This document shows positions 1 to 64,000 of a stretch of 64,000 nucleotides of DNA, piece after piece; positions within the stretch are counted from its first letter, which is position 1, and the number at the start of each line of letters is the position of its first letter. Source of the DNA: Hygrocybe punicea (Eukaryota; Basidiomycota; Agaricomycetes; Agaricales; Hygrophoraceae). A model generated the notes under the pieces. The model saw only the letters and a program-made list of their open reading frames with translations, was not told where the DNA came from and did not search any database. The position numbers were made by a program, and so were the translations under genes. The stretch covers positions 7,946,891 through 8,010,890 of the forward strand of contig OY744461.1 in assembly GCA_963556145.1 (NCBI GenBank), given 5' to 3'.

Positions 1-1576
1 CTCGCGGTACTTGATGGCAACACAGACCATATCGTAGGTACTGTTCCACCTCGTCTTCACATCACGAGGAATCAGTCGTTCGGGTAACTTGTGATCACGG
101 CACACTTGTTTCCACGCGGGGAGGGCAATAGTGGAAGAGTTCACGATCGCGAAGGACAACTTGCACACCTTGCACCAAATAGTCAAGATCAGCTGTATGA
201 ATGGCCATTTTGAGAACAACTCACATTCTGCAAAGCGTCAGTCACCATCTCGGTGTTGCTCTCAAGCTCTTCCCTTTCGTCCTCGTTCAGCTCCTCAAAT
301 GGATCCACATCATCAGGATCGTCATCGCCAGCATCGGATGCCTCATCGGGTTCGGGATCGTCATCATCAGCATCTTCGCCTTCAAACAGCAACTCACTGC
401 CCTCACTGCCTCCCGCTATATCGGCAGTCTGGCCATCGCGTTGATTGCCACTGCATGACTTTACGAGCGCCACCGCTGAAAGATGCATCATGTGATTGAA
501 ACATCGTATTTGATTGACTGCCTCGAAGGAGTTGGGGAGACCGTCCAGTTTAGCTGCTTGCGTGAGATTGTTCGAAGTGTTGTCAGCTGTAAAGGAAAGT
601 ATCTGAGGGACGAGTTTAGATTCCCATTTGTGAATAAAGATGGGCACACTGACCTTGTGCTCGAGACCGTGCCTTGTGAGCATATCGTGGAACTCACGTG
701 CAAGAGTAGCACCCGTGTGGGACTCCGGCACCTCCACTACGTCGAGAAGAAAAGTGAGAATATGTCCATCATGGTGGAGATGAACAGTCCAGGCCACAAA
801 GGCTCGATGATTGGGAGCCGTCCAGGCATCGGTAGCGAAGTGGACTTGGCCGGAGTGTTCCTTGAGAATCTTGTCAATACGTTCGCGGCACCGCTCAAAC
901 GCTGCCTTGATGTCCCGTCTGACAGTAGCTGGAGAGGGAATGACAGTGGATGGACGGCCAGCCTTCATCATCGTGATGAACTGAGCGTCGGAAACGATCT
1001 TGGTGGGCCGGGCACTTTCAACACACCAGCGGGCAAGATGAGCTCGCGTTTCTTCAGAGGTATGCGCGCGATGGGTGACTTTGACAGGCGCCTGGCCTTG
1101 TCGGGTGAAGCTGGCAAAGATGGAACCGTCCCGACTGACAGGTGTCGGTTTGGAACCGAACGCTGCATCGACGACATCCTCACCGAAGCATCGCACGGCG
1201 TGGGACTTCAGATTGGATGTCCCACTGCGGTCCTTCGAATCTTGGAAACGCCGAACGCCGTGGAGACCTTTGTTGCGGCATCGCGGCGCAGCACACTTGA
1301 AGAAATGATACTTGCGTCCTTTTTCATAGCCAGCAGTGACATTACTATTGAAAAATTGGTAAACGGGCAAGCGCCAAGACTCTTTGAGACGAGCTGATGA
1401 TCCCCAGGCATTAGCAGCACTCGAAACAAGCCAAAGTCATACTCACCGAGTTCCTGCTCATCCGTCTCCTTTTCTGTGCCTTCCGAGGCTTGAACAGATT
1501 GAACTTCATCATCGCTGACAGGTATAGAGAGTGGGGGTGATTCAGAGCGAGCAGTAGCTGAGCTGGGACGGGCCAT
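1..1576 (-). CDS. hAT-family transposase, partial (runs off left edge)
   Basis: Cut-and-paste transposase of the hAT superfamily. Three exons join in frame: 1576-1447, 1393-225 and 168-1, giving 489 codons before the edge; both introns are GT-AG and about 55 nt. An acidic N-terminal tail is followed by a BED-type zinc finger (Cys-x4-Cys, then HAVRC near the end of the finger), then the catalytic-domain start with FATDAWTAPNHRAF, an acidic insert rich in Asp and Glu, and at the very edge TRWNSTYDM, the conserved hAT motif. The RNase H-like C-terminus and the dimerisation region lie outside the window. The start at 1576 is chosen because MARPSS begins the acidic tail; an in-frame ATG further upstream is possible. 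No stops or frameshifts are visible and CpG codons for Arg are kept, so this copy is younger than the hAT copy from 3136 onward. Confidence 0.88.
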
Positions 1577-2059
1577 GATTGGATGGGGAGCAGTAAACAC
1601 AGCCAACGGCTTTATCAAGGCTCGGGTCGAAAGGGGGCCCATGGCGCCATACAATAACGGAGTGGAGAGATGCTGCTTGGTATTGATAAGCCCAATTGTC
1701 AGTCTTGAGAGAGCGAAACACCCACCGCTGATCCAAGCGCAATGTTAAGAAAATGAGACACAATAAGAGATACATGTGAGTCCTGTGAGACAGGGCTACA
1801 ATTGATGATCGAGAGCATGATATCGACTTGGGCGAGACAAGGCTGGAAAAAAACGATCCGAGAAGACAAGACGCTAGTCGCACGCACCGCAATTATGTTG
1901 CCAGTGCTTGGTACCCAATCATCAGGATCCGGTGATGGAGGGCTGTCGCTGGCCATTGAAGGCATAAAGTTCTGAATCCAGCAACGAGACGATGGATCTC
2001 TGAGTCGTCAGCGACGACAAACAAACTGAGGTGTCGACAAACAAAGGTGTCACTGTGTG

Positions 2060-2190
2060 ACCATGACAAAACCGTGAACCCGCGGTAACAGGTCCGGTGT
2101 GCTGGCAGGTGGGAAAATTTAACACCATACCTGAACCTGTGGCACCTGTACCTGTGACACCGCAGGTAAACCCACACCTGTGACATACCT
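2060..2190. repeat. Subterminal repeats, possible 5' end of the first hAT element
   Basis: A cluster of short repeats of the type CACCTGTGACA or ACCTGTRMC in both orientations lies upstream of the minus-strand hAT gene. Read on the minus strand from about 2190, the sequence begins TAAGGTATGTCACAGGTG, which resembles a hAT terminus with subterminal transposase-binding repeats. The partner end is outside the window, so the boundary cannot be confirmed. Confidence 0.35.
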
Positions 2191-2205
2191 TAATGATGAG
2201 ATCAA

Positions 2206-2545
2206 TGGTGTAGAGGTTCCAGATCCTCTGGATCTGTACTCCATTCCTGACCATTTCCATTCTGTTATCATCAACTTCACTCAATTCCCGTCTCCCTACC
2301 GATTCCACTCCAGATTCCAACTCCAGAATCATTCCTATCAACAATGAAATGATCCTAACCATCTGGAATCAGTATGTACCTATTTGTATATCATATATCT
2401 TCATTTCCTGTTTCCTAGTAGGACTTTACTCCTGTCTCACTCTCCACTCCCTCCCCTATCATATACAGCCTTTGCTTGTAGTACATAGTTACTACAGCAC
2501 AGGATTCCACCAGTAGTATAAAAGTTGTACTTTTACACAAAGAAG
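2206..2545. repeat. Truncated LTR related to the solo LTR at 29786
   Basis: This stretch aligns along its whole length with the first two thirds of the repeat at 29786-30322, including the start TGGTGTAGAGG, a run ending CCTATCAAC, a TATA-like GTAGTATAAAAG and the motif GTACTTTTACAC. Similarity ends after about 2545, so the copy has lost its right end. It has no coding content. Identity looks moderate, suggesting an old dispersed LTR family. Confidence 0.6.
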
Positions 2546-3590
2546 AAATACAGATTTTTACCGCTGATATGCAGTGCATGTCCCTAAGCATGGAAACATT
2601 CTATTGGACCTATTGTAGCCTCGACACACTGCGATTAACTGTAAAACATCCCGATTTAAATGTATCTCTATTGTGATGCGACTGCGATATGCATGCAATA
2701 TGTGCGATACTTAGTGATGTGCAAGGCCTGGCTTCAAGCCATGGGCCAGGCCAAGCCAGGCCAATGGTCATGGCCTGTGACAGCTTTTGGCCTGGCTGGA
2801 GTCCTGAAAAGCTGGAGCTGGGCCGTCAGGCTGTGGCTTTTGTATATATACGAAACCTCAGTTAAGTCCATATGATAGAACTACATCCGCTCAATATAAT
2901 GCATAGAGGTACTAATAAAACTGAGAAAGAGTCCCAAAAGAAGAACAATGTAATTGACGGTGTTTGGCCATTTCACCATATCGTCCCACATCTCTGTGAT
3001 TTAATTCGCCTGCTTCTCCTGGCAATGCATCTCTTCTCTACCTAACCGAAATGTCTCCAATATGCCCCCATCAGTCTCCTCTTTTGTCTATTTATACTGG
3101 CTCTTTGCTCTATTTCCCCACCTTTCCGACCCTCAATGATGTCTACCGTCCCTGGTGTAAAACTCCTTGTCAAAAACATTACCACTCTCTCCACGAACTT
3201 ACCAAAGACTGTGCCAAATGGAACTGAAGACAACAAGATTTGGGCCGTCATGAACACTGAGGAACAGGAAACAGCATTCCAGACCTTCAACAAATGCTTC
3301 GACGCTCTGTTTGGAGAAGATGGCCGTGATTCAGATGACCAGCTTCACTATGTTCGCAAGGGCAAGCTTGGGATGGCCCTTATCTGTTCCTACCTTTCCA
3401 AGATCAACTGGTCTGGCTTCCCTCTGGATCTCGTTGAGATCAAACTCCTACGTCTCATTACTGAACTTAGGCACCTTGGGTAAATGAGAACTTCTCCCTT
3501 TACTCTATACTAATGATTTCATAGAGGTTGTGATGTGGATGGACCATCCATACAAGTACCATCCATCTGAGCACGACCATCATGCCTGAC

Positions 3591-4591
3591 TAGGCAATGG
3601 CACAGATACTCCGTGGATACGAGAAGCCTGATCCGTATCCATATCCATTGAAATCCGTATCCGTTGATTGGCCAGGCATGGATTTTCCCACAGATACTTT
3701 ACCCGTGGATACGGATTATCCATGGGTACGAGTATGGGTAGTATGTAGTATTATAATTATATCTAGATATTATTATTCTACTAAATATACAGTATATAGT
3801 ATACTACACTTACATTGGGCACTTGCCAGCCCAGTCTCGTTCTCGCGAATGTCCAAGTCGACACGTCACGTCATCACCATTGTCAACGTGCCACCGCTGT
3901 TGTCGACGCGTCGCCGGTGTTGCCATGTTGCCATCGTTGTCGTTGTCGATGTGATGCCATAGTCGACACATCGCCATCCTGGAATGCGTCCTCCCACAGG
4001 TCCCTACACCTCGCGCGGGCCAGACGCACGTCAATTGACGTCATTGTCACCCTCGCGAGGTACACGGGGGGGTCTCTGGTGGGCTTCGCACTCGGGGGTA
4101 ACCTCGTTCACGAGGGGTGGGGGTGCTGCGTGAGCCCTACGCATCAGTCGACGTGTCTGCGCGTGTTTGTGAGGTCCTTGTGTATTCTTCTGTCCTTGTG
4201 TATGCTTCTGTGCTGGAGACCTTGTGAACATGCGTTGACGCGTGTCCGCAAGGCATGGTTGTTGCGAGGCGCGGTTGTTGCGAGGCGTCATCGTTGGGAG
4301 GCGTGGTTGTTGAGAGAGTTAGCCAAAGTCTTAGAGGCTGGGTTGGGGGCACATACCTGGGCTGTTCGGTGGGCGCACCACCCTCCTGGCCATTCTCCTT
4401 CTGTTGCGTTGATGTTGTTGTCGCGTTCTCGTTGTTGTCGCGATCTGGTGGTGGTTCCTGCTAAAGTAGTTAGTTGTCACTATTGCCATATCTGGCAGTA
4501 TCCGTATCCGTGGGTCCACAGATCTCACTAGTCCCGATCCGTACCCGTACCCGCACGGATACGGATTTATCCATATCCGTGCCATTGCCTA
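3591..4591. mobile_element. Non-autonomous hAT element, 1,001 bp
   Basis: The inverted ends are TAGGCAATGGCAC and GTGCCATTGCCTA, with repeated GGATACGG/CCGTATCC motifs just inside both. A perfect 8-bp target duplication TGCCTGAC flanks it (3583-3590 and 4592-4599). It interrupts the transposase gene of the surrounding hAT. The interior (about 3800-4470) is GC-richer, with GTTGTTG-type repeats. No transposase domain is visible; open frames inside are low-complexity. Movement would need a transposase in trans. Confidence 0.9.
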
Positions 4592-7500
4592 TGCCTGACG
4601 AATCCCACCACCAAACTCAGGGATACCGACAACGCTGAGAAGGCTCAGCTTGCTTTCCAGCACAAGGCCGTACAAGATTTTCACTCCTGCCAGGTGCAAG
4701 ACATTCAGCTTTCAGAAAAGTCTGCTCCTTTGGCTGGTTCCTCTGGCTCCACTTTGCCTAACACCTCACAACCCAAGCGAGCGCTCTCCACCCTCATTGA
4801 TGAGGACAACGATGAGGACAATGATGAGGCCAAAGCTGATGAGCAGCCGAGGCTGCGTAAGTCTATGAGAAATATGCCGACCTGCTATTAACATTATTAC
4901 AGCAAAAAAGAAGCGGGCAACATCTGGGGTGGCATCTAGTTCACAGCCAAAACTTACCGTGCCCATTGTCATTGAGGAGGACATTGATGATTTCGTTGAA
5001 GCTGAAGCGGAATCTGTGGAATCCACACAATGTAAGTTTCTGATTTTTTGGTGCACATTTGCTCACAATGTCCTCACTCACTCACAGGTAACCAGAGGCG
5101 GGTCACACTAGGCAACCCAGTAGCTGTTGATGGTGAGGGCTTTCTCGCTGACATTGACATTCAGGACATTACCAAGGATGGACCCACACGAGAAGAAAAG
5201 CGGCGTGATGTGGAACATTTTTTCCACCCACCTGTTGTCAGGGACATCAACAGAAAAACAAAGAAGTTTAGTGCCTGTAAACTGTGCCTGTAAGTCTATT
5301 TTTATTTCATATGTTTTTGCCTCATGATAAATTTTCAGAGGGCAAAAAACTCTTGTTGACGAAATCACAACCTTACGCCGACATCTTGAGGCGCATCATG
5401 CAGTAAGTAACATCATTCGCTGTGATAATCTAATTATTCAAACTCCCATCATGTTGCACCAGGGGAAATACCGCAAATGGGCTGATTCTGTCAAATTTGA
5501 GTCAAAGCTACCAGGTGACATCAAGAAGCGCAAGCAGGCTGCCAAAGATGTGACCCATACCCTGGATCGTGATCTCAAACAGAAGGAACTGTTGGAACAA
5601 GTCGTGCGGTACTCTGACAAGCTCTTTCGTCAGGTTGCAATTGAGTGGCTTGTTGCTACTGACCAGGTAAGTTCACCACTTCTGGCAATATTTGAACAGT
5701 GATTTATTCTCATTTTCAGCCCATACAGGCACTGGAACACCCAAAATTCCAAGAAATGATTGACATAGCATCTCGCACAAAAAATGGTGTCAACATTCCC
5801 AATCGGAGAGCAACACGAGGTGAAATCAAACAGATGTTTAAGGATCACCTCACGAAATTGAAGGCTAATATGAACGTAAGGTTTCTTATTTCATGTTTCA
5901 TGTTTGCCTGCTCTAATTTATTCTTAGGGTCCCACTGTCACTGGTGAGGTGAACTTAACTTGTGATGCGTGGCAAGCAGGAAATACAGATGGCTATTTCA
6001 CAGTAACTGGTCATTGGATTGAGGAAACATCTCCGACAGTATGGGAACTCAAAAGCAGCCTCCTGGGCTTCACGTGAGTCAACAATGTGCACAACGGCAA
6101 ATGGCTTGGTCAGGCACTTTTTAAGATCATCAAACGAGTGGGGATAGAGCACAAAGTAAGCAGTTCTCCTTATATTTTCGACTTTTTCTTATGTTAATGG
6201 CAGGCCTTGCAGGTCGGCCATGTGACATGTGATAACGCCTCCAACAACCCCACCACGCTGAAGGAAGTGGCTGCGCAACTGATGGCTGCAACAGGAAAGA
6301 AGTACAATTGGCAGAAGAGGAAAATCAAGTATGTCTTAAATTTTCTGTGCTCTTAGTGTCTCATCCTCATCCACAGCTGCCTTGCCCACGTTATCAACCT
6401 GGCTACCCAAGCGCTCATTTCAGCATACAGCAAGTCTCCACATTTTGACCCCAAGGCTCCTGAAGCCCATGTCCCGACATGTCGTGATGAAGTAGGATTA
6501 ATCTGAGCAATTGCAGTGAAAGTATGTCATTACAGCTGTCAAATTTCGAGGCATATAGACTATTGATCTTCAGGAACGGTCTTCGGCAAAATGGAAAGAA
6601 ATGTGGAAGATGATTCAAGTCCAGGACAAAGTTTTACAGCCCATGCAATTGATCCTGGACATGAAGATTTGGTGGTCCTCAACTTACATGATGCTTCACC
6701 GGGTGGAAAAAAACATGAAGGTCAGTCCGCATGACATCAATGTTCATTACTGCTCATTTTTTTGCAGTATGTTGACAGCTTTGTGGATGAGCTACAATGG
6801 GAGGAGGGAGACTCCACAAAACACGACAAAATCCATGAACTGAAGCTCACTGCCAAAGAATGGCAATGTGTCCACCTGTTCCTAGGTCTCCTCGCTGTAC
6901 GTCTATTCCACCTTGCACTCTATTCCTTGTTCCTTGCTCATATCGTTGTAGCATGCTGATAATGCCCAACAAGCATTTTCGGCTGACCAAGCCTCCACCC
7001 TCCATTTGGCTATCCCGGTGCTGGAAGCCCTCCACAAGGCTTGGGATTCCTGTGCCAACCATCCAAAATACAGGCCATTCACCTCCGCTCTGCAAGTTGC
7101 ATGTTCCAAGATTGATGACTACTATGAAAAGACAACCGATTCACCTGCGTACATTATAGCGATGAGCATGTTCCTGTTCTATTGATGTTGAAACACATGC
7201 TCACAATTAATAGTTCTGGACCTGAACGCGAAAATGGGGTACTTCAAGAAACACTGGTCAGTAGAACTGCAGGAGGATGTGTTGAAATGCACCGAGGAAG
7301 TCGTGAGTTTTGTGCACTGATTTTCTGTATTGCAGTTGTGATTCTACGGATTTTATTTGCAGATTAAGGAACGATATTTGTCGTTAGTGGGAGATTTGAA
7401 TGTGAAGACGACGGAAGTAAAAAAGATGAAGAAAATTAGTGTTCTCCTTCGGGAGCTTAGTGACGATGAAGACACTGAAATGAACACAGCTTCCGATCAG

Positions 7501-8224
7501 CCCGATGATCCCAATCGGCCATGGTTGAAGCACTTCTGTGCTTACATCGACATCTTGGAGCATGTACCGGAGGGATGGACAACGATTAAGTGGTGGGGGG
7601 TGAGCCTGCGTCGATGCTGTGATTTCTTGATAATTTATGGGCTACTAAATTGTCATGCAGCTCAATTGTCACCGCTATCATCCTGCCTGGGCGTCACTGG
7701 CCCAGGACTACCTTTCCATCATGGCGTCTTCTGTTTCGAGTGAGCAGGCCTTCTCACAGGGTGGGATAACCATAAGCAAATGCCATAGCCGCCTGAAGGG
7801 GGACATAGTGGAAGCCTTGCAGTGTGTAAAGTTACGAGTCCCTATAAGGGAATCGTTCTATACGGTGGATTCTCAAACTCAGGGTCACACTCTAATTTGC
7901 CAAGCCGTGGGAACAATTTTTTGAAACTGTGGGAACAATTTTGAAGCCCTGGGAATAATTATGAATCCATGTGACTGGGCGGAGCTGACTGTGAGAAGTT
8001 GTTGTCCCAATCAGAAAGTACAATAAGGCAGCTGGATCACAGGCTCCAAATTGGGAATAAGTAATACTACAAATTAACATGAGTGGAAGGCGCTGAACAT
8101 TGCTCTGTGACGGGTTCAACCAGTGTCCCAGCTGTATTCTGAGGAACTGCCAGTGTAATTGACAACCATACATCAAATGTGTCTACAAATACATATATTG
8201 TGCAATATGTATTAGAATTATTTA

Positions 8225-9120
8225 CAGGAGGAACATCGGACACTGGTCAGATACGGTGAACAGTGTTCAACAAGGTGTTCAACAAGTGTTCAAGCTTCAA
8301 TCTGAAGCGTTACCATTGCATAAATAAAGGTATGTACATTATATGAGGTGTAGCTAGATTTAAAATGCACATTGAATTTATTAATGATGGACACGTCGAA
8401 CACTTGACGAACAGGCCGAACAGTGTTCAACCAGGTGTTCAACAAGTGGCCAAGCTTCAATCTGAAGCATTACAATGACATAAATAATGGTACATACTGT
8501 ATATACATTATATGAGGTGTAGATATATTTACAATGCACATTGAGTTTATTAATGATGGACTAGTTGAACACTTGTCGAACAGGCTGAACAGTGTTCGAC
8601 AAGCCACTCTACAAGTGTCCAAGCTTTAATTTGAAGCATTACAATGACATAAATAATGGTACATACTTTATATACATCATATGAGGTGTAGATATATTTA
8701 CAATGCACATTGAGTTTATTAATGATGGACTTGTCGAACACTTGTCAAACAGGCCGAACAGTGTTCGACAAGCTGTTCGACAAGTGTTCCAGGCTTCATC
8801 TGAAGCATTACATTTGCATAAATAAAGTTACGTACATTATATAAGGTGTAGCTAGATTTACAATGCACATTGTATTATTAATGATACACTTGTTCAACAC
8901 CTGTTGAACAGGCCGAAAAACCGTTCAACAGTGTTCAACAAAGTGTTCGACAAGCGTCTCGGTTTTAATCAGGGGTACTGCCATTGCACAGCCAATGGTA
9001 TGTGCAGTATATCGGATGTCTGGCAGTGGAAAGGCAAGATCTAAGTGCAGTATATCGGATGTTTTTGTGATGTAGCTACATGGGTCCAATATTGTTCAAC
9101 AAAGTGTTCAGTAAATTTTC
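8225..9120. repeat. Left tandem array, about 170-bp units with the GAACAnTTG core
   Basis: About five imperfect units of 165-175 bp. Each holds a cluster of GAACACTTGTCGAACAG and GTGTTCGACAAG motifs in opposite orientations, then AAGCTTCAATCTGAAGC, CATAAATAA(T/A)GGTA, GAGGTGTAGMTA, AATGCACATTGA and TTTATTAATGATGGAC. The core is the same as in the palindromic array on the other side of the accessory genes. The stretch from 7832 to 8225 before it has no gene, only short GTGGGAACAATTTT repeats; 9120-9465 is AT-rich and featureless. Confidence 0.85.
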
Positions 9121-9465
9121 CATATGTAATCCAAGTAACCCATTCTTACTACACAACAATATAAATTTTATATGATATGTGTGTACAATACATACATTTA
9201 TCAATTAATTCTAGGTTTTTGAAAGGTACTGAGCAAATGTCCATGCATGTTAGGCCGGACCATTGAATGAGAAATACCATATCGGTTTGAATAGTTATAT
9301 TCACAGGAAAATGATGACGACTTTTTACGATTAAATGATACTCAGATATCCAGTCACTTTATGAAACTATTTGTGTTGTTATTTCACTTGTGAACGTATT
9401 GCAGAACATAATATTATATAAAATTGATGTTCACATGTAACTGTACAACGTAATTATAATAGATA

Positions 9466-10641
9466 TTAATCGGCTTCATTCATCCTCAGGTTGGTCAAAC
9501 GTCTTCGGGTTTCTATGACATCTTCACCATCGTCTGTCAACTGGACATAACCCACATTACGTTTGATATTAATCCTGGTCATAGTATTGAGAGCAGGATG
9601 AGGTGCCTTCGTTCGACCTATCGTCGCATTCTGGATGTACATTAGTTATTATTAATTGAATTATTAGATATGTCTGGTACCTCGGTAAACTCGCTGTTGA
9701 CCAGTGCTAATGAGCGCAGATTGAGTATCATCTTAAATTTGTCGTTCTTGACTGAAACCGCCGATACCATCATCTGGACTTCTACAATGTCACCAATCCT
9801 GAAGCAAGTTGGACTGGCAGGTACAAAGCTGTCATCTATATCATTATCAATGGTCAAACTATTGTTGTGCTGAGCACTCACCAATGCCGGCCTCCGTCTG
9901 ATGTTAACTTGAAATAAAGGACCTCATTATCCGTCCCATGGAAGTATCGAGTATTGCTCATGGATGACAGGATACCTTTGGGATCGACGTTGTGTTCGAA
10001 TGGAATATGGTATGAAACATTGTCATGTCGGCAATCGGTGAAGTATCGGGTGCCAATAGATAATGCAGTGTATTCGATATAGGTGGATGACGTGAAGTCC
10101 AGCATTGCACGTTCTGGGAAAGTACGGGCCAGTTTCTGATGTAAGATGCGGAGGTTGTCAAGGTACGATTCGAACAGTGGTATGTTGAGACCTGCTATAA
10201 GGATGCTCTGACGAAGAAATGGTGTTCGACGTTCGGGTGGTCTGGAAAATATATGTATATCAATTGTTTACGATTTATGTGATGGAACAATATACCTGCT
10301 GGTGATTGGTGGTAGGTCTTTGGCCACCAATATCGCCTGTAAGCTTAAGACAAGTTCTTCATGCTCGGTGGTATCAGTACTCGGCCGTGTAAGTTTCCAG
10401 CAATTTGGTGAGTCATTATGAACTACATTGATATTCGAAATCTGCAAATGTAAAGAAACACAGCATACATCGTAAAATTTGAACATACATTTGTAGCATT
10501 GGCGAGTTGACTGTCATCATTGTCCATCCGTGTCGATATGAGATTACTTAAATGTTCAGCTGTAAAGTAGAGTTGAATGTATGAATGCCTTCAGTGGTAT
10601 ATGGACTGACATGCGCTTTTGAAATCGTAATAGGTGTCCAT
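9466..10641 (-). CDS. Helitron accessory gene A, possible OB-fold-like C-terminal segment
   Basis: Spliced gene of about 280 residues. It starts MDTYYDFKSA at 10641; a short intron (donor GTCAGT) leads into SEHLSNLISTRMDNDDS. Later introns lie near 10500-10440, 10295-10245, 9887-9835 and 9694-9632, all about 50-65 nt and keeping frame. Recognisable blocks are LRQSILIAGLNIPLF, LDNLRILHQKLARTFPERAM, IEYTALSIGTRYF, then FRIGDIVEVQM followed by KFKMILNLRSLALV. The last part has the alternating hydrophobic pattern of a beta-barrel, and I infer an OB-like fold with low confidence. I recall this family as recurrent in Agaricomycete transposon neighbourhoods but cannot name it. It is divergent from gene B with about 790 bp between starts. 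It could bind single-stranded DNA, as RPA-like Helitron partners do; that is inference. Confidence 0.7.
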
Positions 10642-11432
10642 TTGCAAAGTGGAAGTGGGATTTATAATTCAAATGCAATTTTCGACTGTTTTATCATGAA
10701 TCGTTTTCGATCGTCATCGAGATTATGGAAGTGCATCATGTTCATCCTCCATGAACTTGTGATGTCTGTATGGTGTTTGCATTCTTGTGTTGCAGATCTT
10801 CTCAATAGATTCTTATTGTTTTTCTCCATTTTATAGGACAGGATATACATCGACAGCTATCGTAATGCTTGACCTCCTTATTGTACAGCATTAAAAGGAA
10901 ACCCCTATCCATTCAGAATGATTTGTTTCCGATGCAACTGTCAGTATAGTTGATCCGATGTTTGTATTTGTTTGGAAATGAGTATATATGTCACATAAAT
11001 TTCTATTTCCGATTTGGCTGTGTTATGATCTTATGATCAGTTCCATGTGGTGACAGCTGTTTTACATTCCAAAATCCTAATTAGACTTAGTGTTTGATTA
11101 TTCTCCATACCAGTAATCCATATCCATGTTGTTGGATGATGCTGAGCGTAACAGCTGGTCAATCATGGGTTCTACATCATGGGGAATGTCCCTGATTTTT
11201 TTTTCATTTTTATGGCGCTATGATCCGAATAGTTCTCCTTCAAACCATCAACAGATGTAGTTTTCATACCTGCCGGTGTGATCTCCATAAACGAGTTCTT
11301 TATTGTATTCGATCTGTCTCAGTGTACTTAAATAGCGATGAGAGCGCAATGGTATCGTCCACATCCGACCCTTCATTCATCTACGATATCTCGCACAGAT
11401 TCATTCCTCGCCCTAAAGCTCTTATCTTTGCA

Positions 11433-13453
11433 ATGGCTCCTAAGAAGTCTGTGAATGTGAAGACTCAGTCCAAAGCTCGATCAAGCGCCATTTCGTATGT
11501 ATATTTATTTTCATGTATTGCTGCTCGTTCTGAATAAAGGTCATACTGTTGTTTCTAGGAAGGGTAAGAAGGTCACCACCACCAAGCCTGTCGATGATGA
11601 AGTGTACGTGTTTATTCCAATATTCTGATTCATCCACCATGACTAGACCACCCAGTAGTATTGCCAACTCTGAAGACGAAGACGTTATTAGTGTTCATAG
11701 CGTCGCTAGCATTGCCAAACCCGTCTTGTCTATGAGGTGTGTTTCATGAATTGTATTTTCAGATACTAGTGATTTACTTCAGTAATATAGGCGGTCCAGG
11801 AAGACCACCAATAGAGCAAGGTTTGCAAGTTCAATTTATACTGTTCATGCAAACTAATATTCTTTATATTCAGTGGTAAAAGGCGGCATGCTTCAGAGGA
11901 AGACGAAGACAGGTCAGTAGCTCTAAATAATGTCTTTTATATTTGTGTATTCTTTAATCGCTTTACATAGTAAATTCTCTTCTCCATCGAAGAAGACAAA
12001 GTCAAACCAGCATCAATTACATGATGAGGATGACGACAGCGACGAAACATTCATGTGAGTTGGAAATTGAATAATTGGTCATATGTTAGACATGTCGTAG
12101 GCCTATTGCAAAACTCGAATTCGGTTCTAAGAAATCAAATGCAGATAATGGTCTTCGGTATGATACTTCATATGATTCTTGTCCTTCATATATTAATAAA
12201 TGATCAGCAACTCTGATACATCCATCAAAACCATGAAGGCGATTTCCTCCAAAGTCACAAAGACTACCCGTCTTCATGATATCAGTGACGACAATGTTTC
12301 CAGTAGCGATGATGGAGCTGTGACATATGCACAAAACCAAATCACCAGGTACATTACATCTGTCTATTATTTTTTTAATTGATGTCCTTGCTTAGCATAC
12401 ACTCTCCAAACACGGATGAGTCTGACATTGGTACAAGAGACCCTCAGTTGGTCGATACATATAAGGACTGTGTCAACATTAAGTAACTATTCGGTTTTAT
12501 CTTCTTAAGCAATGCTTAATATTGAATAGGGCCGCGGCCATGGTATCTTGGTCTAGTGCTATAGGGAATGGCAATCCTCAGTACAGCGATGTTATCAGCA
12601 ACATTCGCAAGGTCAACCAAAAGTAAGCTGTCAGCTAGGACTTTATGGTTAAAGACAATTCACATCGCATAACAGTTTGCTGTTCTCTGCAGTGACCTTT
12701 GTTCGATCTGGCAAGTACTCGAATCTTTCTCGTGACGATCCCGCCAATATCTCTACTGGAGCATTTGGGCGTAGTTTCTTCCACTCCGTTGCTGGTGCCA
12801 TCCCAACGATCTTCACTTCTGTCATTCTAGTCGATTCATGCTTCCTTGATGAGCCAAAAGTTGGTGGGAACACGAAACCGATCAAAGTCATCCAAGGGGC
12901 TTTACTCTCAGGAGAATGGGAGCGGTATGTTGGCGCCATTGGAATGGTCACTGGTGAGGCGGAATTTCGTGCACAACTATATAAGGACTTTCTGTCCTTC
13001 TCGACGACAGCGGCAAGTGGGATGGATGCATCTCCTAGCAGTGAGTATACATTCAATGCTCTGTTATCAATCCTTTCTCATATTCAATAGAAGCTTCCTC
13101 TTCGAAATTTGTGCAGTCTAGTCCTTTTACTCGACGTCCCGCTCCATCTTACCAAAAGACTGCGCTGTCATTCCATGACATTGGTTAGTTTTATTCTCTC
13201 TCACACAATGTCCTTGGTTTTGTTTTTGATGCCTGTATTCATAGTCCCAATCTATGATGCCCGGAAAGTTAAAACGGACTTTACCGACACCCTCAAAATA
13301 CTTCAGAAACTCCCCCACTTTCCAGGCGATGTTCCTGCAGAATCGTGCGTTGTGGTCGGCCACACGATCAATACCTTCAAACGCTCTGATGATTTGTTGA
13401 AGAGTATTTCCCTAAATGTGCAGTGGGTGATGGTATTGGGCGTCTCTCATTAA
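11433..13453 (+). CDS. Helitron accessory gene B, basic/acidic N-tail plus conserved C-terminal domain
   Basis: Spliced gene with many tiny exons. The N-terminus starts MAPKKSVNVKTQSKARSS and is a low-complexity Lys/Ser/Asp tail suited to nuclear localisation and DNA contact, spread over exons of 25-110 nt separated by about 50-nt introns between 11,495 and 12,660. The folded part begins at about 12,670 (LLFSAVTFVRSGKYSN) and includes GALLSGEWERYVGAIGMVTGEAEF. After introns at about 13040 and 13182 it ends VPIYDARKVKTDFTDTL, LPHFPGDVPAESCVVVGHT and LNVQWVMVLGVSH. I recognise the general pattern of an unnamed basidiomycete family but no assigned function. No frame disruption is visible in the exons I could join. 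It ends about 175 bp before the convergent end of gene C. Confidence 0.65.
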
Positions 13454-13628
13454 CTTGTCGTCTTTCTCGTCATGAAACTAGTGTGCCATGCAGCGTGGCC
13501 TATTGCCAATTCTCTTTATGTTGCCTTGAATTTGTAATGTACCTATCATTGAAATCAAAGCGTTTCGTGCCTCTCAGACATGAGATCCGATTTGTGACAT
13601 TTAAAGTTGACTAATGTACAAGTGAAGT

Positions 13629-15447
13629 TCAAAAATATGAGTATGCATTTGTAATGTCTACAAGCCATTTATAAAATACCGCCGAAAATGTGTCCGCAAA
13701 AGATCCGATTGGTGCCCGAGCGGATTTCGCGCCTTGCTTCATGTTGGACCACAAGCTGCAGGTGTGATACCGTTCGATCTCGTTCACGAAGTAATTGACA
13801 TTGTTGGTGTTTGAATCAACAATGAGCGAAATGTCCATGCGACAGAATACACTCATTGAAGGTTTCCCACCAATCAACATCGACTCTATGGCATACAGCC
13901 CCTCGTAGGTGTCTCGTACGAAGCCGAAGAATTGCTGTCTTGCTTGATCTCGAATTGCAATGGAGCCGTGATCCGGATTGCAAACATCGGTCTTCATGAG
14001 CATTCCCTGTGCTTGGAACGATCTTGGAAAATGCCAAAAACTCGTGAACATGTAATGCGAGACGGAGGGCATCTGCCTACCTCAATTCCTCTAACGTATA
14101 GAAGGTCGTCATAATATCCCACCTCCATGATTTGCTCTCTTTGTTGTAATGCGTATGGACCGTGTAAATGTCCCTTCCACCTAACAAAAACACTCGCCAT
14201 TCTCCGATCTTGGCCAGCGGCTCAACATAGGTTTGACCGAACCAACGTGAACCGGGGACCTCACAGTTCAGGCGCATATAGTCCCAATTCCGCCTTGGAT
14301 CGCCCGGGAACAACACATGGTGACCAGTGTCACTATGTGTTCGCTTCAAAACAATGTTCGGTGGAAACGGTTCACCGTCCTTCAGCAGCCTTGATTGTGG
14401 TCGCATCGTGTGCATCCTTGACAATGCGACATGGAGCAAGTTTTGCATCTGCGTCCATTTCGAATGCACGGTGTTCATTTGTTTCGGTGGTGGCCACACC
14501 TGAATCGTTCGACACAGCTGGTCAATTCCGGCCAAGAATGTCGACACGTTTTCGACCGTTATACCATATTGATTACCACTATAGATGACATTCGAATTAA
14601 CCGAATTAAAAAGAAAGGAAACTCGGCAAAAATGTTTGACACGCTTACATATAGGACATTCCCATGTCCACACCACCAAATACGCAATCGGTGGATTTGA
14701 ACTTATTCCATGTTATGTTCGACCCCGGTGAGTTGAGCATGGCATGAGCGAACTCCGGCCAAAACATGTATTCAACATTGAAGCGGCGTATTGCACTGTT
14801 GGGCTCGTCACACCGCCAGTGGTGCATTCGCATAGCAACATAAACCTGGAATTGGAAAGTATTCTTTAGCGATAATTCTCCATACATTTTTAAAATATAC
14901 ACACCCATTCCTGCATGCAAACGAAATATCGCGTCTTGTGCGCCTTGAGATTGTGAATATAACCATCGAGGTGCGAGACGGTTTCGTACTCGTCTTGTGA
15001 AATCATAACATTGACGAATGCAAGATCATTGGTTGCAGCGGCTTTGCTTGTAATACGGGTGGTGGGATCAAGAACAAAGATTATGTGGAAAACGGGATCG
15101 GTCCTGACGGACTGTGTAATCGTGCTCATGGCTGCATCCTCCATCTCCACATCAGAAGTGGGATCTGGTGTATTGGACGCTGTCGATGGCAACAACGCAA
15201 GTTCCTCTTCAGTAGCATTTCGAACACCTATGGAATTTTCTGCACCCTTCCGTCCAATACAGCTGGATAGAGGACAGGTACCGGATGCGATGCAATTTGG
15301 ATGCTTGCTTGCGGATCCACAATGGCGCTGACAGGAACTTCCTTCCTTTTTCCAAAGGAGAGTTTGTGTCTGGATCGAGAGGCAGTTTCGTCCTGGACAG
15401 ATGTGGCAGCACACTTCGTAGCCAACTTCCTTGCGAGATTTGGGCAT
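13629..15447 (-). CDS. Helitron accessory gene C, ATP-grasp-like protein with Cys-rich N-terminus
   Basis: Four exons, about 545 residues. The N-terminus (15447-15290) is rich in Cys and His (CCHIC, GRNC, CQRHC, NC, GTC, SSC), suggesting metal binding. The middle contains HIIFVLDPTT and YETVSHLDGYIHNL. After introns at about 14905-14852, 14664-14600 and 14084-14028, the protein shows IVLKRTHSDTGHHV, WFGQTYVEPLAKIGEWRVF, GGRDIYTVHT and finally SVFCRMDISLIV followed by NYFVNEIER. The order Lys-containing strand, lysine or arginine loop, R-x-D, then N-E-x-E resembles the nucleotide and metal sites of ATP-grasp enzymes (for example the R-x-D and NEIN motifs of D-Ala ligases). The fold assignment is inference from motifs; substrate unknown. 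All splice junctions keep frame. Such a gene is not a usual Helitron component. Confidence 0.65.
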
Positions 15448-15719
15448 ATTGAAGGTCTAACAGATCAGATTATGTTAGTTTGTAAATTCAACGGGGTTCA
15501 GAATGGTACTGTGATATACCGGTATGTGTTCTATAACTCGGGATGTGTTGTGAGATGGTGAGTGTGAAGGAGAAGAAGAGTTAATCAAGTTTGGATAATC
15601 GTTTTGACTATCAATGATATCAGATTCGTGTCAGGTGACAACGGCAACAATGATGCTCCCCCGGTTGGATCGGCAAGGGTTGGTTGTGCACCCATATTTG
15701 TCTTTAGAATGAATAACAA

Positions 15720-16415
15720 TGTAACGACCTGCCGAACACGTGTCGAACAGGCCAAACACTGTTCGGCAAGTGTTCGGTTAGTCATATGCATCTTGATGCG
15801 TTAATCAATGTCCGTATGGCTTGTCGAACACTTGTCGAACAGTGTTCGGCCTGTTCGACAAGTGTTCGACAAGCCGTAGCTACGTTAATATATATTACAC
15901 TTAATTTATTGACGTAGTAATGACTTGTCGAACACTTGTCGAACAGGCCAAACACTGTTCGACAAGTGTTCGGCAAGTCAATGCTACGTCAATAAATTAA
16001 GTGGAACATATATTAACGTAGAAATGGCTTGTCGAACACTTGTCGAACAGTGTTCGGCCTGTTCGACAAGTGTTCGACAAGTCATTGCTACGTTAATATA
16101 TATTCCACTTGATTTATTAACAAAGCAATGACTTGTCGAACACTTGTCGAACACTGTTCGGCCTGTTCGACAAGTGTTCGACAAGCCATAGCTACGTTAA
16201 TATATATTACACTTAATTTATTGACGTAGCAATGACTTGTCGAACACTTGTCGAACAGTGTTTGGCCTGTTCGACAAGTGTTCGACAAGTCATTGCTACG
16301 TTAATATATATTCCACTTGATTTATTGATGTAGCATTGACTTGTCGAACACTTTTCGAACACTGTTCGGCCTGTTCGACGAGTGTTTGACAAGCGTTCGA
16401 TAATCCATTGTCTAT
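15720..16415. repeat. Array of about seven near-perfect palindromes
   Basis: Units of about 103 bp. Each has a roughly 60-bp inverted repeat, CTTGTCGAACACTTGTCGAA meeting its complement around a central GTGTTCGGCC or GGCCAAACAC, and a 40-bp AT-rich spacer ending GCTACGTTAATATATATT or its mirror TTTATTGACGTAGC. Spacers are themselves partly inverted relative to each other. Centres lie near 15757, 15850, 15955, 16055, 16160, 16265 and 16372. CpGs are intact, so the array is young or maintained. It lies between genes C and D inside the Helitron. The open frames seen through it are by-products of the repeat. Confidence 0.92.
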
Positions 16416-16754
16416 GTTAATGACCATACCATTATGTATATTAACATCAAGCATGTTCGATCTCTTTGACGTGTCACAAGTTAACAATATATATTTGTAT
16501 AGCTACATGACAAATAGCGCTTATCGACATTTTAAGGATGTATTACGGCACAACTTCAGAATCTGTTTGGTTGTATGTTATTTGTACACCGCGTGTCCGA
16601 TCAATGTATACAATGCTGAACATGTGTCGTTGACAGGTCATCTGACTTGGCCAGTTGCTTCATAGGCTAGGGCATCGACCCTGACATCCAACGTTTTCCG
16701 TTCCCCTCGTTTTTTCCCTCAGACGCCCACCACAAAGATTCTACTACAGCTACC

Positions 16755-18669
16755 ATGTCCTTGCCAGTCGTCAAAACTTCGACTCCCACCGTCAATCCCG
16801 TGGCTTTCAAATACTGGCCTGATGCGCCGCCCAAAAAGCTGCAGGAGCTGCATCGCATCTTCCAAATCCAGTACATGGTCCCACCGAAGATTCCGGCACC
16901 CAACAAGGAATCCGGCACCATTCCCGTCTTCTCTCGTAATCTCTATGTACTGAAGACCCACCCTCACGATGCCACCGCCCGAGGCGAGTTATGGCGGGAA
17001 ATGCCCGAACGATACGAGGAACCGCTGCGTCGATTGATTTATCAAATGGATATATACATCTATGCGACAGCAGCCGTCGCATACAACAAGGCACCCCACT
17101 ACTCGCCGGACTATGTCAAAAACGATAAGGAAGAGACCGATTTACTTCGGGATTACCTCAAGTATACCGACACCGTCATGGACGAAATTTGGGCAGAGGT
17201 TTTGGTCGCAAAACGGGCCAACGAGGTTGCCCGTGACTGGCGAAGCAAGATTTTCGACGATTGGCTCCTCAAAGAGTTTTATGTCGGCAAGCATTCTCCA
17301 TCGGCATTGATTCAACATGGCGCTGTTAGCACCGAGACCATGCCAGAGGACCTCGGTGAGTATATATACGCATTGGCAGACAAATGGATTATGACATCTG
17401 GCATCATAGATTGGGCGAAATACGACGAATCTGTGCCAGCATGGCACAGCGGAACCTCTGCAAATTGGTCGTTCGGTGGGCTTCCGGACGCCACAAAGCT
17501 CGAAATCATCGGTCATGTTATTGCTTGGTGTAAAGGACATAGTGTCCTCGTCAATGCCGATGTGGCGGAGGACGATGAAGGTATGATCTATAATTACATG
17601 TGTGAATGTGCTAATAATATAATACATTTGCAGAAGAGCCGGTTCCCCAGGGCAAGGGCAAGGGCAAAGCCAAGTCAAAATCGGTCAAAAAACAGAAGAC
17701 ATCCTCCGCTGGTTTGTACAAATTTTTAACCATAGCAGTGTATAGATGTACTGAATATTCAGGTGGCGCAGACAATTCGTCCGAGAAGGACAAAAAGAAG
17801 CCCAAGCCCAAGCCCAAGCCCAGTAAGTACTTTCATTGTCTGTGATCATCACACACGGTAACTCCTCATCATCACAGAACGCACCGTGAAGTCCAAACCC
17901 GATGACGACGCTGACGGTGAGTTATTAAATTCTAAATATCAAGCTTATAACGCATATTGTTCATTCATGCATAGACGATATCAAGATGGAGGAGGACGTA
18001 GCCCCGGTAAAGAAGAAACGATCAAAGGCTCAAATGCGTATGTTACTCACTTTGCTCTGAATAATGCACTGACATCTCGCAGTCGCTGTTGAAATTGCGC
18101 CGTCGCGCGGATCCAAGAAATCGGAATCCGAAAAATTGACAGTGGAAGTTAAACCACCCGTCTCCTCCGAGTCGGATGATGTGCCACTGGAATCCGCAAA
18201 GTTGGGCTTGTTAGGACCAGAATGGGAGGGGTTGTTGCATTCTGATGACGATGTAATCATGCACGACAACGATGGACCTCCCAAACCCATACAGGACTCT
18301 CTCAGCGGCGATCACGAGGACGGCGAGACAGCAAAGAGGAGGAAGTTGGATCTGGCATCGGAGCAAGCCGGTATTATCACAGAAAGGCTCCAGCCAGCGA
18401 AGCCTCCGAAGAAGTCTCCAACTCCGGGTATGCACATCACACTCTATATAGATTTCACATCTGATCTTATCAATATCCTAGGATTCCGTCCCAATACGCG
18501 TGCATCGTCACGCCATCAGTCGTCGACCCCGGCAGAGCCAGGCGGTTTATCAATGGATGTAGATTGGAGCAATATCGTTCCTCACGATATCCTAGTCTCG
18601 ATTACGCCGAGCCAAACAAGGCCTTCATCTCCCAAGGCGTCAACATCTAAACTGGACCCTGGCCCTTAG
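16755..18669 (+). CDS. Helitron accessory gene D, unknown protein with charged C-terminal tail
   Basis: The first exon starts MSLPVVKTSTPTVNPVAF and runs about 275 codons without a break, to an intron at about 17581. It contains FSRNLYVLKTHPHDATARGE, a long helical-looking segment (EMPERYEEPLRRLIYQMD), EVARDWRSKIFDDWLLKEF and WSFGGLPDATKLEIIGH. After it come several short exons encoding Lys/Pro-rich and Ser/Asp-rich linkers (KPKPKPKPK, KKKRSKAQM, KRRKLDL), ending at 18669. The tail looks nuclear and disordered. I do not recognise the folded part. The gene is in the same orientation as the helicase gene and 950 bp upstream of it. It could instead be a captured host gene. Confidence 0.6.
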
Positions 18670-19138
18670 TTTCAGTTGCTGTAAGTCCTCTTTTTGTGGA
18701 GTATTAATTATATTTGACTAAAGACACTTTTATCTCAGTCGTTGATTTCTGGTAATCTGTTGGTAATCTGTGCCCTCAACGTCCTCCTCTACCGCCATTC
18801 TTTACATTTGTACAATATCTGTACATTTCTTTTTTTGCTCTATTGAAAATGGCTTGTGTTACTTTCCTATGACCATAACAATTGAGTAAGATAATAAGTA
18901 TACACAGATATCACATAAGACATCGATCTTGGTGACTGAAAACCTGTTTGCCTAAATTAAGTGTATTAATTTCAGTTCATGTTTGTCAGTACAGCCACCA
19001 CAGGTAACATGAGAAGGTAACATGAGAAGGACAACCTTGGATTACTATGACTCGAGTTAATGAACATTCAAATTGAATATATGTAATAAACCAGAACTGC
19101 CAACTTTATGGACCAATTAAATGGGGAGACACATAGGA
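18670..19138. other. AT-rich spacer before the helicase gene
   Basis: No gene is visible. It contains a 13-bp tandem duplication (GGTAACATGAGAA twice, about 19003-19028). Base composition becomes clearly more AT-rich from about 18700, matching the helicase gene rather than genes A-D. Confidence 0.5.
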
Positions 19139-19328
19139 GACGGATGAGGAATTTTTGCCATCAAATAATATTGAGATCTCCACTCAATTATTTTGTTGCT
19201 ATCATAAGTCCGAAAATGTCGAAAACATAACGTTATCCACTTTTTACAACGTTTTCGGACTTATGATAACAACAAAAATAATTGAGTGGAGATCTCAATA
19301 TTATTTGATGGTAAATTCCTCATCCATC
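19139..19328. repeat. Long inverted repeat (fold-back), arms about 75 bp
   Basis: The left arm GGATGAGGAATTT...CATCAAATAATATTGAG...CATAAGTCCGAAAA is mirrored almost exactly by a right arm ending AAATTCCTCATCCATCC, around a loop of about 35 bp containing AACGTTATCCACTTTTTACA. Arm mismatches are few. It lies about 290 bp before the helicase start. It could be a small fold-back element or part of the helicase 5' leader; no flanking duplication was found. Confidence 0.85.
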
Positions 19329-19618
19329 CCCTGTGACAACTGTAACAAATCCCCCTCATATGGTGGCAAGCATAACCATCAATCCAAGGAAAGCTATGAC
19401 TATTCAGTACCGGAATATTACGTATGTTACAAAAACATTCAATTGAATAAAAACATTATAAAGCTTCAGGCACACCTTATGATGTTTTTGGAAGAGCTTA
19501 CAAATAAGATAATGTCATATGATCAATCCAATTGTGTTAATTGTTGTTCATGATCCAAACCACTTAACTAGTTAAATAGATACATGGGCGGTGCTTTCTC
19601 TTACTATCACCAATCCAC

Positions 19619-22600
19619 ATGAATCTCCACGATATCATGCATGTCTGCATTGCGGTATTGACTTATCTACATTTCCTTGCAAACGCAACCATATTTCCAC
19701 AACTATGCCAAGACCAACTTATGTATATCTCTCTTGAACCAATATCCGCTCCTTTGATATCGGCATTGACCCAAGAATTGGGTGTTTTTCAAAGAAAACT
19801 CATAGAACATGAGTTTGCCCCAGATCAGGGCGATGCAACAATATTGATGCAAATAAATGCAACACAATGTGTAAAGTTCATTGAAATAACAAAAGATAAC
19901 TTGACGGTCGATCCATTATTCGTTTGGACTACATTTAAAAATAGCGCGTTCAAAATGCAATTACGTTCTATTCAATATGACAGAACATATTTCTTACCTC
20001 CTAAATATCTCTTTGCTTTGTATTGTCTTCTCAAACCTATCACTGTTCAATGTCGTTGTAAAATGATCAATGCATTGCTAATGCGATCGCTATTGAGACG
20101 ACATGATTTCAGATCATATTTGTTTCATTGTATTACTAGTTCTCTATCACATGCAACGTTGCTGTGGACCACACTATGTTTCATAATACGGCATAGCCGT
20201 TCAAACATAATTATGTTCAATTTGAATTTATTCAGAAACTTGTTTAAATCTTTATATATAAATTCCGTCCATAGATATGACTACATTGGTGGTGGTAAAC
20301 GAATACCAACATTCAAGTTTAGCTTTATTCAATCTTTCATGCTACCGTCTAATAATATCAACCATGATTCCGACATACTATTTGAATACGTGGATCATGT
20401 TGATCAACAGGCTGCCAACATTGTATATGGAGATAGAAAAAAATATTTGTGGGTCAAAATGCCTTTGCATGAACTTCTGCCAAAGTTGACGGTGAAGGAT
20501 ATTGGTGAAATAACAACAATACATGGTATATATTTGTCAAAGACATTACGAAGATTACATGGACAAGATCTATCTGTGGCATTAATGAGGCATAATTGTT
20601 CAGCTTGTGATACTCATGTTTCTATTTTTCATGTGCATGATATTAAATCAAATAAAGATAAGTGTAAAGAGTGGTACAAAAGACAACAAATGACAGAAAC
20701 ATATGAGTGCGAAACAGAAGAAACTCAGACTAAAATGAAAGAAGAATTGGACAAGTCAGATGAGCAATCATTTCCTCCTCCTCCACCATCTATTGAATTG
20801 AAGGAAACCATAATCAGCAACTGGTGCAGAGATACATCACCTGAATGTTTTCAAGAAAGTGGGTGTGCCGTGTGCGGTCAATTGGTTGCATTGAAGAACA
20901 TGTCTTTATTGTCAAAGACAAAGGTTAATCTGAAAATATTAACTAGAGAAAATATGGGAATCACAAGATGTGAACGACATCATTGTTCTGATCCAATAGA
21001 GGATATGAAAGGTCCAGTGCTAGATGAGACATGTAAATGGATATGCAAGCCATGTGTGCTCAGTCTAAACAAAGGCCAAACTCCCAAATATGCTTTGGCA
21101 AATGGACTTTGGATGGGAAGAATTCCTGCACAACTTCAAAATCTAACATTTGCTGAACAACTTTTGATTGCCCGTGTTCGTCACAACAAATGTATTGTTC
21201 GTGTCTCATCTGGGATGCATAAAATGAAAGCAAATGCCATCATGTTTCAAAACCCAACACCAAAGATATATCAACGGTTGCCTCCAACAATTAAAGAACT
21301 TGATGAAGTGCTAGCCTTCATTTTCACGGGTCCTGCCAGACCAACTCCAGAAGACATGGAGCGAACGCCTTTATTGGTTCACCGAATGCGAGTTTCTGCA
21401 GCTTTAGAATGGCTGAAATTGAATCACATGGATTACTATGATTTAGATATCTCCTATGAAAATCTAGCACAATATCCAGATCATGGAATTCCTGTTGTGG
21501 TTGCATATCGACCAGCAGACACAAATAAGGAACCGGAAGCCACTAGTGCATTTGACAATGAAGTGGAAGATGGTGTTGAAGATGGGCCTTGTCCCTTTGT
21601 TGTTAGTGGTGTAACTGGCGAAGATCTAGATATTACAAGTCCAAAAGCATTAATAGCTAGAGCCACCAAGCACTTGATAGATGACCATGGTGGTGTTCTT
21701 GCCATAAGCCATGCTAGAAATCCAGAATCATTCTTTAATAATCCTCAATTATATCCTATGATGTTCCCCTGCCTATTTCCATATGGCTTGGGTGGTATTA
21801 GCAGCATAGACAAGGATGTTTTAAGCATCAGTGATATGATGCACAAAAGACATCTCCTGATGTACCATGACAAAAGATTTCAAACCGATCCCTATTTTCC
21901 ATTGATCGCATTCAATCAAGAACAAATCAAAGACAGTACAACCGGAGGATATTTGTTGACTAATAAACATAATTTCAACGATATTGCAAATCGCCTGATG
22001 AATATCAATACAGCTGTTTTGGATGACCTCTCTAAAAGATTATCTAGAGGTGATAGAGTCAAACCAGATACATCAGAAGAGAAAGCATGCTATAAACTCA
22101 TTTCTGATCTGGATCATGTAGCTGGTCAGGTCAAAGGTTCAATTACTAACAAGAAATATATGCGAAATGAGATTTGGTCTCTGATATCCTATATTGGTGC
22201 TCCGACTTGGTTTATCACTTTTGCACCTGCAGACATCAATCACCCACTATGCTTATATTATGCTGACAACAAAGAAAAGTTTTATCCTAAACTACGTCTA
22301 CCCCAGGATTGTTACAAACTAATTGCAAACAATCCAGTTGCTGGAGCCCGCTTCTTTCACTTTACTACTGAAATGTTCATCAAACATATATTAGGAATAA
22401 ATGAATCTCATCCTGGCCTGTATGGAAACACATCAGGTTATTATGCAACGGTAGAGGAACAAGGACGTCTTACCTTGCATCTTCATATGCTGTTGTGGAT
22501 AAAGGGATGCCTTACACCTCAGGAAATACGTGACAAAATTATGGGTGAAAATTCTGACTTTCAGAAAAGATTGGTGGAATATTTGGAAAGTTTGTGTGTA

Positions 22601-25600
22601 GGACAATTCATGACAGGTTCTAAAGATGAGGTATCACAGAAAATGGAACAGACAATGTCGAAACCTGAATATCAACAACCAACATGTGTCATGCCAGATC
22701 CACCATCATATAATTGTTCCATGAATTGTCAATATCACAACAAAAGATCAACATGGTGGCAAAGGTTTCAGGATGTTGTAGATGATCTTTTATTGCGATT
22801 AAATGTACATAACAGGCATGATGGCAAAAAAAAGCCATATTGTCTTAATTCGAAAGGTGAATGTAAACGACGATTTCCCCGTGATATCTTTCAACAAACC
22901 TTTGTAGAACCTAACACTGGTGCTCTCAACCTCAAGCATGGTGAACCTTGGATGAACACGGTGACACCTGAAGTTACATATATGCTACGATGCAATTCTG
23001 ATGTGACCAGCTTATTATCAGGTACTGCTATAAAGGCCATAGTTGCATACATAACAGATTATATTACAAAATTCTCCTTGAAGACCTATAGCATTTTTGA
23101 AGTGATAAAAAGTATTTTTGATAAGAATTCCGAAATGATTGGTGGCGACCTGAAAAGAAAAGACAAAGTCAGAAAACTGTTTACACAAATAGTCAATTCA
23201 CTCACCTCCAAAATGGAAATTGGTGCTCCAATGGCTTCATTATATGTGCTTGGAAATCCTGATCACTACACCAGTCATAAATTTGTGCCATTCTTTTGGA
23301 GATCTTATGTTAAAGAGGTTATCAGTGCATGGTCTGATGAAGAAATTCCCAATATATGTGAAGACCAAGATAATGCACAAAAGGTTGTTATTGGTAAGAA
23401 TAATGGCGCATACATTGGACTTTCCAAAGTAAATAATTATATGTTCAGACCAGCCTTGTATGATAATGTATCACTGTATGACTGGATACGTCTTGCCACT
23501 ATGGAACCAATGAAAAGACGCACCAAAACAAAGACCAAAAGGGCCAGAAGAGAACCAGTGCAAAACCAAATTTTTGACAATCTAGGCTGTGATGATTTGT
23601 CTGACTCTTGCACTGAACCTACTAATGTTGACTATTCCAGTGATGACAACTTGTCTGATGTCGTTGATAATGATATACTCATGGAGATAGATGAAATTCT
23701 AAAACCTGATAGTTTGAATAAAAATGCAGGCCCAGAAATAGTTGATAAAACAAATGAAGTTGATCTTAATAAATTGACAAAATTTGAAACTGATTATACT
23801 TTACATCCCAATCATCCACAATATCTTACCCACCATGCCAAAATGAAAGGAAATGATCCCTTCATAGTTCCTAATTTTATTCCAAACACTTTGCCAAGGG
23901 CTGACCGTGGTGATCGGGAATATTATTGTTGTACAATGTTAACGTTTTTCAAGCCATGGAGAAGTGGCAAAGAACTCAAATGTAAATTACAAACATGGGA
24001 TAATGCTTTTGTAGACCATGAGTTTTCTAAAAGAGAGCTCGAGATCATGAAATACTTTGGTCTGCGGTATGAGTGTTTGGATGCAAGAGATGATTTCTCT
24101 GCTAAACGTCAGAAGAATAATACTGCAGATATAAGGTATTCATGGGCGACCTCAAACGGTCTTGATGAACTGGATGACATGCACAATGCTGAATTTGCAT
24201 TTAATGGCGACGACTTCAACAACAACATTGATGAAGACAATAATGACACAGAAATACTCCTGAAACTTGGTCAAAAAGGACAAAAGAGGAAAGATCAAAT
24301 GCTAATAGCTGAAAGAACTTTGAAAAGGTCAGGATGGCTCGATGATTGTATTGATGGTACCCCAGATATAGGACCTTTGATACCTATAGAACCACCTGTA
24401 GTACAATCAGCAAAATTTTGGAGAGCTGCAGTCCTTGCAAAGAAAAAAGAAATCATCGATGACAGAAATAAAAATTTACCAACAAACACAGCAACCATAG
24501 ATAAATTGGGAAATTTTCAATATAATGATGTCAAGATAGTGGATGCAGCATACATCAACCATATGTTTATTCCTGCAAACAGAGCTGATCGTCATCTTAT
24601 TGATATAACTATCAATGATTACAAGTTGAACACTGACCAAAAGAGAGCATTTCATATCATTGCCAATCACTCTACGTTGATTAATAGTTCTGATAAGCTA
24701 CGCATGTATCTTGGTGGGATGGCAGGCACAGGGAAATCACAAGTCATCAAAGCATTGACTAGTTTTTTTGGTAAACACAACGAAAATCATCGATTTGTGG
24801 TTCTTGCACCAACCGGTGGTGCTGCTGCCCTTGTAAATGGATCCACATATCACTCCATTCTTGGAATTAATCAGGGAGGATCATCTCGTTCCCTTGCACA
24901 AGTACATGCCAATCTTGATGGTGTGGATTACATTTTCATTGATGAGGTGTCAATGTTATCTTGCAGAGATATGTATAAAATCAGTGCTCAGTGTGCAAAA
25001 GCACGTGGTGTTTATGATGAACCCTTTGGTGGCATTAATATGATATTTGCAGGAGATTTTGGCCAACTTCCACCAGCTATGAGTGGTGCTCCTTTATACT
25101 CTGGAACCGTTGGTGTCCAAATCAATTCCAGTCAAACTATAGCAAATCAGGAAGCGGCTATAGGCAAAGCTCTTTGGCATCAAATAACAACAGTTGTTAT
25201 ATTACGTGAAAATATGAGACAAACCAATCAGTCAGAAGAAGATGTCCAACTGAGGCTTGCTTTGGAAAACATGAGATACAAAGCATGTACTCCCAAAGAT
25301 ATTGCATTTCTTCATACTCGTGTTGCAGGAAAAAGTCCAAATGATCCAAAATTAGCCCAAAAGAAATTCAGGAATGTGTCAGTTATAACTGCATTGAATG
25401 CACAAAAAGACAAAATCAATGAACTTGGTATTCAACGTTTTGCTGCTGAAAATAGGAGACCATTAACATCATTCTATTCCATAGACAGATGGAATGATCC
25501 TACTAGTTCCAATAGCAAAAGAAAATCTCATCACATGTCAACAATTTTGGATCCTATTCGACACACAAAGATATTGGAACCCTCACTCCGAAAGCTACTT

Positions 25601-27355
25601 TGGAGCCAACCACATGCATCATCCTCTGATCATATACCAGGAAGATTGGACTTATGTGTAGGCATGCCAGTGATGCTGAGAAACAATGATGCAACGGAGT
25701 GCTGCATTACCAAAGGAGCAGAGGGCGTAGTTGTGGGTTGGCAGAGTGCAATAGGTCCTGAGCAACAAACTGTACTGGACACTTTATTTGTCAGATTATT
25801 GAATCCTCCAAAAACAATTAACATAGAAGGACTTCCTGAAAATGTGGTTCCGATTACAAAACATGTCATGTCCACCATGTGCTCATTACCGAATGATGAT
25901 GTGATATCTTTGTCAAGAGAACAAGTGTTGGTACTGCCTAATTTTGCAATGACTGATTATGCATGTCAAGGACGTACTCATCCTAACAATGTAGTTGACC
26001 TCAGTAGTTGTAGAAACCACCAATCCTATTATACTTGCTTATCAAGAAGTGCTTCTGCAGCAGGAACTATCATCATGCAAGGCTTTGATCCTAAAGTAAT
26101 TACAGGTGGTGCTTCTGGATATCTCAGGCAAGAATTCAGAGAATTAGAACTGCTTGATGAGATTACCAAACTGAAATATCAAGGACTCTTACCAGACCAT
26201 GTCAAGGGAGATCAGCGAAATTCTATCATTGATCAATTTAGAAAATGGAAAGGAAAGTCATATATTCCAAAAAACATTCATCATGCTATTGCATGGAAAG
26301 CCACGGAGCAACTAAATCAATACACAACACAGCCCTCTCCATGGCAATTAATTAAACCTACGAACAAAAATCAAAAGGCAGATTTCAGAAACCTCAACTT
26401 TGTTCCTGCAAAAGGAACTGTTCCAATCACTGTCACTCATAAAAATTCCACAGCCAATGTATTGCAAAATAAAAAACGAAAATTACAACAAGTTGTAAGT
26501 TCATCTTCCATTGTGAAAAAAAGACGAAAAACAAATACTATTGAATTAAATGAACCAAAAGGGTTTATATGGGATGCGCAAGATTGGAGCTGTGCTTATG
26601 ATTCACTCTTTACAATATTACTAGCAATATGGAATGAAGATCCATCAAGTTGGAAAAAAAGATTCAATAGCATTAATGAAATATTAAAGATTTTGAGCTT
26701 AGGATTCAAACGATCCAAGAATCACACAACAGATTTAGAAACAGTTAGAAATACAATCAGACATTTATTGCATCAAGATAAACCCGAAATATTTCCTTAT
26801 GGTCAAGTTGGCATTGCCATAAGTGATTTGGCCCATTATATAATGAAAGCAAATGAACCAATGACTTCAACTTGTCTTAAATGTATGAATTGTGAAAACA
26901 TAACCATTCTGGAAAATGATAGATGTGATGCCATCTTTCATTGTTCATATTCATTTTCTGGAACCATCTCAACATGTCTTGCTCAAATCATAGTTAATAG
27001 ACAACGGCACAAATGTCAATTGTGTTGGGGAGAGATTACTAAATTTATTGCATTTAACAAAATTCCACCTCTAATCATGTTTACAGTTGACTCTATTGAG
27101 AATTTAATAATTAGTCAAGTTATAAACTTGTCAATAGATGACATATCCACTGCTTACACATTGAGAGGAATTGTGTACTTTGGTGATGCACATTTTACTG
27201 CCCGCATATTCATCAACAGTATGGTATGGTTTCATGATGGTATATCAACCAGATCAATTTGCATTAATGAAGGTGATATAGATAACTTTTCAAATATTAA
27301 TTTATTGTCATGTAATGGTAATAATGCTGTACTGTTTATATATGCTCAATCTTAA
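19619..27355 (+). CDS. Helitron Rep/helicase with C-terminal cysteine-peptidase-like domain, 2,578 codons
   Basis: Single-exon rolling-circle replication initiator and helicase. Approximate residues: Cys-rich segment with CAVCGQL (415); HUH nuclease motif LHLHMLLW (955) in the context EEQGRLTLHLH; the two-tyrosine motif AYITDYITK (1142); PIF1-type helicase Walker A GGMAGTGKS (1700), Walker B FIDEVSM (1772), AGDFGQLPP (1809), TDYACQGRTHPNNVVDLSS (2112) and YYTCLSRS (2142). The C-terminus adds a domain with DWSCAYDSLFTIL (2319) and GDAHFTARIF...VWFHDG (2522), spacing and sequence recalling the Cys and His boxes of ubiquitin-specific peptidases. All nuclease and helicase residues are present with no interruption, which is rare for a Helitron this size. 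The start is uncertain; later in-frame ATGs exist. The gene is strongly AT-rich. It would nick and unwind DNA for rolling-circle transposition. Confidence 0.93.
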   Translation: MNLHDIMHVCIAVLTYLHFLANATIFPQLCQDQLMYISLEPISAPLISALTQELGVFQRKLIEHEFAPDQGDATILMQINATQCVKFIEITKDNLTVDPLFVWTTFKNSAFKMQLRSIQYDRTYFLPPKYLFALYCLLKPITVQCRCKMINALLMRSLLRRHDFRSYLFHCITSSLSHATLLWTTLCFIIRHSRSNIIMFNLNLFRNLFKSLYINSVHRYDYIGGGKRIPTFKFSFIQSFMLPSNNINHDSDILFEYVDHVDQQAANIVYGDRKKYLWVKMPLHELLPKLTVKDIGEITTIHGIYLSKTLRRLHGQDLSVALMRHNCSACDTHVSIFHVHDIKSNKDKCKEWYKRQQMTETYECETEETQTKMKEELDKSDEQSFPPPPPSIELKETIISNWCRDTSPECFQESGCAVCGQLVALKNMSLLSKTKVNLKILTRENMGITRCERHHCSDPIEDMKGPVLDETCKWICKPCVLSLNKGQTPKYALANGLWMGRIPAQLQNLTFAEQLLIARVRHNKCIVRVSSGMHKMKANAIMFQNPTPKIYQRLPPTIKELDEVLAFIFTGPARPTPEDMERTPLLVHRMRVSAALEWLKLNHMDYYDLDISYENLAQYPDHGIPVVVAYRPADTNKEPEATSAFDNEVEDGVEDGPCPFVVSGVTGEDLDITSPKALIARATKHLIDDHGGVLAISHARNPESFFNNPQLYPMMFPCLFPYGLGGISSIDKDVLSISDMMHKRHLLMYHDKRFQTDPYFPLIAFNQEQIKDSTTGGYLLTNKHNFNDIANRLMNINTAVLDDLSKRLSRGDRVKPDTSEEKACYKLISDLDHVAGQVKGSITNKKYMRNEIWSLISYIGAPTWFITFAPADINHPLCLYYADNKEKFYPKLRLPQDCYKLIANNPVAGARFFHFTTEMFIKHILGINESHPGLYGNTSGYYATVEEQGRLTLHLHMLLWIKGCLTPQEIRDKIMGENSDFQKRLVEYLESLCVGQFMTGSKDEVSQKMEQTMSKPEYQQPTCVMPDPPSYNCSMNCQYHNKRSTWWQRFQDVVDDLLLRLNVHNRHDGKKKPYCLNSKGECKRRFPRDIFQQTFVEPNTGALNLKHGEPWMNTVTPEVTYMLRCNSDVTSLLSGTAIKAIVAYITDYITKFSLKTYSIFEVIKSIFDKNSEMIGGDLKRKDKVRKLFTQIVNSLTSKMEIGAPMASLYVLGNPDHYTSHKFVPFFWRSYVKEVISAWSDEEIPNICEDQDNAQKVVIGKNNGAYIGLSKVNNYMFRPALYDNVSLYDWIRLATMEPMKRRTKTKTKRARREPVQNQIFDNLGCDDLSDSCTEPTNVDYSSDDNLSDVVDNDILMEIDEILKPDSLNKNAGPEIVDKTNEVDLNKLTKFETDYTLHPNHPQYLTHHAKMKGNDPFIVPNFIPNTLPRADRGDREYYCCTMLTFFKPWRSGKELKCKLQTWDNAFVDHEFSKRELEIMKYFGLRYECLDARDDFSAKRQKNNTADIRYSWATSNGLDELDDMHNAEFAFNGDDFNNNIDEDNNDTEILLKLGQKGQKRKDQMLIAERTLKRSGWLDDCIDGTPDIGPLIPIEPPVVQSAKFWRAAVLAKKKEIIDDRNKNLPTNTATIDKLGNFQYNDVKIVDAAYINHMFIPANRADRHLIDITINDYKLNTDQKRAFHIIANHSTLINSSDKLRMYLGGMAGTGKSQVIKALTSFFGKHNENHRFVVLAPTGGAAALVNGSTYHSILGINQGGSSRSLAQVHANLDGVDYIFIDEVSMLSCRDMYKISAQCAKARGVYDEPFGGINMIFAGDFGQLPPAMSGAPLYSGTVGVQINSSQTIANQEAAIGKALWHQITTVVILRENMRQTNQSEEDVQLRLALENMRYKACTPKDIAFLHTRVAGKSPNDPKLAQKKFRNVSVITALNAQKDKINELGIQRFAAENRRPLTSFYSIDRWNDPTSSNSKRKSHHMSTILDPIRHTKILEPSLRKLLWSQPHASSSDHIPGRLDLCVGMPVMLRNNDATECCITKGAEGVVVGWQSAIGPEQQTVLDTLFVRLLNPPKTINIEGLPENVVPITKHVMSTMCSLPNDDVISLSREQVLVLPNFAMTDYACQGRTHPNNVVDLSSCRNHQSYYTCLSRSASAAGTIIMQGFDPKVITGGASGYLRQEFRELELLDEITKLKYQGLLPDHVKGDQRNSIIDQFRKWKGKSYIPKNIHHAIAWKATEQLNQYTTQPSPWQLIKPTNKNQKADFRNLNFVPAKGTVPITVTHKNSTANVLQNKKRKLQQVVSSSSIVKKRRKTNTIELNEPKGFIWDAQDWSCAYDSLFTILLAIWNEDPSSWKKRFNSINEILKILSLGFKRSKNHTTDLETVRNTIRHLLHQDKPEIFPYGQVGIAISDLAHYIMKANEPMTSTCLKCMNCENITILENDRCDAIFHCSYSFSGTISTCLAQIIVNRQRHKCQLCWGEITKFIAFNKIPPLIMFTVDSIENLIISQVINLSIDDISTAYTLRGIVYFGDAHFTARIFINSMVWFHDGISTRSICINEGDIDNFSNINLLSCNGNNAVLFIYAQS

Positions 27356-27370
27356 TATTTGTTCTCCTGC

Positions 27371-27427
27371 TAAAAAAAGGAGGGACGAGTAATATGCCAT
27401 GCAAAGCAATGGCCCACACCCCACTAG
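27371..27427 (+). other. Helitron 3' terminus: subterminal repeat, hairpin and CTAG
   Basis: TAAAAAAAGGAG runs into AGGGACGAGTAA, the inverted partner of the 5' terminus at 7832. Next comes a hairpin with stem GCCATGC/GCATGGC-like pairing (one bulged A) and loop AAA, then CCACACCCCACTAG. T follows at 27428, where the host hAT coding frame resumes. Confidence 0.85.
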
Positions 27428-27846
27428 TATGCCATCTGGCATGATTTGTTATATTGAGAGCCAGCACCATCATCAATGATGGAGGTGGATGGGGATGGGG
27501 ACCTCGAGGAGGATGACAATGAAGGAGAGTCTTCAGAAAGTGAGGAGAAGGTGTGGGATGAGCTCATTATTGATGATGAGGATGAGATTCTGACTGCTGA
27601 GGACTTTGATTGATTGTTATGACTGGTCATATCAATACTGATTTTTTTTTGGACTCTTTATAGTAAGTTACACTTAAGAGATGAATTCAATACAAAAGCC
27701 ATGGCCTGGGCCAAGCCAAGCTGGAGCCAAGCCGGAGCCATCAGCCATGGCTTGGCCTGAGGTTTGAGAAAGCCGGAGCCCTCTTGGGCCAGGCCAAAGC
27801 CAGGGCTTTTGGGCCAAGCTGGGCTGTGCACATCACTAGCAATACT

Positions 27847-28480
27847 TCAACATTACTGCAATTTTCTTTGGAGCTCTTTGGCCCCTTCAGAAACATATTT
27901 CAAGCCTCTCTGACATCACCCACACTTATACAATTCACCCTAAGTCATTCCTATTCCATTCTGATTCTGTTCCAGTCCCAGGGAAGTCTTTATATGAAAT
28001 GTTTCACTTATTTCAAACATTATAGCTCCTATCCTCTAGATATTTTGGATATTGCTTCACATGGTGCTATACCCTTCGTTTCAGTTCTGTTTCATCCCTA
28101 TTGCACCATAGTTCCATCGCACACCATCTATTTGTCTTGCCTTCTTCACCCTTCATTATCCTGACAACCAACTTTGCATAAATACCTTCTATAGTTTACA
28201 TACTAGAGAGACATCTTGTATACCCCTGATTCCAGTCTAACATATCACCTCTTTACTGTACCATCCATGCGATAGCTCCAATATACTCTATTAAACTTTG
28301 TGTTCCTTCTACGAAGTGCTACATATACGCCAAAAACATTGCAACTGTTTCACACACACTGCACACATCACGCACATTACACACAATGGAAACATCATTG
28401 CAGCTACCCAGAGCACTTCTAAGTATTGTTTCTAACCTTTATGATTGAGATTGAACCTCTCAGAATTCATACAGCACTGT
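27847..28480. other. Unassigned spacer between the hAT nest and LTR fragment
   Basis: No gene or terminal repeat is recognised. The sequence is CpG-poor with C/T-rich stretches and short CACACA runs near 28350-28385, consistent with old decayed repeat DNA. Confidence 0.4.
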
Positions 28481-28715
28481 GGTTGAGTAGGTAATTGATT
28501 CCATTCGCATTGCCGCAGTGCACCCTTTCACTGCACCTCAGTTCTACACTTTAGTTTCCTCTTTGTCCTTTCCCCCACACTTCCCCTCTGTTCTGGAACC
28601 CCCAGATCTGGGTAGGATTGATTAAGACAATTCTATAGGAAGCCTAGAACTCCTATGATCACTTATTAGCTGATCATCCCTTTCTGTAGATTCCTCTTCT
28701 GGGTCTACACCGACA
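28480..28715. repeat. LTR-like fragment inserted in the RNase H region
   Basis: From about 28550 this matches the right third of the solo LTR at 29786-30322: CACTTCCCCTCTGTTC, GGATTGATTAAGACA, ATGATCAC..TAGCTGATCA, TTCTGTAGATTCCTCTTCTG and the end TCTACACC. Beyond it (28717 upward) RNase H coding sequence begins on the minus strand, so it truncates the polymerase ORF at its 3' side. The left part is more diverged and its boundary is not clear. Confidence 0.6.
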
Positions 28716-30780
28716 CTTGCCATCACAATGGCAAGTTTGAGGATCAGATTGTAGAGTGGTTTTGGAGCCAGGGTGTTGAACATGTTGAAGGTATTTGAAC
28801 TGTCCATGTAAATCATGAGACGACCCAAAAAGGACAAAGACACTGCATGCTCAAGAGTGCAAAGCACCACAAGAGCCTCAAGATAAAAGATGTTCCATGG
28901 GAGAGCATCTTAGGGTGGTGGGTGCTGAAATGCAAGGCCAGTTGAGGGGTAGATGAAGCCCAGACCAGTGAGGCAAGCATCACTGTATATAATGAGACTA
29001 GTGTTGAGGGGGCCCCAGGCAGAGGCAGTAAGCACAAGGACACCTGGTGTGGACTCTACATTGTGATGGAACCATAATAAGTCATTGATGATGGCCTTGT
29101 TCAAAAACACAAGTGTGTCAGGGTTAGATTTTCCAGCCATCTTGTCATAGATGTTAGATAGGGAGGGATACAGCAGTGGGAAGACATTGAGTGCCCAGTT
29201 GATCCAACCAGCCATATGCTGGAACTTCTGGAGTGAGTGGCACCTGCTACCATGTGGGGCTGTGATGAACTCTGATGATCATCATGAAAGTCATTGCATT
29301 TGCATTGCACTGGAAACCAATGATTGTCAGTGTATCACTGAATTTCTGTTCATCTTTCTTGTGGGGCAGTCCAATCTCATCCCAGAGGAGCAACAGCTGT
29401 GTTTGTTTATCTGGATAGAATGTATCATAGGGGGGTAGTAAGTTAGATGGCCAGATACCTCAAAAGAAAAGGTATCATCAATGTAAGTGAACAAGTTGGC
29501 AAGGAATGTGACATAGATTGCTATCCATATAACCAATGCCATGAAGGCTGCCCAGATGCAGTATGCACCCCTGTTGCCAAAGTTGGTGTTCCAGTCCATG
29601 AAGTGCTCATTGTTGATGGTGATGATCTGTTTTTGCCTGATACAAGAAGTGTAAGGGCATGCAGCAGTAGGCCTGGGACACATCGGACTTGAATAGTGTG
29701 AGATGGATGTTTCTGTGCTCACATCAGAAATTGAGTAGTGCTTGACCGAGATTGCATAGAGTGTCAAGGCAGGATCTGACAATCACAGTGTAGAGGCTCC
29801 ATATCCTCTCCATACACTCCATTCCCATCTGTTTCCACTTGACTATTATCAATTTTGCTCAATTCTGCTCTGGATCCAACCCCAGAATCCTTCCTATCAA
29901 CCATGTGATGTTCCTAATGACCCAGAATCAGTTTGTATATACTTACATATTTCTTTGTTTCCCATCTCCTAGTACATAGCACTTCCCTCCTGTCCCCTCT
30001 CCACTCAACCCCTATCAGCTACAGTCTTCCCTCATAGTATACAGCACAGGATTCTTTGTAGTAGTATAAAAGGTGTACTTTTACACTACAAGTTATCATC
30101 ATCAGTTATCATCTTATCACCACACTTCAGATCTTCTGTTTAGTCCTCTCTTCGAATCATCTATATTCCTCTTCATCCTTTCCCCTTCACTTCCCCTCTG
30201 TTCCATAACCCCTGGATCTGGGCAGGATTGATTAAGACATCTCTATAGAAAACCTAGTACTTCTATGATCACTTTCTAGCTGATCACCCCTTTCTGTAGA
30301 TTCCTCTTCTGGATCTACACCAACAATCAAAACCACAGCAGAGCAAGAGACGAGGGAGTTCAGTGAGTAAGGACTGGCACTATGGTCAACAACCAGGCAT
30401 AGGTTGATGGAGTGTGGCTTCAGGATGGCATGGATGGGCATGTTGTACATACTGGGCAAAAGTTCAGAACTGAAGGAGGGGGAGAACCATCGAAGGGAAA
30501 TCTCCTTGTCTTGCTGTGACTAAATGAAGTTATGTTCCTTGTCTGACTTGGGGGGACGGGAAGAGGCATCATATGTTGTAAGATAGGATGGGTCCCAGAT
30601 GGACCATGGCCAGAAGCCTTGGCATAGTCCAGTGATGACTGAAACGACAAACAGGTGGTTGGGGCAAGTGGTGAGGAGGGCAGCAAAGGAGGCAATGTGG
30701 ATTGGTGTGACAATCTTAAAGAGTTCAGGGGGCTTCAAGATTGTGTATTCTGAAGAAGGCAGTTGTGCAAGTGGAGGATC
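28716..30780 (-). pseudogene. DIRS-like reverse transcriptase/RNase H, decayed and split by a solo LTR
   Basis: Minus-strand polymerase in two blocks, 30780-30330 and 29785-28716. The first holds SLDYAKASGHGPSG-like and KPHSINLCLVVDHSASPYSLNS motifs. The second shows LFKSDVSQAY, ITINNEHFMDWNTNFGNR, the catalytic TYIDDTFSFE, LLLLWDEIGLPHKK, LTIIGFQCNANAMT, then GWINWALNVFPLL and the RNase H-like YSDACLTGLGFI and SNTFNMFNTL. Taking out 29786-30322 and one copy of a 7-bp duplication rejoins the frame. Several frameshifts and stops exist; family Arg residues appear as Cys or stop (AYCCM, LNF-stop-CEH), consistent with C-to-T at CpG. Only one CpG occurs in 29101-29690. Confidence 0.8.
29786..30322. 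repeat. Solo LTR (537 bp) inside the reverse transcriptase
   Basis: Ends CAGTGTAGAGG at the left and TCTACACCA at the right form an imperfect inverted repeat (TGGTGTAGA expected, as seen intact at 2206). The direct repeat ACAATCA flanks it (29779-29785 and 30323-30329). It contains a TATA-like GTAGTATAAAAGG and then GTACTTTTACAC, consistent with an LTR promoter. A short TIR transposon is the alternative, because 7 bp is long for an LTR target duplication. Confidence 0.72.
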
Positions 30781-30959
30781 AGTTTCAGATGTGAGTGCAG
30801 AAGGGTAAGTACCACTATCAAGGTTTGTCTAAAGAAAATTCTGAAAAAAACATGGATGGGATGTACAAAGGGAGAGATCAACTCTTCGTCACTGCTCTGC
30901 AGGAGGCAGCAGTGTGGTCAGCTTTCCCGCAGTTTGAACAGACATGGCTGTAATTACTG

Positions 30960-32223
30960 TTGCCTCAGCTCAAGCCATTTTTTGAAAAACATTGGCTTGA
31001 GCTGAGGCAACACTAGCTGTAATGGCACTGAGGGGATGTTGAAGGGAAAATTCCTTTGTTGTAGCACCTGTAAGGTTCAGATTTCTTGATGTCGTGTCAC
31101 GCGCATGCATTGAGTGCTGAGGCGCCTTGAGTGTCTTGACATTGTGAGGAGGTGGATGTGAGATGTATGGTTCCAAAGTCAGATAGGTAGGACCATTCCC
31201 AGTGAGTGAAGGAAGAGAAATCACTGAGGAGGAGGTCATGCCAAGTGGCAACCTCTGTGCGAATTTTCTTGTCACGCAGGATGACATACTCATGGACTGA
31301 TGTGTGGGCACTGTTGAAAAGTTCAAGAACTTATTGTTGGTAGTCTCTGAGTTTGTGGCTGCGATACAGGAATGCCCAGATTGTGGCTTCAGTGGCTTTA
31401 CTCCATGTGATGAACCACTCCCCAAGAGTCTTGACTGACTTGATGGGGTCGGATGACCTGAAACAAAGTTTAACTCCATTAGCAATCCTCTGGGTGGTCT
31501 GGGTATCATGGGAGATGGAGTGATGGTTGGTAATGACCCTATGGAGGTTGACAGCATGTCCCTTGATGAGCACTGTCCACTCAGACTTGGGGAATGAGAT
31601 GTGGCTGGTGGAGTTGAGTAATGAACTAAGGATGTACTTGTAGTCCTTGGCAAACTTGAGCAGGAGGGAGTGAGTCTTCATGAGTTCCAGATGCGAGATG
31701 GCATCAGAGATGACATTGGAGACAACCCATGGGAGTGCGGCATTGTCCATTTTCCTGCACTTGTGTGAGATCTCTGCTTCAGCTGAAGATTCCTGAGTGT
31801 GGGATGGCTCCACATGGCATGTCACGTTTTCCAGAGAAAGGGAGCTGGGCCTGTGCAATTCCAATGGTGGGTCATCAACAATAGGCAATCTATCAACAGC
31901 ACCTGTGGACAGGTGAGATAATCTGTCAAGGATTTCGAGATAAGAGGTGAGGGCTCGGCAACTGGGACTGTCAAGGAAAGCTTCCAATCTTGTTTGTGTG
32001 CCTTTTCAACAACACTTGAAGATGATTTCACACTCTCTGGTAACATCCATCTGAGCAGGGAATTCTGAACTTGTGGTTCCTGTAAACAGATCCAGCAAAA
32101 GAGTGATGATTTCTCCTGAGATGTTTTAAGGGACCAGTTGTGTTGATGTTTGCATGTGGGTGTTAAATGAGATGCTCCTTTGAGAAGACCCTCTTTGGGA
32201 AGACCCTGATACCACATCTTCAC
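30960..32223 (-). pseudogene. DIRS-like gag ORF remnant
   Basis: Upstream of the RT on the same strand are long frames starting near 32223 and 31987. The second gives a 218-residue stretch (MEAFLDSPSC..., with KFAKDYKYILSSLLN, NGVKLCFRSSDPIKSVKTLGEWF and ATIWAFLYRSHKLRDYQQ), continued in another frame by KFLNFSTVPTHQ and the segment to 30970. Position and composition fit the structural (gag-like) protein that precedes RT in DIRS-type elements. No zinc knuckle is preserved. Frame shifts and CpG depletion mark it as dead. Confidence 0.55.
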
Positions 32224-32339
32224 TTGAAGTCATAAGACTAGTATGATGGAATTTTATTCAAATTTTGTTGTGAACTTTGAGAATAAAAAATAATCTGTTT
32301 GGACCTGGGTGAAGTGATGTGGTGAGCAAAGAGGAGGGA

Positions 32340-33222
32340 TAACGGTCAATTGCCCTGGGACTCTCCATCGACAGGTTGACTTGCTCCACTTACACTTCTG
32401 CTCTCAACTCCTACCTCATGTTCTGCAACATCCATAACTTCCCTGTTGACCCCACTCCTGACACACTAAGCTTTTTCATCATCTTCATGTGTACTCATAT
32501 AAAACCCTCTTCTGTGGAAAACTACCTCTCCAGCATTGTCAACTAACTCAAAGATCACTTCCCTGAAGCCCACAAACATACCTAGTTGCTAAGATGCTGG
32601 CTGGCTGCAAGTGTTGCTTTGGCACCCCTGCCACTCGAAAAAATCCCCTCTCCTGATCTCTGACTAGCTATCGCTTCTGTGCCGGCCACATTGTTACATG
32701 ATGACAAGCTGTTCATAGCACAGCTACTCACAGGCTTCTTCACACTTTTGCACCTGGGTGAGCTGGTCTACCACAAACAACAGGATCCATGCAAGCTCTC
32801 CCTCCACCCACAATGACTACAACTATATCCTGCCCACACATAAGGCAGATGCCTTTTTTCAGGCAATGTCCTCCACATACAGCATCTCATGGGCAATGAT
32901 GACCCTCATCTCCACTTCCACCATTACCTAGCCTCATGGGATGTTGTTTTTCCATTCCACCCTCAACTGTGGCTCAAGTCTGATGGTACAGTGCCACAGC
33001 GCTCTTGGTTTATCACTCACATGTGCACCCTCTTCCCAGTCTCTCTCACTGGCCAATTTTTGTGCACTGGGGGTGCCACTTCACTGGCCATTGCAGGAGC
33101 AGCCCCTCACATCATACAAGCCACTGGTTGGTGGTCCTCCACTGCATTCCAGATCTATATTTGGAAGAACCCTGTTTTACTACATGCTTTGATATGTGGT
33201 CACCCTGCACATTCTGTGTAGT
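32340..33222 (+). pseudogene. Tyrosine recombinase pseudogene (DIRS/Crypton type)
   Basis: The plus-strand frame shows LGLSIDRLTCSTYTSALNSY, PTPDTLSFFI, IKPSSVENYLSSIVN, then after stops and shifts LFIAQLLTGFFTLLHLGELVY and the C-terminal GGATSLAIAGAAPHIIQATG, WWSSTAFQIYIWKNPVLL. This is the integrase-like fold of fungal tyrosine recombinases. The catalytic Arg that normally precedes AGGAT is Cys (FLCTGGAT); other expected Arg residues are Trp (GWWSS, YIWKN). Two in-frame stops occur in the first 350 bp. It is divergent from the gag/RT block, separated by about 115 bp. It could belong to the same retroelement or to an independent element. Confidence 0.75.
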
Positions 33223-33599
33223 CTGGTCCAGTATTTTCTGCCAGTGGGCATTTTTTCTTGCCACTTCTGCCCAGTCCCCACTCTCTTCTTTTTGTGTTGT
33301 CCTCCCATTTTTGTTTTACTTTTTATAGACTTTGTACTGATTGTACACACAAAAATTCATGTGGACTTGTTCTCTCCTGGCTTCAAGCTGGACAGAACCA
33401 CTAAGCTCCAATTTCTGGCTATTCACGTGCTCCTTAAGCAGAGTCAATTGGTTGTCAAATATTGTGGAAAATAATGTTATCTAAATTACCTTGCTTGCAA
33501 GGTTGCTGACCCCTGGAAAAGAAGCGCATCGGGGTTGGATATCGTAAATAAACGTCAATAGCGGACATAGTCCGATCGTTCCGTATCACAGTCCCACGA

Positions 33600-33905
33600 T
33601 TTCTTCATGTATGAGCCGCAGCCAACATCCCGTCCAGTACACGAGTCTACACGGCTTCGTCTACCCGACCTGTTACAAACAGCGTCACAGACCGGTCGCG
33701 ACTCGGGAATATCTTCAAGCCGACAGCGACCTTTGAGATACAGGTTGGTAAATCGAACGAACATTCGTCGCCAGAACCCAGACCCTTCAAACCCAACAAC
33801 TCTCCTGGACGGTGACATGTATCGTCACGCGTCGCGTTGTCATCCCCACAAAAAGATGTGCACGCTCCTATCGCGAGTAAGCGACCGCAAAGCCGCAGTG
33901 ATGAC
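33600..33905. repeat. Subterminal segment duplicated at 45554-45945 (copy 1)
   Basis: Shares with the second copy CTTCATGTATGAGCCGCAGCC, ACCTGTTACAAAC, GTCACAGACCGGT, AACCCAGACCCT.CAAACCCAACAACTCTCCTG and GTCACGCGTCGCGTTG in the same order and orientation. It lacks about 100 bp present in the other copy. It lies close to the left end of the second Helitron. Function unknown. Confidence 0.75.
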
Positions 33906-34446
33906 GGAGAGGTGGAGTCATCAACCAAACCCAAGGTAGACCTCAAGGCATTGCCATGGGTCATCCAATAAGAGCTTGAACTGTCCTGATTTTCTGTTTC
34001 AGTGCAGCAGACCTTGCCAACACTCGAAAGCGTCTCGCGAGAGTTCAAGTTCCGTCAGTCATCCCTCCTCAACTCCATGCGGTGCCCCCTTTTTTCCTGT
34101 CTCCGTGTCGACAAAGCTTCTCGTGGGATGCACCTTCGAACTTCACCATGTTCAATTATGAAAAACACGTTAGCGTGTCGTTGCCCGCGTTCCCGGAATC
34201 CATGCATCAGTGGATCATTCAATACGACCGGCCGGTTCCTATACAGACCGCTCAACAACGAGACACTGAGCTCACGGTCTTCTCTCACTTCCCCTCGAAT
34301 CAAAACGCAGGCGCCGGCACCCGTTGGAGTAGTGGGACCTGGCAGTCACGTGACTGGGTTCCCACGGTTTGACCTAGTTAGTAGCCTTCCAGATGTAGTA
34401 GTCAGCGGATCCTTCCTATCCAGTCGACTTCCACCTCGAGTCCTGC

Positions 34447-35628
34447 GTGAGCCCCCGGAGAGGTACCTCGGTACCTCTCCATCGTGGTGATGAGAGTGCG
34501 ATCGACTCACGGATCTCTTTTCTCTGGTCTCTCAGCTTTTTTTACCACCTTTTTTCTCGCGAGACGACTCCTTTCGGCCTCACCACCCACTGCTGCGCAA
34601 CGGCACATTTTCCCATTATTCTCGGTCGTACGGTACTCAAGTTTACCCCTCGGCGCTCTTGTTCAACCCACCAACGCCCACGTCGTCCCAAAAACGCGGC
34701 CGCGACCCGTTTTGAACACCCAGCCAGGCCGCGTCACCTTGTTCGCGCCCAGCTTTTCACCCTTCACAGGCCCAAGACGACCCCCCACCGCCTTTGTTCG
34801 ACGTTTCACGGCCCCACCTTGCCCCACGTCACTTCGGAAGCGCCGTCGACGTCCATTTTCGACGCCCAACGGCCACCCGCGTACAACCGCGTCACCACCT
34901 TTCGACCCCCATATTTTAGCGTTCCCCGGCCCACTCGTATCCATCCAGGCCCCCGCGTTCACGCTCGACGACCCGGTGCTCACGTTCTGCCCAAAAGAAC
35001 CCCCCACCGCGCTTCGTTGCCCCAAACGAAGCCGTCCCGCCCTTGTTGGTCACCACACGGATCCGCCACGTCACCAACGTCGAACCCCGTTTCTTCGTGT
35101 ACCCCAGCGCAACCCACGGACCCATTCGACCTCCCGTGCCCTCGTTCCACCGGCGAGGACCCCCCGTTCCCCTCCATTGCGTCAAACGAGCCCCCACCGT
35201 CGTTTTCGGACACCCAAGCGCCTGCCACGTCACCACCTTCAACCCCCCCGCTTTTCGTATGTCCCGGCCCCAACCCACGTTCGTTCAACCCCCCGCGCCC
35301 TCGTTCCACCCACCAGGGCACCCCGTTGCCCCAGACGAGCCCCGCCGTGATTTCTGACACCCCGGCCACACGCCACGTCATCATCGCGCAGCCCCGTTCC
35401 GCCAACGCAACCGGCCCAGGCCATCTCGTCAAGCCCACGGCCCACCTGTTTGCAACCCCACAACACCTCGAACGGACCGTCCCCGCCGTTTCCCAGACCC
35501 CCACCGCGTTCCGCCACGTCACCACCCCCCGGCCGGTTCCTTACACCATACCTGGCCCGCGAACCCTCGCTCAGCTCCCCGCGGCATCGTTCTCGACCCG
35601 GACGAGCCACCCCGATCCCTTCGCGTGA
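34447..35628 (+). other. Long open frame inside the miniature LTR element (probably non-functional)
   Basis: A 393-codon open frame rich in Pro, Thr, Ser and Arg is built on degenerate repeats of roughly 120 bp containing CGCCACGTCA.CACC, GCCC.CGTTCCACC and GTTGCCCC.AACGAG. Overlapping frames on both strands are equally long, as expected for CpG-rich repeat DNA poor in stop codons. I do not propose a product; it is recorded because the repeats themselves are real. Confidence 0.35.
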
Positions 35629-36145
35629 TACGCCAACCCCTCGCGTCGAGACACCGCGCCCTCGTTAGCACAACCCTATGCCCCCATCCCTTGTTATAGC
35701 TTTATAGCCTCGTTCCCCGTTCCACCCCATACTGGATGTCGATTAAAGTCTACCTACGAGCCGTCACTACACTTGTTCATACACCTGTTCACCTAGTTCC
35801 ACCAACACCGTTACGTTTTCGATCACCAGAACTTGCACGCTGCACTGAGTACTTGCCAGAGCAATTCGAGCGATTTTGGATCTTGCGTCGTAAGCCCTAA
35901 CCCTCGCAAGGAAGGCATTCGGAGAGTTTGAGTTTGAGAGAGGAGTTCTATAGAGTCTGGTCATCTACCGCCCCCTGCGCGAGGACGACTTCCCGCTTCA
36001 CGATATAAGGCCCTGGCCTTGAGTCAAGGCTTTCTGAGGGACTGGGAGTTGTGGCTTTAGAGTTTTTTGGTCAGTTTCTGTTTGTTTTGTGTTCTTTTCT
36101 GTAGCAGTTGGCGACGAGGGCGTCGCCATGAGGAAAAGGGGCACT
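35629..36145. other. 3' interior of the miniature LTR element
   Basis: No gene is visible. It holds the end of the GC-rich repeat block, ordinary sequence with several palindromic tracts, and the polypurine tract AGGAAAAGGGG at 36131-36141 next to the right LTR. Confidence 0.5.
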
Positions 36146-36488
36146 TGGAGTAGTGGGACCTGGCAGTCATGTGACTGGGTTCCCACGGTTTGACCTAGTT
36201 AGTAGCCTTCCAGATGTAGTAGTCAGCGGATCCTTCCTATCCAGTCGACTTCCACCTCGAGTCCTGCGTGAGCCCCCGGAGAGGTACCTCGGTACCTCTC
36301 CACCGTCAAGCGCTAACTTTGGCGTTCCAGAGAACGTTGACATCATCATGATCAGAAGAGAGACGCGAAAGGTTTTTGGTTGGCCTGGTGTTAACGAGTT
36401 CCCCTCCAACCTTCTCTTGAATAAAATGATTGCTTATGTACGTTATCTGCAGTAAATCACATCCACATTTCTCATACTTTACATCGGG

Positions 36489-39400
36489 TCACTCCCCTTC
36501 TGTCATCTTCATCCACCACACTTTTGTCTCTTCATCCAGATCTGCCAGCCTCTTGTCTTCCTCATGGAGATCTGTTACATGCGACTGCAAAAATTGGTTA
36601 TCTTCAAAATCCCGTAACAAACGAATGTTTTGTCGTCCCGTACTCCTCGACAACGCCACGTACAAATTGAAGAGGGTCAAGTTGCCAGGCGCCGGCGGAC
36701 ACTTAATGTCAACGATTACATATGGGATCGTTTGACCCTGCGCTCGGTAATCCGTGAACGCGTAACTTGGTGTCATGGGAAATTGCAGCCGAGTTACGGT
36801 CTTGTTTAATGTGCTCGACCCTTCTTTGGTCTTGATTTGCATGCGGCACTTCCTAGGCTCGATGGGAATTATTCGAGACTGTAAACCCTCCAGTGGTTTC
36901 GCACGTGTCCTGTCCGATCTCACTAAAACGTACACGGGTACACGCTCTAAGTGTACTATGGGCTCCGCCCTTGGATTGGGCTCATCGGGGTGGAGCTTGA
37001 TCTCAACGATCTCTCCTCGAGCACCATTCGCGATGTCCAAATCCGTCTCGATGTTGGTTGTAATCATCACTTTCATACCTTTTGCGATCTCGATGGTTTC
37101 CGGCAAGTCTTTCTGGCTGTTACGAGCTTTGCCCTCCCGTCCCGCTAATGCAATCTGTTCCTGACACGTGAGTGGACGATCGCGTGTTCTATCCTCTGCA
37201 GTCACCACGTAAAGAGTTTCACCATGATCCCTGCAGTACCTCCGAACAGCGGCTGAATTCCATCGCTCTCTCACCGCGTGGCGAGGCGTGACGAGTACGG
37301 CGTCTTGCCATTCAGTCGTTTGAAGATTTGTGGGGATACATTGAGGTTCGCCAATGATTAATGTCCGTAGCATGTCTAGATGTTGCTTGTGAACATCACC
37401 ATGTCGTAGATGCTGCAAGAAATCTCGCCAAACCGGATCCGTCACTCGTTTCTGTGTCTTCAAAATTACGACAGTTCTGAATTCTTCATAGATTTTGCGG
37501 CCGAGTTGTGCTTCGAGCTTGTCGGATGTAGACGATTTGTAAAAGAGTGCTTCTGTTCGTGAGGTGGCCACGGGAGGAAATTGATGTAGATCGCCAGAAA
37601 GTATGACATTGATCCCTCCAAACGAATTCATCTCTGACTCTACCCCACTTGCTTTCCCGATCCCAATGTTTCGCGACAGTGCGCTCATAAATGTCTTTCC
37701 TAACATTGAAAACTCGTCAATGAAAAGATATCGAAATTCTTTCCAAAAGAGTTGAATCTTCTTTTTTGCCAACGCTGACAACGCAGCACTCCGATTCGCT
37801 GACATGTGGCCTATATGGTGTGTCGTTTTACCATCAATCTGTGAAGCGGCGATGGCAGTGTACGCGGACTTGATTAACCAGTGCTCGACATCATAGTCAC
37901 GGAAAGTCCGTGTGACGGCACGAATCACAACCGATTTTCCTGTCCCCCCTTCTCCATATATTATCATACGCAGGGGTGGAGGTCGTGTGCCTGCTAGGGT
38001 CTCTCGGAGATGCCACACGATAATGTCATGCGCACATTGCTGATCCTCAGTCAGCTGTTCCCTTTGATCGGTATCAATCGCGATATCATTTGCTATGACA
38101 CCGGAACTTTCATCCATGTCGGAAAGTCCTGAAGCATCAATCGGTCGCACCCATGGTCCTTCTTCTGCTCTCACATCCTGCCCATCTCCCCTCGAAAACT
38201 GATTTTCTAGAGCCACATTTGCCTGTAAGGCGTTCTTCCACTGCTCCAGTTTCTGCAGGTCTCGTTCATCAGCGTTAACAGCTCTTTTCGGGGTTCTTGG
38301 CCAAATATCATCAACCATCTCAAAATAATTAGCCTTCTTCGCCAATTCGATCGCCAAACATCCATTGATCTCCTCCTTTCTTGACTTTTGAGCATTTTTG
38401 AATGCCATCACATCCTCCTCCGTCACGTCATCATCCATGTTTACTGTAGACTCCGGGAGGTCCATGTCGTCATCAATTTCGTTTTCCACGTCGTCCGGAG
38501 GGATACATTGCCTGCCTGCTTTCTTGAAGTCTTTCTTGGCTGCAATATCGCATTCATGGAAATATTGTATCGCTGAGAGGACGAACGTCGTGCGGGGTTC
38601 ACATCCTTTTACAAACATCTCAAATGCGGCTGTCCATGATTCATTTGCCAGCTTTAAATCAGTTTCCAAGGTCCGCCATGGCTTCAAAAGCATTAACATG
38701 CAAGCGGCGTAGTAATCAGATCTTTCTTCGTCATCTCGACGCGGGAACCAACATCCTACGATATCTGGTAGGTTTCTGTGGTTGTCAGGTCTGAGCACTC
38801 GGTAACTTCGCGATTTTTTGGGATGACTCTCCAGGTATGGCACGCGGAGATGCCTCAGACGACCTCTACACTGTGACTCGTCACCACAAATACCATTTTC
38901 ATCGTCGACTTCGTAGGTGTGTACGAAAAAATCCAAAACATTAAAATCTTTTAACTGCTCTCCACGACATCGGTAATCAGTTACTTGACTCTTTGGGAAA
39001 AAGTGACCATTAACGTCCACTTCCAAAGTGATGACATCACCAGCCAACTGCGTCCAATTGGTGAGCCCCTACCAATCACTGTAGCATGTCAAACTGACCT
39101 CCATCTCAGCTTCCTTGCACGAATCAGGTGCCGCCTCTCCTGTAAGACCATCATGCATCACACTATCATAAACATACGACGTGTCAATATACAAGTAGAC
39201 GTTATCCCTAATACAAACCAAACCTGCTCTCGTCTTGAGTGGGACATGATTTGTGGCTACTTTAAACCTTCAGTTGACATTCAACATGCTAGAAATTTGA
39301 CTAACCTCATTAAATTTGGATGTGCTCCCAACAGAGACGTTACGAAAGAAGACCAATAGATATGTGAATACGTGTGGGATCTATAGACATCACCCCATCC

Positions 39401-42400
39401 CATCAGATAAGAAATGACCATCAGACCGGCAATTTGTTGTTCACGATTAATGGCATGTACAAGTCGAAACATTAGAAGACGTTGCTGAGCCCGGATGTCT
39501 TGGATGTATCGAGGGTTTGGGTGCGATAAGTGGTAAGCAAATCCATCTGCTAAGACGGCGGAAAGGTTTGATTCACGATCTTGCTTTTTAGCCGTATATG
39601 TGGTCACATAATAAGTGATGTTGTTCGTATCCCTCCCATTTGTGAGCAGCTTTCCATCATTATTACAGCGGACGTTGACAAGAATTCCTGGAACCCATCC
39701 ATTGACAAAAGGATGCAATCGTTTGCAACCCCAATGGCCTTCTGGAGTGATGTAATTTGCATGAGCAATTTCGAAAGGAGCACGCCTCTTGCAAACAAGA
39801 ATGCCTTCCTTATTGTATTGAAGGCATCGCCGCACTTTACACGTGTGAATCTGTTCCATTCATGCCAATTTCAGCTCGAAAATCTTCAATTCGTTTGCGT
39901 ATTGTGCATGAGATGGATCCGGTGGCCGACTGTAGCTAAGATCGTTTTCCTTTGGCAAGTTTTTAACGCTGTCAGGTGATTTGAGTCCCGGTAAATATGC
40001 ACGGAAGTTGTGGTCAATGTAACGGACGACTCGTTCACGGAATGATTCTGTCTTGAGAAGCTCCACCCATTCATCAAAAGATGGTGTATGTTTTAGCCAG
40101 AGAAGGATATGAAGATGTAGGGTTGCTCGTCCTTGCGACTCCACAGCGCCAAAATATGCCGCTACTTCTCCCAGGATCCCTTTCCCTGTGTTGATCTTGT
40201 TATCGTGAACTTTAATTTGTAACAGATGGTCAAGTGTCGCCTGAATAATAAAATGGAAGAATCTTGCCGCCGCATAAGGATCATTAGCAACATTCTGCGC
40301 ACGTCGTTTCCGATCGGGTCCTGCACTAGCAATGAAACGGTCGAGGTCGATGTCCTCTCCGGCGAAAACCTGGAGTATGGGATCATGAAGGTCGCTTGGA
40401 TTAATAGTCATCCACACTGAAGGAGGACCATGAAACAGAGCAGTCGACCAAATTTGACTTCTTAGCTGATAATGTGCTTGATCAGTTCCTTGAACTCTGC
40501 TCACAGCTCCATGTACGTGGCGACGAATCTTCTTGACAGCAGGATCAACAATGGGAAGATTCGCGTCTTCTTCCCTCGCCGCTTGTTGTAAATGTTCTGG
40601 TGTCAACCCCATCAAAATCGTCGCGTCGCGTTGAAAGTCACTCCTATTTATTTGGACACGAGCTGTCGCTAGTGCTTGACGTCGTTGCAAGATTCCGAAG
40701 GCAACGAAAGGGAAAGTCTCGTGTCTCCGAAATCTTCGGTCATGATATGCAAGCGCCCACTTGACATGTTGTCGAAAATCCAGCTGCGTTTCCCGGTCTG
40801 CTTCAATTCCACCGGTGCCGTAGGGAAAGAGGCATGGAAAGGCTTTTTCGAAAAAGTTTGGCTTGTCAAAAGATAATGCGCGCATCGGTTGTTTATTTGC
40901 AGAAAGAGGAGTGCCAAAATCAGACACCGGTTGTCGTCCATGCTTAATCACATAGCCCCCTTCTTTACCTTTTGACCATAAATTGGCGAGACCCCACATC
41001 ATCATCTCCAAACTCGTCATCCTCGTCAAATCCATGTCTACTGCTCCTGAGACGTGCAACGGAATCACTTCAGGACCTAAAACAGTTTTCTATCCGTTAT
41101 GGTCTTCGATGATCATCCACACGATGGCTCGCACCTTCCTTTCCATCACCCTTCTTTTGGGACTCGCCCGTTTGAACATTTACTACTTAAAAACGCTGAA
41201 TAATCAAAATCTCGTTAGTGTTAGAGATCATACCTGTGAGAGGATCATCATGGGAAGGCACATATCCTCTGTTCTCCTCGTCCAAAACCCCAAGATCCAC
41301 AGTGTGTCGCACAAGACCTAGCACTTCTTCAGGCACCTCGTCTTCGGGGAGCTCAGAAAGATTTTCCATCGAGACATTTATTCGCCCATAATATTTGGCA
41401 TTATGACTCTTCAACCACCGCAACGCGTCATGTACGGCGTGTCGTCGTACCTTGAATGTGGATCGCAGCCATGTCTTAGGAACCACCGATGTGCCAACGA
41501 ATGTTATTGACAGTACACTGGCCAAGATGCGGAGTTTGCGAGGTAAAAGCTCTCCTTCAATCATGGCACTTGCTCCCTCGACATCTAGATCGTACATGCT
41601 CACAGTTCCACCCATCGCACGTTGTAACGTGTCTTGCTCGATTCCTTGGAAACTGACTTTAGGGAAAAGCTTGAAGATGTATACTCGGGGGTAGTACAGT
41701 GCGACCAGCATTTGTTCCGCAAACGAGAGACATTCCAACTCGCATGGAATCTCACCTATCCACAATCGATTCGCCAATGACAATGGTGGAGGAAGATCTC
41801 GGCAGTCCCTCAAGGAACCAACACATTCACGACACACCGTTAACCATGTATTTGACATCATTGGACCTGCTTCGACAGCTTGGGGCTGGAGTAAACGACC
41901 ATGGAACAGATCTTGTGCGGGGTGAGGGCATTTGGGAACCAACCGATGTGTATTGTCCAAATCCGTTAATCGAAATTGACACAAACTCTCCTCTTTCACG
42001 CTAAGCTCGCGAGCACAAACTGCTAGTGTTGCCGAAGTTCAGTTCGGTCCGGTTCCGAGCCTTTTTGGCGGAACCGCGAACTGAACTTCGGGTCCGGTTT
42101 GGCGCATGGCCAAACCTGGACCCAAACGGCTTTGAACCGTCTCTTCGCGTTCGGTCTGGGGTTCAGACGCGGTCTGAACCCCAGACCGAGGTTGGCTCAC
42201 CCCTGAGCTCCGTTCTCCTCGCGAATGGCAGGCACGTATCAATTGATACGGCGCTACGCTTCGCGAGGAAGTTGGGCTACGGGGGAGCCGTCTGGTGCTG
42301 TTGCTGCTGCTGCTGCCACTGCCACTGCTGGTGCTGCTGGTGCTGCTGCCGTCGCCGTCGCTGCTGCGCTCCTGCTGCTGCTGTTGCCGTTGCCGCTGCC

Positions 42401-42647
42401 GCTGTTGCTGCTGCTGCCGGCATTGCTGCTGCTGCTGCTGCTGCTGGCCGTCGTGGTGGTGGTTGCCGTTGTTGTTGCCGCCGCTGATGGTGAGGTTGGG
42501 GCTTGATGCACCAGCAGCAGCTGCTGCTGCTGCCGGTGTTGCTGCTGCCAGCGTTGCTGCTGCTGCTGCTGCTGTTGCCGCCGTTGCTGCTGCCGCCGTT
42601 GCTGCTGTTGCTCCTGCGCTCCTGCTGCTGCTGCTGCCGCTGCCGGC

Positions 42648-42680
<33 letters not shown>

Positions 42681-43495
42681 GCCGTTGCTGCTGCCGCCGT
42701 TGCTGCTGTTGCTCCTGCGCTCCTGCTGCTGCTGCTGCTGCTGCTGCCGCTGCCGGCGCTGCTGCTGCTGTCGTGGCCGTTGCTGCTGCTGCTGCTGCTG
42801 CTGCTGTTGCTGTGTCGCGTGAAAGCTACTACGGCCGGTCACATGATACCGTTTAACACGAAATGGTAAGTAAAGAAATATGAAAAACAAATGAAATAAA
42901 TTCCTTAAAAATATCCGCGTTCGCGGTTTGGACGCGGTTTGGAGCCGTTCAGGAAATCCGGCCAGCCTCGAAACCCTGAACCGAACCCGCGGTCCGGTTC
43001 AGCATTTGGCTGAACTTAGACTGAACCCCGGGTTCGGTTCGGGGTTTGAACCGGGTTCGGCTAGGTTCGGAACCGAACTACGGCAACACTACAAACTGCG
43101 CAAATTCCCATCCGAACGGCTTCGTTGGATGTTGCACAGTAGAAATGCCGGTAACAGTCATGCAATTCCGTTTCTGTAGGCAAGTCGAGGAATCGTGATG
43201 AGTCCCCATGCCCATAATTTCGGTCGATCTTGATGAGCTTTCGCCTTTGTTCGTATGCTTCCTCCACTTTTCGTTTCTGTTGCAACATCTTGATGTCCTT
43301 GACTTGATTGGCACGCAGACATTTCCCATTGGCAACTTTTTGAAGATGCTCGTGCAATGATGGTGACCCGATAGCTATTATTCGCCGCACGACCGCTTCC
43401 CTGTTTCGTTCACCACGACAAAATTGTATGGACCCTCGCGAAAGAGCCAACAATTCGCGCAACGTCAGATGTCGTAGATCGTCTGCAACCAGCAT
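36489..43495 (-). pseudogene. Second Helitron Rep/helicase, decayed and split by a hAT
   Basis: Minus-strand rolling-circle Rep/helicase. It starts MLVADDLRHLTLRELLALSR at 43495; MGICAVC is cut by a nested hAT (42024-43091) and resumes AREL...SVKEESLCQF at 41999. An intron at about 41249-41078 leads to VIPLHVSGAVDMDL. HUH motif LHLHILLW lies near 40110; two-tyrosine motif TYYVTTYTAKK near 39590. The helicase block (39047-36489) has GEGGTGKSVV, FIDEFSMLG, SGDLHQFPP, TDYRAQGQT and YVALSRSTG. Breaks: TGA at 39860-39862 where the family has Arg, further stops or shifts between 39281 and 39047, and a TAG near 39067. It lacks the C-terminal peptidase-like domain of the first Helitron. The helicase part alone is intact. 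Confidence 0.9.
42024..43091. mobile_element. Non-autonomous hAT (1,068 bp) with long CTG/CAG triplet tract
   Basis: Inverted ends TAGTGTTGCCG and CGGCAACACTA are followed by GGTTCGG/CCGAACC-rich subterminal repeats. A perfect 8-bp target duplication CAAACTGC (42016-42023 and 43092-43099) flanks it, and excision in silico restores the helicase frame (GICAVCAREL). About 42290-42820 is nearly pure CTG/CCG/GTT triplets, open in several frames on both strands, which would read as poly-Gln/Ser or poly-Leu/Ala but have no expected function. No transposase is encoded. Confidence 0.93.
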
Positions 43496-43691
43496 TTTAA
43501 TCCAAGAAACGTCGTAGAGACCAAGTCACTCAAGTGACGGCGAAACATTTTTGGACATGACGAGATAATGACGCCAACTGCAAATGACGACAAGATGAGA
43601 TGGGGCTTACTCAAACTCAAACTTATCTGTGACAATGTTTATCCATCAGCCTTATAACACGCGCCGAAAAAATTGCAGACGTCGCACTCTG

Positions 43692-44893
43692 ATGCCTCGG
43701 AAGACAACCTCCACTTCGTTCGGTTCCACCGAGCTGCTGCCAGACAAAGAACCGCCTGACAAACAACCTGCTTCCCATGCAGACTTTGCGGAATGCAGCA
43801 CAGGAATCTCCAACCAAGTAAAGTATGTCAATTTCATGCCCGAACGCTTTATCTTGTTTTGTTGACGACTTAAATAGCATCCGAGTCCATGGCATCCCTT
43901 CCTCTCTCACACCTGGATCCGCTGATCAACAAAACAACAAACTCGAGCTTTGGCGCACCGCCCTTATTGCCTCGTGTTTGTATTTGGGTGATCCTGAAGT
44001 TAGTCGTTCACTCGGTTGGATAAGAGATGGCCGAAGCCTTCGGCTGGTCGCACATGAGCAAGATCACACCGAAAGTATCACGGCCCCCATCTTGCCCAGC
44101 ATGCCTGGCAACACCACAGAGTCAGCCGAATTAACCCTCCTCATGCACATTACGGAGGACGACTTTTGGATGATGCCAGATGCGATGTGGCGAGGAAACG
44201 TTGGTGGCGCTAAAAGATTTGCTGACATTAAACTCACTTGCACGGGCGGTCCCATCACCTCGCCTGCACTCATGGAAGACTTCAACACCGCCGTCACGAC
44301 GATTCGAAAACTCATGAGTGCCGCGAAAAATCCCGGATCAATCAGTGAAGGCATCATTAAGGAAGGCGACGGCGGCATGACCAAACTCAGATTGCGACAT
44401 CAGCCCTTTCATGTGAGCCATATTTGCCCTGACTTGAATTAAAACCTCACCTCATCAACAGCAATGCTCATATACTTCAAACGAGGACGACGACTCAAAA
44501 AATAGTGGTGACGCCAACTTCGCGGACGAAATGAAACTGTCTGACTGGCCTGTCGACAGTGATGAAGCCCATAATGCACTCAATGGCATGCAAGGCCTTT
44601 ACATCGTCAAACCTCTACCTGCCTTTAACATTGACCGCGACCTCATCAGTCCACGAGATTATGTTGACAACTTGAAAGGAGCGACCGTCGCCACTCGTTT
44701 CACTATTCAAAAATACGTGGTGCGAGAAAAAAACCGCCCCAGCCGTGATGTTTTTGTCGCTGACATCATGTCCCTCTGAGTCGTCCTGGCTCCCACACGC
44801 AGCCCTCAGTCACCCACCAAGAAACGTCTCTTAAAAAAGGACCCTTTTGACATTGATGACAACGTCAAAGGGAAAAAGAAACAAAGATTGTGA
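43692..44893 (+). pseudogene. Second Helitron accessory gene E, truncated by a stop
   Basis: Divergent from the Rep/helicase. Exon 1 starts MPRKTTSTSFGSTELL (an in-frame ATG at 43629 is an alternative). Introns at about 43821-43878 (donor GTATGT) and 44413-44460 keep frame. The protein shows IRVHGIPSSLTPGSADQQ, WRTALIASCLYLGDPEVSRS, LGWIRDGRSLRLVAHEQDHT, DDFWMMPDAMWRGNVGGAKR, KLTCTGGPITSP, MEDFNTAVTTIRKLM, KLSDWPVDSDEAH and finally GATVATRFTIQKYVV and SRDVFVADIMSL. The last block resembles the beta-rich end of gene A. A TGA at 44777 (Arg expected) precedes an in-frame tail PTKKRLLKKDPFDIDD ending at 44893, so the stop is probably a CGA-to-TGA change. The family is unnamed. Confidence 0.65.
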
Positions 44894-45553
44894 AAATGAT
44901 GAAAACCTGTAATAAAAATCCTCCCCTCGTCTCTCCACTTTCTTGTACCATCTCCTTGTGCCAAAAATTGTTCAATAAATCCGTCCTCATGAATGAAAGC
45001 ACCCTTGAACCTTTTCCTCTCACGTTAACGAGTCCCACTCCTTCCCTTCCACTGTTGCCACACGTTGTCCTGCACATGTACATAAGCCACCAGCCCGCAT
45101 TACATGACAAGGTAAATTAACCTCTGTAGTATATTCGATGGCTGTGGACATACTGCCACCATAATCGTAAGTTGCCACTACCCGTACCCAAAACGAACCC
45201 ACCACATTCGAACTCCTTTGATATACCACATCCGAATTCTGTTGCTCTTCTGAAAACCTCGGCGCCCATTGAACTTCGTGGATATGCAGGTCATCACCGT
45301 CTACAAAACGAAGGATGTGGAAAAATGCGGTAAATTCGATGTGATTCGGCATAAACGAGTCCAAGAACAAAAGCGAGGCTTACAAAACAAGAAACGGCTG
45401 AAAAACATCCCGACCCCTCTCCTCCCAGAGCCGTTGATCGCGGAACTGTTTTTGCTGAATAACCTTTGATCGGTGTCCCGTAGATCATGATGATGACATG
45501 ACTCCTTTCATTCAAAAGGGGTGCCGATGGACGCAATGACGACAGTCCCTGTT
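44894..45553. other. Helitron interior, possible minus-strand coding fragment
   Basis: A minus-strand frame at 45370-45100 reads HIHEVQWAPRFSEEQQNSD and SFWVRVVATYDYGGSM, which looks protein-like, but start, exons and family are not recognisable. The rest of the stretch shows nothing else. Confidence 0.25.
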
Positions 45554-45945
45554 TTTCTTCATGTATGAGCCGCAGCCGACATCCAGTACACGAGTCCATA
45601 CGGCTTCGTCTACCCGACCTGTTACAAACGACGTCACAGACCGGTTCCGACTCGGGAATGTCTGCAACGCGTCAGCGCGTCAGCGACCGTTGAGATACAA
45701 GATGTTCCCTCCAGTTTCAGACTCACTGATAATGTCCTCGAACAAACTTTCGCCGTCTATGTCCACATTGTGGACAACGTCGACCGTCAACGTGATGTTG
45801 CCGAAAATCGCGGCACCATTTTGGACAGTTCCGCACCGGAACCCAGACCCTCCAAACCCAACAACTCTCCTGTATTGTCACGCGTCGCGTTGCCTAAAAG
45901 ACGTGCTCGCTCCTAAGGCGAGGAAGCGTCCACGAAGCCCTTGTA
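45554..45945. repeat. Subterminal segment duplicated at 33600-33905 (copy 2)
   Basis: Longer version of the segment near the other Helitron end. It carries an additional internal stretch (about 45700-45830) and frames such as LEQTFAVYVHIVDNVDRQRD followed by PEPRPSKPNNSP, so it may derive from coding sequence. Same orientation as copy 1. Confidence 0.7.
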
Positions 45946-46104
45946 ATTAGGAAATGTAAATGCAAGTTGTGCGACGGGATTATGAGATGTCACTGCAATT
46001 AGGGGCAAGGAAGGTGAGTCGTGGGGTGGGATGTCTTACATTAGTGAACGTCCACGATCATGTTATAAAATGAGGGTTTTTAAAAGAGAGTGACGAAAGA
46101 CATC

Positions 46105-46387
46105 ATGGCGACGAACGTTGTCTGCGTGGAATGGCAAAATCGTGGTGCTGCCCACAAACATGTGGTGAGGGTTCAAGGGAAGACGGACAGAGTAAGTTCA
46201 CGGTACGTTCACACCAATGGTTGTCATTTCAATTGAACGACTGTCCTTAATACAGTACAGTGGATGGGAAGAGAATGATGAGAAGGTGAAACGCACTGAA
46301 AAGGAAAGTCAGGCGGTGGAATCTAGCAAGGTCGATGAGAGAAGGTTGAAGAGAGAAGATTTGCCGAGGATGAGGAGGACAGGTTGA
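46105..46387 (+). CDS. Putative small two-exon gene near the Helitron 3' end
   Basis: An open frame from MATNVVCVEWQNRGAAHKH to VRVQGKTDR stops at a good donor GTAAGTT (46192). An acceptor TTAATACAG at about 46256 joins in phase to YSGWEENDEKVKRTEKES and ends RMRRTG-stop at 46387. The product is about 74 residues, the second half highly charged. No family recognised. The two splice signals and phase match are the only evidence. Confidence 0.3.
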
Positions 46388-46869
46388 AGTCGAAACGATG
46401 AAAAGCAGTTCGTGACAGACCGCATTATGCACCTAACTAACTACTCTTCCTTGTACTTTCCCACCGCTCACAAATATTAGCCCATCGCCTTTAAAAAAAG
46501 GAGCAAGGTTGCGCCACCGAAGGTGGCCCTTACCTCTAGTGTGGTATTCATACAGAAAATATTGCATACAGAAAACACAACCATTTAGCCCTTTATGGTT
46601 TTCATTATTGTGTACATGTATTCAGAAAAAAGAAAATGACGCAAATATTTAGGGTTTCTGGCTGGCTCTCTGGATCTTATTATCAGGCAGACCTTCAAGA
46701 TATTTGGTCTCGAGATATTTCAGGCACAAGCCAGGTCCCACAATAATGAAAACAATAAAGGACTATTTTCTGTATGAATACCACTTTTAGATAATATTAT
46801 TTTCTGCAATATTTTCAAGTGGATATCTGTGTATTATTTGATCGCAAAAATCCTCATCCGTCTCCTGAT

Positions 46870-49179
46870 ATGCCAGACTCCTTTTTCACCTCTTCAAAAC
46901 CACGAAAGCGCAAACTTTCGTCAACGACTACTACCGCAAGCGATGACAGGACACGCAGCGCTAAAAAAATCGCCCGCAAGGGCCCTTCGCCTTCACCGAG
47001 AGGCAATGCCAGGCCCACCGACGCGACCAAGAGAGGCAAGTCTACGTATACTACGCCAAGACCGGGTCCGAGTCCAGGAACGAAAACGAATGGGGTTCGG
47101 GAGAAGAAACCTCCAAGGAAAGCGGACGAAGAGCTGCACTCAGATCAGACAGACGACGAAGGACGAGGTGGGATCGAAGATCTGGATTTGAGAGCTGCGA
47201 CAGACTCTAACGATGATGCTGGAAGCGACAACGATGAGACTCCTGCAGAGAAGAGACTGAGACTAGCCAAGTTATACCTGGAGAGCGTCAAGGAAGACCT
47301 GGGTAAGTGAGCATTCCATCCCATCGCAATGCATGCATGCATGCATGTGTGGGTGGGTGTCCAAGACTCAAATTTTTTCTTCTTTTATTTTCGGACCCCA
47401 GCGGATGGCGAGTTCGATGCCGCAGAGATCGACAAGGAGCTAATCTCTGCGAGGCTCAAGCACGATGTAATGGAGCATTCAGGAAAAGTTCATTTATTCA
47501 TCGCTGAATCGGTAATGTTCTTGTCCGTTTTTCATTCCCATCAATTCTTTTACTTACAAAACTTGGCTTGCTAATCATAGTTCGACTTTTCGGAACCCCC
47601 GAAGACCGTTCTGCGGACACGCGGCCACCGTCTCTCCGTCACATCTGCCGTCGCATCCGAAGACGGTAAATACCTGTTCACGTCCGGGAAGGAAGGCTCC
47701 ATTATCAAATGGGATCTCACCAACGGGAAAAAGCTAGCGACATTCCATAAATTCCGGATATCCAACGCAGAAACCGGAGCTGGCAATGGAAAGGGGAAAG
47801 GGAAAGGGAAAGCCCATGGCAGCACGGAAGCGAAGGGACACACGGACGAGGTCCTCGCATTGGCCTTGAGTGGTGATGGGAAGTACCTGGCGAGCGGCGG
47901 GAAGGATCGCAGAGTCGGTGTATGGGATATAGAAAAGGACGAATGGGTGAAAGGGCTTGAGGGACACAGGGATACCATTTCTGTAAGCAGTCGTTGCACC
48001 CCGATAATATCCCAGCAAGCACATCCTTTTATATTTTGACAGGCCTTGGCGTTTCGTAAAGGCACACAACAGCTCTATAGCGGTTCCTTTGATCGCACCC
48101 TGAAACTCTTCGACCTTTCCGTGCTTGGTTACGTTGAGACGCTTTTCGGGCATCAGGATTCCGTCTTAGCTATGGACGCTCTGCGTGGTGAGACTGCCGT
48201 CAGCGTTGGCGGGAGGGACAAGACTGTTCGGTTTTGGAAGATAGTCGAGGAGACTCAGTTGGTGTTTCGCGGAGGTGGGAGAAGTGCTATCCGTGACCTG
48301 CTGGAGGGTGGGGCTCTTGAAGGGCTTGATGAGAATGATGGCGGTGGCGACGAAATGAACAAGGACCTTGACAAACCAAAGGAACGGAAAGGGAAATCGA
48401 AGAAATCGAAGAAATTCGTAGAAGGAAGTATAGAGTGCGTAGCCATGATTGACGAGACGACGTTTATCAGCGGAGGGGATAGCGGGTGAGCGATTGATTT
48501 GTCTTTACTCAGCTTCCTCGTCTTTCTCATGCTCTCCTCATCTCCTTCGTCTTCTCAGTTCGATCTGCCTCTGGACGATTCAGAGGAAGAAACCTATTTA
48601 TACACATGCGCTCGCACATGGGTTCAATGATGTGCATTCGGCGACAGAGGGACTGATCCAGACCCCCCGATGGGTGACTGCCATCGCTAGTCTTCGATAT
48701 TCAGATCTGATCGCGTCGGGTACGTTTTAGTAACTTGGCCTTCCTTCTCTTATTCCCATTACTGACCTAGCCGTTTGTTGGCTCCAGGCTCATGGGAAGG
48801 GGACGTACGGATATGGAAACTCGACTCCAAAATAAAATCCTTCTCACTAGCAGGAACCGTCCCCACACCGGGAGTCATCAATTCGCTCCAGTTCATCTCA
48901 CCACCAAAGAATTTTACAGCGGAAGCCGCCTCTTGGATGGCTCCGACAACGCGCGATTCCACCGCTGGAAATGTAAACCCTCCGCCATCACAACCCATAG
49001 CAACAGCGGCCGATGTTGATGTGACGGTAACCAAAAGAAAATCGCCTACCAGAACTGGTCTAGTGTTGCTTGTCGTAGGAGTTGGACAAGAGCATCGACT
49101 GGGGCGATGGATTAAGCTAAAAGGCGATGGGATCGTCAACGGCGCTTTTGTGGTGGCTTTCTCTCCACGGACGTTGTGA
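46870..49179 (+). CDS. RRP9: U3 snoRNP WD40 protein Rrp9
   Basis: Component of the box C/D U3 snoRNP (U3-55K family) acting in nucleolar 18S pre-rRNA processing. Six exons: 46870-47302, 47402-47511, 47581-47982, 48043-48485, 48559-48719 and 48788-49179, total 647 codons, all GT-AG and in phase. The N-terminus is a charged nuclear tail (KPRKRKLSS, acidic clusters), then EKRLRLAKLYLESVKEDL and ISARLKHDVMEHSGK typical of the family. WD40 repeats follow: LRTRGHRLSVT...IIKWD, KGHTDEVLALALSGDGKYLASGGKD, LEGHRDTISALAFRKGTQQLYSGSFDRT, YVETLFGHQDSV...VGGRDKTVRFWKI, SIECVAMIDETTFISGGDSGSICLWT, ASGSWEGDVRIWK and VGVGQEHRLGRW. Lys/Gly-rich and Asp/Glu-rich insertions between repeats are fungal embellishments. 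Transposon sequence ends only about 50 bp before the ATG. Confidence 0.96.
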
Positions 49180-49486
49180 TAGTTTCATTTATTGGGTCCG
49201 AACACGTTGTCCCGACTCATTTCTTGTCAACCAGGATAAGAGATATTCACGCCGATGTCTGCTATGCTATTGGGAGAGTTAGACAACACTGTTCAATGCC
49301 GCGCTTGTATAGCATGCCAGAACCCAGGTTGAGATATTCCACGCACAACGGACCACAGACAATGCAATCTGTCAGCCAGCTGGTGGTCGGAAACAAATCA
49401 TCCATACATTGGTCCCATTTACCGTTTCCGTTTCACAGATACATCATTCCGGTGGTTAAAATAATTGCAGATAGGTGGGTTCAACA
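49180..49486. other. Intergenic region between convergent genes
   Basis: Shared 3' flank of RRP9 and the alpha/beta hydrolase. I see no gene or repeat here. Confidence 0.6.
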
Positions 49487-51016
49487 TTATAGCAACGACC
49501 TCAATGACCGAGTCGGCGCGGTCGAAGAAGGGTGAAGTAAAGCCTCCCGAATCTTTTCCGCCAAGAGGCGGGGCTTAGTTTGGACGACCTGAGAAGAGAA
49601 CAAATCCGTTCACCCTTGACGCGATACTATCTACACCAACATAAACAAAAAAAGTCACTCACGAGATGCCCAGCACCTTCGATCCATGTGACGGATGCGA
49701 AATTCTGGATCCCACCGGAGCCGTGGTTGAGCGCGGCTTCTTGTACTTCGCGCCTCCTGCCCGGTTAACCATCAATGAATGATCGAATAACGTAGTGATA
49801 ATGCCAGAAGCGGCGGTGGTATGCGTACACTGCGTCGTCAACCGAACCATACATGATGTGGACTGGCACGCGTTTGAGAACGGTGGAGATAAGGTCGTAG
49901 GTTCGCGTAGGGCCGATGCCGTCCCGGAAGCCAGCCTACATGAACAGGATTTAACGGTTGGAAATCGCGTAACAAAAGACGTGTGACGGAGCGGATAAGT
50001 GTTGGGATCCCAGACGCACGGCTTCTTGGTATTTGCTGCATTTGAGCGTCACGCCATCTACTTGGTCAGGGTAGTCGATGGTTGGCAATGGTCTCAGACC
50101 ATGTTCCTAAAGAAACAAACGCGCTGTCAAGAACAATATGAACGATTTGGCATGGGGAGGCACATCACTCGCCACAAAAAGTTTCAAGACCCTGTCATCC
50201 CACGCTCGAAAGGCAGGTCTGCTTTTTAAAGTGTTGTAGGCCTCCTTACGATTTGGCCAAATATCTCGGCGCTTGATGGCGTCTTGTTCTATACGATTTG
50301 GGCCTTTCATCATCGCCGGTTTGATGATCATGGGTTCGACAAGGATCATGGAAGCATATTTGATCGGCGGATGATAGGCAGTAGACAGGACGCTGGAAAA
50401 AAAAACCACCCATGATATCACAGTAAGAGTGGGAAGAAACTGAGACGGACGAAAAACCTCACAAGGACGCAGCCCCCATCGAATGGCCAATCGCAACCAA
50501 TCTACGCGTGGAAAAGTCCACATCGACCCCAGTCCCCAAACCAGCGAGAAATGCATGAATGCTCCTGGCATACTCTTCCCAAGCAACTTTCAAATATATA
50601 AAAAGAGGGTTAATGACGTTTCGCGGCGGATATGAGGCATCCAGGTGGAAACCACGGTTTGAATGAACTCGGAAATGCGAAATGAACACAGGTAAGGTAG
50701 ACATACATGTTGGGAGATAAAACCGAAGTGTCTCTTCGTTCAAAACTGCCGCATCACCGTGATTGGGCGCGTCTATTGACCATACCTCCCTGATCTTGTC
50801 AATTTCCTTCCCTTCATCAAAGAGGGAATATAGCTCGTCGATAGCAGGCTCCCAATGCTCCTTATGATATCCATTGCCATGAGTAAGAACGAGAGTAACT
50901 GCAGCGGGATCCAGCAATGAAGAAGGTTGCCAGTACCGCTTCGCGGTGATTAGGAGTGGGTAGTTGGGACGAGGGTCAAAAGTGTAGAACTGGCAACAGA
51001 TTGTAGACCGCGACAT
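49487..51016 (-). CDS. Alpha/beta hydrolase (AB-hydrolase-1 type)
   Basis: The spliced gene begins MSRSTICCQFYTFDPRPNYP at 51016; an earlier in-frame ATG at 51049 is less like the family. The HG oxyanion segment LTHGNGYHKEHWEP lies near residue 45, then IDAPNHGDAAV, then after an intron AWEEYARSIHAFLAGLGT and the nucleophile elbow GHSMGA. Further exons give YHPPIKYASMILVEPM, KRRDIWPNRKEAYNTLKSRP, EHGLRPLPTIDYPDQVDGVT, then AGFRDGIGPTRTYDLIST and VPVHIMYGSVDDA (acid region) and finally NFASVTWIEGAGHLVVQTKP carrying the catalytic His. The stop is at 49487. Introns are near 50700-50587, 50462-50390, 50165-50110, 50010-49930, 49840-49765 and 49665-49588. Triad Ser, Asp and His are all present. 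Substrate unknown; related fungal proteins are lipase or esterase-like. Confidence 0.85.
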
Positions 51017-51409
51017 ATGAAAGGTAGGAAACGTAAAGCGGATATACATTTGAGATATTACATACCTGGCTTCGGTTTTGTCTTTACCGGATGCTCGCCC
51101 AATTCACATGTATGGTGAGTGACTCAGCTGATAACTTAATGGTAGTCGAGGAATAATAATAGATAAATAAGGTGTACCAATTGTGAAGGAGTGAAGGAAA
51201 TAGATCTAGGGCCATCAAAGGATGTCTACAAAGGCTAAAGTTAAAGTTGTCGAGATGAGGTCGAGCGCGTGAGCGCCCAGCGGCGAGCAACCAGGGGTAA
51301 ATAGTACAGTACGGTCTAATATCGTCGGTTGGCTCAACAAACAACAGGGTATAAAAATTCTGCAGCTCTCGCCAGCGATCCGGCCCTCCTCACTGGATTC
51401 CAAAATAGC

Positions 51410-52309
51410 CTACTTTTCGAAGACGTAGGGATAGTATTGCCGGGATCGTCTACGCTTCCGCAGAAAGACGAACATGTAGGCGAGAACGAACAGTCCAAGG
51501 GCAACTCCAATAATGGCACCAGCTAAGGTGGCCCTGTTTGAACCGCGAGAGGATACTATTGGAGGGGATACCGTAGGGACTGAGGAGGGCATATTGGAGG
51601 AGGATATTTCGGGGGACGACAATGTGGGGGACGACAATGTGGGGGACGACGTGGAAGGCATGGAAGTGACCACTGTATTTGGACTACGGGGAGTAAATGA
51701 GCCTCTCTCTCACTACCCAAAATTAATAAGGCGCACTTGACAGTGATTGTCGGAAATGAGCTCGTGGGAAAGGTGACGGTGGCTCTAATGATTTTTGAGC
51801 AGGACACCACCAATAGACATCAAACAGACCCACTGTTCAGAAGTCGAATACGAAACAGAGTAAGAGTGCTGAGTGTAGGATTGAAAAATAGTGGTATTGT
51901 AGTCTGCATACGAATAGGTTGTTGTGATGTTGCCTAAGCAAGCGGACGACGACCCAGATTGGACAGTGAAAAGTTGCTCATCCCCATCATTCACGGCTAC
52001 AACGAAGCTGTGATTTGCGGGAATATTGCAAATCCAATTCAAGTAGCCAGTGCCATTAGGGAACGAAAATGTAAGGAAGGTGTTTTGAACGTCGGGTGGG
52101 TACTCGTAGACCGTGTCCGTATCAGACTGCGTGATGTTGTAGTAGATGAGGACGTTTTCGCATTGAGTGATCGACAATGGCATGATAATGTCGTAGCCAG
52201 ACTCGGGCATGCCCACTTGATATCCTTGTGTTGGCCGCGGAATGTACGCGGGTTGCCCTAGCGCGGCGAGGATTCCGGCTAGAATCGCGAACGAGGTTGC
52301 TAGAGCCAT
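51410..52309 (-). CDS. Secreted type I membrane protein with Ser/Thr-rich stalk
   Basis: Starts MALATSFAILAGILAALGQP, a signal peptide. The ectodomain contains SITQCENVLIYYNIT, TFLTFSFPNGTGYLNWICNI and several N-glycosylation sequons, with Cys pairs suggesting disulfides. After two short introns (about 51829-51786 and 51731-51679) a Ser/Thr/Pro-rich stalk (STSSPTLSSPTLSSPEISSS) leads to a single membrane helix AGAIIGVALGLFVLAYMFVF and a basic tail RKRRRSRQYYPYVFEK. The layout is common among basidiomycete surface proteins of unknown function. Extending the start upstream to 52423 would bury the signal peptide, so 52309 is preferred. Confidence 0.78.
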
Positions 52310-53397
52310 GTCGCTGTACGGAGCAATGCGGGAGGCTTGAGCATGGCACTCACCCAGTTCCTCCGGTGAAAAATCTAAATGCCGAAGTTTGCTGGGTCCA
52401 TTGTGACATTGTAAGGCTTGCACGGAGCCCCGGGCCCGTCATTGAAGGCATGATTGTTGGCAAAGCAAGGTACCATCAAAATCGAACGGCATCTGTCTGA
52501 AAAAGTGAACGAGGGTGTGAATTTGGGGCTGAGGAACAAATGAAATGGGCCTGTGGCGGAGGAATACGAGATGAGACTTGGCTGACTGAGAGAGTGGAAG
52601 CTGTGGAAGAGTTGTAATTATTACATAATAATATTTCAAGTTGGCATGTTCAGGCCAGGGCCGAATTTCGATCAGGTCAGCACTGGCTTGGCCTCGCTTG
52701 GATCCCTTGTGAGGCTCTCCACGATGCCATCCGTCTGTCAACCACTGACATCCCTGTTATGCACAGTGAAGCTAGCCAAATTTGAAAACAATCCTCTTAA
52801 CCTCCCACCATGATCAATCAATGGTGATTACCGAACACAGGTACCCGTCAGGCTGGTGGCTTTCAATACAATACTACTTCATACACGTACCAGGTCCCAG
52901 GTCCCAGTACCGGTACTTGGCACTCTCCTTCCATCCTGGGCCTGTGGACATTCGATCCTACCAGACAACGCTTTAGTTGCGTAATTTCCTCCTAGAGCAA
53001 TTCGACGAATGCAACCGGGGCACCATGGGTGAGACTATATAGCACTCTATGCCTTCGATATTATTATCCCAACCACATTTATATATCATTTGCCAATATC
53101 ATACTTCGTGAGATGTCGTTGAGTGCAGTATCAGGCCAGGGCTAGTTATGGACGAGCCTATCTTATGGGTGAATCCATCGTTGAGATGAGCGTTGAATAT
53201 ACAAAACTGACGACAAGGCGAAATTGCAAATTCATAGGCGCTTCATTCGACTTCGTGGTGGCCAGTAATGATAATACTCAAGTCATCGGGACGAACCTAG
53301 GCCTCAACGTAGAGACATATTTCTCCGCACAGGTAAGTTTCACAATTCTTTCAAACGGTAGTTCAAGTTGTACACCCACCAATCAAGCTCAAGGGCA
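52310..53397. other. Intergenic region between divergent genes
   Basis: Probable shared promoter region for the membrane protein (minus) and HMG-CoA lyase (plus). It contains a short repeated motif (ACCAGGTCCCAGGTCCCAGTACC, about 52889-52911) and no gene I can support; frames at 53123-53397 have no recognisable content and may be 5' leader. Confidence 0.5.
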
Positions 53398-54671
53398 ATG
53401 TTTGCTCGTCAAGTCGCGTACGACGTTGTGCGGCCTCCTCACACCCTGCTGGGCTTCTCCCACTTGCAATGTCTCCGGCGTAGAGCCTATGCAGCAACTG
53501 CTTCCCCCACAACCAACCTTGTGAACATTGTTGAAGTCAGTCCTCGTGATGGACTCCAGAACGAAAAGGGCATCATTCCAGTCGATGTCAAAGTAGAACT
53601 CATCAACCGACTCGCGAGAGCTGGGTTGCGAAACATCGAAACAGGGAGTTTCGTCAGCCCAAAGTGGGTTCCCCAGGCAAGTACATCACCCCCACAGTCC
53701 GCAGAAGTCGCTACGTTGACACACAGACCGCAGATGGCAGGTACGGCGGAAGTGATTACGAGGATCGAGCGATTGCCTGGTGTGCATTACCCAGTTCTCG
53801 TGCCAAATCAGAAGGGACTAGACAACCTTTTCACCCTCCTGTCCTCCTACGCTGCCACATCACCCTCCCATCCCGTCCCACCATTGACTGACGAAATATC
53901 CATCTTCACGGCTGCAACGGATGCCTTCACACAAGCGAATCTAAATACCACCGTCGCAGCTTCCCTTGCCCGTCTTGTTCCGGTGGCTCAAGCAGCCTTG
54001 GCCAATGGTCTACGCGTGCGCGGATATGTCAGCGTTGTCATCGCGTGCCCGTATTCTGGGCAGGTAGACTACAAACGCGTTCGGGATGTCGCAAAGGAGT
54101 TGATTGATATGGGATGTTATGAGATCAGTTTAGGCGACACCGTGGGTATGGGTACGCCAGCGCAGGTGAGCGAGATGATCGAGGAGGTGAAGACAGCTGT
54201 ACCCGTGCAGAAGTTGGCTGTAAGTGTATGAGAACACCAACCGCCTCTCAATTTACCCTTGGCTTCCAGGGACATGTCAGTATTCCTTTCGTAAACCCCT
54301 CAACGTCGCAATTCACGCTTCATACGATGTAGTTCCACGACACTTACGGCACAGCGGTCGCTAACGTCCTAACCTCACTTGCTCATGGGATCCGCACAAT
54401 AGATTCCTCCGTAGGCGGGCTTGGCGGATGCCCGTATTCTCCTGGAGCCACAGGCAACGTCGCCACCGAGGATGTGCTCTACGCCTTGAGGGGCTCCCAG
54501 TACAGCGTTGCAGGAGACGTTGATCTAAATGAGGTCGTGGACACCGGTTGGTGGATCAGCGAAAAGCTAGGGAGAGGGATCGAGAGCCGGGTGGGCAGGG
54601 CTATTCGGGCTAGGCAAGCTCAATTGGCAAAGAAGGCAGAGGCAGAACGGAGAACAGAGGTAAAGTCGTAG
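53398..54671 (+). CDS. HMGCL: Hydroxymethylglutaryl-CoA lyase
   Basis: Cleaves HMG-CoA to acetyl-CoA and acetoacetate in leucine breakdown; the Arg-rich, acid-poor N-terminus (MFARQVAYDVVR... RRRAYAATA) fits a mitochondrial targeting peptide. Exons: 53398-53676, 53734-54219, 54270-54275 and 54333-54671, 369 residues. Motifs: VEVSPRDGLQNEKG (metal and substrate site), IETGSFVSPKWVPQ, MAGTAEV, VLVPNQKGLDN, RGYVSVVIACPYSG, YEISLGDTVGMGTP, GHFHDTYG (metal-binding His pair) and GLGGCPYSPGATGNVATEDV with the catalytic Cys loop. The first intron uses a GC donor (CAG|GCAAGT). The third exon is only six bases (GGACAT, Gly-His), needed to complete GHFHDTYG. Confidence 0.95.
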
Positions 54672-54830
54672 GTACGTTTAGACGTACGATCATGCACGAT
54701 TATGACAGAAATATATTGAGGATATCAGAGGCTGGAGAAAAAATATATACAACCAAACCTGTCAAGGTCGTAAGGTGTTTTGGGGCTAGTACAGCAAAAT
54801 GAAACGGCGTGATACACTTCCAGTTCCACA
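54672..54830. other. Short 3' intergenic region
   Basis: Convergent tail-to-tail spacer of 159 bp between HMG-CoA lyase and the Hikeshi homologue; no feature is seen. Confidence 0.5.
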
Positions 54831-55552
54831 TCAGTCGCCTTTGTCCAGAAATGCCAGACCTGCGACCTTCATTTTCCCGATGATTGATTGGTACCAGTTG
54901 GCAATGACAGTCATCGCCGCAGGGGTAAAACCTTGTTCTGAAAAACCAGACACATAATTGATCAGATGCTTCGCGATTTTCTCCACAAGTACCGTCGGAT
55001 CGATTCCCGGGTTCGTGCCGGGTTTTGGGGTTGCAGCAGTCAGAGCTGAGAACTGTGGAAGAATCTGGGCCAATGGTTCGATTGATATACCAAGCGCTGC
55101 TGTGACATCCTCGTTGGGATTCGGATTGAGATGGGTCGATGAAAAAGCACTGTGTGATTCGTTGGTGGCATTTAGAGTGAATGTGCCTCGAAGTCGGAAT
55201 ATTGCAGAAGGCTTGTCATTGGAGAGCCTGTATATTTCGGAATGTCTAGAACCTGAGCGCCGGTTTGCCCAACAGAACCCATGGTATTACGCACATTCCT
55301 AAGGGTTGAAAGCCTTTTCCTGGCCAGAATAGATGCACTGCTGCACCATATCCGTCTGGGAATGGGACTTCCAGAATGTCAACGTTCCTTGACACCTCGA
55401 GGTGAAGATATCGGTCGTTTACCTGTTCCCAAAAGAAATACACAGATGTGGTTAATGGTGCTGGCTGATGGGAGCTGAAAGACGATGCGTGTCTCGTCAA
55501 TTTGTTGGAAGTTTGTCTCAAGAGGTCGGCCAGCTACGCAGCATCCGAACAT
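54831..55552 (-). CDS. HIKESHI: Hikeshi/OPI10 family protein
   Basis: Family members carry Hsp70 into the nucleus during heat stress. Exons 55552-55423, 55367-55295 and 55227-54831 give 199 residues, the usual family length. Hallmarks: MFGCCVAGRPLETNFQQID at the start, FQLPSASTINHICVFLLGT, then VPFPDGYGAAVHLFWPGKGF, LSNDKPSAIFRLRGTF, LGISIEPLAQI and the C-terminal EKIAKHLINYVSGF with ANWYQSIIGKMKVAGLAFLD. Introns are 55 and 67 nt with GT-AG borders. No disruption. Confidence 0.94.
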
Positions 55553-55618
55553 CGCTGAGAAGGTAAAAGAGATGGGTGGTCGCAGTGTTACTCACTCACT
55601 CAAGTTGAAGCCACTGAG

Positions 55619-55626
55619 TCACGTGA
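55619..55626. promoter_or_regulatory. TCACGTGA palindrome upstream of the Hikeshi gene
   Basis: A perfect 8-bp palindrome with a CACGTG E-box core, extended to GTCACGTGAC, lies about 67 bp upstream of the Hikeshi start codon. CACGTG is a known binding core for fungal bHLH factors. Functional use here is inference. Confidence 0.35.
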
Positions 55627-56386
55627 CCGTTAGTTAAAGTGCAACTAGCCATCATTGGCCGCGAAATCCAAAATGAAATCTTCGAACACACGGCTTCAAC
55701 GTTTCAACCTTGACTGGGGCCATAAGTATCTTTCCTCACATTCAAGTGCCCAACCCACCCGAGGCCACCCAGGTGCACCCCAACCCAAATAGTGGCTCCA
55801 AGATGGCAGCAGCAGCAGCAGCCGAAACTTCCAAAAAATAATTTGATACGCCCAGTGTACGGTCACCAATCAGACCGGGATGACAGCAACCTCAGAGCGC
55901 GCAGCAGCAGATACCGAACTTTTTTTTCTTTTCTTAAAAGGTGTGATTCTGACCGCCTAGGTTGGCATGAGTGATGACCCGTCTTGGGCCATCAAGGGGG
56001 TGTCGATGAGATAATCGGTGTCTTGCTCATTCGTTGAATTTCTGCGAACAAACTGCAAGATCGGAACATTAATATTACTGCTACCATCAGCCGTCGAGTG
56101 TTGCGATTCGGGAGTACCAACTTACGCAGGTGCATACGAATCTGTTTTGAACTTCGGGAGCTGGTGGGATGGAATCTATAGGTTTTTGTAGGAATTTGTC
56201 GTAGTAAATATTTTTGTCGAAATTATAATTGGAATTATGATGTCGAAAACAAAAAGTCCAATAGGATCATGATGTACTAGTAGTGGAGGAATTGTTTGTA
56301 ACATGAACTTTTTCCTCCAAACGTGCACGACCCCAAATGTCAGAGACCACCTCCTGAAGTTGATGTACAGCAGGTCATGTGCTACC
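55627..56386. other. Intergenic region, no gene seen
   Basis: Contains simple repeats (CAGCAGCAGCAG near 55810) and AT-rich tracts. No supported coding sequence. Confidence 0.5.
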
Positions 56387-58860
56387 TCACGGAAGTTCGA
56401 GCCAAGCCTTGATCATCATCCCCATATTCGGTGTCCCCAACCCCGTAACCGGGTCCCACCCAGACACAGCCGTGAATCCATTAGTTCCGCACCCGGGATT
56501 CGCACCCGACGTGATGTCGTTGAATGCATCCCGGAACTCCATCGAGTAAATCTGCTCGCAAGGCACCAACAAACAGTGGTCAGTCCCGGAACTAACATGC
56601 CACAAAAAAAAAAGTAACGAAACAGGACAACGACGTACGGCGGGGTTAATGAAGCCAATAGGTTGTTTCTTGTTCTTGATCCGCGCGTCGTTCACCAAGG
56701 TGAGGATGGCGCCGACGACAGGGGCAGATGCAGATGTGCCGTACACCGAGTAAAATCCACCATTGACCTATTACAAAACAACAACAACACATCAGTGCAC
56801 CTTCATAGCGCTTCTCAAACCGCACACCACGCACCACAACTACGTAATTAGCACTAAGATGACGCCGCATCCAGTTAGCTGGCCAACAACAAAGCATACC
56901 AAAATGAGACCCACCCATTCGCAGACAAATCCGGATAAGCCCGCGAAGTCCCCGTCGAGTTCCATACACTAGCAGGATATGACGGAGGATGGTTCTTCAA
57001 AAACGATTTCACGACCTCCTTCTGGTAATTCGGGATGCCAAAGTAATTGCTGAACCCGCCCCCGCTGAAAATGGTCCGTTCGCATGCGCTTTCCGGATCA
57101 GTCACCGTCGACCCGTCATTCATCTGGGTCGCGCCCACGGAGGTGATGAACGGACAGCCAGAGGGGAAAGTTGGGTTAAATCTGACGCCATCGGTAGATT
57201 GCGAACCTGCACATGCCAATAAGGCCAGGAGAAAACGTTAGGAAAGGCACTCGGAGACGAATACCGTGGCACGCACCATCGGGATTCAAACAAAGCCCCT
57301 CGTTTCCAGCGACACCGTTATCGCCGGAGCTGTATATAACGGTGACGCCCATCATCCCAAGTTTTGCGTACTCTGCACACTGGCGAGCGGTGTATGCCCT
57401 GGAAAGGCTTGCCTCGTCGTAACCGTATGATGTGGAGATGACATTTGCGGGTTTGACAGTACCGCAGTCCTGCTTTTCTGCAAGGATGAGGTCAGCAATA
57501 GGTAGTGTAGGCTGGATGTTGTAACGTGCTGTAACCGCCATAGATGGGATCAGGGTACTGGCCATCAGCTGCCGGATCATCGCCACCACCGGATGTGCAG
57601 TAAGAACCATCGAGGGCGTCGAGGAAGTTGTTGAAGGATGCGCCTATAATGAAAGAGCGAGAGGTACGAGACCAAAAACGTCAGCGCATGCTAAGATGGC
57701 GAAGAGAAGACGCGCCTATTTCGAGGTCGCCGACCTGGTAGAGGGTGACGGATTGCCCTTTTCCGACAAGAGACATGCCGTATTGTAAATCCAGGTTCGA
57801 TTCACCGTTGAATTGGAATCCTGCATTGTCATCCTGCACGACACCTGCGGCAAGTGTGTAGGTGAGTTTACAGAATAGGGATCCGCAAATAAAAGGACGT
57901 ACCTCCGTCGATAGAATTGACTACGGGCGACTGGCCGAATTGATGTTCAGCAAAATTGCTGAAGAACAAGTCAAGATCTGACTGGACGTATGCCTGAGGG
58001 GTATATTCCACTGACAGAGGACAGTATTCAGGTGATAGGTGGGCACAGATACGTATAGTAGAACCAACCAATGCCAAAGCTGTTCGTTGGCTCGGATAGC
58101 GGCCGGCTAGTAATGTTGTACAGAGCCCGCAAGCACTCAGGGGTTATATGTTGGTCACAGTCTGACAAGCTCGCGAGTACATGGTCGACGGTACCGGTGG
58201 TCTTGGGGGTAATACCCACGCCGGGCGCTCCGATTTTGATAAAAGGTTCGTCGTTCCGCTTTCCGAGGGCATTAAAGTGGACGGTGGGCATGACGAGATC
58301 TACGTGCGAGGAGATGTGAGCAGGGAGGTGGTATTCATCACATGCTACAAGTTAAGAGTTAGCATTAATATTGCAAAATAGTGAAGAGAGAAGGACGGAC
58401 CGAGATGTTTTGAGCCAGTTTCGTGCTCGTATACGTGGTATTCTGCGAGAAGGAGGCGTTCTGCCTCTTCGACTGTGGCGTTGACCTCGATCCACGATTT
58501 GGTGGGGGTCAGCCTGACACGGTCGCGCGAAAACCCGTTGCTGAGCAACCAGTTGCGAACTGCGTCGACGGACTCGTCACTGGGGGCGAACGTTTCGGCG
58601 ACTTTGCCAGGTGTCCAGTGTTTTCCGTAGTTCGGAGACTGGGGGTCAGATACATCGTGAAGGAAATCTGCTATGTTGTGAATGTTAGACTGGGAAAGGC
58701 CAAATCGGAGGGGGACTACGGCATTCGGGTGTTGCCTGTGGGAGTGAGACCACCCTGAAGGGATGTGCGAGCGTTTCTCGTGGAGAACATAGGGAGAGAG
58801 GAAGGGCTCGGCTGCTGCGAGGAGAATGAATGACGAAGTAAAGAGCGACAAGGGTAGCAT
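56387..58860 (-). CDS. Sedolisin (S53) tripeptidyl-peptidase-like serine peptidase
   Basis: Secreted acid peptidase. The start at 58860 gives the signal peptide MLPLSLFTSSFILLAAAEP; an in-frame ATG at 58911 would bury it. The pro-domain includes HEKRSHIPSGW, PNYGKHWTPGKVAETFAP and VRNWLLSNGFSRDRV (activation domain of kumamolisin type). Following many short introns, the catalytic domain shows ECLRALYN, GESNLDLQYGMSL (Glu and Asp of the triad), CGTVKPANVISTSYGYDEAS, GMMGVTVIYSSGDNGVAG (oxyanion Asp), FPSGCPFITSVGATQM, FSGGGFSNYFGIPNYQ, YPDLSANG, and YGTSASAPVVGAIL with the catalytic Ser, ending with the Ca-site region FNDITSGANPGCGTNGF and GWDPVTGLGTPNM. About ten introns of 50-75 nt. All triad motifs are present. 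Basidiomycetes usually carry several such genes. Confidence 0.92.
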
Positions 58861-59382
58861 TGCGCAGGCCCGGCGAGAAAGAGAGACCCAAGCCGACGTC
58901 TTATAAGGCATGCGAGACTGCGTGGGTGGTCCGTGGCTTCCTAGCGAAGTGGGTCATCTTCGTGACGGGCACAACCCCGGGCCTACAAATTGTACAATCA
59001 GGTATCGTCGTTGACTATCTGGAGAAGATGCACTCACTTGGACATAACAATGCTTCAAAAAGGTTCTTCCGCTCGACACGTTCTCAAGCTTTCAAGAATG
59101 CCCGATGTGGGGGAAGTCTGCAAGTTTATGTAAACGGCCAGGCCAAGGGGGGCCCGGCATTCAAAAACTTAAACGTGGGTCGAAAATTTTCATTTCGACA
59201 ATTTCAGGGACCTCCCCCCCCCCCTCCTTCCTAATATGGGTATATTTAATTATGTAATATACAAAAAAGGCAATCCAATCTACCGCCGACTCTTCTTGAT
59301 GTTTGCATGCACCTCACACCGCCAGTTGCAAGGCACAAAGTCAAGGTTGAGACAATCCAAATGAAACTGTACCAACACCCAA
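58861..59382. other. Intergenic region with a C-rich tract
   Basis: No gene is visible. A run of about ten C residues interrupted once occurs at 59212-59226. Confidence 0.5.
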
Positions 59383-59720
59383 TCAGTCTGAGCATAAATG
59401 TAGTGGGAAATTACTTACCCATTGAGTCTCGCAGCCTGGATAAATGCACCTGGCAGCCTTGTCGGCCTCAATATCAGTCTGACTCACTTTATTGCCACAC
59501 AAGCAGGCATATATGTCTGCCATATCCCGAGTCTTCCGTACTTGGCCAATGCGGGTGGGTTCAGCAGCAATTGTGAACTCTGTCTGGTTTGTTCCAACAT
59601 CTTGTGGATCATCAGTGACCGGAGTGCTCAAATCACACACCACTCACTTGGCAATGTTGAGGAATCGGTCGGAATGATAGCTTCAGGGAGCTCCTCGTCG
59701 TTGTCTGTTAACTCACTCCT
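59383..59720 (-). pseudogene. Transposon-derived fragment with PHD-like Cys/His motif
   Basis: The minus-strand frame reads TRIGQVRKTRDMADIYACLC, then GNKVSQTDIEADKAARCIYP and GCETQW. The C-x-C...C...GCET-W pattern resembles a PHD-like zinc finger often found at the C-terminus of large basidiomycete transposon proteins. Upstream (to about 59720) DNDEELPEAIIPTDSSTLPS is in a shifted frame. No start and no complete domain: a fragment. Confidence 0.45.
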
Positions 59721-59989
59721 AACTGATCCTTCCTCAGACATGTGCGGTTCGACGACATTTGGACTTGCCAGTGTGTTGCCCCAGACTTGCCAGTCCACCA
59801 GTCCCCACCAATATCATCTCATGGCATTCTGGGCACTCGAGCTTGTCACCAGCTTGGAATTTTGGTGCTGCCTGTCATTTGTATTAGTTTCCTGTATCTA
59901 TGGATGATTCATTACGTGCCGTTTTATTTGATTTCACCATGGCGCAAGTGTTCCGTGCACTCAGGGGTGGCAGGAAAGTCAAAAATTAC

Positions 59990-60589
59990 TATATAAGGCT
60001 ACATATTAAAGTATTCCTTTTTTTTTTTTTGCGTGGCCTGTGACCCCCCCCCCCCCCCACCTCGGGTGCGGGGTTTGAATGCCGGGCCCCCCTTGGGCCA
60101 GGCTAGAGTTAAATGAACCCAGAAATCCTGGAGGCTACACCTCCGGTCTTAGGCTTGTGCCCGGGCCAACCTTAACTTCATGAAACTGCCAGTGGCAGTA
60201 TTGGTGGCCAGTGCCAGTGGCCATGGGGAAGCTGGGGAAGTTTTAGAGCCAAGTCCGGGCCGACAATTGTCGTGCCAATTCAAACCCGAGGTTTTGCCTC
60301 TCACAGGAGGTTTGGTCTGACTGGCTCATCTCCCTTCCACAGCCAAGTAATTAATGAGATTTCCAAGTAAAAACGAACGACATCGACGGTATGTTATTAT
60401 CTGGTCCCTGTGATTACCACGCGCTTGCCTCAGTCTTAGCGCCAATTACAATCCCTTCGCTACACCTGTATGAAGTTGTATCTTCTCAAAGATGCTGGAC
60501 TGAAATTCCTAATGACAAGGATATAAGTTATCCACTCTTCTCTTCTCTTTCTTCGGTCCCTCAATCACGTACGACATTGGCCTCCAATG
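59990..60589. repeat. Homopolymer-rich, repeat-derived stretch
   Basis: Long T (60018-60031) and C (about 60045-60058) runs, then GGTTTGAAT in both orientations (60071 and, inverted, 60280) within GGGCC-rich sequence, and a duplicated GCCAGTGGC motif near 60187-60222. It looks like decayed repeat DNA; no ORF. Confidence 0.4.
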
Positions 60590-61407
60590 TAGTGATGGTC
60601 AGGTTCGGTTCGGTTCGGTTCAGGCCAAAAAAATCTGAACCTTGAACTGAACCTGAGGTTCGGTTCAGCTCATATGCTGAACCTTGAACTGAACCTTTGG
60701 TTCAGGTTCAGATAGGTTCAGTTCAGGTTCAGGCCAGGCTGAACCTGAACTGAACCTGTGAAAATACAAGTATGCTAGCTAATCAATTTTCTCAATCCAA
60801 AATTTTCCTTTATTTCCTACCACTCTACATTGTTGTTGTGCTAATGGTTTGACTCCTCAATTACATGTACTGTGTCCATGTTCACTGTGAATAAATCAAT
60901 AGAATCTTGTGTTAGATGTGTCTGAAGCACAGTAAGCATGAAATATCCTGGACAACTGTTCAGATGGTCATTGCAAATGTTTTGCTGTATTTTAACTTGC
61001 AATCAGTATAACTGAATCACACAACATGGCATCCTAGGCTGAATTTCAACTTTACATTTTAAAATATATTCAAGTTTGCAAATATTCATGTTACAGAAGC
61101 ACTAATTGCAACCGTATAAACTCTAACTAATCTAGATTCTATTATTAATGGTGCTTAAATTTCAGGTCAGTAAATAGTTGGACCAAAACTAAGTCTCTAC
61201 TTAGCAGAAATTAGATTAATATGTGAAAGATTAGGTTCAGGTTCGAACCAGTTCGAACCAGGTTCACAAGATTCCATCCTTGACTGAACCTTGAACTGAA
61301 CCTAAGGTTCAGTTCAGGCATTACCCCGAACCTTGAACTGAACTTAGGTTCGGTTCATGTAGGTTCAGGTTCGAACCCAGGTTCAGAACCGAACTGTACC
61401 ATCACTA
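60590..61407. mobile_element. Non-autonomous hAT element, 818 bp
   Basis: Inverted ends TAGTGATGGTCAGGTTCGG and CCGAACTGTACCATCACTA. Dense GGTTCA/TGAACC repeats occur in both orientations within 130-200 bp of each end. A perfect 8-bp target duplication CTCCAATG lies at 60582-60589 and 61408-61415. The AT-rich core has no ORF. The end sequence differs from the hAT ends at 2712 and 42024 but has the same TAGTG start. Confidence 0.95.
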
Positions 61408-61546
61408 CTCCAATGCCGCCCTGGTTCGTTCTTCTTCTATGGTGCCGGCCACCTACACCGCCGTTGTGCTCACAGTGTCCCTGAGACCTAGAAAGGGCAG
61501 CATCAGAAATAGATAAGATTTAATTCAGTTTCATATTAGATCCTAT

Positions 61547-62239
61547 AGGACCCCGGCTTGTCCCCAAAAATGTTAGATCCGATTTCCGCCAATTTCTGAA
61601 AAATATGTCTGGACAAAATTTTCGCTCTGGGGTCGTTTGATGTCCGGATGATGGATCTGGCCTACATATACACCCAAAATATGTCCGGATGACAGATCTA
61701 GCATACTAAAAATGTCCCTAAAATTACCAAAAAATCTCAAAAAAATCCTCTACTTTGTCTAAGGGTATCTACGCTATATCAGTCTATTTCCTCATCTTCC
61801 TTGCTTTGGCTGTGCTTCTGGGACTCCTCGACATCCTTGGCCAACATTTTTTGGTATTTCTGTAACGTCCTGAAGAGAATGGCTTCTTTTTCTCCAAGTT
61901 CAATGTTGATGACTTGGTTGACAAGGGACATGTCTGAGATAAGTGGTAGAGGGTGAAACTGAGCTGTATGAGGAGCAGTTGACATTGAACAAATTTTTCT
62001 GTTGCATGATGCTATATATGGTAGTATAAATATGGTCCACTGGGGTCATTACCTGGTTAGGATGTCCGGACGCGGATCTGGCATTTCTGCAAGTCGGATG
62101 GCCATGTCCAGACAATGGATCTGGCTGTACCACCATTTCTGGCCCTCCATGTCTGGATTGGCATCTGACATTTTGACCAAAACCTCAAAATTTTGTCCGG
62201 ATTGGGGATCTATCCTAGGTTCAGACAAGCTGGGGTCCT
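61547..62239. mobile_element. Non-autonomous TIR element, 693 bp, 8-bp target duplication
   Basis: Inverted ends AGGACCCCGGCTTGTCC and (inverted) AGGACCCCAGCTTGTC are followed by repeated TCCGGATGATGGATCTGG-like motifs (GTCCGGA with GATCTGGC). A perfect duplication GATCCTAT lies at 61539-61546 and 62240-62247. The minus frame 61985-61779 (MSTAPHTAQFHPLPLISDMS to KEDEEID) could be a transposase remnant but is not recognisable. The 8-bp duplication suits hAT; the ends do not show the usual TAGTG start. Confidence 0.88.
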
Positions 62240-62247
62240 GATCCTAT

Positions 62248-63262
62248 CTAAACTTGGTAATGGGGGTAACTGATATGAAAATCGAATAGAATTCATCATT
62301 GGTACAAGTCAGCTTCTTTTTATTTAAATTTCTATGGAAACTGGCCACGATCCAGCCTAGTTCATGGCACTGGGCCAATTACAGACCTCAAGGATGGAAA
62401 CCAATGTCAAATCAGTGCTGGACAAAGACTTTGCAGCGATTTCCGAGCGTGAGGATCCCTTATTCAAACCCCGCCCAACTTCTGAGCTCGAATTCAAACA
62501 TCAACCTCCTTCTCAACCGCAACCTTACAAAACCGCTTCGTCAACCACAACCTCCCTGTCCCCTCCACCATGTCTACACTAAGCAACACTCAAGGTCACC
62601 TCTTCTGCATTCCCACCCCTTCTGCTATTCACTGACCCTCCCTCTTCTAAGTGTGGCAAGACGACGCAGTCCACCTTGTTTTGTTGCGGGGTGGCAATGG
62701 GTAGTGACTGCAGCAGGCAAGGAGATGCTTTTTTTTATCTTAGAATGCTAGTAGTTACAATATGGTGTGGTGTAGTGCTGGTCTGCTCATGAGCAGAATT
62801 GTGATATATTTTGTGATTTTGCTACCATGAAATATTGACAAGAATATTTATTTATCTATTTATTTCCACCTGGCGCACCGTCTGCCCAGGCGAAATCTGT
62901 GTTGGGTTGATGTGAAATCTGTGTGGCTGATGCCTGATGTCGGACAGAGGCTGCCCTTTTTTTGTTGAGGCATGGCGGAACCTGGCCCAATCCAGCCACT
63001 TGGGTTCTATGGCTGAATTGGGATGACTGAGCCAGCGGCGGTGTAGTCACCGCTACTTTTGGACAAGAAAAATGACACACCCAGTTTTTGACCAAAACCT
63101 TAATCCTTTTGTCAAAATGCTCCATTTACCCATACAATATTTTCCACCAAACCAATTTTATTTCTGCTCAAAATTAGGTAAGTTATTTTTGGGGGCAATC
63201 CCAAATGGCCAATGACATCATATATACCAAATATAGTAAGACTGATTTCCAAAAGCAGTAAC
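62248..63262. other. Unassigned region
   Basis: No gene I can support. A plus frame at 62364-62582 is Pro/Ser-rich and without a family. CpG density is low, suggesting decayed repeat DNA. Confidence 0.4.
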
Positions 63263-64000
63263 TTACATATCAAGTTGGGAAGCTATGGCCTCCGGAATGC
63301 GTTGGTGTGATTTGTAACATTTAGAACTAAATTCCTTGACCTTCAGTTGAGCTTCCTTTGCTCCTAGGCCAGAACGATAGGCATCCATCCACCGGATCAT
63401 CCGATGCTCCCAGGTATGAAGGTGTACTGAGGCCATAGCTTTAGGAAGATTCTCCTGAAGTGTTGTAAATGTATAATCACAATTCTCCCAGAGATATCTC
63501 TTGATAGCACCTCAGAAGAACTCAATGAAATTGAGTTCACAGTGGAATTTTGGCAGGAAGATGCATAAGTGTCCAGCAGCTTCAATGACCTCTTGAACAA
63601 GCGATCGTTGATTGATGAAGTCAGGTTGGAGATCTAAGATTCACTTCACACAACAATTTTTTGCCCCCACTTCACAAGACTTGCATTGCATAAGAAGGCT
63701 GCTTCTCCAGAGACCACGCTCAATGAGGACTTGTTTCATGCCCTTTGGCATGTCTGGGAATTTGGGATGATTGGAAGGCAAGATCATCTTCTGGTTGACA
63801 ATTTGTCCTTCCTTGATGTACCAGCCATCCTGGAGGTAAGCTTGTTTTCCACCAGGTCGTAAGTTCATCCTTGATGTCAGCAGAGCATCTTTGGCATATG
63901 CTGAATGACCCTGGGAGTTGTCGACCATGAAGAGCACCTGATACCCAGGACCGTGAGCCTTTTCAAATGCTGGAATAATCTTTTCAACAAGCTGTTCACC
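63263..64000 (-). pseudogene. DDE transposase (mariner-like), partial and decayed
   Basis: The minus-strand frame from the right edge contains GEQLVEKIIPAFEKAHGPGY, then LFMVDNSQGHSAYAKDALL (second Asp), MNLRPGGKQAYLQDGWY, SNHPKFPDMPKGMKQVL, ERGLWRSSLLMQCKSC, and after a TGA at 63641-63643 ILDLQPDFINQRSLVQEVI, FHCELNFIEFF (catalytic Glu region), a second TGA at 63512-63514 (Trp expected), ENCDYTFTTLQ, HRMIRWMDAYRSGLGAKEAQ and the end near 63263. The first stop replaces an expected Arg (CGA to TGA). The N-terminal DNA-binding part is outside the window. Confidence 0.8.

Follow-up and report, generated by a model that had tools for sequence, protein, structure and literature searches.

The analysed stretch of Hygrocybe punicea DNA (64,000 nucleotides, hereafter the window) very probably contains one complete and probably autonomous five-gene Helitron of about 19.6 kb, in which four accessory genes (A to D) are standing parts of the element, not late captures from the host, and whose families would differ most simply by the exchange of blocks. 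The genes are spliced and lie in the order A(-), B(+), C(-), D(+) and Rep/helicase(+) (Table 1). The sequence searched for copies and relatives was the element's own genome (92.2 Mb in 42 contigs), and all copies described below come from this one genome.

Table 1. Features of the Helitron in the window, in order of position
Feature	Position	Strand	Remarks
Complete Helitron, 19,596 bp	7832..27427	+	Ends common to ten whole copies; empty sites L048 and L049; genome-wide termini
5' terminus TTACGAGTCCCT, one arm of the asymmetric terminal inverted repeat	7832..7843	+	5' terminus recurs genome-wide
5' subterminal tandem array, 169-bp period x 4.2	8258..8946		TGTTC(A/G)ACA motifs
Gene A, 243 aa	9642..10527	-	Spliced model; four exons (10527-10489, 10441-10296, 10241-9882, 9828-9642)
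Gene B	11496..13453	+	Firm 3' part 12692-13040, 13091-13183, 13245-13453 (216 aa); 5' exons from ~11496 by eye, uncertain
Gene C, at least 437 aa	13629..15129	-	Four exons (15129-14905, 14845-14649, 14578-14081, 14022-13629); 5' end may reach ~15447
Central array, 104-bp period x 5.6	15816..16393		Inverted TGTTCGACAAG motifs; between divergent genes C and D
Gene D	16755..18669	+	Seven exons (16755-17355, 17410-17580, 17634-17711, 17763-17822, 17878-17916, 17975-18037, 18083-18669)
Rep/helicase open frame, 2591 aa	19580..27355	+	DUF6570, Helitron_like_N (HUH), PIF1 helicase
Extra Rep C-terminal region	26564..27352	+	Cys / CxxC-CxxC / His-Asp pattern; motif positions by eye
3' inverted partner of the 5' terminus, AGGGACGAGTAA	27381..27392	+	Repeat comparison with shuffles
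3' terminus CCCACTAG with a short hairpin (GCCAT..ATGGC, by eye), then target T	27396..27427	+	Sequence reading; genome 3' ends

Termini, target site and genomic copies

The left flank of the element belongs to a hAT frame (Pfam Dimer_Tnp_hAT, E = 3.9e-11). Read across the junctions, this flank ends in ...GTGTAAAG, the element runs from TTACGAGTCCCT to CACCCCACTAG, and the right flank opens with TATGCCATCTGG. In two insert-free hAT relatives (L048 and L049, read over 101 bases each and drawn from 16 genome matches to the left hAT sequence, window excluded), ...GTGTAAAG is joined directly to TGTGCCGTC(C/T)GG, where TGTGCCGTC is homologous to the right flank of the element, indicating that insertion occurred between G and T without duplication or loss of target bases. 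A search for such empty sites had been proposed with the original prediction; both sites that it yielded show a clean insertion, agree with the claim that the hAT frame is interrupted with nothing lost or gained, and settle the 2-nt ambiguity previously noted in that frame.

Insertion between T and T is ruled out by the empty sites, and also by the base to the left of the insert, which, among the 12 distinct 5' ends located by an exact 8-mer, is A seven times and G five times (copies c4 and c6, which lack the exact 8-mer, and L004, L006 and L007, which lack a forward match, are not counted). The start of the element is fixed by the empty site as TTACGAG and is not the canonical 5' TC; starts of this type, with at most one mismatch, occur at 328 ends in the genome, and the 12 ends picked by the 8-mer provide no independent test of the start. 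At the opposite end, the predicted CTAG before T was recovered throughout, with T following CTAG in all 12 distinct 3' ends read, which were located by the terminal motif. When aligned, the window copy and all ten other copies finish in the CTRR-type end CACCCCACTAG. The inverted partner expected next to the 3' hairpin is also present, pairing with 10 of the first 12 bases of the element. When the last 60 bases were shuffled 2000 times (mononucleotide shuffling), a match this good arose in 9 cases. The hairpin itself (27396 to 27413) is a 5-bp stem read by eye, and folding of the last 38 bases returned a weak, different structure.

Both termini recur at hundreds of places in the genome. With at most one mismatch, the first 20 bases have 328 matches and the last 22 bases plus T have 354, and the reversed-pattern control gave 0 for each. 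Matches to the left junction (window 7732 to 8000, 269 bases; best 40 of 380 candidates) begin abruptly, 35 of the 39 non-self matches starting at query positions 98 to 101, which correspond to window positions 7829 to 7832, and the other 4 starting at 89 to 96. Among the 41 matches listed for the right junction, 39 of the 40 non-self matches end at query positions 171 to 175 and one ends at 197.

Ten copies were fetched whole after manual pairing of left and right junction matches. Their alignments to the window element start at 7824 to 7832 and end at 27428 to 27435, overshooting the element by at most 8 bases where the flanks match by chance. Long stretches of these copies are mostly 97 to 99% identical to the window element, some near the arrays being 94 to 95% identical, and the number of array repeats varies from copy to copy. 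The whole gene set is carried by 8 of the 10, barring insertions (found in c2, c13 and c14), small array losses and one inversion (of 17751 to 18637, in c4). Copy c16 has lost 17208 to 24337, the part from D to the middle of Rep. Copy c15 has lost 8785 to 15726, such that the two arrays are fused and the A-C block is gone; since this copy keeps both ends, A to C may be dispensable in cis. The finding of ten copies at different sites in this genome, all with the same two ends, upholds the original prediction that other copies would share these ends and that A to D, both repeat arrays and the Rep/helicase move as one unit. Copy c4 (L026-L028) sits inside another member of the lineage, and its flanks match element positions 15149 to 15440 and 14147 to 15147 at 93 to 94%.

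The pairing of exact ends was restricted to contigs C1 to C3, where the exact-match lists look complete (67 5' ends and 95 3' ends, among 100 listed each). On these contigs, 56 of the 67 5' ends are followed, within 60 kb on the same strand, by an exact 3' end (50 different 3' ends in all, as some serve more than one 5' end), compared with 10 of 67 for the other strand and 9 of 67 for the upstream direction. The two ends are spaced by 19.3 to 20.5 kb in 14 pairs, most of the rest, beyond the short ones, being longer, and gene A lies no more than 5 kb downstream of 41 of the 67 5' ends. In 11 of the 56 paired cases, the 5' end is only 1.6 to 5.1 kb from the 3' end (e.g., C1:1965959-1969761 and C3:8074293-8075939), and these pairs are probably non-autonomous derivatives sharing the ends of the element. 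Copies in which the 5' end is followed by a different interior had been named as a sign of two nested elements, but those encountered are these short forms and sister families of the same gene order, not nested elements.

The five genes

The four accessory genes announced by the original prediction are borne out as spliced models, in which frames were joined at fungal-type introns. Gene D gains one intron recognised later (17356 to 17409, 54 nt), indicated by stops or a change in length at this place in related copies, and the C-terminal half of its product is basic and acidic. Neither Pfam nor NCBIfam assigns A, B or C to a family, PHROGs returned a single chance-level match among them, for C, and the only Pfam match for D is a low-complexity one (E = 0.37). 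No DNA-binding domain was recognised by Pfam in any of the four products. An ATP-grasp enzyme was considered for C from motifs seen by eye and was rejected, as it was unsupported by Pfam, NCBIfam, PHROGs, a PDB sequence search (which gave only weak, unrelated matches) and Foldseek with an AlphaFold model of part of C (no match at E <= 0.001). For A, an OB-fold was entertained speculatively, from the look of its motifs. No relatives of C were confirmed in viral contigs or prokaryote genomes, and tblastn detected no relatives of A to D elsewhere in the window, beyond the element.

Matches to all five genes are numerous in the genome. Those listed comprise the best 150 of 608 candidates for A, 150 of 727 for B, 113 of 523 for C, 140 of 336 for D and 126 of 758 for Rep, counts that are lower bounds, further exons of the same genes having been dropped. 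Among the best 150 A matches, B is in place for at least 111, C for at least 90, D for at least 98 and Rep for at least 84, as compared with 0 to 5 in the single-pair controls (same distance, other strand). The joint counts, which are without a control of their own, are at least 51 A matches with B, C, D and Rep in order and at least 135 with one partner or more. About 16 relatives of gene B (73 to 78%) appear, by eye, to be without a listed A, C or D partner (e.g., C1:483525-508539 and C3:7756815); one of them, at C1:493633, lies within a pair of 5' and 3' ends 25 kb apart, and a further, longer family may exist.

In the Rep/helicase frame, a two-tyrosine HUH Rep is joined to a PIF1 helicase (Pfam Helitron_like_N, 1.9e-32, and PIF1, 2.8e-20), with the HUH motif HLHMLLW at residue 967, the tyrosines within YITDYITK at 1157 and the PIF1 motif GMAGTGKS at 1713. 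No endonuclease family was detected in the frame by Pfam at E <= 1. Across the best 126 of 758 candidate matches, the HUH region is 98 to 100% identical, and 34 of these 126 have an open frame of at least 2588 aa whose matched part contains no stop; this near-identity and the intact frames suggest that the Rep half has spread recently. The pattern in the extra C-terminal region is one that we take to be reminiscent of ubiquitin-specific peptidases. A peptidase of this type was nonetheless not confirmed, its motifs being eye-read, with no Pfam family for the region and only weak, unrelated matches in a PDB sequence search; the AlphaFold models were poor both here (pLDDT 35.8) and for the part of C (pLDDT 48.4).

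A second, unrelated Helitron Rep/helicase is present on the minus strand of the window (36489 to 42038; DUF6570, Helitron_like_N and PIF1, split over several frames); the three parts of it that align with the first Rep/helicase show 26 to 33% identity. High-GC sequence adjoining it contains a CTG-rich repeat of about 520 bases (42292 to 42812). Farther along the window are an HMGL-like frame, apparently a host gene (53362 to 54231), and an accompanying alpha/beta hydrolase frame (50459 to 51103).

Divergence among families and origin of the accessory genes

A sister copy on contig C40 contains the five genes in the order and orientation of the window element and has the same 3' terminus. Comparisons among families involve this one copy, without its 5' end in the stretch read, and part of one copy of a closer family, the C2 subfamily. 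Judged from listed positions, a second copy of the sister type (C1:1243914-1263358) spans 19.4 kb and has both ends, between which A, B, D and Rep follow in order. In the C2 subfamily copy, B, C and D are in order within the 9.9 kb read, and the listings place the 5' end, A, Rep and the 3' end over 21.5 kb; stops interrupt its frames once in C and five times in D, and some of those in D fall within the intron recognised later.

Genes A to C of the sister copy are diverged from those of the window element (about 66% identity by blastn). Synonymous and nonsynonymous differences (pS and pN) are 0.81 and 0.16 for A (201 codons, no stops), 0.70 and 0.11 for B (214 codons), 0.73 and 0.17 for C (430 codons, no stops), 0.27 and 0.08 for D (533 codons), and 0.06 and 0.02 for Rep. 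An apparent stop in B of the sister copy lies where the model overruns the end of the gene by 27 bases, and the residue-mapped count has none. In the frame-shift control, both shifted frames of every gene have stops and pN exceeding pS. Residue-mapped dN/dS is about 0.06 for B and C, and dS is beyond correction for A. Near-saturated at synonymous sites, yet strongly constrained and fixed in order, A to C look like old, selected parts of the element, as opposed to accidental pick-ups from the host. Constraint is weaker within the family, where the nonsynonymous/synonymous ratio of distinct differences, pooled across the ten copies, is 0.91 for A (with only 7 synonymous changes), 0.47 for B, 0.33 for C, 0.38 for D and 0.35 for Rep, along with 26 distinct nonsense changes in total, as expected for copies that decay after insertion. 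For A, these within-family data lend no support to selection.

The divergence from the sister copy is uneven along the element. In 300-base bins, identity is 51 to 72% in A to C (the first bin, which runs into a stretch of N, is excluded), 80 to 93% in D, 61 to 73% in the interval between D and Rep, and 89 to 100% in Rep and the 3' end. The steps in identity, at 16.5 to 16.8 kb and 18.9 to 19.5 kb, fall in intergenic intervals, of which the C-D interval holds the central array, and the synonymous differences step likewise (0.70 to 0.81 in A to C, 0.27 in D and 0.06 in Rep). Such unevenness is unlikely to come from a single divergence time but can result from conversion of the Rep half or from block exchange; it points to families having traded A-C, D and Rep blocks. 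The deletion in c15, which fused the two arrays and removed A to C, suggests recombination at motifs common to both arrays. In the sister copy (L045 and L046), a second B-C stretch, 99.9% identical, precedes A, and a doubled A-B-C order also appears among the listings at C34:144658-157280 and C35:1919580-1932609. Tandem duplication of A-B-C in the sister copy was set aside as evidence, its junction containing a run of exactly 200 N, probably a scaffold gap.

The motif TGTTC(A/G)ACA is common to both arrays of the window element, and 34 of its 35 occurrences in the window, counting both strands, lie inside the element, within 8264 to 16342. The full motif is absent from the stretch of the sister copy that was read, outside which lies the 5' array region of that family. 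The C-D interval of the sister copy (731 bases) has 6 of the 13 CGAACA/TGTTCG half-sites of the stretch, compared with 0.54 expected, an excess reached in 0 of 1000 dinucleotide shuffles. This distribution fits a putative binding site that changes together with the A-C block of its family.

In the reading we favor, the Rep/helicase would mobilise the element by rolling-circle strand transfer, a chemistry predicted from its HUH and PIF1 domains, and insertion would occur between A or G and T without target duplication, in keeping with the anatomy and the empty sites. Genes A to D would be standing components of an old lineage of elements; in the three families examined, they would lie in fixed order and be subject to purifying selection, with the same two ends around them. 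These families would differ most simply by block exchange, with breaks in intergenic intervals, one of them holding the central array, leaving Rep and the 3' end nearly identical across families and the A-C block ancient. The accessory genes would most likely serve the element's own expression and survival, and the inverted TGTTCGACAAG arrays would be putative binding or promoter sites for one of them.

Helitrons are known for gene capture, and the accessory genes, with their host-like introns and no transposase-like domain, could be host genes that were captured and amplified as passengers, their conservation reflecting selection in the host before several independent captures. We regard such an origin as improbable, because the same four genes, with the same order and orientations, occur in families that are near-saturated in A to C, and the same four-gene capture would be needed twice. 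Passengers of this kind would be fragments of host genes specific to a family, whereas A to D keep the same order in diverged families and are under purifying selection; moreover, 135 of the best 150 A matches have a partner from the set, and no host-like copy was identified among those read in this genome. The greater homogeneity of the Rep half between families, far above that of A to C, could also arise if a separate Helitron, comprising the Rep half, had inserted into or beside a cargo element. The probability of such nesting is very small: the ten whole copies, all beginning at the 7832 end, speak against it, the listed exact 5' termini include none in the window besides that at 7832, no copies starting near 19 kb with a CTAG end were seen, and, judged from the listings, ends and gene order are unchanged in the C2 subfamily and in the sister family.

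A further alternative concerns the role of A to D, which might be selfish accessory genes countering host silencing, with the arrays as family-specific putative binding sites, by analogy with the VANC proteins of Arabidopsis VANDAL elements, which act in anti-silencing and have family-specific binding sites. The motif arrays are placed suitably for such a role, at the 5' end and between the divergent C and D, and the sister C-D interval, enriched in the half-site but with the full motif absent, suggests that array and A-C block diverged together. The failure of Pfam to recognise a DNA-binding domain in A to D speaks against it, and we hold this possibility only tentatively. A more general proposal, about equally speculative, is a multi-gene Helitron lineage in which the non-captured genes A to D and their matching arrays might form an element-encoded control system, A to C having co-diverged with the array motifs, for anti-silencing or self-regulation, and Rep being swapped between families by recombination at the arrays, such that one Rep could drive several families whose control blocks differ.

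Relation to known elements and significance

On the basis of its Rep/helicase, its target behavior and its 3' CTAG end, the element is a Helitron, of a five-gene, 20-kb, modular variant. It has in common with canonical Helitrons the HUH Rep with two tyrosines, the PIF1 helicase, the 3' CTRR end and insertion 5' of a T without target-site duplication (L048, L049 and the 12 of 12 3' ends). It differs from them in its TTACG 5' end (that of canonical Helitrons, or Helitron1, is TC), its insertion between A or G and T, its length of 19.6 kb, its four conserved accessory genes and its extra Rep C-terminal region. The resemblance to Helitron2/Helentron elements drawn by the original prediction stands in one respect, the asymmetric terminal inverted repeat, in which the 5' terminus matches a site just inside the 3' hairpin at 10 of 12 bases. 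It does not extend to the target, since Helitron2/Helentron elements insert between T and T and the left base here is A or G, or to the endonuclease domain that follows the helicase in Helentrons, for which Pfam provided no match.

Other mobile elements with accessory genes share fewer features. Pleurotus HELPO elements are fungal Helitrons with captured genes and likewise have extra genes between Helitron ends, but in the present element these genes are shared, fixed in order and selected across families near synonymous saturation. Some plant Helitrons encode RPA-like proteins and, similarly, keep an accessory gene with Rep in an autonomous element; here, there are four such genes, with no Pfam match, to RPA or otherwise, for A to C and none meaningful for D. 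Starships of ascomycetes are also large fungal mobile elements with several accessory genes, but they have a tyrosine-recombinase captain, whereas this element has an HUH Rep/helicase, a constant set of genes and over 300 termini.

The cargo of Helitrons is usually regarded as captured pieces of host genes without a role in transposition. In this element, which has more than 300 termini in one genome, four genes are held in order and constrained, three of them over near-saturating synonymous divergence, raising the testable question of what Helitrons require besides the Rep/helicase. Four uncharacterised protein families, with 113 to 150 scored matches each in this genome, gain a likely home and role, and the lineage is a clear candidate for the exchange of modules between rolling-circle transposons.
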